A stretch of 64,000 nt of DNA, taken from assembly GCA_023055425.1 (NCBI GenBank), contig JALGPY010000005.1:74999495-75063494 (forward strand). Direction: 5' to 3'. The position numbers were made by a program, and so were the translations under genes. This DNA is from Linanthus parryae (lineage: Eukaryota > Streptophyta > Magnoliopsida > Ericales > Polemoniaceae). The number at the start of each line of letters is the position of its first letter. The stretch's first letter is position 1. This document shows, in pieces, positions 1 through 64,000 of this stretch. Under the pieces are notes generated by a model. The model was not told the origin of the DNA, made no database searches, and saw only the letters and a program-made list of their open reading frames with translations.

Positions 1-303
1 CTTGCAACAAATGTTACTATAAATACTAACATACAGATCAACTACCTCATAATGCACAACAACCAAGCACCATTGCTTTGTCCCATAAGCTTTGTTTGCA
101 CCTCGCAAGAAGAATTCATCCAAGCCTCAAAGTTTGTATCGCCTTCAAACATATAAACAAGAAATGACACTCTGTGCAATAGTCGATCTGCCAACACTAC
201 CGGTGAGAATTTTCTTCAGTAATTAACAATCACTCCCAGCTTAGTAATGCAGCTTTCCCAACAGTTTCGCTTTGGATTGTATGATTTTTATGAGTAACTG
301 CAG

Positions 304-944
304 GCTACAACACGCGAGATTTGGGTACAAGCCACCGTTCACGCTTTACCAACAAATCAGCAAGCATGGTATTACGCATGCAAGTTGTGCAATCGTGTTG
401 CAAATCGTTATCCAAACAACAGATTCCAATGCTCTGCTTGTCAAAATAATGATTGTGATGCTATACCGTGGTACGTAATGACACCAACAAGCATTACGCT
501 GTAGACTGTATCGACCTAATTTTACACAACATCAATTTAACACCTTTTTTCAAAGAGGACACGAAATCTAACTGCCAAATGTTGTTTTTTTGCTTGTTTC
601 TCCCCAGGGGACGTATAACTGTGCAACTTCATGATGGTAGTGCTGAACTCCAGGTACGCATCTTCGGACAGTCAGTAGACACTGTGTTGGGGATAAATGC
701 AACAACCATGTCATCAATGTCGGCTGAGGTATGAAACAAAATTTCTCGATTTAAAATTATACCCCATACCCAAATAGCTTATTATATTCGGCACTGTGAT
801 TGTTTCAAGGAACAACAAAGCGTGCTTGAGTCCGTGAACACGAACAGCGGCGCAAGAAGATTTTACTTCCTCCTGTCCCGGTGCACCAATGGAAATGTAT
901 TTCCAGTGAATGGTTGGACCGTACGCTATGTAGTTGAAGCTTGA
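304..944 (+). CDS. RPA70-like single-strand DNA-binding protein, C-terminal exons (5' part outside or unresolved)
   Basis: Three exons join in phase: 304-470, 608-728 and 810-944, ending at TGA 942-944. The first exon follows a CAG acceptor and encodes a zinc-ribbon OB fold: EIWVQATVHAL, then WYYACKLCN and FQCSACQNN, a C-x2-C / C-x2-C pair as in the third DNA-binding domain of RPA70. The second exon gives a beta-rich OB segment (RITVQLHDGSAELQVRIFG), and the third gives the C-terminal tail. Known role of the family: binding single-stranded DNA in replication and repair; plant Helitrons also carry RPA-like genes. An extra exon ending at a GTGAG donor at 209-210 would add MTLCAIVDLPTLP in phase 0. 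The N-terminal OB folds are not seen. With a Helitron-type end at 5598 downstream, this may be transposon cargo rather than the host RPA gene. Family call fairly sure; exon borders read by eye. Confidence 0.65.
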
Positions 945-1705
945 TGCACGCTTACACATAAAAACATGGCCCCATCGACGAACTAATTAAGAAAATATGC
1001 CATTATCGTCTTTTATGTTATTGTAATGTAATCAACGCTCTGTTATCAGTGAATGTCCACGTAATATTGTAGTTTGGTCTGCATAATATGATGTCCCCAC
1101 TACATTTGTTACACATTTTATCTTTAATTGCAAAGTCAAATATGCGGTACAATAGCGAATTAATATAAAACACATGCTAGGACGAATAAAAATCCAATCC
1201 CTGATTTTAACGGCGATGTAGACGGCCATCTACAAGATTAAACTCAAATCATAAATGCAACAATAGTTCGGATAGCTATTGAAATTGTATTAAACCACGC
1301 TCTTGTGGCAGTGTCAACAACAACTGCACGTATACTATTACAGGGAGAAATTCTGGCTGGGCATCATAACACATTAATCGCTTATGCTTCTAAGTGCAAG
1401 TAGATCGCACTGGAGTGTTTTTACAAGTTATATTTGCTTAAATTCTTTTTGTGGCATTGTAAATCGTTCGATGCACGCGTCATCCTACAAATATATCATT
1501 GAAATTAGATGAGGTGTTTTGCAACACACCACTACCCGCAAGATGAATAAAATACAATTAACCCTGAATTTAGTTTTCAGAGCCCTTTAGGAAAGAGATC
1601 CCAAGTCCATACTTGTGTATGTGCTAATTATTTGCAATTCTCGTATTAAGTTACAATTTTTCGGATCATCGATATTGTTATTGGGAAAAAAATTTTTTAA
1701 ACATT
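945..1705. other. Intergenic, nothing recognised
   Basis: AT-rich spacer between the RPA-like gene and the convergent F-box gene. It presumably holds the 3' ends of both transcripts. No repeat, RNA gene or supported ORF was seen. Confidence 0.5.
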
Positions 1706-3459
1706 TTAGTTATGAGGAAATATCTCATAAATAAAGTCCACTTCCCTATCACATCTACAAGCATCACACAATATATTGTCTTCGTTGCGCGCCCATCCTG
1801 ATCTCCACCTGTGTTGGGGTTGCGATGCGCAGCAACGTTGTTTCTCCATCTGTATGATTGGATTTTTAATCCAGATGCTCCTTAAAATTGACTTAACCTT
1901 TTGCCGGTACTCCTCCAATTTTGTCTCTATCTCCTTGTCTTTTGTCATTCCACGGAACAACTCGATTCCCTTCTCACGGTATTTGTCTCCACTCAACACC
2001 AAAATGATAAAAATTATGTAACGTGCTTCTCCAAGTCTAGCTTCTGCTGCTTTTTGTAAGGCGTCTAAGCCATCACTATATCGGCACAAACTGAAGTAAT
2101 CAATCTAAAATTAAAAAAAAAAGAAAAAAAAATGTACGTCAGTTTATGTCACTTCACAACGATTAACTTAGCTTTTCTTCTTGCTCCACGTTATGATAAA
2201 TCAATAGAACTGCCGCTTACCATTCCTTGCCTAAAGAGAGCTTCTGGGTTCCCACTGTCATTGCATCTCTTCATAAAACGCGAGAATCTCCAAATCCACT
2301 GCTGACTCGACCGCCATGGAACGACAGGGAACTTCTTAAGTGACACCTTCTCGTATACACAATTATAATTAGATGCTTCATTGAACATCTTCAAACTGCA
2401 ACATGTTGCAAAAAATTGCAGATAATCATCAAACTGGAAAGGGGTGAAAGTGTCTTTGCATCAAGTTAAGGGGGTGAAAGTGTCCTTTACCCCCTATAAT
2501 ATGGTAAAGTTTTCAGATTAATCCCTCATCATCTAATGTGTTTCCATTAATTAGGGGTTATTGTTTGAAATAGACTAAACAAGAGGATATTCAGAAATCA
2601 AAATACATATGTTCTGAAACTGGTGATCGCCTCCTATTGCTGCCACCACCAACACCTAAAAAATGAGCTTTTGCTCAACAGACACTACTTCATTGCTCGA
2701 AATTGAGAGCTAGGAAGACAGCGGATCAAAAATTGGCTTATCGTGTTTATTAAAATGTAAGAACATAGACATAATCTCTGTCTTCAATCTCTATGTCCAG
2801 TGGCACTCTTACATGGAAACCAACACCCACTCGAATTTTGAAAGTTGCAATTTTTACGCTATATTTATTTATTTAATTATATTAGCCCCCACTCAAAGTT
2901 TTAATATTCACAACATTTAGCCTACATTCTATTAATATAATTGCATTAGCCCCCACTCGTATTATATATTCACTTCAACAATCTATCAATTCGTCATTTT
3001 AGCTATTAAATACTTCAAAATTTATCAAAAGATCCGTCATTAAACTTGAAATTTTTCTTGTACTCACTCGGCCAAATTCTAAATCCGCCCATGTCCGTGT
3101 CTAAGCTTTTATATAGACAAAAAAACACACTGGGTCATGTACACAAACATGTTAAGTGAAAATAGAAAAGTCTCCAACTCTATCGGTATGATTTGATAAA
3201 ATTCTTCTTATTCTAATACTATTCCTATTGATATTCAGATTAAGCTTTGAATATTATTAATATTAAACGAAACAAAGGAGATAGAGAAAGAGAAAAACAT
3301 AGGATATTACCTTTTCTTTGCGGTGAACAAATCATCAGACGAACAAGATCCCAAAATCGCCAAGATTTCTGTGATTAACTCTTTCGGGAGTGAGTTGATG
3401 GTGGAGGAATTGCTCTCCTTTGTGTTCGTTCTTCTTACGGATGACCTCAGCGGCGCCAT
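1706..3459 (-). CDS. F-box protein of the At1g67623/At2g35280-like family, three exons
   Basis: Exons on the minus strand are 3459-3311, 2395-2221 and 2104-1706, with introns of 915 and 116 bp, GT-AG borders and matching phases (149, 175 and 399 nt), giving 240 residues and a stop. Residues 1-50 hold a short F-box (INSLPKELITEILAILGSCS, then DDLFTAKKS). The middle exon gives the FNEASNYNCVYEKVSL and KKFPVVPW segment and NPEALFRQGM; the last exon gives YFSLCRYSDGLDALQKAAEA and a C-terminal CDACRCDREVDF cysteine motif. This order is typical of the small plant F-box family that links substrates to SCF ubiquitin ligases through SKP1; the substrate is unknown. The start is the ATG at 3459, 90 bp below a TATA box. 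No stop or frameshift was found. It lies within the possible Helitron segment. Confidence 0.75.
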
Positions 3460-3548
3460 GGTTGTGTTGAAAATAGCTAATCGTGTTCTTGTTCTTGGTG
3501 CTGCTGCACTTCAGAGAGAGTTGATAGAAAATAATACGTGGAGGGTGG

Positions 3549-3556
3549 TTTATATA
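3549..3556 (-). promoter_or_regulatory. TATA box of the F-box gene
   Basis: Minus-strand TATATAAA lies 90 bp upstream of the ATG at 3459, a normal spacing for a plant core promoter. Confidence 0.55.
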
Positions 3557-4010
3557 GAGAGTTGGTGCATGTATATAGATAAGTCTTCGGTACAAATAAT
3601 GAGTATCAATCTGTATCTTACATATCAAGTTTCCTACATTCAGCGAACACCGCTACGCTTTCATCCTATGCAGATGGTTGCTTCCAACAATTATCCAATG
3701 TATGCCTATTAAAGAAAACAGCTGAAGTACTGTGTTTCATTTTATTGCCACACATACAGTGTCAATTCGTTCCTTCGTCGCTCATTGTTTGCCAAATATA
3801 ATATCTGTGCCAATCTATAAATAACATAATCTAATACATTATTCTGATCGAGTATTAAGTCATGAAAAAAACAAAAGCTGTATTGATTCGCAAAATATAG
3901 ACTACGATAACATTAGTTCATAACTCCATTACAAAGCAAACATTACCAAGTTCAACATTACTGCTCATGAGGCATACTAAAATTCACCATAACATAACAC
4001 ACAGAGGACT
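3557..4010. other. Intergenic, nothing recognised
   Basis: Upstream flank of the F-box gene and downstream flank of the next minus-strand ORF. No further feature was seen. Confidence 0.45.
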
Positions 4011-4451
4011 CTATACTCTTGGTTTCTTTTTGCACGACTCTTGAGCATCTTCCTCAGTCTTCTTTCTCTTGCCACCCTTCTCTGGTGCCGCATTCAGTGG
4101 AACAATTGATCTTGTCACCTGCAAATCTTCGCTACCTTTGGCTATCACTTTTTGCTTCTCTTTCCTGCTTGAACTGGAAGAACGCGAGCCAGAACCCTTC
4201 AGCTTCGGCGGATATGACGAGGCCGTGTCAATTCCCCAGAAGTCATCTTCTTCCTCCGCATCTGAGTACACCGTAGTCTCCGATCCCTTCCCGACCACAT
4301 AACCGTGTTCAGCCCAACTCTCCCACTCAGATTCGTCGTTTGTGAATTCTTCCTCACTCTGATATTCTTTACTTTTCCTCATCTTCTCCTTGCTCTTCAT
4401 CTTAGCAGTCTTTCTCTCTTTGTCATCGGTATTTTCCTTACCAGAGTCCAT
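4011..4451 (-). CDS. Hypothetical 146-residue charged, probably nuclear protein
   Basis: A single-exon ORF on the minus strand. It begins MDSGKENTDDKERK and is rich in lysine, glutamate and serine, with basic runs near the N-terminus (KSKEKMRKSKE), an acidic patch with tryptophans (ESEWESWAEHG and DAEEEDDFWGID), a serine run, and a basic tail (GKRKKTEEDAQ ... KKKPRV). Two basic clusters look like nuclear localisation signals. I recognise no domain. A TATAAAAG box lies 40 bp upstream of the ATG, which favours a real transcribed unit. It could be a captured gene fragment in a Helitron. Low-complexity composition means homology searches may be uninformative. Confidence 0.45.
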   Translation of the reverse strand: MDSGKENTDDKERKTAKMKSKEKMRKSKEYQSEEEFTNDESEWESWAEHGYVVGKGSETTVYSDAEEEDDFWGIDTASSYPPKLKGSGSRSSSSSRKEKQKVIAKGSEDLQVTRSIVPLNAAPEKGGKRKKTEEDAQESCKKKPRV

Positions 4452-4490
4452 TGAATTACAGTATGTTGTAACTTAGGCCAACTGCTTATA

Positions 4491-4498
4491 CTTTTATA
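4491..4498 (-). promoter_or_regulatory. TATA box of the charged-protein ORF
   Basis: Minus-strand TATAAAAG lies 40 bp upstream of the ATG at 4451. Confidence 0.45.
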
Positions 4499-4538
4499 CC
4501 AGAAGTAAGTAAGGACGTCAAAAGACCATAGCAAGTTT

Positions 4539-5027
4539 TCATGTCCTTTAATTAAACTGATAGACATGATTACTTAGACAGACACATCTTCAGTAAATGT
4601 CATCTGCAGGACAGGTCAATCAACCACCAAACACTGCAAACCCTACTCAATCTACTTAAGAAATCTTCGATGCACATCAAGCAATGCATCTAAATGATGA
4701 AACCTAAAGCAGAAGGAGAGAGATGGTGACTCATTGGGAAAGATAATAGGCGTTGACAATGGAATAGATTGTGCATGAACTGTTAATACATAGCATCCGT
4801 TCATGTCCTCTCATTGAACTGATTGACATGCATATTCACACAAACCCATCTCCAATAAATGCAACCTGCAAGACAGGTGAATCAAGCACAAGATACTGCA
4901 AGCCCAACTCAATCTACTCAATAAATCTTCAATTTAAATCAAGCAATGCATGTAAATGATGAAACCCAAACCAGAAGGACATAGATGTTGGGTGGTTGGA
5001 GAAGATAACAAGCATTGACATTGGAAA
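4539..5027. repeat. Diverged tandem direct repeat, two units of about 220 bp
   Basis: Unit 1 (about 4539-4762) and unit 2 (about 4803-5027) share an ordered series of blocks: a CATGTCCT start, GACAGGT, CTCAATCTACT, CAAGCAATGCAT, AAATGATGAAACC, and a TTGACA-TTGGA-like end. Overall similarity by eye is about three quarters. No coding content was seen. Position inside the possible Helitron 3' region fits the tandem repeats often found there. Confidence 0.6.
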
Positions 5028-5567
5028 GTAGCATGTTATAAGTATGATTTTGTTAGGCTCAGAGAGCTCATGATTCTCATAAGAGAGCAAAATAAGATAA
5101 TTATAGATATCAATTAAAAACACAAAGAAAATTCCCGATACCTATCTCACGAACATTGAATATCTGAAAGCACTGCATTATATCAGCCGCTAGAAGTTTC
5201 CCAAGTTTGACTGCACAACCCATATATTATGTAGTTACAGCCCGATAATAAGGAAGATTGCCGAACTATATCATTGTAAAACATAGTACTCAATATATGT
5301 TGCCAAATAGACAACACCCAATTCAAAGGCAGGCGCAACCAATATCTATGTGGCCAATTTAAGTTGCCATCAATGACACGTTCGTCTACTACTCCTGTAC
5401 TACCTCACTATGATGCTGAAATACTCTATGCCTACTATCTCGTTATTCTAATCTCGTGACTATACAATGTAATACAAATGTGATGCATCCAAACGCGGTA
5501 CGTAAGAATCCTGCATTAGCAAATGTATATCTCCACCCATCGGACAAGCAAACATGCCAAGGCCACA
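5028..5567. other. Spacer before the Helitron-type terminus
   Basis: No gene or repeat was recognised in this stretch. Confidence 0.4.
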
Positions 5568-5598
5568 CCGCGCGCAACGCGCGCGGGGTGGAACCTAG
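5568..5598 (+). mobile_element. Helitron-type 3' terminus
   Basis: A GC-rich hairpin (left arm CCGCGCG, loop region CAA, right arm CGCGCGG at 5568-5586) is followed 8 bases later by CTAG at 5595-5598 and then T. Hairpin plus CTRR|T is the diagnostic end of plant Helitrons, which insert between A and T without target duplication. The matching 5' TC end is not identifiable, so it may lie left of the window. The RPA-like gene on the same strand supports the call. Confidence 0.6.
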
Positions 5599-5599
5599 T

Positions 5600-8500
5600 A
5601 GTTATAAAAATAAATTAACTAGTGATTTTGCTACGAAAGTAATATGAGGCAAGTCGTGATAAAAGTAGTAGACTTGGACTTCGTGTCAAAACAAAAAAAC
5701 AAATTAGGAGTAAGATTATTGTTTCAACAGCTCTGCATGTGCGAAAAGAACGATTCGTTCAAATTGTCGCGGAATCTTCCTAAATAGGAGTAGTCATGTA
5801 ATTCATTAGTTGCATTATATCACCAGGTCATATACTTTTGATGTTATATATTTGATGTTATATATTAAAGTAATTAAACTCTACAACACCATGAGAAGAT
5901 TACAATTAGTTGGAACTAAAATTCTTATATTCACAGCTCTTGCATCGTTTTGTTAACCAAATATCTAGGTTGAGGTGACCCATTGAATATTGCGGATACA
6001 TTTATCCGTCGTATAATTTATAAGAGAATTTAGAAATTTAATTTTAATAATGTTATTGTAGACTAAACATTTGGTTATGCGGTTTTTCGTTTAACGTCAA
6101 GATAGTTTCACACAAAAAAAAAAAAAAAAAAAACATAATTTTTTGCTTTGGCTATTTTACTATGAATTTTGTATGAATTATTTCTTTTGCTACATAAATA
6201 CTCAATATTCATTGAAATGTGAATCATGTCAAATTCCAAAAAGTAATAATTGATATACAATTGATGTCTGTGAACAATAACTATCTTAATTTTTAATTAG
6301 TCAATTTCTGCTACATTGTTGGCATTCGAAACTCATATAAAATGAATGTCAATTTTAATTCATAGTGATTTTGATATGACATATACTTAATTAATATATT
6401 TTTATAGTATTTGCAATAGTAACAATTACCATCATTTTTTCAATGTAATACTTCAACTTTCTTAAACAAAAACAATATCTAAATTAGAGTTGTCTTATTT
6501 TTTATAAAATGTACTTTTTAAAATTTAATTTACAGTAAATCTCATACACATTTTGAAACAAAGTTTACATTAACTTAAAGAAATTTACACTTGCATGATG
6601 AGTATTAAAATGACATGTAGCTAAATATTGTTTGTTATGATTTTTTCTTTTTTTAGAATATTTGTTCTATTATTTTTTATTTTTACGACTACCGTCATTT
6701 TTTACGGTCTAATACGCCAGTTTTCTTCAGCAACAAAATAAATTGAATTAAACTTTTAACATTTTTTTAGATAGGTACTTTTTACAATTTGATTTCAGTA
6801 TATCTTATACACTTTTTTAGAGAAAAATTAGGCCTCTCAATTTATGAAGTAATAAATGTTTTGTAACTAAAGTTATCAAATGTACTAATTAATTGTGCTA
6901 GTAAATTAATCATACAAATATGAGTTGTTGGCAATTATGGTGGAGGTTATGTGATGACTAATATGCCATGTTGCACAATAATTTGAAGGAATTTAAACAT
7001 GCCATATAACCATTGGTTAGAAAAAATCCAAATAAGTATGACATATGTATTCATCGTTAATAAGCATGACACATGTCTTCCCCATGGTGCACTTTTCTTC
7101 TTTTATAAATAACTAGGTGTACGCGCTGGACTTTGGAGCATTCGTACATATATTATTTACTTCAATAAAAAAAGATATTTTCGTAAAGTGCCAAGTGTCG
7201 TCCATTAATATAAACAACACCAAGGGCTCAAAGTTGAAAATACAGTGTAATCTGCGAGAGATATTTAAGTAAAGTTCCAATGACATATCTTCTATGGGGA
7301 GTAACGTGATAACTCTCATGTTAGTGAGCTCTGCGATGATGCTAGAGTAATATTTCCGGTTATCTTAAGCGCATAATTCAACGTTTCTTTGACATTGAAG
7401 CTTCACAACTGATTCTTTCACGACTTTTCACAGCAGGTGCTCCTCATAGGCTGGAGGTGAACAATATTTTTTTTAACTCTTTCTCTTTCTTTACAATTCG
7501 TTAATGACTCTACCAATGAAGAAAACAAACAATAAAATTGCAGATTATGTTGACGATATTGAAGCACGAAGTGTGTGTACCCACCATAAAAAGGCTGTAG
7601 TTGAGCAATAATTGATTTTTCATCTCTCTTTCTTTACAACCTATATGATTCTATGAATAAATGATGTAAACAACGGATGAGTTTGTTTTGACGAACAATC
7701 ATTGCAACACAAAGGGTGTGTACCCACCACCATAAGGGCTTCGTTCCTCCGGATGTTAGATGGTTTTTCTGTTCTAGAAGTACGATTGTTAGTGTCACAC
7801 TGTTTGGTAAGAATTTCTGATAGGCTCCATAATAAAGTGGCATTCTAATCTTCAAAACAACTTAACAGAATAAATCTTTCAAACTGAGTAACGTAGAGTT
7901 AGAATTTTGTGGAATTGGAAAAGAAGTCTACTAACAATTATTGATATCTCGTTGCTTTATTCACAGCTCATGGCCTTTGAGCGTCCTTTTAATTTCCATA
8001 TTAGTTTTTACATGATGATCTCCAATAGAGTGGAATCACATTCCAGGATTGAACATACTGGAAGAAATGACTATAATTGATTAAAATGAAACTATAATAA
8101 CATTGTCATATATTTCGTATGCATCGTTTGCAGATGCCTTGGTCTTTGAATTTAAAATACAGTAATTGCTTCAGTGAGTTAAGACGAAGCTATTTTAACA
8201 CTACAAAAATATATTGTGTGCATCTTTTGCAGCTGCCACGACCTTTGATATTAATATTTGGTTCCTTATCGTGGTTTTGTTATGAACTGCAAGAAGGTTC
8301 TCGGACATGATCATACATATAAATGAACAAAATGAATCTTGCAAGAAGAACAATGCACGATACTTCATGGAATAAACGCGAAAATAATTTCACGCATTTA
8401 ATAAAAAATATACTAACACTGTCAAATATTTTGTTCGCTGCCTTCCCAAGTTGCGAAATAGAATAAAATGTTACTCAAATTCAAACACCATTCATTAGGT

Positions 8501-9049
8501 TGTATTCTTTTATACTCTCTATATGTGCCAGAGGAGAGCGAAGTGGTTAAGGCACTGATGAAATATCATGTAGGAGTACTATTTTAGTGAGCAACCCTAA
8601 GAAATTTTATAAGAAAATGACATATCAAGATAGAGAATCTCAATTATGACGGATTCCGAATTGAAATCGATTTAGTGGTGAACTTCATCTGCATCTGGCT
8701 AATAGGTGTACTAATATACTTGATGTAGGAGATAATATCTTGAATATTTTTTAAAATGTGTATTTACACCATAAACAATATGTATACTACCTCAAATGTC
8801 TTAGACTCCCAATTATGTACCAACTCACATCAGTCTATTGTATCACTTCAAAATAAAATTGGATAGTGGTTTGTACCTATTAATAAACTAACAAATGTAC
8901 TTGATAATTTTTTCAAATATTATAATGTGTTCTCTTTCTCCCTCTCTTATTCTCTTCTTTTATATATTCGTAACATGTAATTGAACTTTTAGAAGTACTT
9001 CTAATGAAATTCTTAGTTGACATACGTTATCCTTATATCTAAAATAGTA
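5600..9049. other. AT-rich noncoding DNA with weak internal duplications
   Basis: No convincing gene. There are A or T runs (for example 6113-6132). Two diverged direct-repeat pairs occur: about 7478-7605 with 7620-7745 (sharing TCTCTTTCTTTACAA and GTGTGTACCCACCA), and about 8110-8150 with 8216-8256 (sharing a TGCATCxTTTGCAG-like motif). They may be fragments of a decayed gene or Helitron. Confidence 0.45.
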
Positions 9050-9306
9050 CTACTCTATCCCACCTCTTTTGCACCATTTGACTTTTTCACCCGTAACTGG
9101 GTCACTTTGACCCGGCGATTTGAATCGCAAAACAATGTTATTTTTTCGATAATTTTTTATGATCTTGTAAAATAAGAGTTACTCTACAGCATTAAGAAAA
9201 ATTTATCTAAAAATAGCAAAATTTTGCTATCAAAATCAACGGGTCAAAGTGACCAAGTGAATAGTGATAAAAGTCTAAATAGTGTAAAAGAGGTGGGACA
9301 GAGTGG
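9050..9306. mobile_element. Stowaway-like (Tc1/mariner) MITE
   Basis: 257 bp flanked by TA at 9048-9049 and 9307-9308. Terminal inverted repeats match over about 40 bp: left CTACTCTATCCCACCTCTTT, right (reverse complement) CCACTCTGTCCCACCTCTTT. Stowaway MITEs duplicate TA and have such TIRs. There is no coding content; a Tc1/mariner transposase in trans would be needed. Confidence 0.8.
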
Positions 9307-9308
9307 TA

Positions 9309-10193
9309 GCATATATATAATAAATTTAATTAGATATGTATGTATGTACATATATGTATGTAATTGATATTTTGCATAAAATCAACTTTTTGACACTTAG
9401 GAAACTCTTCTTTATTTAGCAATGTGTAAACTATTTCTTAAAACTCGCATTTATTAAAATAACACTTCTAATAAAAAAATTGATTGACACCTGTTATCAT
9501 TTTATGTGAAAAAATTTATCATATATTTAGAATTTTGAATATATAAAAGTATGTATGGATGTATACTGAGAAACAACATGTCTTACTCTACAAACGAAAC
9601 AATTTTTTTCATTAGGGAAACTCTCCACTTTTTATTTATGTGAAAGTAACTTCTTAAACTCACACATACATTTTTTGAGTGATGGAAAATCACATTTACC
9701 AAGACCATTAATATATCTCGATAGATATTTAACATTATTTTTCAAAGAAAATGTTTTTTCTTGTGTGACATAAAATTGTAGTGAACTTCTATTGTTGCAA
9801 TTTGAGCTTTAAAATCCAATGGATTAGATATTAAATTTATATGAAAACTAATTTCATGATATAAATTTCTGCGACTTTTGCAATGCAATATGATATTTAA
9901 AATTATTATCCTAGGAAAAAGATGTGTAAAATCCTAAGAATAAGGCATTCATTTAAATTCAAAAATAATTTCAAGTTTTCAAAATCATTCATGATACAAT
10001 TAGTACATTTATTACTAGCAAATCAATTGCATATAAGTTATAGAATCATAAAGTTATGGTGTATCATATTGATGTCTACTGAGCATTACGTGGATAAATG
10101 CTCTTATTTGATTAGTAAGATAGTGATTCATGCACATGTGGCATGCCAAATGTCTAGCTTTTGTTTCACATTAATTGACACTTTGTTTTTATA
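9309..10193. other. AT-rich spacer, nothing recognised
   Basis: No supported ORF, RNA or repeat was seen. Confidence 0.4.
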
Positions 10194-10328
10194 GATGATT
10201 CTTACAAAGCAAAAACTTATACTTACAAAGCCACTAATATTATTTGTGCATCTAATGACCAATGAAATTGTACAAATGAAGTTAGCGGTTTTGTAAGAAT
10301 AATTTTTTGCTTTGTAAGAATCATTACC
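10194..10328. mobile_element. MITE, family 1 copy A
   Basis: The left end GATGATTCTTACAAAGC and the right end GCTTTGTAAGAATCATTACC are inverted repeats. Each end carries a second, internal copy of the CTTACAAAGC motif, so the subterminal repeat is about 45 bp. A second member is at 28193-28299. No clear target duplication was found here. Confidence 0.65.
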
Positions 10329-10502
10329 CATTATATTATATAGATATAGATATATATTAAATTCAGTGATTGTTGTTTCACAAATTCGCGTGCAACGCAC
10401 GTTCTTTGCATCTGCTCCCAAAAACATTATACGAAAGAAAAGATGTTGGACAAAGAAAGACATACAAGGTTAAACACTTCATAGGCTTCATTTAATATAT
10501 AG

Positions 10503-10535
10503 TTGGTGTGGAGATAAAATATCTCCTCACACCAA
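10503..10535. other. Strong hairpin in the 3' flank of the P450 gene
   Basis: A near-perfect inverted repeat: arms TTGGTGTGGAGAT and ATCTCCTCACACCAA around a five-base AT loop. It lies about 65-97 bases past the P450 stop codon in transcription order, so it would be in the 3' UTR or just beyond it. It may be a transcript 3'-end structure or the remnant of a small inverted-repeat element. Confidence 0.45.
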
Positions 10536-10599
10536 ATAACTTATTTTGTAAGAAATTTGTATCAAAATATGTAGTAATATTAGTAAGGACGATAAAAGC

Positions 10600-12348
10600 T
10601 TAAAACACAAAAGCACCATTCCTTGGGACAGCAACAACTGACAGAGGTTTCTTCATCTCACAAGACAGCTTCAGAACCTCACTCATGTCAACCCCTTCAG
10701 TTCCGTTTTCAACCCATTTGAAATGGTGAACCAGCTTAGCCACCCAGAGGGACACTGTCACGAGTCCCAGGGTTTTCCCAGGACAAACCCTACGCCCCGC
10801 TCCAAACGGGGCCAGCCTGAGGTCATTACCTCTGATATCCACCTCAGCACCGCCAGCTGACGGCAAGAACCTATCCGGCTTGAATGCCAGTGGGTCATCC
10901 CAAACATGCGGGTCATGTGTGATGGCCCACATGTTGACCATGGCTGTTGTGCCAGCCGGGATCAGCATGCCGTTGCTTAGGTGGACGTCTGATGTGGACA
11001 ACCTGGACCACGACAGCAGTGGTCCAGGCGGGTGTACACGCAGAGTTTCCTTCACAACTGCCTGAAGGAAAGGTAATCTACCAACTTCCTTGTCCGAGAA
11101 ATTATTGTTTTGAGTTAGGGTTTGGAGTTCATATTGAAGCTTGGCCTGCACTTCTTGATTCAAAACCAACTCCGCCATCACCCATTCGGTTAAAAGCGCT
11201 GTTGTATCTGTACCCCGAAATATCATTTCCTGCACAAGATCAGTATAACAATGTCAGTTTCTTTGGGATTGACAAGCAAACCCTAGTTGGCAAGGAAATA
11301 AAGATCAATAAAGAAAGGGTATATAATGCTAGAGACCCATAAAACAGCCACCAAGTCCCACCAAGTCCTCGTCCTCGAGCTTCTCTTCACCTTCCAAAGA
11401 CAGCAAAACATCCACGAAGTCACATTCATCTGACAACTTCATTTTTTTCCCAAGTCTATGCTTGTTGATGATTTGTGTCACGAGTTTTCTAACCCGAGGA
11501 ACAATTGCCAAACAACGTTGGCTTATGCGAAAAGGATCGTAAAAGTAATCTAGCCACGGCAAGTGATCAGACCAATTGAAGGCGCCCAAGAGTTCAAACA
11601 CTTCTCTTACAATCTCATGCAGCTCTCGAGCCTCTTCGCTCTCTTGCGACACATCGTACCTTTTTCCAAACACCAGTCCCATTATGTTGTTCAAAGAAGC
11701 AGCTTGGAGGTGATTTCTAAGAGTTACATATCCATGAACACTTTGTTCTTTGGATATAGAACTCAACATAATTGCACAATCTAGCTGACGTTCACCCTCA
11801 TGCGCTAATATACGCTTTGGGGAGAACAAATGGGATGAGGCAATTCTTCTGAGGAGCCGCCAGTAGGTCCCACTGGGTGCAAACCCAATCGCTCGGCTAA
11901 ACATGAGTTGCTTAGCCGAGCGCTTGACGGGACGACTGGCAAAGTGGGGTGAGGTCAAGATCTCCCGGGCCACAACTGGGTCCGAGACTACAACCACTGG
12001 GGTAGAGCCGAGGCTGAAAGCCATTAGCTGCTTGGCAGCTCGGCTCAGAGCCATGGCTGCTAGAGTACGGTGAGGCAAGCCATGGCTCAAGGTGAATAGG
12101 CTCCCAAATATGGGAAGGCCTCGGACTCCTGGGATGGGGGCATGGCCCTTCTCGTTGCGGCCGTTTCTCCAGGCAGGGCCGGCGCTGGAGAAAGCCCAAG
12201 CTAGGACGGCCGCGGCAAAGGCAGAAATGCCCATGACTAAGAAGAGAGAGAACACAAGTGAAGGGTTACACAAGTTTTGGGTTTGAAGGATTGCTGGGAA
12301 AGTGAAGAACCACCAAGTTGTGTCCTCAGAAATGAGAGAGGAAATCAT
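10600..12348 (-). pseudogene. CYP78A-family cytochrome P450, two exons, frameshifted by a 10-bp tandem duplication
   Basis: Exon 1 is 12348-11337, the intron 11336-11230 (107 bp, GT-AG) and exon 2 11229-10600. The N-terminus has a membrane anchor and then PIPGVRGLPIFGS. Exon 2 has the I-helix GTDTTA, K-helix ETLR, FKPDRF, and the haem loop [10 protein letters not shown] with its ligand cysteine. CYP78A enzymes are ER-bound mono-oxygenases, such as KLUH, that act non-cell-autonomously on organ and seed size. Sequence and single-intron layout match this family; the subfamily number is not assigned. The unit CCACCAAGTC occurs twice in tandem at 11348-11367. With one unit the frame would reach the family-typical AVLW at the donor and run on into EMIFRGTDT, about 543 residues in all. 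With two units, the frame shifts about 30 bases before the donor and stops before the I-helix. Either a null allele or an assembly error. Confidence 0.85.
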
Positions 12349-12416
12349 GGTTGTTTCTTCTGGTATGTGAATGAGAGGAAGGAAGAGGATGACAATTTTG
12401 TGGTGAGAAGGGTGGG

Positions 12417-12424
12417 TTTATATA
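12417..12424 (-). promoter_or_regulatory. TATA box of the CYP78A gene
   Basis: Minus-strand TATATAAA lies 69 bp upstream of the ATG at 12348. Confidence 0.6.
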
Positions 12425-13039
12425 GTTGTCATTCCGGCCTGAAATCAAGGTTTCAAGGAGAACACCAACAATATTTTTTTTCTTGAAAAAATAAACCAAC
12501 AATATTATTAATTCACTTGTATGAAATTATGAAAGTAAGGTTTCTTCTTCTTCCCTTTTTATTATTATTATTTTTTTAATTTTCAGAGGAAAGTGTTAGG
12601 TAATTCTCCCTTTTCTTATTACTGAGAGAAATGTGTCGCTACAACAATGCATATTGTAATCTTTCTTAATTTTCTTACTATTGCCACCAAAGTTTTCAAG
12701 ATAATTTAATTTGGGGGAGCTCGAAGATATACGAAGTAGAGGCTTAACTAGCTGGGCCAAACGTCAAACGGGTGAAACTAGAAAGTACTCCATGAGCTTT
12801 CTCGTATACAATTTCATTCATTTTATCATATGGAGTTTCGATTTGGTGGAAATACTCCCCGAGTCTCTTAATTTAGTGGGCAAATTAGTTTACATGTTTT
12901 GAATTGCACAATTATTTTCAAACGGGTGAAACTAGAAAGTTTTAATGATGTAGTTGAAATTGACAGTTTTGCTATACTAAAGATGTGCAATATGCATTTA
13001 AGAGAAAAATATATGCAACGTGTCTATTTAAAAATATAT
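12425..13039. other. Upstream region of the CYP78A gene
   Basis: AT-rich, with a TTC/ATT-rich stretch at about 12541-12580. It presumably contains the promoter; no other feature was recognised. Confidence 0.4.
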
Positions 13040-13141
13040 GCAACTAGAGTGGTAGCTCAAGTGGTAGATCGTTGGAAGCTTCTGCATGAGATCACGGGTT
13101 CAAGTCCCGTTGACGACAAACCAGTTTCTCAAAAAAAAAAA
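13040..13141 (+). mobile_element. Short tRNA-derived SINE
   Basis: A pol III A box (TAGCTCAAGTGGTAGATC, 13052-13069) and B box (GGTTCAAGTCC) stand at tRNA-like spacing, followed by a short body and an A-rich tail at 13130-13141. The cloverleaf is not completed, so this is a SINE, not a tRNA gene. A 13-base direct repeat (AAATATATGCAAC) occurs twice just upstream; no clean flanking duplication was found. Confidence 0.6.
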
Positions 13142-14830
13142 ATCAAATACAAACATTCTGGACCCGCTTGACCTTTCATAATTATTTGAATGAGACCCTT
13201 ACCTTTCACAACATTTCCAAACGAGGTTTGTTTATGTTAAACATAATCTTGCTAACAAAATAGCAGCAGGACCAGCCCAAGACTTCTAATAATTATGTGT
13301 ATTATATGAGATTCGTGTTAGCTTTAATTAACGTTCTTCAACCTTACGATTTCTCCATTAGTAAAAATTAAAATTTTCACATTTGTTCGTCAACGAGATT
13401 CGAATTTGGATCAAACTTGGATCAAACTTGCGGCAACAGAATTGTGTACCACTAAACTAGCATAATCTTCATTAAAATGTTGCACTGAAATATTTAATTA
13501 ACTGAACTACATCTATATTTCAAAAAAAAAAAAAATTGTTAATACACGGGGGCTCTGCCAGCCCCGGAGCCTAAGGCGGCCGCCTCGGCTGCCTGCTATA
13601 GGGTCGACCTTGCAAAATAGTCATTTTGGCTGCAGAGCGAGAAAAACAGTTTGGATAAAATAAACCGTGAAGTTGATTTTGTGTATTCTCAAGTAAACGG
13701 AGAAACGCCTAAAATTGACAAAACGCTTCACTGAAAAGGTTTTTGGTCAAACCAACAATCCTAAGTTCCTTGCAGCACAGCTTTGGAGCAGGATCACACG
13801 AGGGTGGCACAAATCTCCACCACAACACGATTATTCAATTTGAAATTATCGAATCCCGGAACCAGATCGATCCACAAAACTAAAAAGCAGTCACACACTT
13901 TTGCTGCTAATCAAAAAGGGTTTCCTTCTAACAATGTGCTTACATTGTTTAAAACTAGGTTTATTAGTAAGAAACTATTCAAACTATAAAATGCATGCGT
14001 GCACACGCGTGTGTTTCGGCGGGAAGCCAGGATGTGATGTGTTCATTCTAGTTTTTCTTTTTCTTTGATCCAATTTAAATTGAGCTAATCAATGTGCGCG
14101 CACAAGGCGTTCACCTACTAACCGTGTCTAATAACCACACTTATGTTGCTTGATTGACAAGTTAAATAACTTCTTAAAATTTACAAATTCAAAGAGTGAC
14201 GGTGATTAATCTTCTTCACAGTCTTTTTCTTTTGGAAAGACCTATCTGAAACCGGCCTAGCTCGTAGCTAGACGCCCTTGCAAATTACTCCTCATTTCTT
14301 TGACCAAATAATTATTTCGATTTTAAATTGTTTATGGGTAGAATTTGATATTCCAAGCTTTGCCTCCTATTAATGACGAATGTTTGTTTGATTTCTTTGT
14401 CTAATGACACCAGATTTTTTAGTGCTCTAAAATAGTACCACATTGTGGTCTACAATCAATGAATGTTTCTCAACCATTAACTGTTTGAATAAGTGATACA
14501 CTGCTATTGGTTGTCAATCACTAACTGTTTGAATAAGTGATACATTGTTATTGGTTGTAGAGCACCACGTGATACTTTTTTGGAGCACTAAAAGATTTCT
14601 CTATTTATAGTGGTAGCCCTTCATCATGAGCGTCACTCTCTCATCATCTCCAACAAATATGGCGCACCTCGATAATGGATATATTGAAAACATACTGTCA
14701 ATTTAGTAGGGTGTTCCAATTTGTGGCAGGGTTCAGAAATGAAAACAAAATAACAATTATTATAACCAACTAATTATATACTCATTTTTTCTCAAAAAAA
14801 ATTATATACTCATTCCTTTCCATATTATTA
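13142..14830. other. Intergenic, nothing firm
   Basis: AT-rich, with a short GC-rich patch at 13549-13602. No gene was recognised. Confidence 0.4.
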
Positions 14831-15949
14831 GAGCCCGTTAAAGTAATGATGTTGCTTTCTAGAAAACTGCTTTTTGATGTCAAAAACAGTTGTTGATGTG
14901 GTAAAATATGATTGATGTGCTTTCTGGACAGCAATTGTTTTCTCATGCAGCTTTTGAGAAGCAGTGCATGTGGTTGCTTTTCCGGATCTCTTTTCTAATA
15001 ATTTTATCAATAGACTTTTTTATCCGTATCATAACAATAAATTCAAAAGAAACATATAATTGTTATAAAACTGTAGCATATTATAATAGTATCATTTCAA
15101 CGCTTACAACAATTCGGAAGAAATAATTATCAAACACAAAATGCAAAAAGATGTTTTCCACAACATGTTATTTATGAAATTTACCAAACACTTTTTAAGT
15201 GATATTCTATAGCAGTTTTCTCACAACAGTTCACACACAGTTGCTTTCTAAAACGCCACAACATTTTCAAACAGGGAAATCTAATTACTTAAAAGAACAT
15301 GTAATCATTACACTTACACTAATTTTGTGTCAGAGTCATTTACTTAGAATACTCACATTTTAACTGTGCGATGATTTCATTTTTACTTTTTGATGACAAA
15401 TTAGAAAAACTACAACACCTTGAGGTACAAAAACTGAAAGTTGACAACAATTTGTGGCAACCACTTTTTTTTTTCCACTATAGCATGTAAGATATACATA
15501 GGCTAAAGGTTAGTGTGGTAATGGTGTGGCGTGTTAGAAATCTGTTGTATAGAAAGTATTGTGACAAAGCTGATGTAGAAATCTACGCGAAAAGTGTTTG
15601 ATAAATTTTGTATTTAAGCTGATGCAGGAAAGCACGTTTGACATTTTGTGTTTAGTAATTAGCGTTTTAGAGTTGTTGTTACTGTCGAAATGACGATATC
15701 ATACATGAAATAATAGTGTTATTACAATAAATAATTATTAATATTTATTAATGGATAAGTCAAATAATAAATTTATTGAAAAACAAGTCCTCGAAAACAA
15801 CCTCTCTCTGCTTTCAAAAGTTGTTGTGGAGAAGCAACTGTTTTCCAAAAAGCTGAAGAAAATACATTTACCAAACACATTAAAATTGCTTTTAAATTCG
15901 AAAAGCAGCGTCCTAGCTAGAAAGCAGAAGCATTATCAAACCGGATCTC
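14831..15949. mobile_element. Possible hAT-like nonautonomous element
   Basis: The left end GAGCCCGTT followed by TTGCTTTCTAG and CTGCTTTT is mirrored by the reverse complement of the right end (GAGATCCGGTTTGATAATG, then CTGCTTTCTAG and GCTGCTTTT). The interior has AGCAGTTTT-like motifs, common in plant hAT MITEs. No 8-bp target duplication could be found, so the borders are approximate. No transposase is encoded. Confidence 0.4.
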
Positions 15950-15966
15950 AGTATTGCGATGAGTAA

Positions 15967-17039
15967 TGTTAAATGGACAATGATCACATAAAGTAGTTGA
16001 AGGAAGCTTGCCATGCATGTCGCATCCCCAATGATTCTAACGAAAAGTGGAAGGCTATTAACTTGAATAGAATGTTTATGTTATTGGTCAACTCATAGAG
16101 TTCATAAACTTGTGAGAGAGAGCTTACTAATGAACTTTTCTTGTCATTGAGCCAATCATCTGTGCCCTAGATTGAAGTGAAATTATCATCAATCCATGAT
16201 CGAGGGATCGATCTTCCATCTTAAACAAGAAAAGGATTTACTTCATAAGCAAGCTATCCAGGAATCAGTATTTATGTTCTTGGAGGATGTAGAAGCCCCC
16301 TACACGCTCACAAGCTCATCTTCCGATGTCAGCCACTAGCTAGTAGCTCAATTTCAGGAATCTTAATTGATTCAGTAGCTCCTCCTATAATTCGGGAGGA
16401 TAAAGGAAACTTATACTTGTGCTGTAGACCCTATCGTTCGGGAAAAGATTTTATTACGCCCTGGAAGTACCTGTGAAAATTTTCATCACCGATCTTCCGC
16501 CGCAATAGAAGCAAAAACACGTCACACAATCACATATTAAGCACACACATAAAAGATAAGAAAAAGGATACAATAATTTATGTGGTTCGTCAAACCTCCT
16601 ACATTCACATGAGAAGTAGAACGTCACTATATCAACGAGGGAATACAACGTAGGAGAGAGAGACAACAAAATTCGGACCATCTCTAATAAACTTCATAAC
16701 GATCAAATTTTATCTGGTCTTATTTCCACATTTTCTAACACTCTAGATACAAATTTTAAATATTGATTTTTCATTTATTTAAATCGCCTTTTCTCAGTCA
16801 CTTGTAGTAAATTATCATTGGAAACGATTCACTCCTCTTAATTGAATTTGAATCTCTTTTTTTTTGTTGTACATTAGCAATACATTTTAAATCGTAGCCC
16901 ATTTTTCTATTTCTTTTTTTGTGTGGTAAATACTAGCATATTATTTAACTGCTGGACAAATTGGGCTTGTGAGGCCCATTACATCATTTTGTAAAGCCTT
17001 TGATGCCCACTGGGGCTCAACATAAATCCACTCTCTACT
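15967..17039. other. Intergenic, nothing firm
   Basis: No supported ORF. The last 120 bases may be 3' UTR of the LINE that follows on the minus strand; T-runs at 16857-16865 and 16914-16920 could mark its poly(A) end. Confidence 0.4.
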
Positions 17040-18560
17040 TGTTTGGGTTACTCGGCCCTCTTTCTCGTGCAGTGAGCCACGTGGTTTACACCACGTCCAT
17101 TAAAGCTTATCTTGAAGACTGAAAATTCTTTCGAAAGCTCAACTGCCTCTTTAATAATTGTTCCTATCTCCGAGAAGCTTTCCTCTTTTCCACCCAAAAC
17201 CTCTTCCATTTCTGCAACCACCGCCTTTGAATTGGATTCGATCTCCAACTTTTTGCATCCAAGCTTCAGGGCAAACCTTATTCCATCTCTGATGGCTTGT
17301 CCCTCCGCCACTCTGGGTTTGGATCCGAAAGCAACTGGTTTTGCGAAACTTCAGATGTAACGGCCGTGTTCGTCTCTGATGACTCCTGCGGCACCGGCTG
17401 TTGACGTTTTCGGGTCCCACGCCCCGTCAACATTAAGTTTCGCCACACCGGGCTCTGGTGTTCGCCACGTCTGAGATGGCAAGATGGATAAGGTGCCTCT
17501 TTTCTAGTTTCTTCAAATCTTTTCATTTTCTCTTCCACCGATATGAGTATGTCTTCTACTCTCCCGCTCTTGTTCTTGAAAATCCATTGATTTTTGTTCG
17601 CCCAAATTGCTAAAATCCACATCACGATTACATTTAGCATTTTATCACTTTTGCTTGAGCACACTTGATGTTCCAACCATCTGCTAAAATTGCATCTCCG
17701 ATGATACCCTTTCTGATATGAAAGAATTTCCTTCCAAATCTGTTTGGCTAAAGGGCATCGAAGGAAGAGATGAGTTTCATCTTCATCTTCTTGTTCACAC
17801 AACGCACACTTTCGATTTACATCTACCCGTCGTTTGGTCATATTTACTTTTGTTGGTAGCGCTTGGTTCCATCCTCTCCATGCTGGAAATAAGTTTCTAC
17901 GGGGGATCTTCAAAGCCCAAAATTTGTTTAACCAGTTCTTATCTTGATCACTTAGGCATCTGTTGTATTGAGAAGAGTCTGTGGAAAGCTGTTTAACCGC
18001 AATTTCGTAACCCGTTTTGACACTGTAAATGCATGAGTTAGTGTGGTTCCACATAAGTATGTCTTTCGAAGGTGATTTGGCTAAAGGGACGCGAAGAATA
18101 TATTCTACATCCACTGGCCAAAATACCTCCTGAAGTTTATGTCGGTTCAAAGTACCCTCTGCATGGTTAATTATGTCCTTTACCATAATTGACTGCTGTT
18201 GAGGGGCCGTTGGGATCGGCTTATAAGGGTACCCTTTAGGGAGCCATTTATCCGTAAAAGCATTCACTTTGGAGCCATCTCCAATTCTCCACCTACACCC
18301 TTCTGTGATAATACTCATGCTTGCTAAGATACTCCTCCACGTATATGAAGCCTGTGATGAAGCTTCCAAAGTCCATATGTCATTCTGGTTACAATATTTT
18401 TTCAGCATTACCTGACTGAGAAGCGATTCTGGGTTCAGAGCTATTCTTCAAAATTTCTTGCCCAACATAGCTAAGTTAAAAGCCTACAGATCTTTAAAAT
18501 TGAGACCTCCCTTGCTCCTGCAGCGTTTCAGACTATCCCATTTTTTTATTTCCATCCATC
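17040..18560 (-). mobile_element. 5'-truncated L1-type LINE, RT tail to RNase H (decayed)
   Basis: The minus strand reads, in order: the end of the reverse-transcriptase region (WDSLKRCRSKGGLNF, two stops), a zinc-binding RVT domain with CALCEQEDEDETHLFLRC (17278-18408), then an RNase H domain (KLNVDGAWDPKT, VAEGQAIRDG, 17048-17460). A frameshift near 17490 separates the last two, and the RNase H frame has an in-frame TGA just before SFAKPVAFG. The catalytic Asp in NVDGAW is kept. Plant L1 elements end in such an RNase H. The 5' end, including endonuclease and most of RT, is missing, as expected from incomplete reverse transcription. Confidence 0.85.
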
Positions 18561-20516
18561 CCCAAATTGTGTCCTATATTATTCCAGTCAAAGTATTTTA
18601 GTAGATAATATAATCTTGGATAGGCAATTCGAATAGTGATATGCCGAATTTATTGTAGAAATTTTGTGATCAATGATTGAACCATGCAAATTAGAAATAC
18701 GTTTTTTCTTGAATAAAGGAATAGATTACTCGATTCATTTCCATATCGTTCATGATATCCATTTCAAGTGCATATCCCATTTTACACATTAATACTTCAT
18801 GACTCTGTATTTGAAGCAGTTATTTGAACTCCTTATGATATGCGATTTAAACAAGTTATCGCTAATGGTAAAAGGGGCTTTGAATGTTGGGGCTGTTCTT
18901 ATTTTACATGAGGTTTTTTAATCCCCCACCTCCATGATCGTATCTCCCTCGAGATAACGAAAATATAGTAAATATGTTCTTTCAGAGCCATCACCACAGT
19001 GAGAAGTGCCAGTGATTATTCAACCAATCATTTATGAAACCATAAACTCACACGTCCACTCACTAATATTTATCACCAATTCTATCTCACTACTCATCTC
19101 CTCTACTCTAAAATAATAGCCATCGCCCCTATTTATACAAAATAAGATGAGGTGAAAAAAGCCCACAAAGTCCTAGCTATCAACTCCTCAGAGATTAACT
19201 CCTCAAAGGAATTATCATATGCATGGGTACGCAGATTCATCTTGCGCAATTCGAGACCAACCCAACAAACTCCACCTCGGTTGGAATTCTGCAAGGTCAC
19301 AAAAAACTCCTTGGCCAACTCCGTGTTGATGACAACTCCGGTGCATCATGTTCATCATGCATGGTCCATCACAACACCTCAGCCGAAATTCTTTGCCCCT
19401 TCCCTAGGTCACTGCCTCGCACCCCGAACACGGGTTCATCTCAAAGTTTGATACTTTGAGGAGTGGTGCGGCTCCAATTCTTCACTAGCTAGCTCATCTA
19501 TGGAGAGATAACCACCAATCAGGTCGAGTAAAGACGAGACTTACTTCCTTTTCACTAATATGTAGTTTTTTCATCATAGTTCTTGTCACTTGAGCTTCAT
19601 CTCAAACAACCTAAAACGGTTAAACAGCCTGCATTTTCTCCATGCTTATGTTCCCTCACACGTCAACCAAATGTTTCCCTCTGCTGGCCATGACAGATTC
19701 CCCTTGTGATGTTGCTTCTCTTATTTAATCATATGCCTTCACCAAGACGTTTTGAAAATCCATTGCTTTGCGTGTCTTTCGTGACATACCTCTCTTCTTG
19801 CCACAATTTTCTCAAGAGTTATCGTCATGAATCACACATAAGATATCAGGACGCCACATCGAGCCATGGCCTCTTCAAATTCATCCATCACCTTGATCTC
19901 TATCTCTGGAGCTTCTTTTGAATATCCCTACAATAGTTACCCATGTCTTTGACCAAGCTCCTCTGCAAATTTTGCGTGTGGTGCACACAAAACCTATACT
20001 TCTTGATAATGCTAGACAACAGCTCCACCTTTCAACACACTCCAAGCCTACTTAAGTTTCCTATCGAACGTCTTCAATTAGAAACCAACTCACATTGAAT
20101 TGACTCCACCTGATTAGACTTATAGTTGATTGAGCCAGATCGCACCCGTACTCTTTGGTCCCACCTACCGATACCGATTGATGTCGATCTTCACAATTCA
20201 ATCATAATAACAAAATTTTGATCGTACCGATGAATCTGCAACGTCCAAAATGCATAGGGTTAGACTCCTAACTCTACCTAAATCGATCTACATGCAAGTC
20301 GTAACCAGCTGAATAAGTTTGGACCATCGAATCTCATCGCACGCTGCCACGTATGCAACCTGCAAATTTCTTCACATATTTTTTCAAAATTTGACCATAC
20401 CATCGAATAAGAGCCTCCAAAAACCTTCGATGTAACTCCAATTTGAGCTAAATCGAACTTGAGGGAGCTCAAACCAGCCAAAATTAATTAACCACTCGTA
20501 TCACATCTTGGGTAAA
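18561..20516. other. Unassigned noncoding region
   Basis: No ORF could be tied to a family. The composition at 19950-20480 suggests old retroelement sequence, but I cannot name it. Confidence 0.35.
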
Positions 20517-22521
20517 TGACTAGCCCAAAATTTCAATTTTCCTAACTGACTAGGCCAAAATTATTGTTTTGAAAACGTCATGTTGACAAACTAGCACAAA
20601 ATTACTACTTTACCACTGCTATCTCAGTCTCATCAGTACAGACCCTGACTGTGCCTGGACCCCCAAAAATTACTACTTTACCACTGCTATCTCAGTCTCA
20701 TCAGTACAGTCCCTGAACGTGCCTGGACCCCCAAAAAAATCTTATATTCTTATCAATATGAAAATATCGTCCTTAAAACATCCAGTTAGACACATGATTC
20801 AACTCTAGAACTCTTGATTTATCTCCTATGAACCCGGTGTCTACAATCACACATACGACGCACTAAGTACCAGCAAGCCGTAAACTCAAGTATTGAATAC
20901 ATGCTCTATATGTACATGATCCTACATGTACTAATGCACATATATTAGTGATCAAATGTCATAAAAAATCCCAACATGCCACATAGATAGTCACATACAA
21001 GTTTTTTCAAAAATCTAAAAATCGTATTCTAAACATAATGTATGCTTTGACTTAGAGCCATATTTATCAAACAACGCATCTCCTGAAATTTTAAAATAAA
21101 TGAAGAAGAAACCTACACGTGTCAATTTTACGAAAAATTAAGAAAATCATGTGTAGCTATTATAAAAATCAAGTTACAAAATAAATAAACACTATTGTGC
21201 AGAGACAAATTTGGTAGAAAATTTGAACTTTGAAGGACAATTCCTACTACTTGAAGAAGAGCAGAAATTGTCATTTTCTCCAGAATTTAAACCCCTATGT
21301 GTATAATATGTACACAAAAATGAGGATGTGCCAAATATTTTTTGAAATTGGTTTCCAAAAATAATTCCAAAGTTGGTCCAGAAATAAAGTTTCTAAAAAT
21401 ATGCAACTTTAAAAAAGATTATCTCCCTAAAAAGGAATATTTAAATGATTATTTTTATTAAAATGACACTCTTTGATTCAATTTTCAATATATACAAGAG
21501 TTAAAAATTCTAAAAAAAAATGGAGATGAGCCATGCTTTACACAAACTGTCCAGATTATATCAACATGTAATTTCCCCTAAAACACTGAAAACATGATCA
21601 AATTAATTTTACGGCACATGCTATTAGAAATAACTTGTTTTTAACTCAAATACTATCAAATTATATATTAAATAGATATTCAACCATATAAATCAAAGAA
21701 TCAATGAGGCATTTGAGAAATTCATACTAAAGTTGTAATCCAAGACTCAAAACACATATGCACTTAGAATCAAGTAAGTTCTTGTCAAGAATATGAGTCT
21801 ACCACCAGCATGCATAATAAAAGAGTCAAGAGATGCTTCCATAATAGCCTTAAGATCTTGGATTCTTGAAGAATATGAAGAATATAACTCCTCCAATGGT
21901 TATTATGACCCTGGACCCAAGTTTTTTATGATTTAGAGTGAAAAATGAAGTTTTGCGGTTTTTTGTGAGGTTAACACCGAAGTTCGGGAATGGTTTTTAT
22001 AGAGAGAGAAGAGATCTATGTGAATTGATCTTAAAGAGAAAGGATGCAAAGAAATGAAAATGGAAAAAGTAGAAAGTGATGGAGTAGTGGAGTTTGGTGG
22101 TGTTGACCAGAGTATGAAGAATATAATGCTCTCTTTAGATTGGAGGTAAAAATGGTGAAAGTGTGGTGTTCATACAGTGGTGGGTGGACTTGGTGACTCA
22201 CCACATGCATGGTGGTGTGCTGACACATCACCAATGAGGTGTCAAGTGCTAGTTTACGCGTGAAAGATGACACATGTGAGGGAGAGGTAGGTGTAGCTTT
22301 TCAAACTATAATATATAAATTAAAATTAGGTATTAAACTCAATTTCAAGGAATTTTACTAATGCCTCAACATTTGTGGTACTTCAAAATTAAATCCACGA
22401 TTTCCAAAAATCACCAACATTCTCAAATCCATCTTGAAAAACTAGAGAAACTATTTACACATACGTCCCAAAATTCTTGATATTACACTTAGAACCCCCA
22501 TGAGAATTAGAGTTGTTACAT
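20517..22521 (-). repeat. Probable LTR-like repeat (family Y), copy 1
   Basis: On the minus strand it starts TGTAACAACTCTAATTCTC, a usual LTR-like start. The part 21540-22250 is clearly related to 46630-47205: shared blocks include CACAAACTGTCCAGATT, TATGAGTCTACCACCA and AGTATGAAGA. It stops where a Ty3/gypsy integrase relic begins, so it probably truncated that element. The left border is a guess. Confidence 0.5.
20601..20736. repeat. 68-bp tandem duplication
   Basis: Two nearly identical units: ATTACTACTTTACCACTGCT starts at 20601 and again at 20669. Each unit ends in CCTGGACCCCCAAA. Confidence 0.85.
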
Positions 22522-22576
22522 TCTACAATCCCATCCCCACCCCCCATTTAAAAAGAAGGCATATTGGATTACTTCA

Positions 22577-23340
22577 TGGCCATTCCACACCTAGGCCTTG
22601 GACTTCATTGGCCCCATAAGACCTGAATCCCAAGGTAACAAGTAAATCCTCACAACAACGGAACTCTACACTAAATGGGTGGAAGTGCTTCCTCTGAAGA
22701 ACCGTAATGGGAGCACGATGATTAGCTTCATCATTCGTAACATCATATGCAGATTTCGCATCCCAAACACTATCCTTTAAGAATAATGAACGCCCTTTGT
22801 GAATATTCAATTGGCTGGAAAGCTAAGTCAATTAAATATCAGACACTTGACCTCCACTCCATATTATCCCAAGGAAAATGGGCAAGCGAAAGCATCCAAC
22901 ACAACTTTCATCGGGATCCTCAGCAAGTTGGCAGCAAATAATCACAATAATAGGGTTAGCTCAATCGATGTTGCTATGTGGGCTTGTCTCACATCTCCAC
23001 GTACTCCTGCTGGCGCAACACCATTTTAATTATGCTATGGAATTGAAGCAGTCATCCCAACTGAAATAAACCATCCACACGACTGGCATTGAGCGCACAA
23101 ATTAATAACCATAAAAGCCATGATTTAGATCTAGTTGAGGAAAGACGAGAAATGGCTAAGGGGAGGAATGTTTTATATCATTAAAGTATTGCGAGGGCCT
23201 ATAAGAAAGTTCAACCCATAAGTTTTTCACAATGGATCTGGTACTAAGAGCTATAGATCATTGCCTTTGTGATATCACGCACCTAAACTTTGCTGCGAGC
23301 TGGTGAAGGAAGCTTTTGTGGATATTTCAAATATTGAGAT
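22577..23340 (+). pseudogene. Tat-lineage Ty3/gypsy integrase relic
   Basis: The plus strand encodes a degraded integrase: WPFHT, a stop in place of Trp, ALDFIGPIRP, ELYTKWVEVLPL, CRFRIPNTIL, then after frame breaks STPYYPKENGQAKAS and TSPRTPAGATPF. It matches, residue by residue, the integrase of the intact element at 60210-63815. The second catalytic Asp region (SDNGTPF in the intact copy) is destroyed. With the antisense PMD relic that follows it forms one old plus-strand element. Confidence 0.85.
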
Positions 23341-24000
23341 GTGGGGGACAAGCAGTTGAACCAAACCCCATCAATATGTGATGGACCAAGAAGCATTATC
23401 CATAGATGTGGAATGTGTATTGCTTTCATATTATACCTTTTTGTGCTTTACAATTCCTCCGATGTGAGGAATTTCATCTGCTTTCATATTGTACCTTTTA
23501 GCAAGTACATTTCCTCCCATATGAGGATTTTCATCAATAAAATCACACTCCCATATGAGGGATTGATAACATGCTTTCATATGTTATGTCGATAATTACT
23601 TGTTTAGAACTTTAAGCGTATCTTCTTAGATAGCAGCTGTGTTATAAGCCTATCACCCGCTGATAGCATATGCGTTTGCTTGCTCAAGAAACACCCAGAT
23701 TCCTTCCTACGGATTATAAGCATATCTTTTTAGATAGCAGTTGCGTTACAAGCCTTTCACCTGCTGATAGAAACTGTGTTTCTTGCTTACAAAAACAAAA
23801 CAGAATCACGAAAAGCCTACCTCTTGATAGCACCTAAATTCCTTCATAAGGAATCATAAGCCCATCTTCTGAGATGACAGTTGCGTTATGAGCCTACCAC
23901 CTTCTAATAACATGTGTGCTTCTTTCCTTGGAAGAAAAGTAAAACTTCCTACTTATTACATATAACTTTCAATATAATGCACTGCAAATGCATAAACGAC
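23341..24000. repeat. Decayed post-pol region with hairpin repeats
   Basis: Begins with repeated CCCATATGAGG-like motifs, as the intact element does just past its pol (60070-60150). From about 23600 to 23940 there are four degenerate units in which CTATC or CTTTC is followed after 6-9 bases by GATAG. This is the same hairpin theme as the array at 58590-60010, at the same place in the element. Confidence 0.6.
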
Positions 24001-25976
24001 CATTCAATATTACAGAAGTCGCATAAAACTAAACATTGTTCACAAGAGATAATAACGAGATAGCAAATACAAGTTCTAAAGAGATTCTATTCAGGGATAA
24101 GCCCACTATCAAGGCAGTCTTTTGGATTTAGGGAAAATGGGTCTCACTCCATGACTTCCAGGTCCTCCCTTAATTTAAGCACTTGTGCTTCTCCAACATG
24201 ATAAGCTTGAACAAATTTCTGCATCACTTCACGAGCTTGCATCGCTTCTCATACTCTGTTCGATACTCTTGATGTTTATCTTTCGGAATAAAGGATTTAC
24301 AGATCTGTCGCATCATTAGGAGTCAGACAAAGCTAGCACCCCGTGACGATATGAATCTAAGCTAACAAGAGTGTCAGACAAAGCTAGCACATCAAATTCA
24401 CTCGTATCTACAGGATTCCTCCCACCAAGAATATTGAGCACACGACCAAGCTCCTCCATAATAGATCTTCTATCATGACCAGACAGTTGCATGATCTTAT
24501 CAAATGTATTGTGGTCAGCTAAGCAAATCTTCCTCAACAAATCCAATGTCCTCAGATAGAAATGCGTTCTAATATTTGAGAAAGATGAGGAACCAAGAGC
24601 CCCTGCTCTCGCATCGTCATCATCTTCTACTTGTTCGAAATGCGTTCTAGTATATTGGAAGAGTTGCTTGCGTCATCAGTTGATGTTTGGGTATGCCATA
24701 AATACACATATTCGTAGAAGGATTCAATTGGAGATATATCCTTGAAGGAGCAGTGTTTGAATGTGCAGCTGACTGATTCTATACTAGAGGGGTGTCGTTT
24801 CATTTGTGCTAGGATGAATCGTTTATGTTTGAGCCCCAGTACTCATTGAAACACTTGGATTCTCTTGTGGAGGAACAAATGAAGTTCCCAATTCTGTTGT
24901 CTGCTCATGTGCCACATCTCACACCTCAGTCACATTTTCTTCAGCTCGCACATCAGTCACAACTTCTTCAGGTCGCACCTCGGCCACATTTCTTCAACCC
25001 TCTGTCACTCACCGCCTTTTTCTCTGACCTCTTATTCGCGGATCAATTGGTTTCCACTTGTGCCAACACTGGTAAATTGGGGATCCTCTAGATGCTGCGG
25101 ATCATCAACTTCCATAGCATTTTCAGTCTCAAAGAGGAGCCAGAGCTTTAGAATTATTTTCCCTTAGATCTTGAGAAAAACAAACTTCAATTAGAAGTAG
25201 GTCAAAATATGGATCCCTCATCAATATCTCCCTAACGAATGGATCCTAAAATACACTCACATCAATTTTTGGCAGCGTGCTTCCTTCCCTCTCATCTTCA
25301 GGATCCATTTCGAGGGCAGTGCGATCATCTGTGTCTGCCCGCGCAAGAAAAACTAGAATTTTTATCATTGTTCATCCTTGTGTTTGTGCCCAAATCAGCC
25401 CTACGTGAGGCACCTATTGTAACAAGAAAATAAAATTAAACAAGTCAAACCTCTATCAGAAAAATTTTGAACAAAAAGGGGAAAAAAGTTACCTGAAGCT
25501 CCCACAGTTTCAATGAGTTTATTCGTTGACCAGCGACGAATTGATGTACGAGAAATATTGTTGGCAACTGCCTTCATTACGAATTCTCGATGAGGAAAAG
25601 CAAATAGGAAAAACTCACCTTCTTCATCCCCATAACCAATTAATTCCCGAAAGTCTTCTTGGCTCCATCTCTTGGCAGCTCGAATTTTTGTTTCTTGTTG
25701 CTCCCCCATATTGACGTGTGCAACCCTTTATATCTCATCCTCCTCATCTGGTTGCAAAATTTCTCCTTCCTGCCTAATACGTCTCTCGTCAAAGTCCAGG
25801 GCTTCCTGCTGTATAGCATGCTCCAACTGTTCGTCCTCGTGACTTGATGATCCACCATCGGTGTGTGCGATAAGTGCTAAATCCTTACGAAAAGCAACAC
25901 CTACAACAACTGATAAAAGGAAGTGCGAACTAGGTTACATACTCAATTTCACAAAGTAATAGAAAACAAACATCAA

Positions 25977-26908
<932 letters not shown>

Positions 26909-27565
26909 CAAGGGTGATACCAAAGATCCGAGGTGCGTCAGGAAAGGGAGTGGCATTCGAGGAGGGAGAAGCTCTTTGATCAGGAACTAAGCAATCCCCA
27001 ATCATAGCTTGCTTGTGGTGTTTATGGTTTGTCCTTTTTACTTGAAATTTCCCTTTGCCCTTAACCATAGCAACATGCGGTTCATCCCTCACATCAACCG
27101 TGTCCATCGTCGTGTCTTTAATCTCTATAGCATCAGCTTTTGACTCATGACTCTTCGAAGGAGCAGCAGTTGTCGCAGCCTTTGACTTGGTGGTTTTATT
27201 AGCAATGTGTGCCTCATTAGGGGATGTGATCCACGATATCCAAAGTCGCAGAGGATCCTTAATTTTCTCAAGTAACCGATTGTCAATACCCTCCATGTAG
27301 GGATTTATAGTATTAACCTGCCCCAGCTCTTACACTTTCTGAGTTAGATTCTTAGATCGATCTCCGCAAGCAAATTTCCTAATCACGCACTGCAGCAGAT
27401 ACAGGGATGACATTAAATATTTGAGTAATTTAACAATATTCATTATCAAAACCAGAAGTATTCTACCTGATTAAAATCCTCAGCGTAGTGTGTCATGTCT
27501 TTGGCCCCCTTCAAGATTGGGGCCTTATTCTCTTCCTCAATTAATGTCATGCACAAATGATTAAC

Positions 27566-29079
27566 AAGGCCGACCTTAGTGTTAGGCCATTTAAGTGGCT
27601 GCTTAGGGCACCATGACTCTTGGGGGCACCAATTTTTTGATATACCGGGTGACTTGGTCATTTCACGATAACTAATATTAATTGTTAATTTTGTATATCA
27701 ATAGAAGATTCCAATTATTGAGTACCACTCCGTTCCGTCTCTTTCTCCCCCTTTCTATTTATGTTTGTTCCCTCTCTAGTATCAATTAACTTTTATATCG
27801 AACTTCAAACTTGTCTACAACTCTAGATCGTGATCATTATGTGCCTCTTTCCAAAATATTCTCCTAAAATCTCTCAAAATCGTTTCCTATCTATAGAAAA
27901 AATTACTCTCCATAACTCCATTTGTTTTAGGGAAAAAATTCCATTACTAAAGGGTAGTCAAATCCAAAAGATCAATCGAAAATACATCTTTAGCCCAAGC
28001 TGGGATAATAGAATAAAAGGACATATTGTCTTCTAAAACAACTTTATTGGCAAAAATATGAGCTAATTGATTTCCTTCTCGAGCAACGAAAGAGAAGGTC
28101 ACATTAACGAATCTTGGAATCATCTGTGCTCATTCATCCAAAGCAAACTTCAATTGGACGTATAAATTACTTTTCTCTAACTTTTAGAAAAAGGAGATGG
28201 TTCTTACAAAGCAAAAAATAAATTTTCTCCAATTTTACGTGTATACTTATTTTTACTTTACATGTAAAATTAGTTAGCAGCTTTGTAAGAATCATCACCC
28301 TTTAAGAAAATCATTGTTTAACTCTATTTCCCACTCCCGTGGAGGCCTTAAATTAAATATTTTTCATTCTTTTTCAAATAACCAAACTGAATAAAATTTG
28401 GTCTCACACTGTCATGATCATGGGTTTCAGTTTTTTTAGTTGGAACATAGTTTTAGTTTGAAATTAACTATGATATGGAGATTTTTTTCCGGTTCATCTC
28501 AATTCGATATCATAAGTCAGACTTAACGATCACAATAATAATTTCTTTGTAAGTTGTAATTCAATATATTTGTAATGTTAGTCAGTGCTCTCGTCCATTT
28601 GTGCCACCGGTTGCACTGATTTGTCCCAATTCGAGCAGCAATGGCTTGAATGATTTTCTCAGGTATGTAACAATTGATTTTTTGGTAGTCATTTGTTTGT
28701 GTAATTTTTCTCACTATGGATAAATTATTAGATTAGTTTTTTTTATTTAACGGGTTATAATTTATGCAAAGTCGTCATATAATCTTGGATAGATCATGTC
28801 CCATAACTCATTTTATATGTCTTTTGTTTCAAACAGTTTTGGGCGATCGATGTGACCTTACTCTGAATGGCAATGAAGGTTTATGGTGGGAAACAAACAT
28901 GAAAACTTCAATATAGTTACACATTATCAGAGTAGTATTTAGAGTTAGAGTCCCCTGTTTTAAAAAATTATGTGAAATTTGATAAATTCTACAAATGCAT
29001 GTATATATTATATAAAGGAAATATACGAGGCCAAATTATTGTTCGCTTAGGGAATAAGAAAACATAGAGCCGACCATGA
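27566..29079. mobile_element. hAT-like nonautonomous element with 8-bp target duplication
   Basis: Flanked by TGATTAAC at 27558-27565 and 29080-29087. The ends are imperfectly inverted (AAGGCCGACCTTA and, reversed, TCATGGTCGGCTCTA), as in plant hAT families with GGCCGACC ends. Taking out the element and one flank copy makes the host PMD frame read GHYSIHNQVNHLC, matching GCYSLWDRENHLC of the intact gene. This confirms the borders. No transposase ORF was seen in 1,514 bp. A smaller MITE is nested in it. Confidence 0.85.
28193..28299. mobile_element. MITE, family 1 copy B
   Basis: Inverted ends GGAGATGGTTCTTACAAAGC and GCTTTGTAAGAATCATCACC, the same family as 10194-10328. Flanks CTTTTAGAAAA and CTTTAAGAAAA match in 10 of 11 bases, suggesting a 9-11 bp target duplication as made by Mutator-like elements. 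It is nested inside the 27566-29079 element. Confidence 0.65.
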
Positions 29080-29286
29080 TGATTAACCTGATTATGAATG
29101 GAATAATGGCCAATTCAGAGTGTGGCACAATGTTTCCTTTCTAATGGAAAGGGAAAAATTTTGTCCCAACTCCAGGGAATTACTGCGAGGAGCTACAACT
29201 AACTTTGTGCTTCTTTTTCAAATGCGACTTTCAGTAGTCAACCCAACTCGTTTACACTCTCCCGACTCGCGAGCGTGAAGGTTGAG

Positions 29287-32161
29287 TGTAATACCCCATC
29301 TTCTTTTTAGTATATAATTGACGACTTTTTCCAAAGAGTTTAAATGCTTATTTACAAAATATACGGCTAGTAGGGAGGTAGACGTAGTTTCAAAGAGTAG
29401 ATACTAGTAAAGAGGAGGGTAAATCGTGAGTTTATGAAGACCAAGTGGGGTGTAAGTGTCTTTACCTAGAAAGTACTTAGGGAACCCAATTTTTTTTGTT
29501 CCCAATCTTTCCTCTCTCTCTCTCTCTCTCCCCCCGTGCGTCTCTCTTCCTCTCCTATATCTTCTCCTACTCTTCAACGGCAACACACCACCACCCCGAG
29601 ACCATCTCCACCCCCAACACCACATCTCTCTCTCTCCCTCTCCTCTCTCTATCTCTCTTCCTCTCTGCCACCAAGCAAGCTGCTGCTTCCCAGCCGGATA
29701 AGTCGTCGGCTGAGCCGAAGGCGGCCACCCCGACGAGGCCACATCCGGCACCACCACCTGCTCCCCCTCTTTTCCCAGCCTCTCTTGTCTCTCCCCACTC
29801 TCTGGTAATCCAAGGAAGCTCCTGAAGAAGCACGAAGGCGGCAGGAGTGGAATAACGAAGCCACCGTCGCCGCCGTCCACCATTTTTGCGGCGACGAGCT
29901 TAGCCCGATCAAAACTAGACCACCCACCTCCATCTCTCTATCTCTTCGGCCTCCAGAGGCTTCGATTGGTACCAAGGAGGACTCACCTGCGCCTAGAATT
30001 GACTGGAAAAGCTCCGGTCGGCCACCATCACTGACGACTTTCTTGGAGGCTCTACCCGCCTTGTTTCTCAATCGTTTTCAACGATTTTCGGTATGGGTAC
30101 CCTCCAAATCCTCTAATTAATCGTTTTATGCAATCAAAATCGCTACTTGAGTCGTGAATCCATGCTTAGATCGATGAGTTTGTTAAGGGGGTGGAAGTGT
30201 CTTTTATATAGACTTGTTGTAAGTAGAGAGGGGTACTTTGTGCACAATCTGAAAATTTGTGGCTATGTAGTGTGGCATCTGAAACTATTAATTTTAGAAG
30301 AAGGGGTTATTATTGTCTTTTTAAGGAAATGTTATTTACATAAGTGTCTGTGTGTGTGTGTGTGTGTGTGAAATTAAATATAGGAAAATTTAGATTTAAC
30401 GTTAATTCCTAAACTTCTAATTATTATTTAGATATATAGAAATAACTTTGGTAATAAAATTTTACAATAAATAGTTGTTATAAAGTGAACTAGAGTTGTT
30501 TAATACATTGAGCTTATTTATTCAATAATGAATATCGGTTTCACTTAATTAGTAAATATTGTAAGTTAATATTATAAATAAATTGATTATCTAAATATTA
30601 TTTTAGAATAAAAAAGGATATGAAGTAATTTGACAAATATTTATGAATAGTTCTCTAATTAATATCTTTATCTAAAATTTAAAATAATTATTTCTCATAC
30701 TTATAAGTAGATATTAAATCAAAAATGTTTTCTTAATAAATATTTTATGATATCATCCCCTAAACAAGTTAGTATATAGCCTATATAGCATTTTTATTTC
30801 ACTATTAAGAATATATCCCCAATAGTTAATCTCATTAATTAAACAATTTCTTTGCTATAATTAATTATTCTAGAAAAGTTAAATATAATTGTTAGAATAT
30901 TAAGAATAAAAATGTGGTTCTTTACAATAAAGTCTAAGCTAGTATTTGCCTATGGTAAGAGTTTATACTTAGGGAAATTCTAAAAGTAAATATATTATTT
31001 TCTCACTATTTAAAATACAAGTGTATTATTTGTGAAATTGAATAGTAATATCAGATAATTATAATTTGAGGATATGATTCTTGTAAACTAGCACACTCTT
31101 GACAATTATAGCCACAAAGAAAGATTTAAACATCGTATTAAATTAAATTGGACCTTCTCACGTCGTCACTTGCATATTATGTGATAGTCAAACTCTCGGT
31201 TAAATAGAAATTATAAATTTGTAGGTGACGAGTTCATAGACGAGGGTTTACGTCTACCCATAAACATGCCAAGTCTAGCGTGCCGAGCTTCCTTCGTGTC
31301 GAAATATGATTTTATAAGCTATCTCAAAATATGTATTATGACTTACATGCTTTACTTAAGATTGATTATGTTTTGAGGATGTCACATGAAAATAATAATC
31401 CGTTAATAATGTAAAGTGGAAAGAGTTGTGCGATGAACTTCATTATTGTCGATGTTGACTATGGTCACTCGGCCCGTTTATTTTAAACCCGTTCGCGACC
31501 TGCCGGGTGTCTCCATGTGCTTACCTCTCTGGTCGCGAGTAGTCTTAGGGGGGTGCCGGCCCTTATGGTTATGGTAGCTAGTGAAAGAATAGTTCTTCCC
31601 CGTATCAACAAGTTAATAATATGACTTTCGTAAAGAAAGAAAAGAACAGATAGATTGGGAATAATATTCCCCGTTTGAGATAAAGAAGAAGATTGAGATG
31701 CAAGGTAAAAAGAAAGGAATTTCAAATGTGATATCAGTGCTCATTTTTTTTCAAGATTATATTTAGTTACGATTCACTCCTCTATGATTGTTTGCGAATG
31801 GAAAGTATGCTTCATAATATGTCTACAAGCTTGGGTGATTACTTACTCAGTATTTCATTGCTGACATTAGAAAACTTGCGGTTCTTATTTTATTCCCACC
31901 GCAGGTCTAGAAGAAGATGTCTTGGCTTAGATGGGGAAACGCGGGCTCACCTAGTAATTATCAATACTCTTAGTATCTCGGACTACTAGACTGTTTTCAC
32001 CTTTGTGTAATAATATTTTAAGACGATGTCTAAGACTGTTGGAACATGTAATATATCTCTATGGCAGTGTTTGTTCTCGGTATCCACCATTTCATTATGA
32101 GTAGCACCCTCCTAGTTTCTCCGGTCCGGAACGGAAAGCTTAGGGATCAAGGGGTGTCACA
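29287..32161 (+). mobile_element. 2.9-kb solo LTR (family X)
   Basis: Starts TGTAATACCCC and ends GGGGTGTCACA (TG...CA), with TTGAG on both sides (29282-29286 and 32162-32166), a 5-bp target duplication of LTR retrotransposons. The host PMD frame continues across it (FGFDIRAP before; QPSRSR and TSWVDY after). No internal region remains, so the element was lost by LTR-LTR recombination. Inside are a (CT)n run at about 29511-29530 and a (GT)n run at 30341-30370. A second member of the family, truncated, is at 47206-48425. The strand is inferred from the shared start. Confidence 0.85.
30341..30370. repeat. (GT)n microsatellite
   Basis: About 14 GT units with one break, inside the solo LTR. Confidence 0.9.
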
Positions 32162-33888
32162 TTGAGTCAGGGGAAGAAGAAAGATAACCTCAAATTCACT
32201 TACGTTGCTATCCAATCTGCGATAGCTGCGGTAGCAATCAAGCTATATCCACGAAGGACAAAGAGTTGGTGCTCTGATATCAAAACCCAAATGTCTGCAG
32301 AATAGAATTGGATTATAACTAACAGCTATCAAGTCATATGCCTGACTTGATTCGCATAGTCAGAGATTGCTGGGAGAGCACCTCGCGCACACCAGCAGAC
32401 GAACTCCTTCAGATCTGAATTTCCTCTAAGGTCGATGCTACGGATTTTCCTGTCAGTAGATTGATACAGACATTCTGAATGTGAAAACACGTCTAATGGG
32501 GTCGAGTATGGACTGAACTCAAAGTTCGAATTAAATTAGGAGAAATGGCCGAAAGTGCCTCTTGGTGTGCTCGTCTTAAACCACCTGCATGAGCGTGGCA
32601 AGGATGTTATGGCGCATCCAGTGTAGGCCTATTCCACGACTTTGATTTTTTTGGAACTGGAGCATAAGAGGGCCACCTCTCGTAGGCCCACTGGATAAAA
32701 GGCCAATTTTTGCATATGATAAGACATCATAGTGTCCCCTAGACTGATCACATGATATCACAGCCTGGTCTTGGCGATATTATAATGAGCCCAAGATCGA
32801 GGAACCTAGAGCCACATTTTTGTCTAATGTAATGCGAACAACTAGTGCAAGTACATGGAAATACACCCTGTACTGTGGATACCCATCATTCAGATATCGG
32901 GATATCCAAAGGCATAGACATGCAAAAAGTTGGCAGTTAAAACCTTGGCATGTTCTCCAAATTCGAGCATTGGGGTAAGCTTTTCTGACAGCTGTTGTGA
33001 GGTCTTTAGGTGCATAATCCCGAAAAAATTAGAGTATTCATCCATGCCACGTGTTATTATCGTGCGCGGACATAGACGAAAATTATTTTTTGGGAGCTAC
33101 ACTAAGCCACCTAGTACCCGCCTTTTTCAGGTACGTAAAGTCGTTTTCCATATCCTTGAAAAACTTAAGTTTCACATGCGTGCTCAGTTTACCTAAAGGA
33201 TCTGTATCACCCATTTAAGGAAGATTCAACAGCATACAAGTATCCTCCAAAGTAAGACCAGCCTCGAAAGATGGGAAATGGCAGAAATGTGTCATCTTCG
33301 AATATCTAGACATCAAGGTATCCAGCATATCATGGTCTAATTTGACGCGCACACCATGATAAACCCCAACTCTTAGAAAGACTCCTTCGTAATTCGTCAA
33401 GACATACTCATTACAAACTTTTATATGTTGCAATTCGCCTCCAATTGTTTAGAATTTGATTTTGCAAAAGGAGTAACATCATGCTTCAACTACTATGGAT
33501 TTGGTCCATAAGAACGGTATCTCAGTCGTCCCTATGGCGATTTCGGATCTCGCGCAAAGTAGATTGGGGCTTACTTACTTATGAAGCCCTTGGTTTGTTC
33601 ATGGCGTGGTATCATTTAGAAATAGGTTTTTCTCCACATATCCCTTGGGAGTTCTACAATAGCGTCCCCTTGAGCAACCTTGCTTTTGGATTTACCCATT
33701 AGATCTTAATTTAAACGCCAAAGGTTATGTAAAAATCAAAAGTGGAGTTTATCAATCTCACAGTTATGCAATAAAAAGTCAAAGATTGGGCAGACTTACA
33801 GATTGGAACCCTTTAGTGCTAGGCTCTATGAAGGAAAAAGGGAGTCACATCTTTAATCAGTGTCGACTTGTTGGTTCAAGAATTTTAT

Positions 33889-33909
33889 AAAGAGAGAAAA
33901 GAGAGAGAA
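33889..33909 (+). other. Purine run, possible polypurine tract of the old Tat element
   Basis: An unbroken 21-base A/G run just beyond the 5' side of the antisense PMD relic. In a plus-strand Tat element this is where the polypurine tract before the 3' LTR should be. A TG start (TGCAAATATACG) follows at 33919. Confidence 0.4.
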
Positions 33910-33918
33910 CTCACAAGT

Positions 33919-34708
33919 TGCAAATATACGTGCAACTGTACTTGAAATGAATCAAAAGTGACTAATCAGTAGTCTATCAATCAGTGACGCCACTTCTGGA
34001 ACTCAATGGGTCGTGACGCTTCGAAAAACACCTCGGTAACCGGCAATGAAAGGAAAATGTGAGCCAACCACGTCACTTGATGCATTTCAGATGCGCCTGT
34101 AAGCATGCGTAGGCAGATGGGCTAATGATGACCTACAAAGGCTAGAGCTCACCCCTAGAGCACATTTTGAATGACTAACAGAGGCGGAGATCTTTCCCCA
34201 CATCTCGCAAAATCAAAAAGATCCTTGGAAGCTAGGGTTTTTCCTTCGAAGATCGCATTTTGATCTCCAAACGCAAAAGAGGGCTAATGTAGATACCCTT
34301 TATTAGCGTCACTATCAGTAGACCATGTGGTGCACCTGAGAGAAGACATCTGTATTCATTTCGTGCTCCATAAAGAACCATAGTATTCTATATGTCTGCA
34401 AGATGCAAATGATTCTAGGACAGAGTCCTTGCATATGTGTCTCGTGCTTACGGGACTTGGGCTGGGGGTGGCTTGGAGGCTAGAGTAAAGATTGCTGCAT
34501 GCGAGGTGCGAGCCTCGTATGCAACCCTCATATGTTATCCAAAGATATGCGATTGGTCCATTCAAGTACCAGAATTTGCGAACCAAGATTCCGATATGTA
34601 CATCCACAAGCCATATAATTAGGTAAACGTTACGACCACGCATGGTTCCGTCACCGTCGTGTATGTGCACCCAAGTTTTCCCTATTGGGCCTGCATATAT
34701 AGGTGGTC
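33919..34708 (+). repeat. Probable remnant of the 3' LTR of the old Tat element
   Basis: Assigned by position only: it lies after the polypurine-like run, and the layout equals that of the intact element (PMD gene, purine run, LTR). A TATATA motif lies at 34691-34702. The right border is not certain and the sequence is too diverged from 51541-52460 to align by eye. Confidence 0.35.
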
Positions 34709-36466
34709 AGTGTTGACGACAAAATCCCAAGTATAGGATATCGTCTCAAGTAATAATATCCGATAAGTCCGGAGTCAAATCCACAAGGAGATGAGGGTTA
34801 AGAATTTGACTTACTAAAATAGAATAGGGAGTAGAAAGAGACTAACTAAAGCAGGTAACACAAATTTCTCAATGGCTTTAAAGCTAGCCAATCTTTCAAA
34901 TCCACCAAAATCAATTTTTGGAGCAAGTTGATTTTTGAGAATTAAAGGAGCAAAGAAGACCAACTACTAAAACTACTACTATTCAAAAGAGTTTGTCTGT
35001 AAGAAAGTAAGTTGACTCAATTGATTCCCTTAGAGAACTTGTGCGTGAGGTTCAACACCCAACTTTTGTGTCACAAAAAAAAAATGGATTCTATAGAAAA
35101 TAGTAGTTGTCTAGCTCACGAATTCAAGAGCGAAACTAAAAATCGACTTATGTCAAGCATCAAGGATATGTACTCCTCCAAGTGAGTCCACATACAAGAT
35201 CAAGCCACAATTCGAATTTGTCTTTCAACACAAGAATTCAATGAATTCGACATCCAAACTTCTGAAAAATTTAAGAACAATTGAAAACCTCACAACAAGA
35301 GATCCAACTTCATCAATCAACCCAACAAGTGTTCTAGTTACTCATGTTATTGAGTTGAAGAAGAGATTTCACCAACATATTCAAATAGGATTCTATATAT
35401 TTCAAGCTCAGTACTCAAGAGTGCAAAAGTTAATCTCAAAATCAAACCAATACACAAGACTAAGCTATAACTTGAAGAGAAAAACAAACTAACTTGAATC
35501 AAAACTACAAAAAAATGGAAATCTAAGCTGTTGCTGTTGTTATCAAACCCAAAACTCAGCAACAATGAAGTAGCGGCAGCTCATAACAGAGCGGAAACGA
35601 GTTTTTGACCAATATATTGCTAATTTGGAAAATAATTCCCAATATAGTGCTCCCTCAAAACTATTACCCGATATATGGTAGAATCTGCCACAAAATTTAC
35701 CAGGCATGAGAGAGACAAGGAAAAAATTGGTCGAGCCCAAATATGACTATTTCTCTCTTCAATGATGATTTTTTTATTGTACTCGTACGTCCGCCTGCGT
35801 CAAGCAGGATTGCTTGCCATCGTGCACCAGAGACGTGCAATCGCCGAATTTGTTGATCTGTAGAAGGGGGTTAGGCTTCTACTACCACGTAACAATTTAA
35901 AGAACAATGAAGTTTTTCATAATCCGAGTGGTATTTTCCTCTCCACTTTGAAGGTTCTCCAAACACTTCTTTCTACGGTTTGTTTAGCCATATTTTGGCA
36001 AGATATCTTAATCTAATTCAAATGGACATGAAACTAAATAAACAATTCTGCGTTGCATCTTCAATAACCTCTCATTGCAAATAAAACAACAACGATAACC
36101 TTGATTTTAAAGGATTTCATACTCCTATTGATGGATTCATGGTGCCCACTAGTCAAGTTCGGTTTGTTATTACAGACTCTATACCCTAGTGCCTATCTAC
36201 CTTGTTGTACTTGTAATTTTTCTCATATCATGTTAGCCTATCTACAGTAGTGCTCTTAAGTTGAATGATCTCAGTACTCTTTTTGTGGCAACACTCTAAA
36301 CTACGACAATGGAAGTTTTTCCAGTAAGGTATATTAGTGGAGTGGCAATCCACTTAATGAGATCACTATCCTGAGTAGAAATAATATTCTTAATTGAAAT
36401 TAAGTTCCATGATCCATCAGTTCTGAAATTATGTGATCTATAGTATTTTCTTTATCCTCGTGGCAC
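34709..36466. other. Unassigned repeat-like DNA
   Basis: Starts with GACGACAAAATCCCAAGTAT and a stretch (TCCGGAGTCAAATCCACAAG) of a kind I have seen repeated in plant genomes, but I cannot name the family. No supported ORF. Confidence 0.3.
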
Positions 36467-36506
36467 TTAAAAAGTTCTTTTTTTTTAGGTGAATAGAGAA
36501 ATCTTA

Positions 36507-37250
36507 TTAAGGGATCGTCACTACGGAAAGATCAAAAGTTTGTACATCTATCGCCCAGCTTGGCGTTTCGGAATAAAAGGTGATTTCATCCTCTTCACTA
36601 GATTTCGAGGCTACTAGGTGAGCAAAAGAATTTCTCTCTATGCTACATGATAAAACTCGATAGCTACAAACATAGAAGCCCTCATTCGACACTCTGCCAA
36701 TACTTGCTTAAGATCTGAGATGGCTTCAGCCCCTTTGATCCTGCCTGCCTTCCATCTCTCAGCAGCTGAATCGCCAAGAGGCTATCAGACCAGGGACGGA
36801 AATACATGTATGCGAGCATGGGCAATGCCCCCCTATCTTTTTGCTTTGATATAGTCATGTAATGGGAAATGATCCTATGCATCACATTTTTTGGAATGTT
36901 GGCCCCCTCTAACTTTGAGACTGTTTACATTGCCCCCCCCCCCCACAAAGTATTTCTGGGTCCGTCCCTGTATCAGACTCTACGTGAATCCTCCGGATAC
37001 CCATTTCTGCCGCGAACAACAAACCTTCGCTGATTGATACCATCTCCGCCATTAGTGGAAGTCGTTTTCGTGGGAAACGGCTCTGCCTTGCCGCCAGAAA
37101 CTGCCCTTGTTCGCCCCGGAGAACCATACCCAACCTCGTCGCTGGCCCGTACTGTCTCCACGCCGAGTCACAGTTCAGCTTTGCGAACCCCGTCTTTGGA
37201 GGAATCCATTTTCCATCTCCAACCGTAGCTTCGCTCTGATCCCTTAGCAA
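36507..37250 (-). pseudogene. LINE ORF2 RNase H domain, split by a hAT MITE
   Basis: FAKLNCDSAW and MAEMVSISEGLLFAAEMG lead to HVESD at about 36980. The frame then resumes as SLLAIQLLRDGR at 36790 after the MITE and ends with RNSFAHLVASKS near 36600. The first acidic residue (NCDSAW) and the second region (HVESDS) are kept. The domain is read with stops and at least one frame change. Confidence 0.75.
36791..36970. mobile_element. hAT MITE, 180 bp
   Basis: Perfect 10-bp terminal inverted repeats (CAGGGACGGA / TCCGTCCCTG), flanked by TATCAGAC at 36783-36790 and 36971-36978, an 8-bp target duplication. The ends and length are typical of plant hAT MITEs. A C-run of 12 lies near the right end. 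Removing the element and one flank copy rejoins the LINE frame as HVESD-SLLAIQLL. Confidence 0.95.
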
Positions 37251-37367
37251 ACCTTTGGCTTTAACTTCTTTGAACCAGTAAAAATACGCCTTGCAATTTC
37301 CAGCTATTTCCTCCGGGTGTTTACCTTTGTTGTTGAAGCTTTCTTCGTTCCGATTGTTCCATATTGC

Positions 37368-38210
37368 CTAGATGGTCATGAAAAACATCTCACACACCTG
37401 CATATTTTCTTTCTTTAGCACCTCCAAAATCAATTCCCTCGCTGGTATGTTTCTTTCCCTCATAAAATCAGCCCCCATCATGGACGCCCAAACTTGTTGT
37501 GTGTGGTAACAAAAGCAGAAGAGATGATCCATTGTCTCAATAGCTTCTATGCACAGTTTGCATTCAAGGGGAACATTTATACCTCTTCTTCGTAAGCTAG
37601 TGGCCACGAGTAAAGAAGAGTGCCAGATACGCCAAGTAGGGAGCATAAACTTCTTTGGAACTTTTAATCTCCAAAGCTTTACATGCCATTTCTCTTCTGA
37701 AGCATTCCTTGAGGTCGTTGCTGTGGGGACCGAGACATTCCTCTGTAGTTTCTTGACCAAATAAATCACATCCTCGGCTTGATTCCAGTAAAGCATGTCT
37801 CGTTCTTCCGCCTGAAAAATTGGTACGGCTAAAGCTGCATCCCAGTCAACCGGCCACAATAATTGTTGAATTTTGTTCATATCCCAAGCACCCGTTTCCT
37901 CATCCATCAATTCTACTCTCGTATCTTCTGCTCCTGGCGGACATGTAGTAATTGTACTATAGGTGTCGAGTCTTGTGAGCCATCTATCCTCGAACACTTT
38001 GATGTCCCTCCCATTTTTAATTTTCCACACCAGCCCCAACTTAAGCAAATCTCTACCTGCAATTATACTTCTGAAAGCGTACGAAACCTGTACTTTTGGT
38101 TTCAAATCGTAATCAAGCAGAGACATGTTACGAAAGTATTTTGTTTTACAAACTTGACATACCAATGAATTCGGATTCCGAAGAAATCTCCAAGCATGAT
38201 TTGCTAGCAT
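37368..38210 (-). pseudogene. LINE ORF2 zinc-binding RVT region
   Basis: Begins MLANHAWRFLRNPNSLVCQV, the conserved segment after the RT thumb, and carries the zinc-binding pattern CKLCIEAIETMDHLFCFC near the end. It is an open stretch of 280 codons of the larger decayed ORF2. Confidence 0.8.
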
Positions 38211-38234
38211 TGCTATATTGAAGTCCTTAAACTC

Positions 38235-39848
38235 TCAAAAACCCATTCCCCCATTGTCATTCTCTTCCTTTAACTTGTTCCATGCAACCCAATGGAATTT
38301 CCTTTTGCTTTCATCACCACCCCGCCAAAACTGTCTAAAAACCCTCTCCAAGTCGTGGCATGTTTTGTTTGGCAACAGAAAACAGCTCATCGTATAATTT
38401 GGTATCGCTTGTATGACTGCTTTTATCAAAACTTCCTTACCAATCTTCGGAAGTGATTTCCTCTTCCATCCTTTCATCATGTGAAAGACCTTTTCAACCG
38501 GGGGGCTGAAAATCGTCGTCTTGCTTCTTCCCAATTGTGTTGGGAGCCCCAGATACGAATCATGTTGAACCTTGAGCTGAACTCCACATAAACCGCTTAG
38601 TGTCGTGCGCTCCTCAGCTCCCACATTTTCAGATAACACCACAGAGGAATTCTGCATATTCAAAACTTGACTCGAAGCTGTCTCGTACTCCTCTAAGATA
38701 TCTCGCAAGACCGCAATTTCCTCCGCTTTGGATTGGAAAATAATAAACTGTCATCTACGAAAAATAAGTGAGACATTTTGGGCCCACCCCTTGAAGCTTC
38801 AAGGCCTGTCAGCCGACCTTCCTGCATTTCCACTGTTAAACTTCTTGATAAAGTTTCACTAAAAATAAAAACAAATAAGGAGAAAGTGGACATCCCTGAC
38901 GTAGCCCACGCTCCGAGACAATCCTTCCTTGTACCTCCCCATTCACTATGAGGCTGTAGGAAACTGTAGAGATACAATTCATAATCAGATTGATCCATCG
39001 CGAACCGAATCCCATCCGTTCCATCATAGCTCTGAGATATTCCCACTCAACCTTACTCATATCCTCTTTGAGTGCTAGGAAACCAGTCTTCCCTTTCTTT
39101 CGATTCTTCATAGAATGTAATAGTTCAAAAACCATTAACACATTATCTGATATCAATCTGCCAGGAACAAAAGAAGACTGATTTTCTAACATCAAGGAGT
39201 CAAGAATGCGCTTTAGCCGATTGGCTAGAGCTTTCTATAATTTTATAAATAGTAGAGAACAAACTGATGGGGCGTAAATTAGTAGTTTTCCTAACCTGTT
39301 TCACCTTTGGAATCAGAGAAATCAACGTGTGGTTAAACTCAGAAATATCTCCATCTCCGTAAGCACTGATAAACATAACTGTTCCACTTCAACCCCTACT
39401 AAATTCCAATATCGTTGAAAAAGATAGCTGGGAACCCATTGGATCCTGGAGCCTTTGCCGGCGCCAGCTGGCTAAGAGCTAACCAAACCTCCTCACTCGT
39501 AAAATGTAGATCCATCGCAGCTCTTTGATGCGGTTGAATCGCCTCCTCCACGTTACTAATCAGTCCCTCCATCTGAGCTATCGAGGGATTTGAGGAGGTA
39601 AAAGTTTCCGAGAAATAGTATTCCAAGATAGTTGTGACTTCCACCTTTTCTGCCCTCCATATTCCTTGTGTATCCTCGAGTCCATCAATATGATTCCTAT
39701 TTCGTCTGATCGAAGCCTTTCGATGAAAGAAACCCATGTATTGATCTCCCTTCTTCATCCAGACTTCGGGAAATCTTTGCCGCCACATATCGTCCTCTCT
39801 AAGCAAGAGTTGAAGAATAGAATGTCGTAATACCTTTTCCTCTGCCAC
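38235..39848 (-). pseudogene. LINE ORF2 reverse transcriptase, broken
   Basis: N-terminal part WMKKGDQYMGFFHRKASIRR (39399-39848). Fingers and palm at 38836-39195: SFVPGRLISDN, ALKEDMSKVEWEYL and RGLRQGCPLSPYLF. Catalytic loop FFVDDSLLF (FVDD) is in another frame near 38760. The thumb is at 38235-38708 (YLGLPTQLGRSK, KGWKRKSLPKIGKEVL). Motif A lacks four residues: family members read DMSKAYDRVEW, here DMSKVEW, a 12-base in-frame deletion. There are frameshifts between blocks. Confidence 0.8.
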
Positions 39849-39909
39849 GACTGCTACTGTTTGAATCCCTTCGGTCAGCTGAAAACCGTGATCTGTGCCT
39901 CTAGAGCTG

Positions 39910-41160
39910 CTATCTTACACTTCCAAACACTTCATTATTCCATCCTTTGAGAACCGAGACCATCCCCTTCAACTTACCAGCCATAGAACCACCTGAAGTA
40001 CTCCAAGTGTCCCTGATAAACTGACCAAAGCGTTGATCTTTCATCCACATAGACTTGAACTGAAACCGTTTCCTAATTTTGTTGTTTCTGACAATACCCG
40101 AAAGCCATACCACCTGCAAAGGAACATGATCAAACACCTCGGCAATGAGATGATCTACCTTGCCCCAACCAAACACATCTATCCATCCGTGCGTGACAAG
40201 ACATCTGTAAATACGTTCCCTAATCGAGAATTCGTCACTTTGATTATTTGACCAAGTGTACCGAACTCCCACATAGCCCAAATCTCTCAGTTGAAGGCGA
40301 AGAATAACGCTTGTAAAATCCTCTATCTGACTAAAGGAGACTGGTCTTCCTCCTTCCTTTTCAGAAATAGACGTAAAAGCGTTGAAATGGCAAATAACAC
40401 ACCATGATTGGTCCCGCTTACAAAGACGCTCAAGCAAAGTCATGGAATTGTGTCGTTCTGTTGGATTAGGTGCCCTAGAGGCAATCTAGTTTATTATGAA
40501 CAATAAATTGGCTAGAACATTCATTGTATTATTTATTAAATATTTTATATAATGAAGTCCTTAGATTTATAATTGTGTTGTTTATCTTAAATATCCTTAG
40601 TCCATTTAATGATTTATCTTAAATTGACCTATGATCGCAGTCACGATTTATCTTAAATTGACCTATGATTGCGCTACACCGTGACGTGATAATTTTCTCG
40701 TTAGAAGTTATCAAGGAGACCTCAAAGGTACTTAACACTATTCTCTTACCATCGTCATGATTTCTCTTCCTCTGATCCTTGGAGGGTCTTGATCGGATAA
40801 TTATATTGTTCTTCCGCTGCGTATCCATGATAAAAACCCTACACGTTCCTCTCTAACCGGATCTCCGTAGAAACCAGTCAAAAACCCATGCTTTGATTCA
40901 CTAACAATGGAGAAAAAACCATGTATGTAATATTTTTACATCTTATCGAGATGAAAAGATACCTCGTCATCCCACATAAGATCTAAACCTCCTCTTATGT
41001 CTTCACATTCATGAAAAATCCCGTTACGAAAACCTAGCATGTCACTGATTCGCTCCATCTCTGTTGCATACAAATTTTGTCTCCATTAAAAAGACAATAT
41101 TGGAATTCTGCCTCCTTAGAAGATTGTAAAGAGAAATAACGCTACGGGGGTTCCCAAGCC
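39910..41160 (-). pseudogene. LINE ORF2 apurinic-like endonuclease, interrupted
   Basis: Starts near 41160 with GLGNPRSVISLYNLLRR and IVFLMETK (catalytic Glu kept), continues to GFLTGFYGDPVR, is cut by a solo LTR, and resumes HNSMTLLERLCKRDQSW, then VRYTWSNNQSDEFSIRERIY. The usual SDH motif near the end is not clear. A one-base frame change lies near the LTR junction. Confidence 0.75.
40459..40843 (+). mobile_element. Internally deleted solo Ty1/copia LTR
   Basis: Starts TGTTGGATTAGGTGCCCTAG and ends with AAAACCCTACA, flanked by CGTTC at 40454-40458 and 40844-40848. Its first 150 and last 100 bases match those of the 1.4-kb copia LTR at 48426-49853; about 1 kb in the middle is missing. It was therefore a copia insertion in the LINE endonuclease that lost its interior and then part of the LTR. 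Confidence 0.9.
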
Positions 41161-41929
41161 CCCCACACGTTCTTTAAGGCTATATTGGGTTCTTTAAGGC
41201 TGCCCCTTCCTGTGTTGGAATCCGCGCTGCAGAAACCTGTGTGTGTGACTTGGGTGACATTTCTCCCACTTTCGTAGTGATCGCTGGGTTAGTTGGGGCT
41301 GCATGGTGAGCTTGTATATTCCTCTTTGTCTCTCGGTCAGAGCCCCTGCCCGTGCTAGAACTAGCTTATTTTCTTCCCCCACTTGTTCCTCCATGACCAT
41401 TCCCTCGTCCTAATCCTCACCCTGAGTTCGTACCCATCCCCCTTCCTGGTTTGCTTGAGGTCGGGCCACCGTACACTACCGGTCTGTTCCTCAACTTTTC
41501 GTTTGGACTCGGACCTAGATTAGCCTTGCTAATCTTCCTCTTTGCACCCGACCCCGACTGACTAAGAGCTACCGCGATTCCTTTTCCTTTATCTTCCGGC
41601 TAGAAGAAACCCGGCCTGTTTGAAAGTGCTAACGGATTGTCAGCCATCTGTACTTCTGTGCCACCACCTTCATTGTTATTCATGGCTTTTCCCCTCTGAT
41701 CATCAACAGTGTCATCTCCTCTAGCTATACTTTCCGAACCAGACTTGTTGTTCATGTCCTCCTCATGGTCTAACCGTGGAGAAGACTCCTCCCCCCATCC
41801 TCAGTTGCACCTGGTACTTATTCTTCGTTGAAAACGTCAACCAACCGCTTACTTGGAGGTGTTTGGTACAAAAGTTAATCGCCAAAACCGGGGCTGTTTT
41901 GGTTCTTCTCTAGATCCGTGCGCATCAAG

Positions 41930-42524
41930 AAATCGTTACCATGATGGGTAATCCTCCCACACCATTCACACAAGCTTGGGATTCGCTCATACTTGTAATC
42001 TAGCCATTGTTTTTAACCCAAAACTTTGATATACCTACCTCTTCGCAACGGTTTGTTGATATCAACTCTAACCCTTGCCGGCATGTAGTCCCTCCTGGTC
42101 CTGCCAATATCTTCGAATCCGTAAGTAAGATTGTCCCCAAATTCTTGAGAACCTTATGCAAATCAACATCATTTTTATGGTAAATCGCCAGGTTGATTAC
42201 TTGCACCCACACATCTATTTTCTCGTCGAATATCCACGGTCCTCCCGAGTAAACTGCTTCTACGGTTTCCTTATTTAGGAATTGAAAAACAAAGGTGGAT
42301 GAACCTATCTCATGAACACTAATCTCATGTCCTCCCGGCCACATTATCTTGAAAAGTAGCTTCATAGCCCACACATTGAATCTAATGGGTAGAAGAAACC
42401 TGCCAATCAAACATGGACCCCTTGCTTTGATAGCCGCCAAACTATCATATCTGTCAAAAACTTCAACTTCCTCCTCCTCTATTGATATCTTGCCGAAGTC
42501 TAGAGTTGAAATCGAGCTGTGCAT
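41930..42524 (-). pseudogene. LINE ORF1: DUF4283 domain and CCHC-type zinc knuckle
   Basis: A 174-codon open stretch (42524-42000) with GPCLIGRFLLPIRFNVWAMK, EIGSSTFVFQFLN and GGPWIFDEKIDVWVQVI is the DUF4283 domain of plant LINE ORF1. After a stop, the same region reads YERIPSLCEWCGRITHHGN, the zf-CCHC_4 knuckle. Known role: RNA binding in the retrotransposition particle. The C-terminal part to 41200 is low-complexity and broken. Confidence 0.75.
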
Positions 42525-42654
42525 CGTACATGAGAACTTGAAAGCTTAGATTCTGTGACCGCCGATGATTGAGAACGAAACTTGTTGCCGTCGCTTGAAA
42601 CCCTTCAAGAAATCGCCTCTCCTAGTTATTCGGAGCTTGCATTTAATAAGTTCT

Positions 42655-43674
42655 CTAATTCATCCCTTAGGTGGAATGATTGCGCGCATATAACTTAAGC
42701 ATTAAAAATACCATTCCAAACCCCGGTCCTAAGACTTTTTAGAACTTTATCTCCCTTTTGATGGTGAAATGTTAGTCGAATTTGTGGTTTTGATGTACTA
42801 AACTGCCAGGATTTGTTTATTTGCTAGTTCTTATTTCAGCCAACTAATGTGGAACTTCAAAAAATTGTGATGGACCAAACTAAATACTATAAGCATAGTT
42901 AACATATATTGTATGTTATTTTACTGTAAGACATAAATAGCAATAATCCATTAATGATTTAAAAATGTTTATTATAACTACCTAATATATACTTAGACAT
43001 GACATTGACGTGGCAGGTGAAACCCTATAATTGGAAAAAGTTTATAGTCAACTCTAGATTGGGAATTATTATGACACATAGCATTATTGGTGTCAAAAGC
43101 TGAGCAGGAACAGAGCATAGTAGCAGCTCAAGAACAGCTCAAAACAGAGCACAAACAGCCCCAAAATCAAATCAAAACCAGACTCCTCTCTCCCTCTCTT
43201 CCTATTTATCTTGTTCTTATCCATGAATATGCTCACTAGGGAGCTCAAAAGCTCAAGAACAAGATCGAATCCAAGTGAAATCAGAAAGAGTGAGAGGAGG
43301 AATAGAGAACCCGAAAAGAGTATTCAGAACCGATGGAGTGTGTGAGTCGCCTGCAATTTTTTCATCATCGGTTTATATAGGCTGCAAGAGAGGGTTTCGT
43401 AGCCTCCAAGGCTTCATATCATCCCTCCAATTCGTCCCAAACCTCCTCCTTCATTGATATTCATACCTTCATGAACCCTAGGTCAAATTTGGGATTTTTG
43501 TTTGGATCGTTCTTGGGCCGAATCGAGTTAAGAGCAAGGTAGAACATGGGCTAGGGATCATTTTGGTACCAGTTTTGAGCCAATTTGGTGAAGATGTGAA
43601 TGGGTTTTGGCTCTTAGCAAGATCTTGGGTGAAGCAACGATGGAGGAACATGAGTTTGGTTTTGTTCCCGTCGG
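42655..43674. other. Unassigned noncoding region
   Basis: A short AGCTC/ACAG-rich patch at 43096-43160. No supported ORF. Confidence 0.35.
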
Positions 43675-43682
43675 TAGAGAGA

Positions 43683-44192
43683 TAGGGATGGCAACTGGTC
43701 GGATCCGGATCGGATCAGGCCCTTCCCGATCCAGATCCGACCAGGAGAAATGGGATCCAGATCCGATCCAAATCTATTCGGATCATCACCGGATTCAGAT
43801 CAGATCGGATCGGTTTTCATTCAGCTGATCCAAATCCGATCCGTAGATCCCTAAAGTACGTGGTCGGATCGGATTTGAATCAGATCCGACTCGATTTTGC
43901 AATAAAATAGAAAAAATAACATAAAAAATAAACACTATTTCATACACTAAGACATGTTTGTAAGTTATGAAGCCTAGAAAATCAAAATAAATAGCTTTGT
44001 AGTTTGGAATTACTATAGTATTCTTCTTCTAAGTGTAGGTGGGGAGGTAATAGGGTATAATCGTAAAGAGCATATATAAGTCGGATCGGATCGCGTGAGA
44101 ACCCTGTGGTTATGCCCCCATATCCAAATCCAGATCCAAATTCATTCGGATCGCTCGGATCTAGATCGGATCGGACCATATTTTCATCCCTA
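43683..44192. mobile_element. hAT nonautonomous element, 510 bp
   Basis: Flanked by TAGAGAGA at 43675-43682 and 44193-44200 (8-bp target duplication), with TAGGGATG / CATCCCTA ends. The interior next to both ends is full of GATCCGGATCGGATC-like repeats, a feature of a well-known kind of plant hAT MITE. No coding content. Confidence 0.9.
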
Positions 44193-44200
44193 TAGAGAGA

Positions 44201-45434
44201 GAAAGGGCGAGCCTGGCCTTGCTGTTTTGTTCAGAATGTTCACTTTAGCCCCCACTTGTTTGTTGGGGGCTTTAAAATACCCCCTTGCATGTAGTTTTAA
44301 GGCATAAGGACCTCCCCTCTGTTGGAAAACTTCAAAACAACCCTTGAAACATTGGAGAAACTCCTTTTTATCCTCAATTCTGGTTAATTGTCTTGAAATA
44401 AGCCCATTTGATGTAACTTTGGTCTTCTAAACTGGCCCAATGGCTTCTTGATGTAACTTTTTGGCCTTTAACTTCGAATTTTAATTTTCTTTTTGATCTC
44501 GTGACTTCTCAACCTTCAATATTTGTCCCAATATCTTCTCACAAAAGCCATTAGATCTTCAAATTAACTTGCTATATCTTGAATCTTAGCTTCTTTTCCA
44601 CTTGATTTCTTCAAAATTAAGTCTCTTTTTCTCCTTCTTCATATTTCTTGGCCCTCCTAAGCTCCCTTGAATCGCCTCTTGAGTCTTGTGGAATATTTCC
44701 TTGAGTTCCAAAGCGCAATATTTCCTACAAAAATAAGGAAATTCCACACAAACTAAAAGAAACAAGCATAAGTCTAGAAATGGGGATAAAATACGTAAAT
44801 TACACATAAAAGCAAGTTAGCAACAACTCATTAACATACTGAAACATGCAATTTCCATTCATCAATAGTTTGTCCCATTCTTACTCGTTCAAAATCATTA
44901 GCAAGCGAAGTTCAAGCAATTGTTGTCTCCTATCTTGATAACATGTGTTGCCTTGTTCTTACCCCCAAACCCACTCTCGCTCTCAATATGTATACAGATT
45001 AATTGGTGTCGTTTGCTTTGTTCGCCTACTTGCAGGAACACAAGCTAATTGCTCCATATCCATCCATCTTCTACAAGATCCTCCAGATAAGGAATTTATT
45101 CTACATAAATCGCTTTGAAATGATTGAAGATAAATGCCCTAATGGCCCTCTCTTCTCTCATAACAGTACTATCTATGGGATCTAAAGACCAGATGTTATT
45201 GAAATTTCTACGAATTGTAGCATAAGCACAGAAGAAATTGTGTTCTTATTTTCTTCTTTGAATGAAGCACAACGTGCTCTTTGAGGCCAGAAGATTTCCT
45301 GACAACTAAGCATCATATCAATTCTCTCTTATTTTCTCATAAATGTTAAGTGGCATCCGGATTAGGTATCAAAGCTTGATCGTGAAGGAATTTAGATTGA
45401 ATATTCAAGATCTAATTTTTCAGTGTAAGATTAT
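44201..45434. other. Unassigned noncoding region
   Basis: Contains a hairpin at 44246-44271 (AGCCCCCA / TGGGGGCT arms). The region resembles old LTR sequence, but no family could be named. Confidence 0.35.
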
Positions 45435-46340
45435 GTGAAGCCCGTCACTTTAAATCCTTAAGCGTAATTTAAAGCAGTTTAGACACCCTAAAATAAGGGG
45501 ATCCAGGGATAGGTAACCGCCAAACAAAGGATATGAGATCAAAAACTTCTGGGAACTAAGGCACCATGCTTCAAACCTATTAGGTTTTTTATCTATCACA
45601 TTTAAAGGTAATAAGTCAAGAAGCATAAGTGAGTGGTTAGACACTAGAATACCTAAACTATGAATTATAACATTCCGAAAAAGAGTGAGAAACAGTGATG
45701 AACACCAAGCAAGATCTAAACGTTCAAAGGTACGTGATAAGTTTGATCTATTGTTTGACCAAGTGAGCCATGCTCCTATATTGTGCACTTCTAAAAGACC
45801 CCAGTCTAAGTAATTTTCAGAATAGTATTACTTCTAAGTGATTTTTCACCAAGGACCACATTTATAATGACAAACAACACTTGATTAAATTACCCTTTGA
45901 TTACCACATGAGCATTCACGGGAAGTAGACTATCAATCTCTTCACAAACACTCCTTCTTCACTCAAAGACTGACGATCCATACAAAAGACCTAGGAACCA
46001 TTTTGACTGACATGCATATGTTACTTCCATATAGGTGAATTTTGCAGAAGTATGAACAAAATCATGACTAAAAACAGTGTTATTCCAAGAACACCAGAGT
46101 CCTCCACTAACCGCTCTAGGATTAACACCACCTTGACCATTTAAGCCTAACATATTTTAAAAATCAACATTTTTTATTTCAGAACGAAATAAAAGAGAGG
46201 GCTTAGAACTTTTAGCCAGTCTAAAAACTTCTTGGACTGCATGGTCTTGGCCAAGACCTCTGCAATTCCAACTTAAGATTTCATGAGGAAAGTGAAGGTT
46301 GTGAAGGGACAACCACCCTAAACCCTTTCGCATAACACTT
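45435..46340 (-). pseudogene. LINE fragment: ORF2 endonuclease only
   Basis: Minus strand from about 46300: EILSWNCRGLGQDHAVQEV, then VNPRAVSGGLWCSWNNTVFS (45959-46153), a degenerate middle, and LTWSNNRSNLSRTFERLD followed by NHSLMLL (45450-45788). These are consecutive endonuclease blocks of a plant L1 ORF2. The catalytic Glu block reads FRSEIK in place of the usual FLMETK. There are stops between blocks; RT is absent on the lower side. Confidence 0.75.
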
Positions 46341-46629
46341 TAAGACAGGAAAATAGCATGATTTTTTTTTGTTTTTTTTAAGTAAGAGGAATACTAATAA
46401 GACCATGAAGCTGAGGTAATGTACGTTAACGCTTTTTTTTTAAAAAAAAATAACTTCATGGTAGATTTGGAGAAGGGGTTTAAAAACTATGATTAAAATT
46501 ACATTGTTTTAAGTTGAGCTTCGTTGTATATTGTTATAGGTTTCTTACCCCTGCGCATGCTGTCTTCATCTGCTTCTGCAAGGATTTTCATAGTTATTTT
46601 ATTCAGTGGCTGTTGTCCATTTGAATAAA

Positions 46630-46990
46630 CATGATTTTCACAAACTGTCCAGATTGAATCAACATGTTATTTCACCTAGAACATTCAAAATATGACCAGG
46701 TCAGTTATGGAACATGCAACTTGAAGTAACCTGATATTTACTCAAATACAACCAACTTATACATGAAATAGATATTCAACCATAGAAATTGAAGAATCGG
46801 GTGAGGAATTTGACAAATTCATACTCAAAAGTTGTAATCCAAGACCCAAAACACACATGCACTTAGAATCAAGCATGTTCTTGTCAAAATTATGAGTCTA
46901 CCACCAACATGCATATTAAAAGAGAGAATACATGCTTAAAAGCTAGAATTAAGAGGTTGGATTCTTGAAGAAGAATAAGAATAAGAAGAA

Positions 46991-47021
<31 letters not shown>

Positions 47022-47205
47022 ACTACCCCAATGGTTATTATTACCATTTATAAAGAGAGAAGAGAGCTATGTGAAGTTTTCTTGAAGAGACATGATGCAA
47101 GAAATGAAAATGGGAGAAATAGGAAGTGATGGAATAGTGGAGGTTAGTGGTGTTCGCGAGAGTATGAAGAAGAGAATGCTCTCTTGAGATTGAGGGTAGA
47201 CTTGG
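46630..47205. repeat. Family Y repeat, copy 2
   Basis: Related to 21540-22250 (same order of blocks). It contains a (GAA)n microsatellite at about 46970-47022. It is interrupted at 47205 by the family X LTR; the last host bases CTTGG are the likely left copy of a 5-bp target duplication. Confidence 0.65.
46970..47022. repeat. (GAA)n microsatellite
   Basis: About 14 GAA/AAGAA units. Confidence 0.9.
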
Positions 47206-48425
47206 TGTAATACCCCGTATAATACCCGAGGGCGAAATAGTAATTCGGAAAGATCAATAAGAATTTAATTTGAAAAATAAAGTTTGGTAAATTATTGTAT
47301 TTTATAGATAAGAATTTAGCATGAGATTTTAGAAAATATTAAACTAGTATTCGTAGATAAATACGCGAGTGTTTTCTCTATTTTAATCATGAATGTGTGT
47401 ACGACCACCGCGAGACTCCATAGGTGTGCTACACCCAATCACTCTACCTCTTGGTGTGCCAACCACACCTTAACATTCCTCGATAATCATCTTCTCCAAA
47501 TTTTCTTCTTCTTCGGTGATATTTTTTCCACCGAACTCCACCACCACAATCATCATCACCGCACAAATTTTGGTCTCTTATATAACCATCAGCATCATCA
47601 TCATCTTCTCCATCCTCACCACCATCATCAACTTCATCATCTTCTCCATCACCACCTCCATCCTCACAGCAAAAAGAACCCACCACCACCAAGATCCTCA
47701 TGGCAACTAAACCCACCACCACCTCCATCACTCTCTCTGCTCTAGTTCCCTATCTCTCTCTGTCACTCTCTGTTCACCAGAGAAGGCCAGGAGCAGCGGC
47801 CAAATTCCAAGCATCCTCCTCTCTCGTCAGCAAGCACCACCAAGGGACCACCCGCGAGAAAGGTCCCATGTTTATCTTCCCTCTCTCTGTCCCCCATATC
47901 TATGCCTTCTATCCCACCTCCTTCTATGTCCAAAAAAAGAGACAATAGAAGCAGTAGCATCGGTGATTGAGGTCACCACCACCGGTCCACCATTATAACC
48001 GGCAACAACTCCGTCCAAGCTCCACCCGAGCTTGAACAGCGTCACCCACCACTTAAAATCCATCCTACCACCTCCTAGAGGTCCAAGGAGATCAAATCAG
48101 ACCCTACCCAAAGCTAGAAGAACCCTCATCACCGGCGACGAAGAACACCACCGTGACCCGATGGGAAACTTGACCCAACTCAATTCTTGACCGTTTCGCG
48201 TGATTTTTTGTTCGGGTATGCTCTAAATCTCCACCTAATTTGCTTTAGATAGTCAAAATCCAATCTTGATAGCTTGAATCTATGTTTAAGTCGATTAATT
48301 TGAAGTTCATGTTAAGGGGGTTAAAGTGTCTTTTATTTAAGCTAGGTGTAAGGGGATAACTGTCTTTCTAATTACCTATGGGGTGGTTACTGTCTCTTAT
48401 TAAAACAGTTTTGTGAGTAAGTGGG
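47206..48425 (+). repeat. Family X LTR, left part, interrupted by a copia element
   Basis: Starts TGTAATACCCCGTATAATA. Its downstream part (48190-48370) aligns with 30070-30220 of the solo LTR: AATCTATGTTTAAGTCGATT and TTAAGGGGGTTAAAGTGTCT. The CT/CCA-rich middle explains the several spurious ORFs here. It ends exactly where the copia LTR begins. Confidence 0.75.
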
Positions 48426-49853
48426 TGTTGGAATAGATGCCCTAGAGGCAATTGTAGATTTAGTATGAACAATGTTTTGGCTAGAATATTCATTTATTAT
48501 TTATGGTGATATTTAATATAATGAAGTCCTTAGATAAAATGTGTTATTTATATTAAATATCCCTAGTCCATTATATTGATTAACAGGAAAATCAAATATA
48601 GACTAGTATGTGGATAGATTGATATGGAGATATCAAGTCTAAACACATGGGTATGCATTAGGAGTAATGGCGTACTGGATTGACCCACGACGAAAAGGAT
48701 ACATTAGATTATGTGAAGTCACAATCGCTTTTCGTAGTGCTAATATTATTGCAATCCTTGGACTTGAAGTCACTAGATACTCTAGTTGTGAAATATTGCG
48801 CTTTGATGTTATCAAATGTTACACCGTAACTGGGTAATCATAAAGGTGGCTATCGGGCGTCATAGGAAGCAAGCTTAGAGATCGTAGTGATGTAGATAGG
48901 ATTTGTCCCTCCCACATAATGGGGGTAAATATCCACTGCCACTCGAGGGATGAGGCTTATTGAATGTCTGGCCAGACTCAGATAAATTAATATAGAGATA
49001 TTAATGTTATCTGGAAGTATAAGCATATTCCCAGGATCAAGGAACTATGGATTGGATATACGAGTGTGACTATTTATGTCTCGTGTCCAATCCAGATATG
49101 GAGACAAAGGGATAATGCAATATGACATATTGGGCACAAAGGTTTGTCGGGATCACTGACAATTTCTATGGGTTGGGTGGCATGGATGTGTTGCTAGACA
49201 CCGCTCCATGTTAGTAATAGTTACTACCAACTATATAGAAACCTATGGGGTCACACGTCAAATAGAGTAGAACTAGATTTGGGATTAATTAATATAGATT
49301 AATTAATAGAAGGATCATTGTGCAACACCTTGCAAACTTAGTAGGACTAATTTGCAAGGAAGGGAATAGTTCTAGTCCTACTAGAACAAGAAACCTCTAA
49401 TATGGAAACAACAAGGAGTTGTTGGAGTATATATATAAGAGGCTCTAGCTTCCTTCCCATATAATTGTTATTAGACATAACATAAGGAGTGGGAGAGAGC
49501 AAAAGAGAGAGCAAGACAAGAGCTAGGCCGAAACCTAGCCCCGTCCGCCCCTTCTACCCGGTGGCACAAGGAGGGCCGAACCTCCTTGGTTCCTTTTGTT
49601 GCTTTGATCTTCTTCCCTCTTCCTCCGGGTTCAAGCTAGCACTTGTTTGAAGGAAGAATCTAGATCTCACCTCTAGACGTGGATCAACCGTAGAGACGAG
49701 GACATCATTCTTCGTGTGATCTCACAAATCAAAAGGTACACATCTTCTATGACCCTAATCACGTTATGATATCTCTTCCTGTGATCCTTGGTGGGCTTTG
49801 AGTAGGATTAAATTTTTGTTATTCCGCTGCGTTACCTACGTCGAAACCCAACA
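48426..49853 (+). mobile_element. 5' LTR of a Ty1/copia retrotransposon
   Basis: Starts TGTTGGAATAGATGCCCTAG and ends CGAAACCCAACA, followed at once by a tRNA-Met primer-binding site. 1,428 bp. It contains two hairpins near the 3' end. The start and end match the deleted solo LTR at 40459-40843. The left flank GTGGG (48421-48425) would be its target-duplication copy; the right flank is outside the window because another element cut the interior. Confidence 0.9.
49522..49588 (+). other. Two hairpins with a CCGAA loop at the end of the copia LTR
   Basis: GCTAGG-CCGAAA-CCTAGC at 49522-49539, and an 8-bp stem CAAGGAGG/CCTCCTTG around GCCGAA at 49567-49588. A third, with stem CTAGGG/CCCTAG around CCGAAA, is at 50187-50204 in the leader. 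Stems differ but the loop is kept, so the structure may matter in the 5' leader RNA. Confidence 0.6.
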
Positions 49854-49854
49854 G

Positions 49855-49868
49855 TGGTATCAGAGCCA
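49855..49868 (+). other. Primer-binding site (initiator tRNA-Met) of the copia element
   Basis: TGGTATCAGAGCCA, the usual complement to the 3' end of plant initiator tRNA-Met, one base after the LTR. Confidence 0.95.
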
Positions 49869-51456
49869 CAGGTCGTAGAACATAACATGATATTATGTGT
49901 TTACGATTTCAGTTCATACACCGTATTATGTTTTATTACGCGAAAACTGAAAAGTTGGCATAGTAGATGCAATATTGAATTTGATTCAATCAAACAAGAC
50001 CCAATTTTAACATTGGATGTTAGAATTGGTGAGTTTAATCACATAGGATGTGAATAATTGGGTTCTTGAAAAATTAGGGTTCATGGGCACATGATTGAAA
50101 AGGGGTTTTCAATTATGGAACAAAATTATGGAAATAAATCCATAATGAAACAACCTTGCTTGGGCAACAAGGAAGAGGGAAGGAGACTAGGGCCGAAACC
50201 CTAGCCGCCCGCCCCTCCCTTGCGCGCCAAGCAAGGTCGCGGGCCTCTAGGCGTGCGGCGGTCCTAGGGTTCGGGCCACTTGTTGGCTTGAGCCCTTTGG
50301 ACCGTTGTAAAACCCTAGTTACCGAATTTCATTAAAATTGAACAAACGCGTTAAAAATTAGTTTTAACTGTATTATGTGCTTTATTGCATGGTGGATGGA
50401 TATGGCCTAGGATTGTGGATGTTTATTGTTTTGTGGTTTGGTTTACGGCCTGCGAGCTGATCAAATTAATGTAATAATTAATTAAGTTTTACGGCCTGCG
50501 AGTCGTCTTTTTCTCCTCGACATGTGAGGCTTTTGTTATTTATTTATTCTAGATGTTAGGCTAGAATTAGAAATATTTAGATGATAGCCAAGAACGTGGA
50601 GAAGAAGACCGGAGAACCAAAGGAGCCAAAAGACATCCCTAGGCGCGCAACTATGGTGGAGCACATGGAGATGAGCTCGGCACTTTAGGGCAATTAGATA
50701 TTATCATTGGCTTGATAATATCATTAGTCTAGGGGCCATATCCATGCCACGTTTTTTTTGTTTTGTGGATGTTTATTATTCATGCCTTGTTATTTATTTT
50801 GTGTGTATGACGCTACTAGCAAAACGATAACAAGATAATAATAAACAAGGTTGGTCTTTTATTGTGGATGGCCCAATCCAAATAAGTAGACCATGTTGAT
50901 AAGATCAACCAAACAACTTAAAAGAAATCCCTCAAATAAATATTGCGTTTTGCCTTCTCTTGCCAAAACACCCTTCATGATCATGGCCTATTAAAATTCG
51001 GGCTTGCCAAAGCAAGGCGATTATAATTTTTCATGATGTGTTGCGGACGACGCAAGCTAGTAATGCGTGTATGTTGAAAGCAAGAGGTTGGACGCAACTA
51101 GGCAAGATTCAATTAGATTGATGAGCTTAGAGGCATGACAATTAGGAGTTATCCATTGGATAAAGAATAAAAGGAATTTATTCACCTAATTGGACCAAGA
51201 GTTGCATGGTATGCAATTGGAATGGTTCCTACCTAAATAACCAATTCTTGGGTGACTTGCCAAAGCAAGCTCAATAAGAAGTGAAAAAGGGATCTTGGAC
51301 CCACTAGAAAGTATAAAGATATTTTCCGCTTTAATAGTGAGGGCTATTAATCCGAAGAAAATAGTGGGAGCTATATTTAATGATCTAGCCATTGTTAAAT
51401 ATAGTCAAATTGTTCAAAATACTAAATTGCATATTTCTCGTTTTGTAGAATTCCAA
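49869..51456 (+). other. Copia 5' leader
   Basis: Untranslated leader between the primer site and gag. It contains the hairpin at 50187-50204 and GC-rich patches at 50186-50300. No supported ORF. Confidence 0.6.
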
Positions 51457-51540
51457 ATGGCAAACAACAACGCATCGAGTTCATCCCTACGATCTGTCCT
51501 TGAGAAGGATAAATTGTCTGGAACAAATTTCCTTGACTGG
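51457..51540 (+). pseudogene. gag: Ty1/copia gag, first 28 codons only
   Basis: The ATG at 51457 opens a frame reading RSVLEKDKLSGTNFLDW, the well-conserved N-terminus of plant copia gag. It is cut after that tryptophan by the Ty3/gypsy LTR. The rest of gag-pol, if kept, lies beyond the right end of the window. Confidence 0.85.
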
Positions 51541-52460
51541 TGTGCACAAGAGATTCCGGCGGGGAGACCTCCGTGTACACCGTACGTAGTGGATCAGGGA
51601 TCGCACAGGAAGAATAGGGGTGTGTGTAGGGAGAGAGCAAGTCAGTAGCAATGTCTGAGAGAGAGACAGAGGTTTGGTAGAGCTTCCGCGTATGGCAGTG
51701 TGTCCCCCCTTGTATGGAAAGGTTAACGATGTATATATACTGGAGAACATGACCGTTGTAGTGTGGTTAATGCGCCCATTAATGGCGGCTTAATTAGCTT
51801 AACCATAACGGCACGTTCGTCCGAGTATATAGGAACCGTTAGAGCACGTGGTGCGCGAGTACCGGAACCGTTACGAGGTTGACCGGGTTTGACCGGATTG
51901 ACCGGGTTTATGGAGCTCGTGCCATAAATCTCTCAAAACAGTTACTAAAGGTCGCGCGCGGGCTTGGCTCGCACGCGACAGGGCTTACTCTAGCCTCCAA
52001 ACCACAAAGTCCCTACAAGTCCCGTGCAGTGGTATGCGAGGGCTCTGTCTCGCAGCCCCCACATGGATCAGCTCGGCTGGTGATCCTGTGTGTGTGGAGC
52101 ACAATATGGTGTGCTGGATGGTTGCCACGTGGCCTAGATCTGCCATGTCATAAAGCAGTATCTACATTAGCCCCCTTTCTGCGCGTGAAGGCTCATAGCT
52201 GTGTAGGCTTCCATGCGCGGAAACCAACATGCGCGTCGTCGCCACGCACCAATTCAAATACGGGTAGGTTCAGCCCCCGTGCGTGTAATTATGACCTAAA
52301 ACCCCTAGAGTCGTGCCGTCTGACCTTTAGGGTTTTAGGCGTGACGTCAGCCCGTCCTGTGATTGCGCGACACGACGGTGACGGTTGCGATTCGACTACT
52401 GAAGGGACGCAACCCTTCATTCTTCTGGATAAATACCTTGTATCCCATCATTGCAAAGCA
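51541..52460 (-). mobile_element. 3' LTR of the Tat-lineage Ty3/gypsy element
   Basis: Bounded on the left by the sudden end of copia gag (51540) and on the right by a pyrimidine run that is the polypurine tract on the minus strand. Ends TG...CA: TGTGCACAAG and TTGCAAAGCA on +. 920 bp. On the minus strand a TATATATA motif at 51731-51740 would give a U3 of about 720 and an R-U5 of about 190 bases. The long + frame at 51879-52637 is inside this LTR and not a gene. The inner border is inferred; the partner LTR is outside the window. Confidence 0.65.
52429..52435 (+). promoter_or_regulatory. TATA-like motif for the antisense PMD gene, at the LTR inner edge
   Basis: ATAAATA lies about 30 bases before the LTR/PPT junction on +. 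It would start a transcript near 52460, whose 5' UTR would begin with the complement of the polypurine tract. Inference from position only. Confidence 0.35.
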
Positions 52461-52475
52461 TTACTTCTTTCTCTT
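52461..52475 (-). other. Polypurine tract of the Ty3/gypsy element
   Basis: The minus strand reads AAGAGAAAGAAGTAA just before the TG of the LTR. This is where plus-strand DNA synthesis would be primed. Confidence 0.55.
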
Positions 52476-52848
52476 AAAGTGAATGGTACCCGGAGATCTT
52501 CGAGAGCAGATCCAGATAATCAATCACCAGTTCAGAACTGCAAATCGTATTCTCCAATTGTGTATATCCAGGCAAGCTTCAAGGAAACAAGGTTGGCCTC
52601 GTTTACTTTTGATTTAAAATACCAGTGTTTGCCTTGAATCGCATTGAATCTGTAAATCCATGAAATTTGTGAAGAGGCTTTTGATCTTTGAACCCGCTTC
52701 GTTTTGATCTTTCAACAATATCAACTCCCCAATTTCTGAAATCGGCACCGAAGCTGTTTGCTTTGTTTTGCATAGATCTCAAATTTCAAAATTCAAACTG
52801 AAGTGTGCTGTGGTATTTCTCCCCCCTTTTTCTTGCCCTTTCGCAGGA

Positions 52849-55800
52849 ATGGCCAAGACAAGAGTAACCAGACCCGTCAAGGAAGACGAAGAGATACCGG
52901 AGCTTCCGCAGGCTCTGTGGCGTAAAGCCCCCTTTCTGGGTGGGAAAGACTTTTACCATGCGAGGGTGAAGGCGAAGAGAATGCCTGATCCTGTTCCTGC
53001 TGAGCAATTGCTGACGTTGACTCGCCCAGTTAACTCGGCCCTGCTCGAATGGGTTGGTTCCGAGGATGTAGTCCGATTGGGGATCGAGAACGGGTACTTC
53101 CCGTATACTGCGATTTCTACTCAAGCATTCGTTCAGAAATTGGACTACATGGATGAGTGGATTGACCACGTATTGGATCATCATGCCGAGACGCTTGATA
53201 AAGCCGGCATTTTCTTTGCTATCCGTGCTATGAGGGGTGCTGCCGTGAAGTTGGATCAGTCCATGCTTCTAGACCTTCTGTCCCGTTACTCGCCCGCGAC
53301 TCACACGTTTCATTTTGCTGAGTTCGAGGCTGCCCCCACGCTCGAGGACGTTCAAATGCTGTATGAGCTTTCCCCCATGGGCGAGGTGGACCCCTTGAGT
53401 CACTTGAGGACATCTGCTGAAATGGCCTTGTACGCGCAGATGGAGGAGTGCCTAGCAGAGGTAAAGAAAATCTCTACTCGGTGGACCACTACGAAGCCTC
53501 TTCCGAACTGGCAGCTAGTGGATACGTCTGCGAAGAATACCTGGAACAAGTGGTTGCAGTACTTCTTCCGAGACTATGCAAACAGCAGCATTACTAAGAA
53601 GCTTTTGAGCGAGGACCCGGAGGCCGAGAATTATGTAGAGGGCAAGGGTTATCATTTGACCCTTTGCGCCTTTCTCTGCGCTTGGCTGTCGAGATACCTG
53701 ATGGATGGTCACCCCCATGACGGGGTCTTCTACCATGTGCTGCCACTTGCCGTAAGGCTCGCTCTTGGCCAGAGAGTCGCACTCGGACCCTTGGTCCTGG
53801 GGACGCTATATTACAGGCTGGATCAGCTGGTTCTGGCGATGAGGGAATCGCGTGGCCGCCTCGATGTTCTGACCTTTGTCAATATCAGCTTTTTGACAAT
53901 GTGGGTTTTCGAGCGCTGGCCGTCTTATGCTCCAACTCCCCTCCCACTTGAGAAGTGGTGTCCCCCAGGCGAGACGGAGGCGCGCAACAGCGGAAGGGCT
54001 GCGAGATGGTTTGGAGCAAGCAACACCAAGTGTACTTGGAGTTTGATATGCGACAAACGAAAGGAGTTTACTGCCAGGCCCTATGCCACACGTGTTGAGA
54101 ATGTGCGGTGGTTTCCAAAGCTATACCCTTCCAGAGGTATGGTCTTGTCAGAAGACCTTCTCTTTGAAAAGGGGCCGCATTTCCACGAACGCTATCGTGA
54201 CTTCTTCTGTTGGTGTCTGCGAGGTTCTCTACCTGCCCTTGCAGAGCATATTCGTGAGCTCGCGCCACGGTATGAAAGACTTACAGTGGATGTTGACCCT
54301 ACTCGAGTCTCTCCTCAGTTTGGTTTTGATGCGGTGGCCCCATCGATCTGGCCGCAGTCTATTATCAGAGGGTGCTACAAGCGTTTGCTGACAAAGGAGT
54401 GCAAGACAGTCCTCATGAGCAATCTTCCCTTTGAGCAGCCTGCGGGAACTCGCAAGGGTGGTTGTTCCCAAAACTGGATCGCATACTGGGTTGCCCAGCA
54501 AACGAGGATTGAGACGGAGGCGGCGGCGCAGCCAGGAAAGGCCCCCTTGATCAAGAGAAACTCCTTTCCGTTTCGCCCCAATTGCAGTTTGAGCGAGTCT
54601 GAGTATGGTTGCTACTCACTGTGGGACCGCGAGAATCATTTGTGTCCCGATTTCATTCTGAAGGAGCAAGTCGACGCAATCAAGAAGGGTGACACGCAGG
54701 TCATCAAATATAGCAAGGCGTTTGCTGAGGTAAGCAATTTCCTTGTGTGCTTTGAGCCTTTTGATTTCCTCGGGCTGATGCTTTTCGTTCTGTATTGTTT
54801 AGTGTCATGTGCGGAGGTTCGCAGCTGGTGATCGCTCCAAATCGCTGGTGGACACCATTGTTGCCACTAGAAGGAAGGGGGAGTCGTACCGGTTAGCATG
54901 GAGGATGGATGCCGAGGTCGAAACAAAAGTTCGCGGAGTCATGAATACTTTTGCTGACTCGCTGATAGACAACCCTCCGGCTCCGTCTCCTCCTAGAGAC
55001 GACCCGTCCCCTCCAGCGACTGCGGCGCCGAGAGCGAAGAGACCTAGGCAAAAGGGAATTACGATTTCTTCCCCTAGGAGTGCTCCAGCTTCTCCCCCAG
55101 TGAGGTCCCTTTCCATCAAGGACAAAGGCAAGGGTCGTATGCCCAGCAAGGCGCGAAAAGATCTCGCAGTTGAGACTTTCGTTCCGTTCAACCAAGAGGA
55201 GGAAGAGAGACAGGAGACCCAGGCAAGTGATGAAGAAGCAACAGTTGTGATGTGCGAGGAAGAATCAGGAGGTACTTCCGTCGCGTCTCCTTGCCCTTTG
55301 TCTAGACTTATTTGTAGTTCTTTTCTTTGAACCAAGTATGTATTCGCAGATGATGATGATGAAGCCGTCGGTGGCCTTGTGGCCAAGAGGCAAAAGAGAG
55401 ATGCCCATTCTGGCATTTCAGATGATCCTATAAGCGAGGATGTTCTTGCTGAATCCCGGAAGACAGCCGCGGAGGCTGCTGAAAGAAGAAGGCAGCGAGA
55501 GGAAGAGGAGCTCGAGCTTGTGAAACAGCGGAGCCTCGAGGAGCTGCATGTTGACGACTTAGTGCGTCCAGCTGGCGAGGAAGACGAGCTTCCCGAAGAA
55601 GTGGCTCCTCATGTGGAAGAGGAAGATGAGGTTCCTGGAGAGGACGCAGCAGAGCTAGAGCAAGTCCAAGCGGACTTCGCAGAGATCGCAGGTGGCGATA
55701 AAGGTGAGATCTTCAATCTCGCAGTTACTTATAGAGATGTAATTGTGGGTGCGTTGAAGCACGGTGTGTCAAAGCCTGACATTCGCCGTTGGTTGGTAAG

Positions 55801-57125
55801 CAAATGCGGAGAACCCTCAGGTAATTATTTTGAGTGATATGCGCATACTAGGCTGTGGCCACTTGAGGCAAAATCATGACTGGTTTACTCGCGTCCCAGG
55901 TCATGCTTCTCTTAAAGATTTGCTTAGTGAGGATACACTGATAGGGCACGGTTCCACGTCCCTAGTGTACGATGAGGATACCTCAATCCCACCTTCGCGT
56001 GGAGGTGCTTATTCTTAGCTTCAGTAAAGATAGTGAAATAACTTATAACACAAGTTACCTCATATTATCGCATTTGGTATCGCAGGTCATGCTATGGAAC
56101 CTGAGCTGGAGCAGAGAAGTCAGCCTTCTGCATCCCATGTTCCAATTTCGAGCTCCCATACCGAGAAGCCTGTCGCAGCTGCCGGACACGCACGTGAGCA
56201 TCTCGAAGATGTCATCGAACTCTCCGATGATGTCGAAGCTGATGCTGTGCCGATGGACGAAGGTGTCCGTACTGGTGGTGAGGAAGAAAGGACAGGTGAT
56301 GCTAACATTTTCGCATCTGGGAGTGTCCGTCCAGCGACTTCGGCTGTCCCTTCGCCTCCGGCGATGACTGAACCAGAAGCACCCATTCCTGCGTGGAGCA
56401 TTTGGGGCTCGCAGGTTGGGAATGTAGTCGCAGCTGGTGCGGCCTACACTCTTCCTCCTGACTATGAGAGGTTGGAGCTTGCAGCTGATAGGAGAGCCAT
56501 GGAGCGAGGGCAGTCTTCGAACAACCCGGTGGCCCGCATCCCTTCTCTTCATGAAATTCTGGAAGGCACTGGTAAGTAAAGATTTACTGTTCGCACGTCG
56601 CATTATTTGCTTGCGAGTTCTGGCATTATAACCATTTTTGATGTCTCAGGTTTGAAGCAAACCGATGTAGACTGGGTGGTTCGAATGCGTCTCAGATACC
56701 CCCGATCGTTTGTGAGATCTCTGGAGATCGGACCTTTTGACAGGAGGCTATTTCTTACTGAAGCCATCTGGATACTGGAGCAGCTGTCTGCGGCTACACC
56801 TGCGACCATTTCGGCCCAGAGTGCTGAATTGCTGTGTGGCATGTGCCAAAATCTCTTGTTCAAAGTCCAAGGCAGACTTGGTTTTAAATTCCTCAAGGAC
56901 AGAGTTACATTGATTCGCGCAGCTGTAACTTTGAATCTCGGTCACCAGAATCTCGCAGCTGAGATGCAGAAGGTGGAGCAGCAAAAGCAAAGGGTTGATG
57001 AAGCTGTAAAGCTGTATCATGAGATGCATGCTAAGTGCGAGCAATTGAAGCAAGAAGTGAAGCAAGTGGAGAAGCTGAGCGAGCAGTTCGAGCCCCAAGA
57101 CTCCTTAATCAAGAATTTGTTTTGA
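52849..57125 (+). CDS. Plant mobile domain (PMD-C type) protein carried antisense in a Tat Ty3/gypsy element
   Basis: Coding exons are 52849-54729, 54803-55271, 55350-55820, 55900-56004, 56086-56571 and 56650-57125. All introns are GT-AG and about 70-80 bp; phases agree and give 1,295 residues. The ATG stands two bases after a CAG acceptor, so a 5'-UTR intron is likely. Residues 1-600 are the PMD: ELPQALWRKAPF, MLLDLLSRYSPATHTFHFAE, PTLEDVQMLYELSPMG, FLCAWLSRYLMDG, VFERWPSYAP and FFCWCLRGSLPAL. Then come a basic, proline-rich linker, a long acidic part (EEDELPEEVAPHVEEEDE), a fold with DIRRWLVSK, and a C-terminal coiled coil (about 1230-1285). Host PMD proteins (MAIN, MAIL1) are nuclear and affect silencing and genome stability. 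The gene converges on pol of the same element. No stop or frameshift was found. Exon 5 has the weakest support. Confidence 0.85.
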
Positions 57126-58589
57126 CTTTTCGAATTTTGAAAAGAAAACAGGAAATGGCTGAGACATTAATGTAATGTTTTGAAACATTAATGTGATATT
57201 GCTAGGGTTTCTCCCCCTTCTTTTTTTTAACAACAAACACTGAGTTTGCCCGTTTTGCCCTTTTCGGGATTTGATTGGACATTTCCGTGCATATCCAATT
57301 ATGACATCAGCAATTGATTTTCTTCTTGATTTTCGCGCTAATTTCTCGGCAGATAAGCACGCTTCCGTTGGGAAGTCCATCCGAATCATGACTATCCGTC
57401 ATTTATTAGGATACGCAACTGAATCGTCGTAGCCTTTAGTAGGGTAATTGATTGTTACCGCTTTTCAAGGCGTAAGTGATTGAACTTACCCTCTTTTTTG
57501 AATTTTGCTGACTCATCTTAGGCGACCGAAGAGTCTCCACAGGGCCTATATAAACCCTGTCTTTGCCATTTGGGTTCTTCATCCCAAACATGTGCTTTGC
57601 CGTGAGTCCTTATGACTGCTGGCTTCAACGCTTGTTTTTCGTTGATTCATGGCAACTTCAAGTTTTGAATCCTGAGTTTGCGCTTTGTGCCATAGAAATA
57701 GTTTCCAAGATCCACTTTATGAGGCTTATTGCTGTTTATAACCGTCATAAAGAGGATGCAGATAATACCTCATGTGTGTTCGAAGAAATTTCTTCGTGTA
57801 TTATGTGTGCAGGTCATGTTTCCGGCCGCCTCGTGGCGAGGTGCAGCGCCGAAGTGACCGTGCTACCGTCTCGTAATGAACGGCGGAATTCTCCTCCAGC
57901 ATCCCTGGAGGAGAGTTTCTTGCCTCTTCGTTCTTGAACTCAGGAGGCTCGCCAACGCCCTTGTCTATCATGACAAGGAGCCCAGTACCAGAGGAATGAC
58001 GGCTTCCCCTGTTTTGCACGACGGCATATGCCGGAACAGGTGGTTCCTCTGGTACATATCTTGATCAGACAGGGGTTTCGTCAGACCCTAAGATCTTTGG
58101 ACGTGGATTCGCCCGGCTCTTGCCGCTAAGGATGTAGCGAATGGCGAGTTAATCTCTTCGCAGATGCATCCTACTTGCTACAGATCTTTGGCCGCGGATC
58201 TGCGTACTGTGCTGCCGGTATCAGGACCGGTGGATTCTCCCTTTTCTTAGTCGAGAGTTCCCTTGGCGCATCTCTGGCTTACCAGCCATTTTTCGAATGT
58301 ATTGTAAGCCATGTTGGCTGCGTAGTTAGATTCGAGCTTTTCGCTTGTAAGCTGCTATCTAGATAGATAAATTGTAAGTCATTTGACTCATAATGATATA
58401 TAGCTTTTGTACTATTTGCTCTCTTTGCAACAAAATACAATTTCGCATGCGTTTCGGCTTGTTTTGCCTTGCATAATGCCATGTAATGATTTCACATATG
58501 CGACGTCAATGCGCAGATGTTTCGCTAGATCATTCGAGATCATAATTTCGCAGTTGTGCCATCTTGACGAATGGGCTTGCAGGTGGTCG
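57126..58589. other. Spacer between PMD gene and repeat array, with clustered inverted repeats
   Basis: The PMD 3' UTR probably lies here. Inverted repeats at 57890-57914 (10-bp stem TCTCCTCCAG/CTGGAGGAGA) and 57985-58055 (12-bp outer stem GTACCAGAGGAA/TTCCTCTGGTAC, inner arms CCTGTT/AACAGG and a central CGGCATATGCCG palindrome). No supported ORF. Confidence 0.6.
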
Positions 58590-60010
58590 TTGTAAATCGT
58601 ATGAGATCACGTTCACAACTTTGCTATCATAACATATAGTTTTTTTTTTTTTTTTAACAGATCAATTGAGATCATTGAGCGGTGTGAATTGCTATCATAG
58701 AAGATAGGCTTTATTAGAGGATTGCTTGAGATAATTTCTCGCATGAATTGCTACCGCAGCAGGTAGACCTTTAGAAGGTCTAGCAAGATGGTTCTGCAGT
58801 TACGTTACCATCGTAACATACGGACTTAGGTGATCAACTAAAATCACTTTGCGTATAAATTGCTACCGTAACAGATAGGCTTGAGAAGATCATATAAGAT
58901 CGCATTTGTGTAAACCGCTATCGTGAGAGATAGGTTTTTGATGATCGATTAAGATTGGCTTAAAAAGATCATACAAGATCGCGCTTGAGTAAACCGCTAT
59001 CGTGAGAGATAGGATTTTGATAATCGATTGAGATCGTTTTTGTATTTTTGCTGCTATCGTAGGAGATAGGCTTATGTGATCACTTAAGATCGCATTTGCA
59101 TCGGCTGCCATCATAAGGGATGGGCTTTAGATGATTAATTAAGATCGCGTTTATGTTGACTGCTTATCGTGAGAGATGAGCTTTGGATGATCTTTTAAGA
59201 TCGCATTTGCATTGGTTGCCATCGTAAGAGATGGGCTTTTAGATGATCAATTAAGATCACATTGGCTGCCATCGTAAGAGATGGGCTTTTAGATGATCAA
59301 TTAAGATCGCATTTGCATTGGTGGCCATCGTAAGAGATGGGCTTTTAGATGATCAATTAAGATCACGTTTATGTTGACTGCTATCGTAAAAGATAGGCTT
59401 CGGATGATCACTTAAGATCGCATTTGTATTGGCTGCCATCGTAAGAGATGGGCTTTTTTAGATGATCAATTAAGATCGCGTTTGCTATCGTAAGAGATAG
59501 GCTTTGGATGATCGATTGAGATCGCGTTTGCTATCGTATGAGATAGGCTTTGATGATCAATTAAGATCGCGTTTGTGTTCGGCTGCTATCGTAAAAGATA
59601 GGCTTTAGATGATCGATTGAGATCGCGTTTGCTATCATATGAGATAGGCTTTGATGATCAATTAAGATCGCGTTTGCGTTTGCTGCTATCGTAAAAGATA
59701 GGCTTTAGATGATCGACCAAGATCGCGTTTGCTACCGTATGAGATAGGCTTTGATGATCAATTAAGATCGTGTTTGTGTTCGGCTGCTATCGTAAAAGAT
59801 AGGCTTTAGATGATCGATTGAGATCGCGTTTGCTATCATATGAGATAGGCTTTGATGATCAATTAAGATCGCGTTTGCGTTTGCTGCTATCGTAAGAGAT
59901 AGGATTTGATGATCAGTTAAGATCGCGTTTGCTATCGTAAGAGATAGGCTTTGATGATCACTTAAGATCGTGTTTGTATTTGTTACTATCGCAGCGAATA
60001 AATCATTGTT
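58590..60010. repeat. Hairpin tandem array in the 3' region of the Ty3/gypsy element
   Basis: More than 20 irregular units, mostly 45-75 bp. Each contains CTATCGTAAGAGATAGGCTT (stem CTATC/GATAG) followed by GATGATCAATTAAGATCGCG. Higher-order units of about 110-130 bp occur at 59500-59900. Satellite-like arrays in the 3' untranslated region are known for Tat-lineage elements. It lies exactly between the 3' ends of two converging genes. Not a CRISPR array: there are no unique spacers, and the host is a plant. Confidence 0.85.
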
Positions 60011-60209
60011 AACAGTTATAACGAATTAGATAAAGCGATATAAACAGCTAAAAATATGAACTTCTCATTTGGGAGAATTCTTTTATTATGACATTCTCAT
60101 ATGGGAGAGATAGGATTACAATCCTCTCATATGGGAGAGGAGATTGCGAATATCGTAGCCACATGAGACATTAAGCAACGTTATCATAAAACGTATGAAA
60201 TAAGAGAAG
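60011..60209. other. Post-pol region with CATATGGGAGAG motifs
   Basis: Three close copies of CTCATNTGGGAGA (60064-60141). Related CCCATATGAGG motifs follow the decayed pol at 23460-23570. Confidence 0.6.
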
Positions 60210-63200
60210 TCAAGGATAGTACTTCTTGATCCAGCGCATGTTGACTGAGCTTGGAGTTGAGGTTGTGCCGTGCAACCTTCGTATGCTGCAGTAGCCGCTA
60301 TCGAAGACTTCTGTGACTTCGAAGGGTCCCTCCCAATTAGCTGCGAACTTTGGGTGGGTTGCCTCTCGCATGCAGTGATCAGATGCGCGCAGGACCAGGT
60401 CGCCAACTGCGAAATCCCGTCGCTGGACTGTCTTGTTATAGGCGCGAGCGATTCTCTCTTGGTACCGCTTGTTAGTCCTTTTGGCTTGTTCTCGCTTTTC
60501 TTCCAGCAAGACTAAATCGTGATCGCGTTGATTTTCATAGAGTGCGTGGAAGGCCAGCCTTGCCGAATTGACTCTGACCTCCGCAGGTACCACAGCTTCG
60601 GCCCCATAACATAGTAGAAATGGCGAGGCCCCTGTAGGTGTCCTTGGAGAAGTTCTGTAGGCCCACAGAGCTATGTTAAGGGAGTCGGCCCACTTCTTGT
60701 GGTCATCTGCGACCATCTTGCTCAGAATTCGCAACAGCGTTTTGTTAGTCGCTTCGGCTTGTCCATTTCCCTTTGGATAATAGGGGGTGGAGCATATTTG
60801 CCTGATATTGTACTCCGCGAGTTTGGTAGCTACCTGACGATTAACAAAAGGAGTACCGTTATCTGAAAGAATAGTATTTGGGATTCCGAACCTGCATACG
60901 ATGTTTTCCTGGATGAAGTTAACCACAGCCAGCGCGTTTGCCGTCTTCAGTGGTATTGCTTCCACCCATTTGGTGAACAGCTCGGTTGCAGTGAGAATGA
61001 AGTGGTTCCCATGTGACGTTGGTCGGATGGGGCCAATGAAGTCCAGAGCCCATGTATGAAATGGCCATGGCGTCCCTAATGCATGTAGATCCACGGCAGG
61101 AGCGTGCACTAGGTTCCCTTTGAATTGGCATTCTTGGCAGCGTCGCACCTTGGTGCGGCAATCGACTTCCATCGTGGGCCAGAAGTATCCGATTGAGAGG
61201 AGTTGTCTGCATAATTTCGCACCTCCCTGGTGTTCCACCTGATGAGAAAGGTCCATGACTTCTTGTGCTTCCCTGCCGTCTAGACATCGCAGCAAGTTGC
61301 CTTCGTGACCTTTTCGCCAAAGCAGGTTTTCCTGAACCAGGTATCGAGAGGCTTTCCTCTTCAATTTGTCGGCTTCTTTTCTCGATTCGGGTACGGTGCC
61401 CTGGGTGAGGAATTCAAACAATGGCTTCCTCCAGTCTGTGTCGTCATCGGTTAGAGCGACGAGTAGAGAATCTTTGATTAGTGCGCAACTCTCGCACTTC
61501 CCTTGTATCAGGGCTGCAGCTGTTGACATGCCTGGCCAATGAATGCCATATCTCTGAGCTTTCCTGTAGATTGACACCTCGCTTTCTCCGCAAGCGTGTT
61601 GGTGAATCTTTTCTAACAGCTGTTGTCCCTCTTGCTCGGAGACACATCGCATGAGTATTCCTCCAGGACCTTTGTAGTAAAGGGTGTTGTCGTGGATGCA
61701 GTATCCTTTCGTGAGTACCCAGCTTTCGCTACTGGTGCCTTTCGCAATAGCTTGCAAGATTGCTTTTCGCCAGTCTGCGTCATCCATGTGTTCATCGTCG
61801 CACGCATCTTCTGTTAATGCCGACGATGTTCGCACTTCGATGGAAATCCTTGCGGGGCATTTGTCTATGCTGACCTTAGATCCCAGAGTTGCTAAGGCGT
61901 CTGCATGCCTGTTGTCCGCTCGGGGTTTGTGCTCGTATTTCACGTCGCAGAATTGCTGCATCAGCTTTTGCACTAAGGTACGGTATGGCAGGAGGTTGAT
62001 CTCCTTTAAACCATATTCGCCCGAGGCCTGCTTAACAATCAGCTTGGAATCTCCCATGACTGTTAAGTTGCTCACTTCCAAAGCTTTCGCCGCACGGAGC
62101 CCCGCGATCAGAGCCTCGTATTCCGCCTCGTTGTTCGTGACTGCGAAGTTGAGTTTTGCGGACATCTGTATGACTTCACCGTCCGGCTTTGTCAAGACTA
62201 TCCCAATGCCTCCACCTTTTCTGGTTGACGAACCGTCGAAGTGGAGGGTCCAATAGGGCACGTCAATCGCGTAGATTTCAGGGCCTTCGAGCTCTTCCTC
62301 GATCACAGGTTCGTGACTGTTGTCGGGGAACTGTGCCAACAGATCTGCTACCGCCTGCGACTTGATCGCTCTTGGTTTCACGCATGTGATATCGTATTGA
62401 GAGATAGTCATGTACCATTTCGCCAATCTTCCGCCCGGAGTAGTGTGAGTTAGAAGGTATCTTATGGGGTCGCTTTTGGTGACCACCACTACTTTGTGCG
62501 ATGCAAAATAGTGTCTCAACTTCTCTATTACGAAGAATAGAGCAAGGCAATGACGTTCGATGTCCGTGTACCTTGATTCAGCAGGCTGCACAATGCGAGA
62601 GATGTAATAGATAGCCCTCTCTTGTCCCTCATAGATCTGAGCCAAGAGCGCTCCTATAGATTTCCTTGTCGATGTAAGGTATAGCAGAAGCGGCGATCCC
62701 AGTTGAGGCGCGATCATTATCTTTGGGGATGTGAGTAGCTCCTTTAGCTTTTCGAATGCGGCTTCGTGATCAGGAGCCCAGTTGTACGCGGCGTCCTTCT
62801 TGAGGAGAGTGCTGAAGCAGCATGTGATTTCGGCGATTGCCGGGATGAATCTCCGCAGATATGACAATTTTCCCAAGAATGTTTTCAAGGTACTTTGGTC
62901 GTGAGGTGGCGTCATGCTGGTGATGGCTGACACTTTTGCAGGGTCAGGCTCGATCCCTTGGCGATGAACTACACATCCCAAAAACTTCCCCGAGGTCACG
63001 CCGAATGCGCATTTCATGGGGTTCATTTTCAGTTGAAAGCTCCTGCATCTGTTGAATACCTTTCGCAGGTCTGCAAGGTGATCTGCTTCATACTTGGATT
63101 TGACTACCAAGTCATCCACATAGAATTCCACTTCTTTGTGCATCATGTCGTGGAATAGAGCCATCATGGCCCGCTGATAGGTTGCGCCTGCATTCTTAAG

Positions 63201-63815
63201 ACCGAATGGCATTACCGTATAGTTGAATACCCCCACGGGAGTGATGAATGCAGTTTTCCTTGCATCTTCGGGATCCATATTGATTTGATTGTACCCGCTG
63301 AAGCCGTCCATGAAACTGAACATGCGATGGCCTGCCGTTGAATCAATGAGCAAGTCGATATTAGGCAGTGGGAAATCGTCCTTGGGACAGAAGCGATTGA
63401 GATCTCGGAAGTCCACGCAGATGCGGAGCTGTCCGTTCTTCTTCACCACTGGCACGATGTTGGCCAACCATGTGGGATGGTGATTTGGCTCTATGAACTT
63501 GGCGTCTAGGAGTTTGACGATCTCCTGTTTGATCTTCACGTTGAGTTCTGGCCTGAAACTTCTGGTGCTTTGCTTGACCGGTTTAGACCCTGGGATGATG
63601 TCTAAACGGTGCATGGTGATGCTCGTGTCCAGACCCGGCATCTCGTCATATTCCCATGCGAACACGTCCTTGTATTCGGTTAGGAGCTGCAGCAGTCCTT
63701 GTTCCTCTTCGCTTGTGAGGTCCGCACTCAGGAAGACTGGTCTTTTCTTTTCCTCGTTCGGGCTGAGGAACACTTCCTTAAGCTCTTGCTTTTGCGGTCT
63801 TGGCCTGTCTTCCAT
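60210..63815 (-). CDS. pol: Tat-lineage Ty3/gypsy pol: RT, RNase H, second RNase H, integrase
   Basis: 1,201 open codons. RT at residues 100-275 (VPVVKKNGQLRICVDFRDLN, FYVDDLVV with YVDD at 232-235). First RNase H at 370-495: the usual catalytic Asp block is LYLTSTRKSIGALL, so the Asp is lost. Second, archaeal-type RNase H at 522-645, with LHFDGSS, NNEAEYEAL, MGDSKLIV and NRHADALA intact. Two H2C2-like integrase zinc modules follow (681-777 degenerate, 794-896 with H858, H862, C893, C896). The integrase core has D925, D985 and E1021 (D-x35-E), and a C-terminal domain ends WIKKYYP. Two RNase H domains are the hallmark of the Tat lineage. Protease and gag would lie to the right, partly outside the window; the upstream frame is closed by a TGA at 63948-63950. 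Confidence 0.95.
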   Translation of the reverse strand: MEDRPRPQKQELKEVFLSPNEEKKRPVFLSADLTSEEEQGLLQLLTEYKDVFAWEYDEMPGLDTSITMHRLDIIPGSKPVKQSTRSFRPELNVKIKQEIVKLLDAKFIEPNHHPTWLANIVPVVKKNGQLRICVDFRDLNRFCPKDDFPLPNIDLLIDSTAGHRMFSFMDGFSGYNQINMDPEDARKTAFITPVGVFNYTVMPFGLKNAGATYQRAMMALFHDMMHKEVEFYVDDLVVKSKYEADHLADLRKVFNRCRSFQLKMNPMKCAFGVTSGKFLGCVVHRQGIEPDPAKVSAITSMTPPHDQSTLKTFLGKLSYLRRFIPAIAEITCCFSTLLKKDAAYNWAPDHEAAFEKLKELLTSPKIMIAPQLGSPLLLYLTSTRKSIGALLAQIYEGQERAIYYISRIVQPAESRYTDIERHCLALFFVIEKLRHYFASHKVVVVTKSDPIRYLLTHTTPGGRLAKWYMTISQYDITCVKPRAIKSQAVADLLAQFPDNSHEPVIEEELEGPEIYAIDVPYWTLHFDGSSTRKGGGIGIVLTKPDGEVIQMSAKLNFAVTNNEAEYEALIAGLRAAKALEVSNLTVMGDSKLIVKQASGEYGLKEINLLPYRTLVQKLMQQFCDVKYEHKPRADNRHADALATLGSKVSIDKCPARISIEVRTSSALTEDACDDEHMDDADWRKAILQAIAKGTSSESWVLTKGYCIHDNTLYYKGPGGILMRCVSEQEGQQLLEKIHQHACGESEVSIYRKAQRYGIHWPGMSTAAALIQGKCESCALIKDSLLVALTDDDTDWRKPLFEFLTQGTVPESRKEADKLKRKASRYLVQENLLWRKGHEGNLLRCLDGREAQEVMDLSHQVEHQGGAKLCRQLLSIGYFWPTMEVDCRTKVRRCQECQFKGNLVHAPAVDLHALGTPWPFHTWALDFIGPIRPTSHGNHFILTATELFTKWVEAIPLKTANALAVVNFIQENIVCRFGIPNTILSDNGTPFVNRQVATKLAEYNIRQICSTPYYPKGNGQAEATNKTLLRILSKMVADDHKKWADSLNIALWAYRTSPRTPTGASPFLLCYGAEAVVPAEVRVNSARLAFHALYENQRDHDLVLLEEKREQAKRTNKRYQERIARAYNKTVQRRDFAVGDLVLRASDHCMREATHPKFAANWEGPFEVTEVFDSGYCSIRRLHGTTSTPSSVNMRWIKKYYP

Positions 63816-64000
63816 GCATTCGGGCGCTTCTTTGAGTTTCTCCTCTGGAGTGCCCTGTGTTGGCTCTTCTGTCAGCGCAACTTGCTCGATTTGATTGATT
63901 TGCCCAGGGACATCCCCATGCCCGTGTGAGGACGTCCCCGCGCACCTTCATATGCGATAGCATTTCTTCCCGTTGGCGTAGAAGCTCTCTATCTCCTTGC
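63816..64000 (-). CDS. Linker between protease and RT of the same polyprotein (partial)
   Basis: In the pol frame upstream of the first Met, the minus strand reads SHGHGDVPGQINQIEQVALT and then EEPTQGTPEEKLKEAPEC, an acidic linker. Before it, TGA at 63948-63950 is preceded by KEIESFYANGKKCYRI in the same frame, which looks like the end of a Tat protease. The stop may be a mutation in this copy. The window ends here. Confidence 0.5.

Follow-up and report, generated by a model that had tools for sequence, protein, structure and literature searches.

A six-exon plant mobile domain gene antisense within a Tat-clade Ty3/gypsy retrotransposon of Linanthus parryae

How can an intron-rich gene reside inside a retrotransposon, does it belong to that element, and what might its protein do there? 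These questions are raised by plus-strand positions 52849-57125 of a 64,000-nucleotide stretch of L. parryae DNA (the window; contig JALGPY010000005.1), where a predicted protein of 1,295 residues is encoded by six coding exons, from an ATG at 52849 to a stop codon whose last base is 57125, antisense to the pol of a Ty3/gypsy element (element 1). The best explanation overall, to which we give a probability of about 0.6, is an accessory gene of a Tat lineage that has its own promoter and, most likely, a counter-silencing role.

Element 1 and its antisense gene

The features of element 1 are the following:

51541-52166, minus strand: 3′ LTR, about 625 bp, inner end taken from the polypurine-tract junction
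52167-52185, minus strand: polypurine tract, a purine run adjoining the LTR start
52186-52848, plus strand: putative promoter with 5′ UTR for the antisense gene, as read from the sequence
52849-54729, plus strand: coding exon 1, 627 codons, plant mobile domain (PMD) at residues 122-498
54730-54802, plus strand: intron 1, 73 bp, phase 0, GAG/GTAAGC...TTTAG/TGT
54803-55271, plus strand: coding exon 2, NLS-like KRPRQK from residue 706
55272-55349, plus strand: intron 2, 78 bp, phase 1, GAG/GTACTT...TCGCAG/ATG
55350-55820, plus strand: coding exon 3, NLS-like KRQKRD from residue 796
55821-55899, plus strand: intron 3, 79 bp, phase 1, TCAG/GTAATT...CCCAG
55900-56004, plus strand: coding exon 4, 35 residues
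56005-56085, plus strand: intron 4, 81 bp, phase 1
56086-56571, plus strand: coding exon 5, acidic, SUMO-interaction-like VIELSDD at residue 1018
56572-56649, plus strand: intron 5, 78 bp, phase 1
56650-57125, plus strand: coding exon 6, closed by the stop codon and, by eye, coiled-coil-like at the C terminus
58873-59991, no strand: array of tandem repeats, in the stretch that separates the antisense gene from pol
60210-63947, minus strand: pol ORF with RT, RNase H, a second RNase H, two H2C2-like segments and integrase core (Pfam)

The Pfam matches in pol (RVT_1 169-326, RT_RNaseH 418-518, RVT_3 570-687, rve 962-1058) place RT, RNase H and a second RNase H (RVT_3) before the integrase, the order found in Tat-clade Ty3/gypsy elements of angiosperms. 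Pol and the 3′ LTR are separated by a spacer of 8,043 bp (52166 to 60210), and the gene lies in this interval, between pol and the polypurine tract/3′ LTR, antisense to pol, as do the antisense accessory ORFs classed as aORF-3R or eORF-3′R. The polypurine tract meets the LTR at 52167/52166, reading AAAGGGGGCTAA/TGTAGATAC on the minus strand. The outer LTR end was set by eye at about 51541-51543 (TG at 51541 or 51543); by eye, too, the element is seen to have inserted near 51540 into a copia-like gag ORF. At its 5′ end, the element runs beyond base 64000, and the window contains the 3′ LTR side.

All five introns are GT-AG, with phases 0, 1, 1, 1 and 1, and the sequence-only reading, which had proposed a complete six-exon PMD gene carried antisense in a Tat element, is borne out down to its exact coordinates. 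The longest open stretch between 52200 and 57300 covers 707 codons; none of 500 first-order Markov sequences with equal composition exceeded 294. An alternative donor would allow an in-frame shorter exon 3 ending at 55703; homology with a second element (element 2, below) extends beyond this point toward the donor at 55820, which favours the longer exon. A provisional six-exon model of 1,261 aa, with guessed borders at the ends of exons 3 and 4, was superseded by the all-GT-AG model of 1,295 aa; the provisional version was the query in the Pfam, protein-database and integrase comparisons, and its PMD exon is identical to that of the final model. A longer N terminus, in frame from an ATG at 52483, was rejected: its donor is weak and, as read from the sequence, element 2 carries no coding counterpart there.

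As the sequence-only reading had supposed, exon 1 encodes a plant mobile domain: PF10536 matched with E = 2.7e-26 and 93 bits, above the curated gathering cut-off of 34.9. The ORFs containing exons 2, 3, 5 and 6 gave seven Pfam matches, every one below its cut-off, and PF04195 (TRP28) did not appear at E ≤ 1 in these ORFs or in the provisional spliced protein. Searches for relatives in collections that are apparently plant-poor returned none at E ≤ 0.001 among 7,992 scored candidates in the protein database, none in viral contigs, and 11 pattern matches in prokaryote genome contigs, 0 of which were confirmed. PDB sequences gave 0 matches to exon 1 at E ≤ 1, and an AlphaFold model of exon 1 alone was unusable (mean pLDDT 35.7).

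Upstream of the gene, TGACGTCA occurs at 52342 and a TATA-like GATAAATACC near 52429, both read by eye, and an acceptor-like CTTTCGCAG lies directly before the ATG at 52849, so that a 5′ UTR intron is possible. TGACGTCA is present once in the window, yet at least one copy was found in 52 of 100 window shuffles; it is thus no rarer than expected by chance. A bacterial-type scan of 51500-53000, uninformative for a plant gene, returned one promoter-like site (1.5 expected) and four terminator-like sites (1.6 expected).

A decayed relative with the same layout

Does the gene belong to the element, or did two insertions come to lie together? The same window contains a second Tat element, decayed and strongly diverged, with the layout of element 1:

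22571-23405, plus strand: degenerate integrase region, its first 166 residues 61% identical, with 6 stops among the first 166 codons
25414-25838, minus strand: remnant of antisense exon 3 and intron 3 (exon 25838-25493, intron 25492-25414)
27048-27556, minus strand: end of exon 1, intron 1 and start of exon 2 (27556-27467, 27466-27390 and from 27389)
32228-33699, minus strand: degenerate antisense exon 1, start codon at 33699, PMD homology at 33385-32228
34272-34287, plus strand: polypurine tract, then 3′ LTR from 34288

The PMD of element 2 was recovered by tblastn (E = 1e-50; 404 columns, 33% identical, stops present), and its exon 1 holds five stops within the first 231 codons. Across the polypurine-tract junction and LTR stretch, 153 of 248 columns (62%) are identical between the two elements.

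At a single locus, a similar picture would arise if a PMD gene of the host, or a different transposon bearing a PMD, had by chance inserted into the element. Nesting does occur locally, as with element 1 in the copia-like gag ORF, and MULE transposons also carry PMD (PMC5418596, in part). The element 2 gene, however, sits in the same place and orientation, flanked by a homologous polypurine tract and LTR and by a Tat integrase, and this repeated arrangement in a diverged element indicates that gene and pol form one element. We regard separate insertions, which had been named as one outcome that would undo the original proposal, as largely refuted and barely credible.

Amino-acid change in the PMD part is far below silent change: between the two elements, pN is 0.40 and pS 0.83 (226 of 231 codons), and since silent sites are saturated at this pS, dN/dS is not expressible as a number. 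Identity at the first, second and third codon positions is 0.54, 0.66 and 0.31 in the PMD part, and 0.71, 0.86 and 0.44 in the integrase used for comparison (160 of 166 codons). At the level of sequence comparison, this shows amino-acid constraint on the PMD part, which answers the call for a dN/dS check in favour of a selected protein.

Two introns have counterparts in element 2. Intron 1 occupies the homologous codon position in the two elements (77 bp in element 2, 73 bp in element 1), and its flanks align without gaps with 9 of 30 and 10 of 30 positions identical, either score being reached by 0 of 20,000 shuffles. Exons 2 and 3 of element 2 scored 28.1 and 42.0 bits, against 23.5 and 23.1 for the best of 60 shuffles each. 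The counterpart of intron 3 has the same length (79 bp), phase (1) and donor context (TCAG/GTAACT), with the donor lying, in an ungapped alignment, three codons more distant from the last aligned lysine. Bit scores set against shuffles gave no significant counterpart of exons 4-6 in element 2, which leaves the exon-4 side of intron 3 unanchored by homology, and no counterpart was established there for introns 2, 4 and 5. A minus-strand ORF at 24316-24672, plausible by eye as an exon 6 homologue, was rejected with a score not above shuffles.

It could be argued that the antisense transcript itself matters, through double-stranded RNA, self-limitation or transcriptional interference, and that the protein is incidental. 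The gene does overlap the genomic RNA in antisense, and the possibility was raised for such elements (PMC7264820), but the codon-position pattern points to selection on amino acids, and the phase and splice sites of two introns were kept between diverged elements. We therefore consider a purely RNA-based role very unlikely.

That the gene is an integral and selected part of element 1, with the anatomy given above, seems to us very likely. An RNA driven from the LTR carries the introns as their reverse complement and hence leaves them unspliced, as is established in retrotransposon biology. For this gene, the genomic RNA would thus hold introns invisible to the spliceosome, and each new DNA copy would regain an intact intron-containing gene. 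The sequence-only reading had explained the survival of the introns in this way and the explanation is sound, with intron 1 codon-exact and the intron 3 counterpart three codons along. As judged from these alignments, introns have outlasted retrotransposition, as the antisense position allows, and both the gene and its introns have probably moved along with these Tat elements over a long period.

Possible role of the protein

The gene is best explained as an accessory gene owned by a lineage of Tat-clade elements, neither a chance capture nor a separate insertion. Pol II would transcribe it from its own promoter adjoining the 3′ LTR, as in maize Grande, whose gene23 has its own promoter and a nuclear protein (review PMC7264820), and splicing would take place solely in transcripts from the DNA copy. 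The protein may then enter the nucleus by means of its two NLS-like stretches and compete with, or redirect, host PMD silencing complexes of the MAIN/MAIL type at element chromatin, so that the element remains transcribable. Arabidopsis MAIN and MAIL1 (PMD-C; Ikeda 2017, PMC5418596, and Nicolau 2020, PMC7156037, both in part) share the plant mobile domain with the element 1 protein; they are, however, host genes needed for silencing, whereas this protein is element-encoded and takes its C-terminal part from five further exons. Counter-silencing by TE-encoded PMD proteins has already been proposed (PMC8616336, in part). It is the most likely role for the antisense PMD protein, although we hold it tentatively, at a little under even odds. 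A more specific version, in which the lineage keeps a multi-exon host-style gene backwards, makes the protein only from the DNA copy and uses a diverged PMD subunit to sabotage or retarget the MAIN/MAIL1-PP7L complex, appears doubtful to us.

Alternatively, the protein could serve nuclear steps of the element itself, such as LTR transcription, import or targeting of the pre-integration complex, or chromatin choice. The NLS-like stretches agree with this, as do antisense accessory proteins of related elements, which are nuclear or have predicted DNA binding (PMC7264820, PMC11963269) and the suggestion of a regulatory role in transposition (PMC11963269). Yet the sole functional hint specific to PMD comes from host proteins in silencing (PMC5418596, in part), and the ORFs of exons 2, 3, 5 and 6, having no Pfam domain above cut-off, offer no DNA-binding or integrase-interaction domain. 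We find a role in these nuclear steps rather unlikely, and retain counter-silencing as the preferred function.

Antisense extra ORFs of Tat elements are a class already in print (PMC7264820, PMC11963269). Retand-lineage elements (Vicient 2025, PMC11963269), Grande, RIRE2 and PvRetro13 (PMC7264820) resemble element 1 in having antisense ORFs in the interval between pol and the 3′ LTR, a long spacer and, often, tandem repeats. The Retand ORFs are chiefly TRP28 (PF04195), a domain absent from the antisense ORFs of element 1 that were searched, and the spacer of element 1 is outside the Retand range of 2,933-6,566 bp (PMC11963269). Ogre-lineage elements (Neumann 2019, PMC6317226, in part) share with element 1 the Tat clade, the second RNase H between RNase H and integrase, and an extra ORF with PF10536; PMD was found in 57% of Ogre elements (PMC6317226, in part), and the PMD-A1/A2 clades are confined to Gypsy elements (PMC5418596, in part). 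The primer binding site and the gag-pol junction of element 1 lie outside the window, and the Ogre comparison is bounded accordingly.

The HBZ gene of HTLV-1 is spliced. Like the gene described here, it is an accessory gene carried antisense in an LTR retroelement (PMC11963269 names it), but protein and host are unrelated, and in HTLV the promoter for antisense transcription is within the 3′ LTR (PMC7264820). No multi-exon antisense gene with shared introns was found described in the accessible part of the literature searched.

Retained introns and the origin of PMD genes

A retroelement is expected to lose any intron that can be removed from its replicating RNA; the gag-pol intron of Ogre, mentioned as partially spliced (PMC6317226, in part), is an exception. 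Five introns, two of them matched in a relative saturated at silent sites, indicate that an antisense gene can retain introns through long retrotransposition.

Already in print are accessory ORFs on the antisense strand of Tat elements, the presence of PMD in Ogre elements and the counter-silencing proposal for TE-encoded PMDs; what is new here, as read from the two sequences, is a decayed element with the same layout and two matching introns. Because the ORFs containing exons 2, 3, 5 and 6 span 168-181 codons each, surveys that discard ORFs shorter than 250 codons, or than 600 bp, would catch exon 1 only. Two surveys set such limits: PMC6317226 sought uninterrupted ORFs with a minimum of 250 codons and leaves introns in the extra gene unmentioned in the sections covered, and PMC11963269 scored ORFs of at least 600 bp, the words "intron" and "splicing" being absent from its text.

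The direction of PMD domestication, from Gypsy elements to hosts or the reverse, was posed as open (PMC5418596, in part). Intron positions offer a direct test of whether host PMD silencing genes derive from Gypsy elements or the other way around. If our reading is true, the introns kept in these elements would be a record of the direction in which host and element PMD genes arose from one another.

The antisense gene and the element that carries it

The sequence-only reading had proposed a complete six-exon plant mobile domain (PMD) gene on the + strand at 52849-57125, and this gene model was borne out. Its coding exons are the following:

52849-54729, +, coding exon 1
54803-55271, +, coding exon 2
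55350-55820, +, coding exon 3
55900-56004, +, coding exon 4
56086-56571, +, coding exon 5
56650-57125, +, coding exon 6

Joined, they give a single open frame of 1,295 residues. All five introns (73, 78, 79, 81 and 78 bp, in order) are GT-AG, with phases 0, 1, 1, 1 and 1, and they are richer in A+T (54-67%) than the exons (47%). Within 52200-57300 an open stretch of up to 707 codons occurs, compared with a maximum of 294 among 500 first-order Markov sequences. The suggested domain assignment holds under the Pfam profile: PF10536 (plant mobile domain) matches residues 122-498 with E=2.7e-26 and 93 bits, against a cut-off of 34.9. The protein also has an acidic middle part, two NLS-like stretches and a motif, VIELSDD, that resembles a SUMO-interaction motif. 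No plant relatives of it were found in the collections searched (protein database, viral contigs and prokaryote genome contigs).

The gene lies in a Tat-clade Ty3/gypsy retrotransposon (element 1), visible in part, its 5′ end being past the window edge:

63947 to 60210, -, pol ORF, domain order reverse transcriptase - RNase H - second RNase H - integrase
58873-59991, tandem-repeat array between pol and the antisense gene
52166 to about 51541-51543, LTR, which by reading interrupts a copia-like gag ORF

This domain order is the arrangement reported for the angiosperm Tat lineages Ogre and Retand (PMC6317226). The gene stands between pol and the junction of polypurine tract and LTR start at 52167/52166. 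Within pol (60210-63947, -), residues about 723-965 form two tandem H2C2-like segments, placed after the second RNase H and before the integrase core; compared with each other, they share 31 identities over 110 aligned positions (E=3e-14). The gag ORF broken by the LTR, identified by eye as copia-like, is at 51456-51540 (MANNNASSSSLRSVLEKDKLSGTNFLDW).

A second, decayed element

Searching the window by tblastn with the antisense-gene protein and pol returned two further regions: a second PMD region at 33385-32228 (-), 33% identical, and another integrase region at 22571-23405 (+), 61% identical over the first 166 residues. The two regions belong to a decayed, strongly diverged Tat element in opposite orientation to the first (element 2). 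Around its polypurine tract (34272) and the start of its LTR (34288), element 2 aligns with element 1 at 153 of 248 columns (62%), and the distance from ATG to polypurine tract is 663 bp in element 1 and 572 bp in element 2. Both elements carry the PMD gene in antisense to pol; this repeated layout, with a homologous polypurine tract and LTR start, supports the earlier view that gene and pol belong to one insertion.

The gene copy of element 2 carries stop codons (five in the first 231 codons) and frame breaks, and was compared as it stands, without repair or joining across its gap. The antisense gene had no match from about 32.2 to 27.6 kb (27670-32174), a gap within the expected exon 1 that is probably due to later insertions of other DNA.

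By eye, GCTATC...GATAGGC-like motifs, a short possible hairpin, occur in the spacer repeats of element 1 (58873-59991) and at 23421-23890 in element 2, common to both despite the strong divergence. A CTCATATGGGAG-like stretch lies near the pol end in each (60060-60145 and 23480-23580, respectively). Elsewhere, ORFs at 36909-40485 (-) and 17278-18447 (-) resemble a non-LTR retrotransposon reverse transcriptase and its tail.

Shared introns and selection

In element 2, the 30 residues that close exon 1 (27556-27467) and the 30 that open exon 2 (from 27389) align ungapped with element 1, at 9/30 and 10/30 identities; none of 20,000 shuffles scored as high in either case. A 77-bp GT-AG interval parts them, where intron 1 of element 1 has 73 bp; intron 1 therefore stands at a homologous codon in both elements. 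In a scan of every offset on the same strand of 23400-34290, the exon-1 end lands exactly at 27556-27467 (score 34, runner-up 27). Aligned as DNA, the final 90 bases of exon 1 score 14.5 against 5.5 in shuffles, and the first 90 of exon 2 score -3.0 against a best shuffle of 7.5, so that homology at the exon 2 start stands on the protein comparison.

Exon 3 also has a counterpart in element 2, scoring 42.0 bits where the best of 60 shuffles gave 23.1. After it comes a 79-bp GT-AG interval equal in length to intron 3 of element 1, in the same phase and with a common donor context, TCAG|GTAA. This interval lies eight whole codons from the last aligned lysine rather than five, and a three-codon indel must therefore be assumed; homology on the exon-4 side was not detectable. 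Counterparts of introns 2, 4 and 5 in element 2 were not established, and the intron sequences of the two elements are not recognisably alike, with alignment scores below the best of 200 shuffles. For exons 4 to 6, element 2 yielded no significant counterpart, which weighs neither way because that copy is badly decayed. Taken together, the alignments argue for introns common to both antisense genes, intron 1 at a homologous codon and intron 3 with the assumed indel.

Between the elements, the PMD region (231 ungapped codons, of which 226 were compared, the other five being stops in element 2) has identities of 0.54, 0.66 and 0.31 by codon position. The proposed check on selection gave pN 0.40, below a pS of 0.83 at which silent change is saturated. 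For integrase (160/166 codons compared) the identities are 0.71, 0.86 and 0.44, with pS 0.72 and pN 0.21. Both genes show constraint on amino acids, looser in the PMD gene; since part of the divergence postdates the death of the element 2 copy, constraint is underestimated. Conclusions on introns and selection rest on two elements within one window.

Relation to published work and possible function

PMD has been reported in 57% of Ogre elements (PMC6317226) and the PMD-A clades as Gypsy-encoded (PMC5418596); the gene is therefore of an already known type. Its multi-exon structure and the introns common to diverged elements seem to be additional to what is known. Published surveys scored uninterrupted ORFs, of at least 250 codons (PMC6317226) or at least 600 bp (PMC11963269), and examination of antisense and spliced transcripts has been called for (PMC7264820). 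In the literature searched, which covers the key papers incompletely, no description of shared introns in antisense PMD-type element genes was found.

Genomic RNA of the element would be read from the LTR on the strand opposite to the antisense gene. The introns would be present there as reverse complements and left unspliced, because splice sites are read on one strand, and reverse transcription would thus give every new copy the gene with its introns. The proposal that introns survive retrotransposition through their antisense position follows from this reasoning, and the homologous placement of intron 1 agrees with it. A separate plus-strand transcript would be the only source of protein. 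Two features, identified by reading, suggest an internal promoter with an intron in the 5′ UTR: a TATA-like site near 52429 and a splice acceptor immediately ahead of the ATG. Read in the same way, element 2 shows a TATA-like TTTATAAAA (33891) and a donor-like site (33805) upstream of its own ATG. For the antisense gene of maize Grande, transcription from a promoter of its own and a nuclear protein product have been reported (reviewed in PMC7264820).

The main rival account of the protein's role is that it acts directly when the element is transcribed, imported or integrated. In the host, the PMD proteins MAIN and MAIL1 are reported to function in silencing (PMC5418596), and interference with silencing by TE-encoded PMD proteins has already been suggested (PMC8616336). 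At a guess, the most economical role for the PMD protein encoded by the element would be to interfere with, or redirect, the MAIN/MAIL1 silencing pathway.
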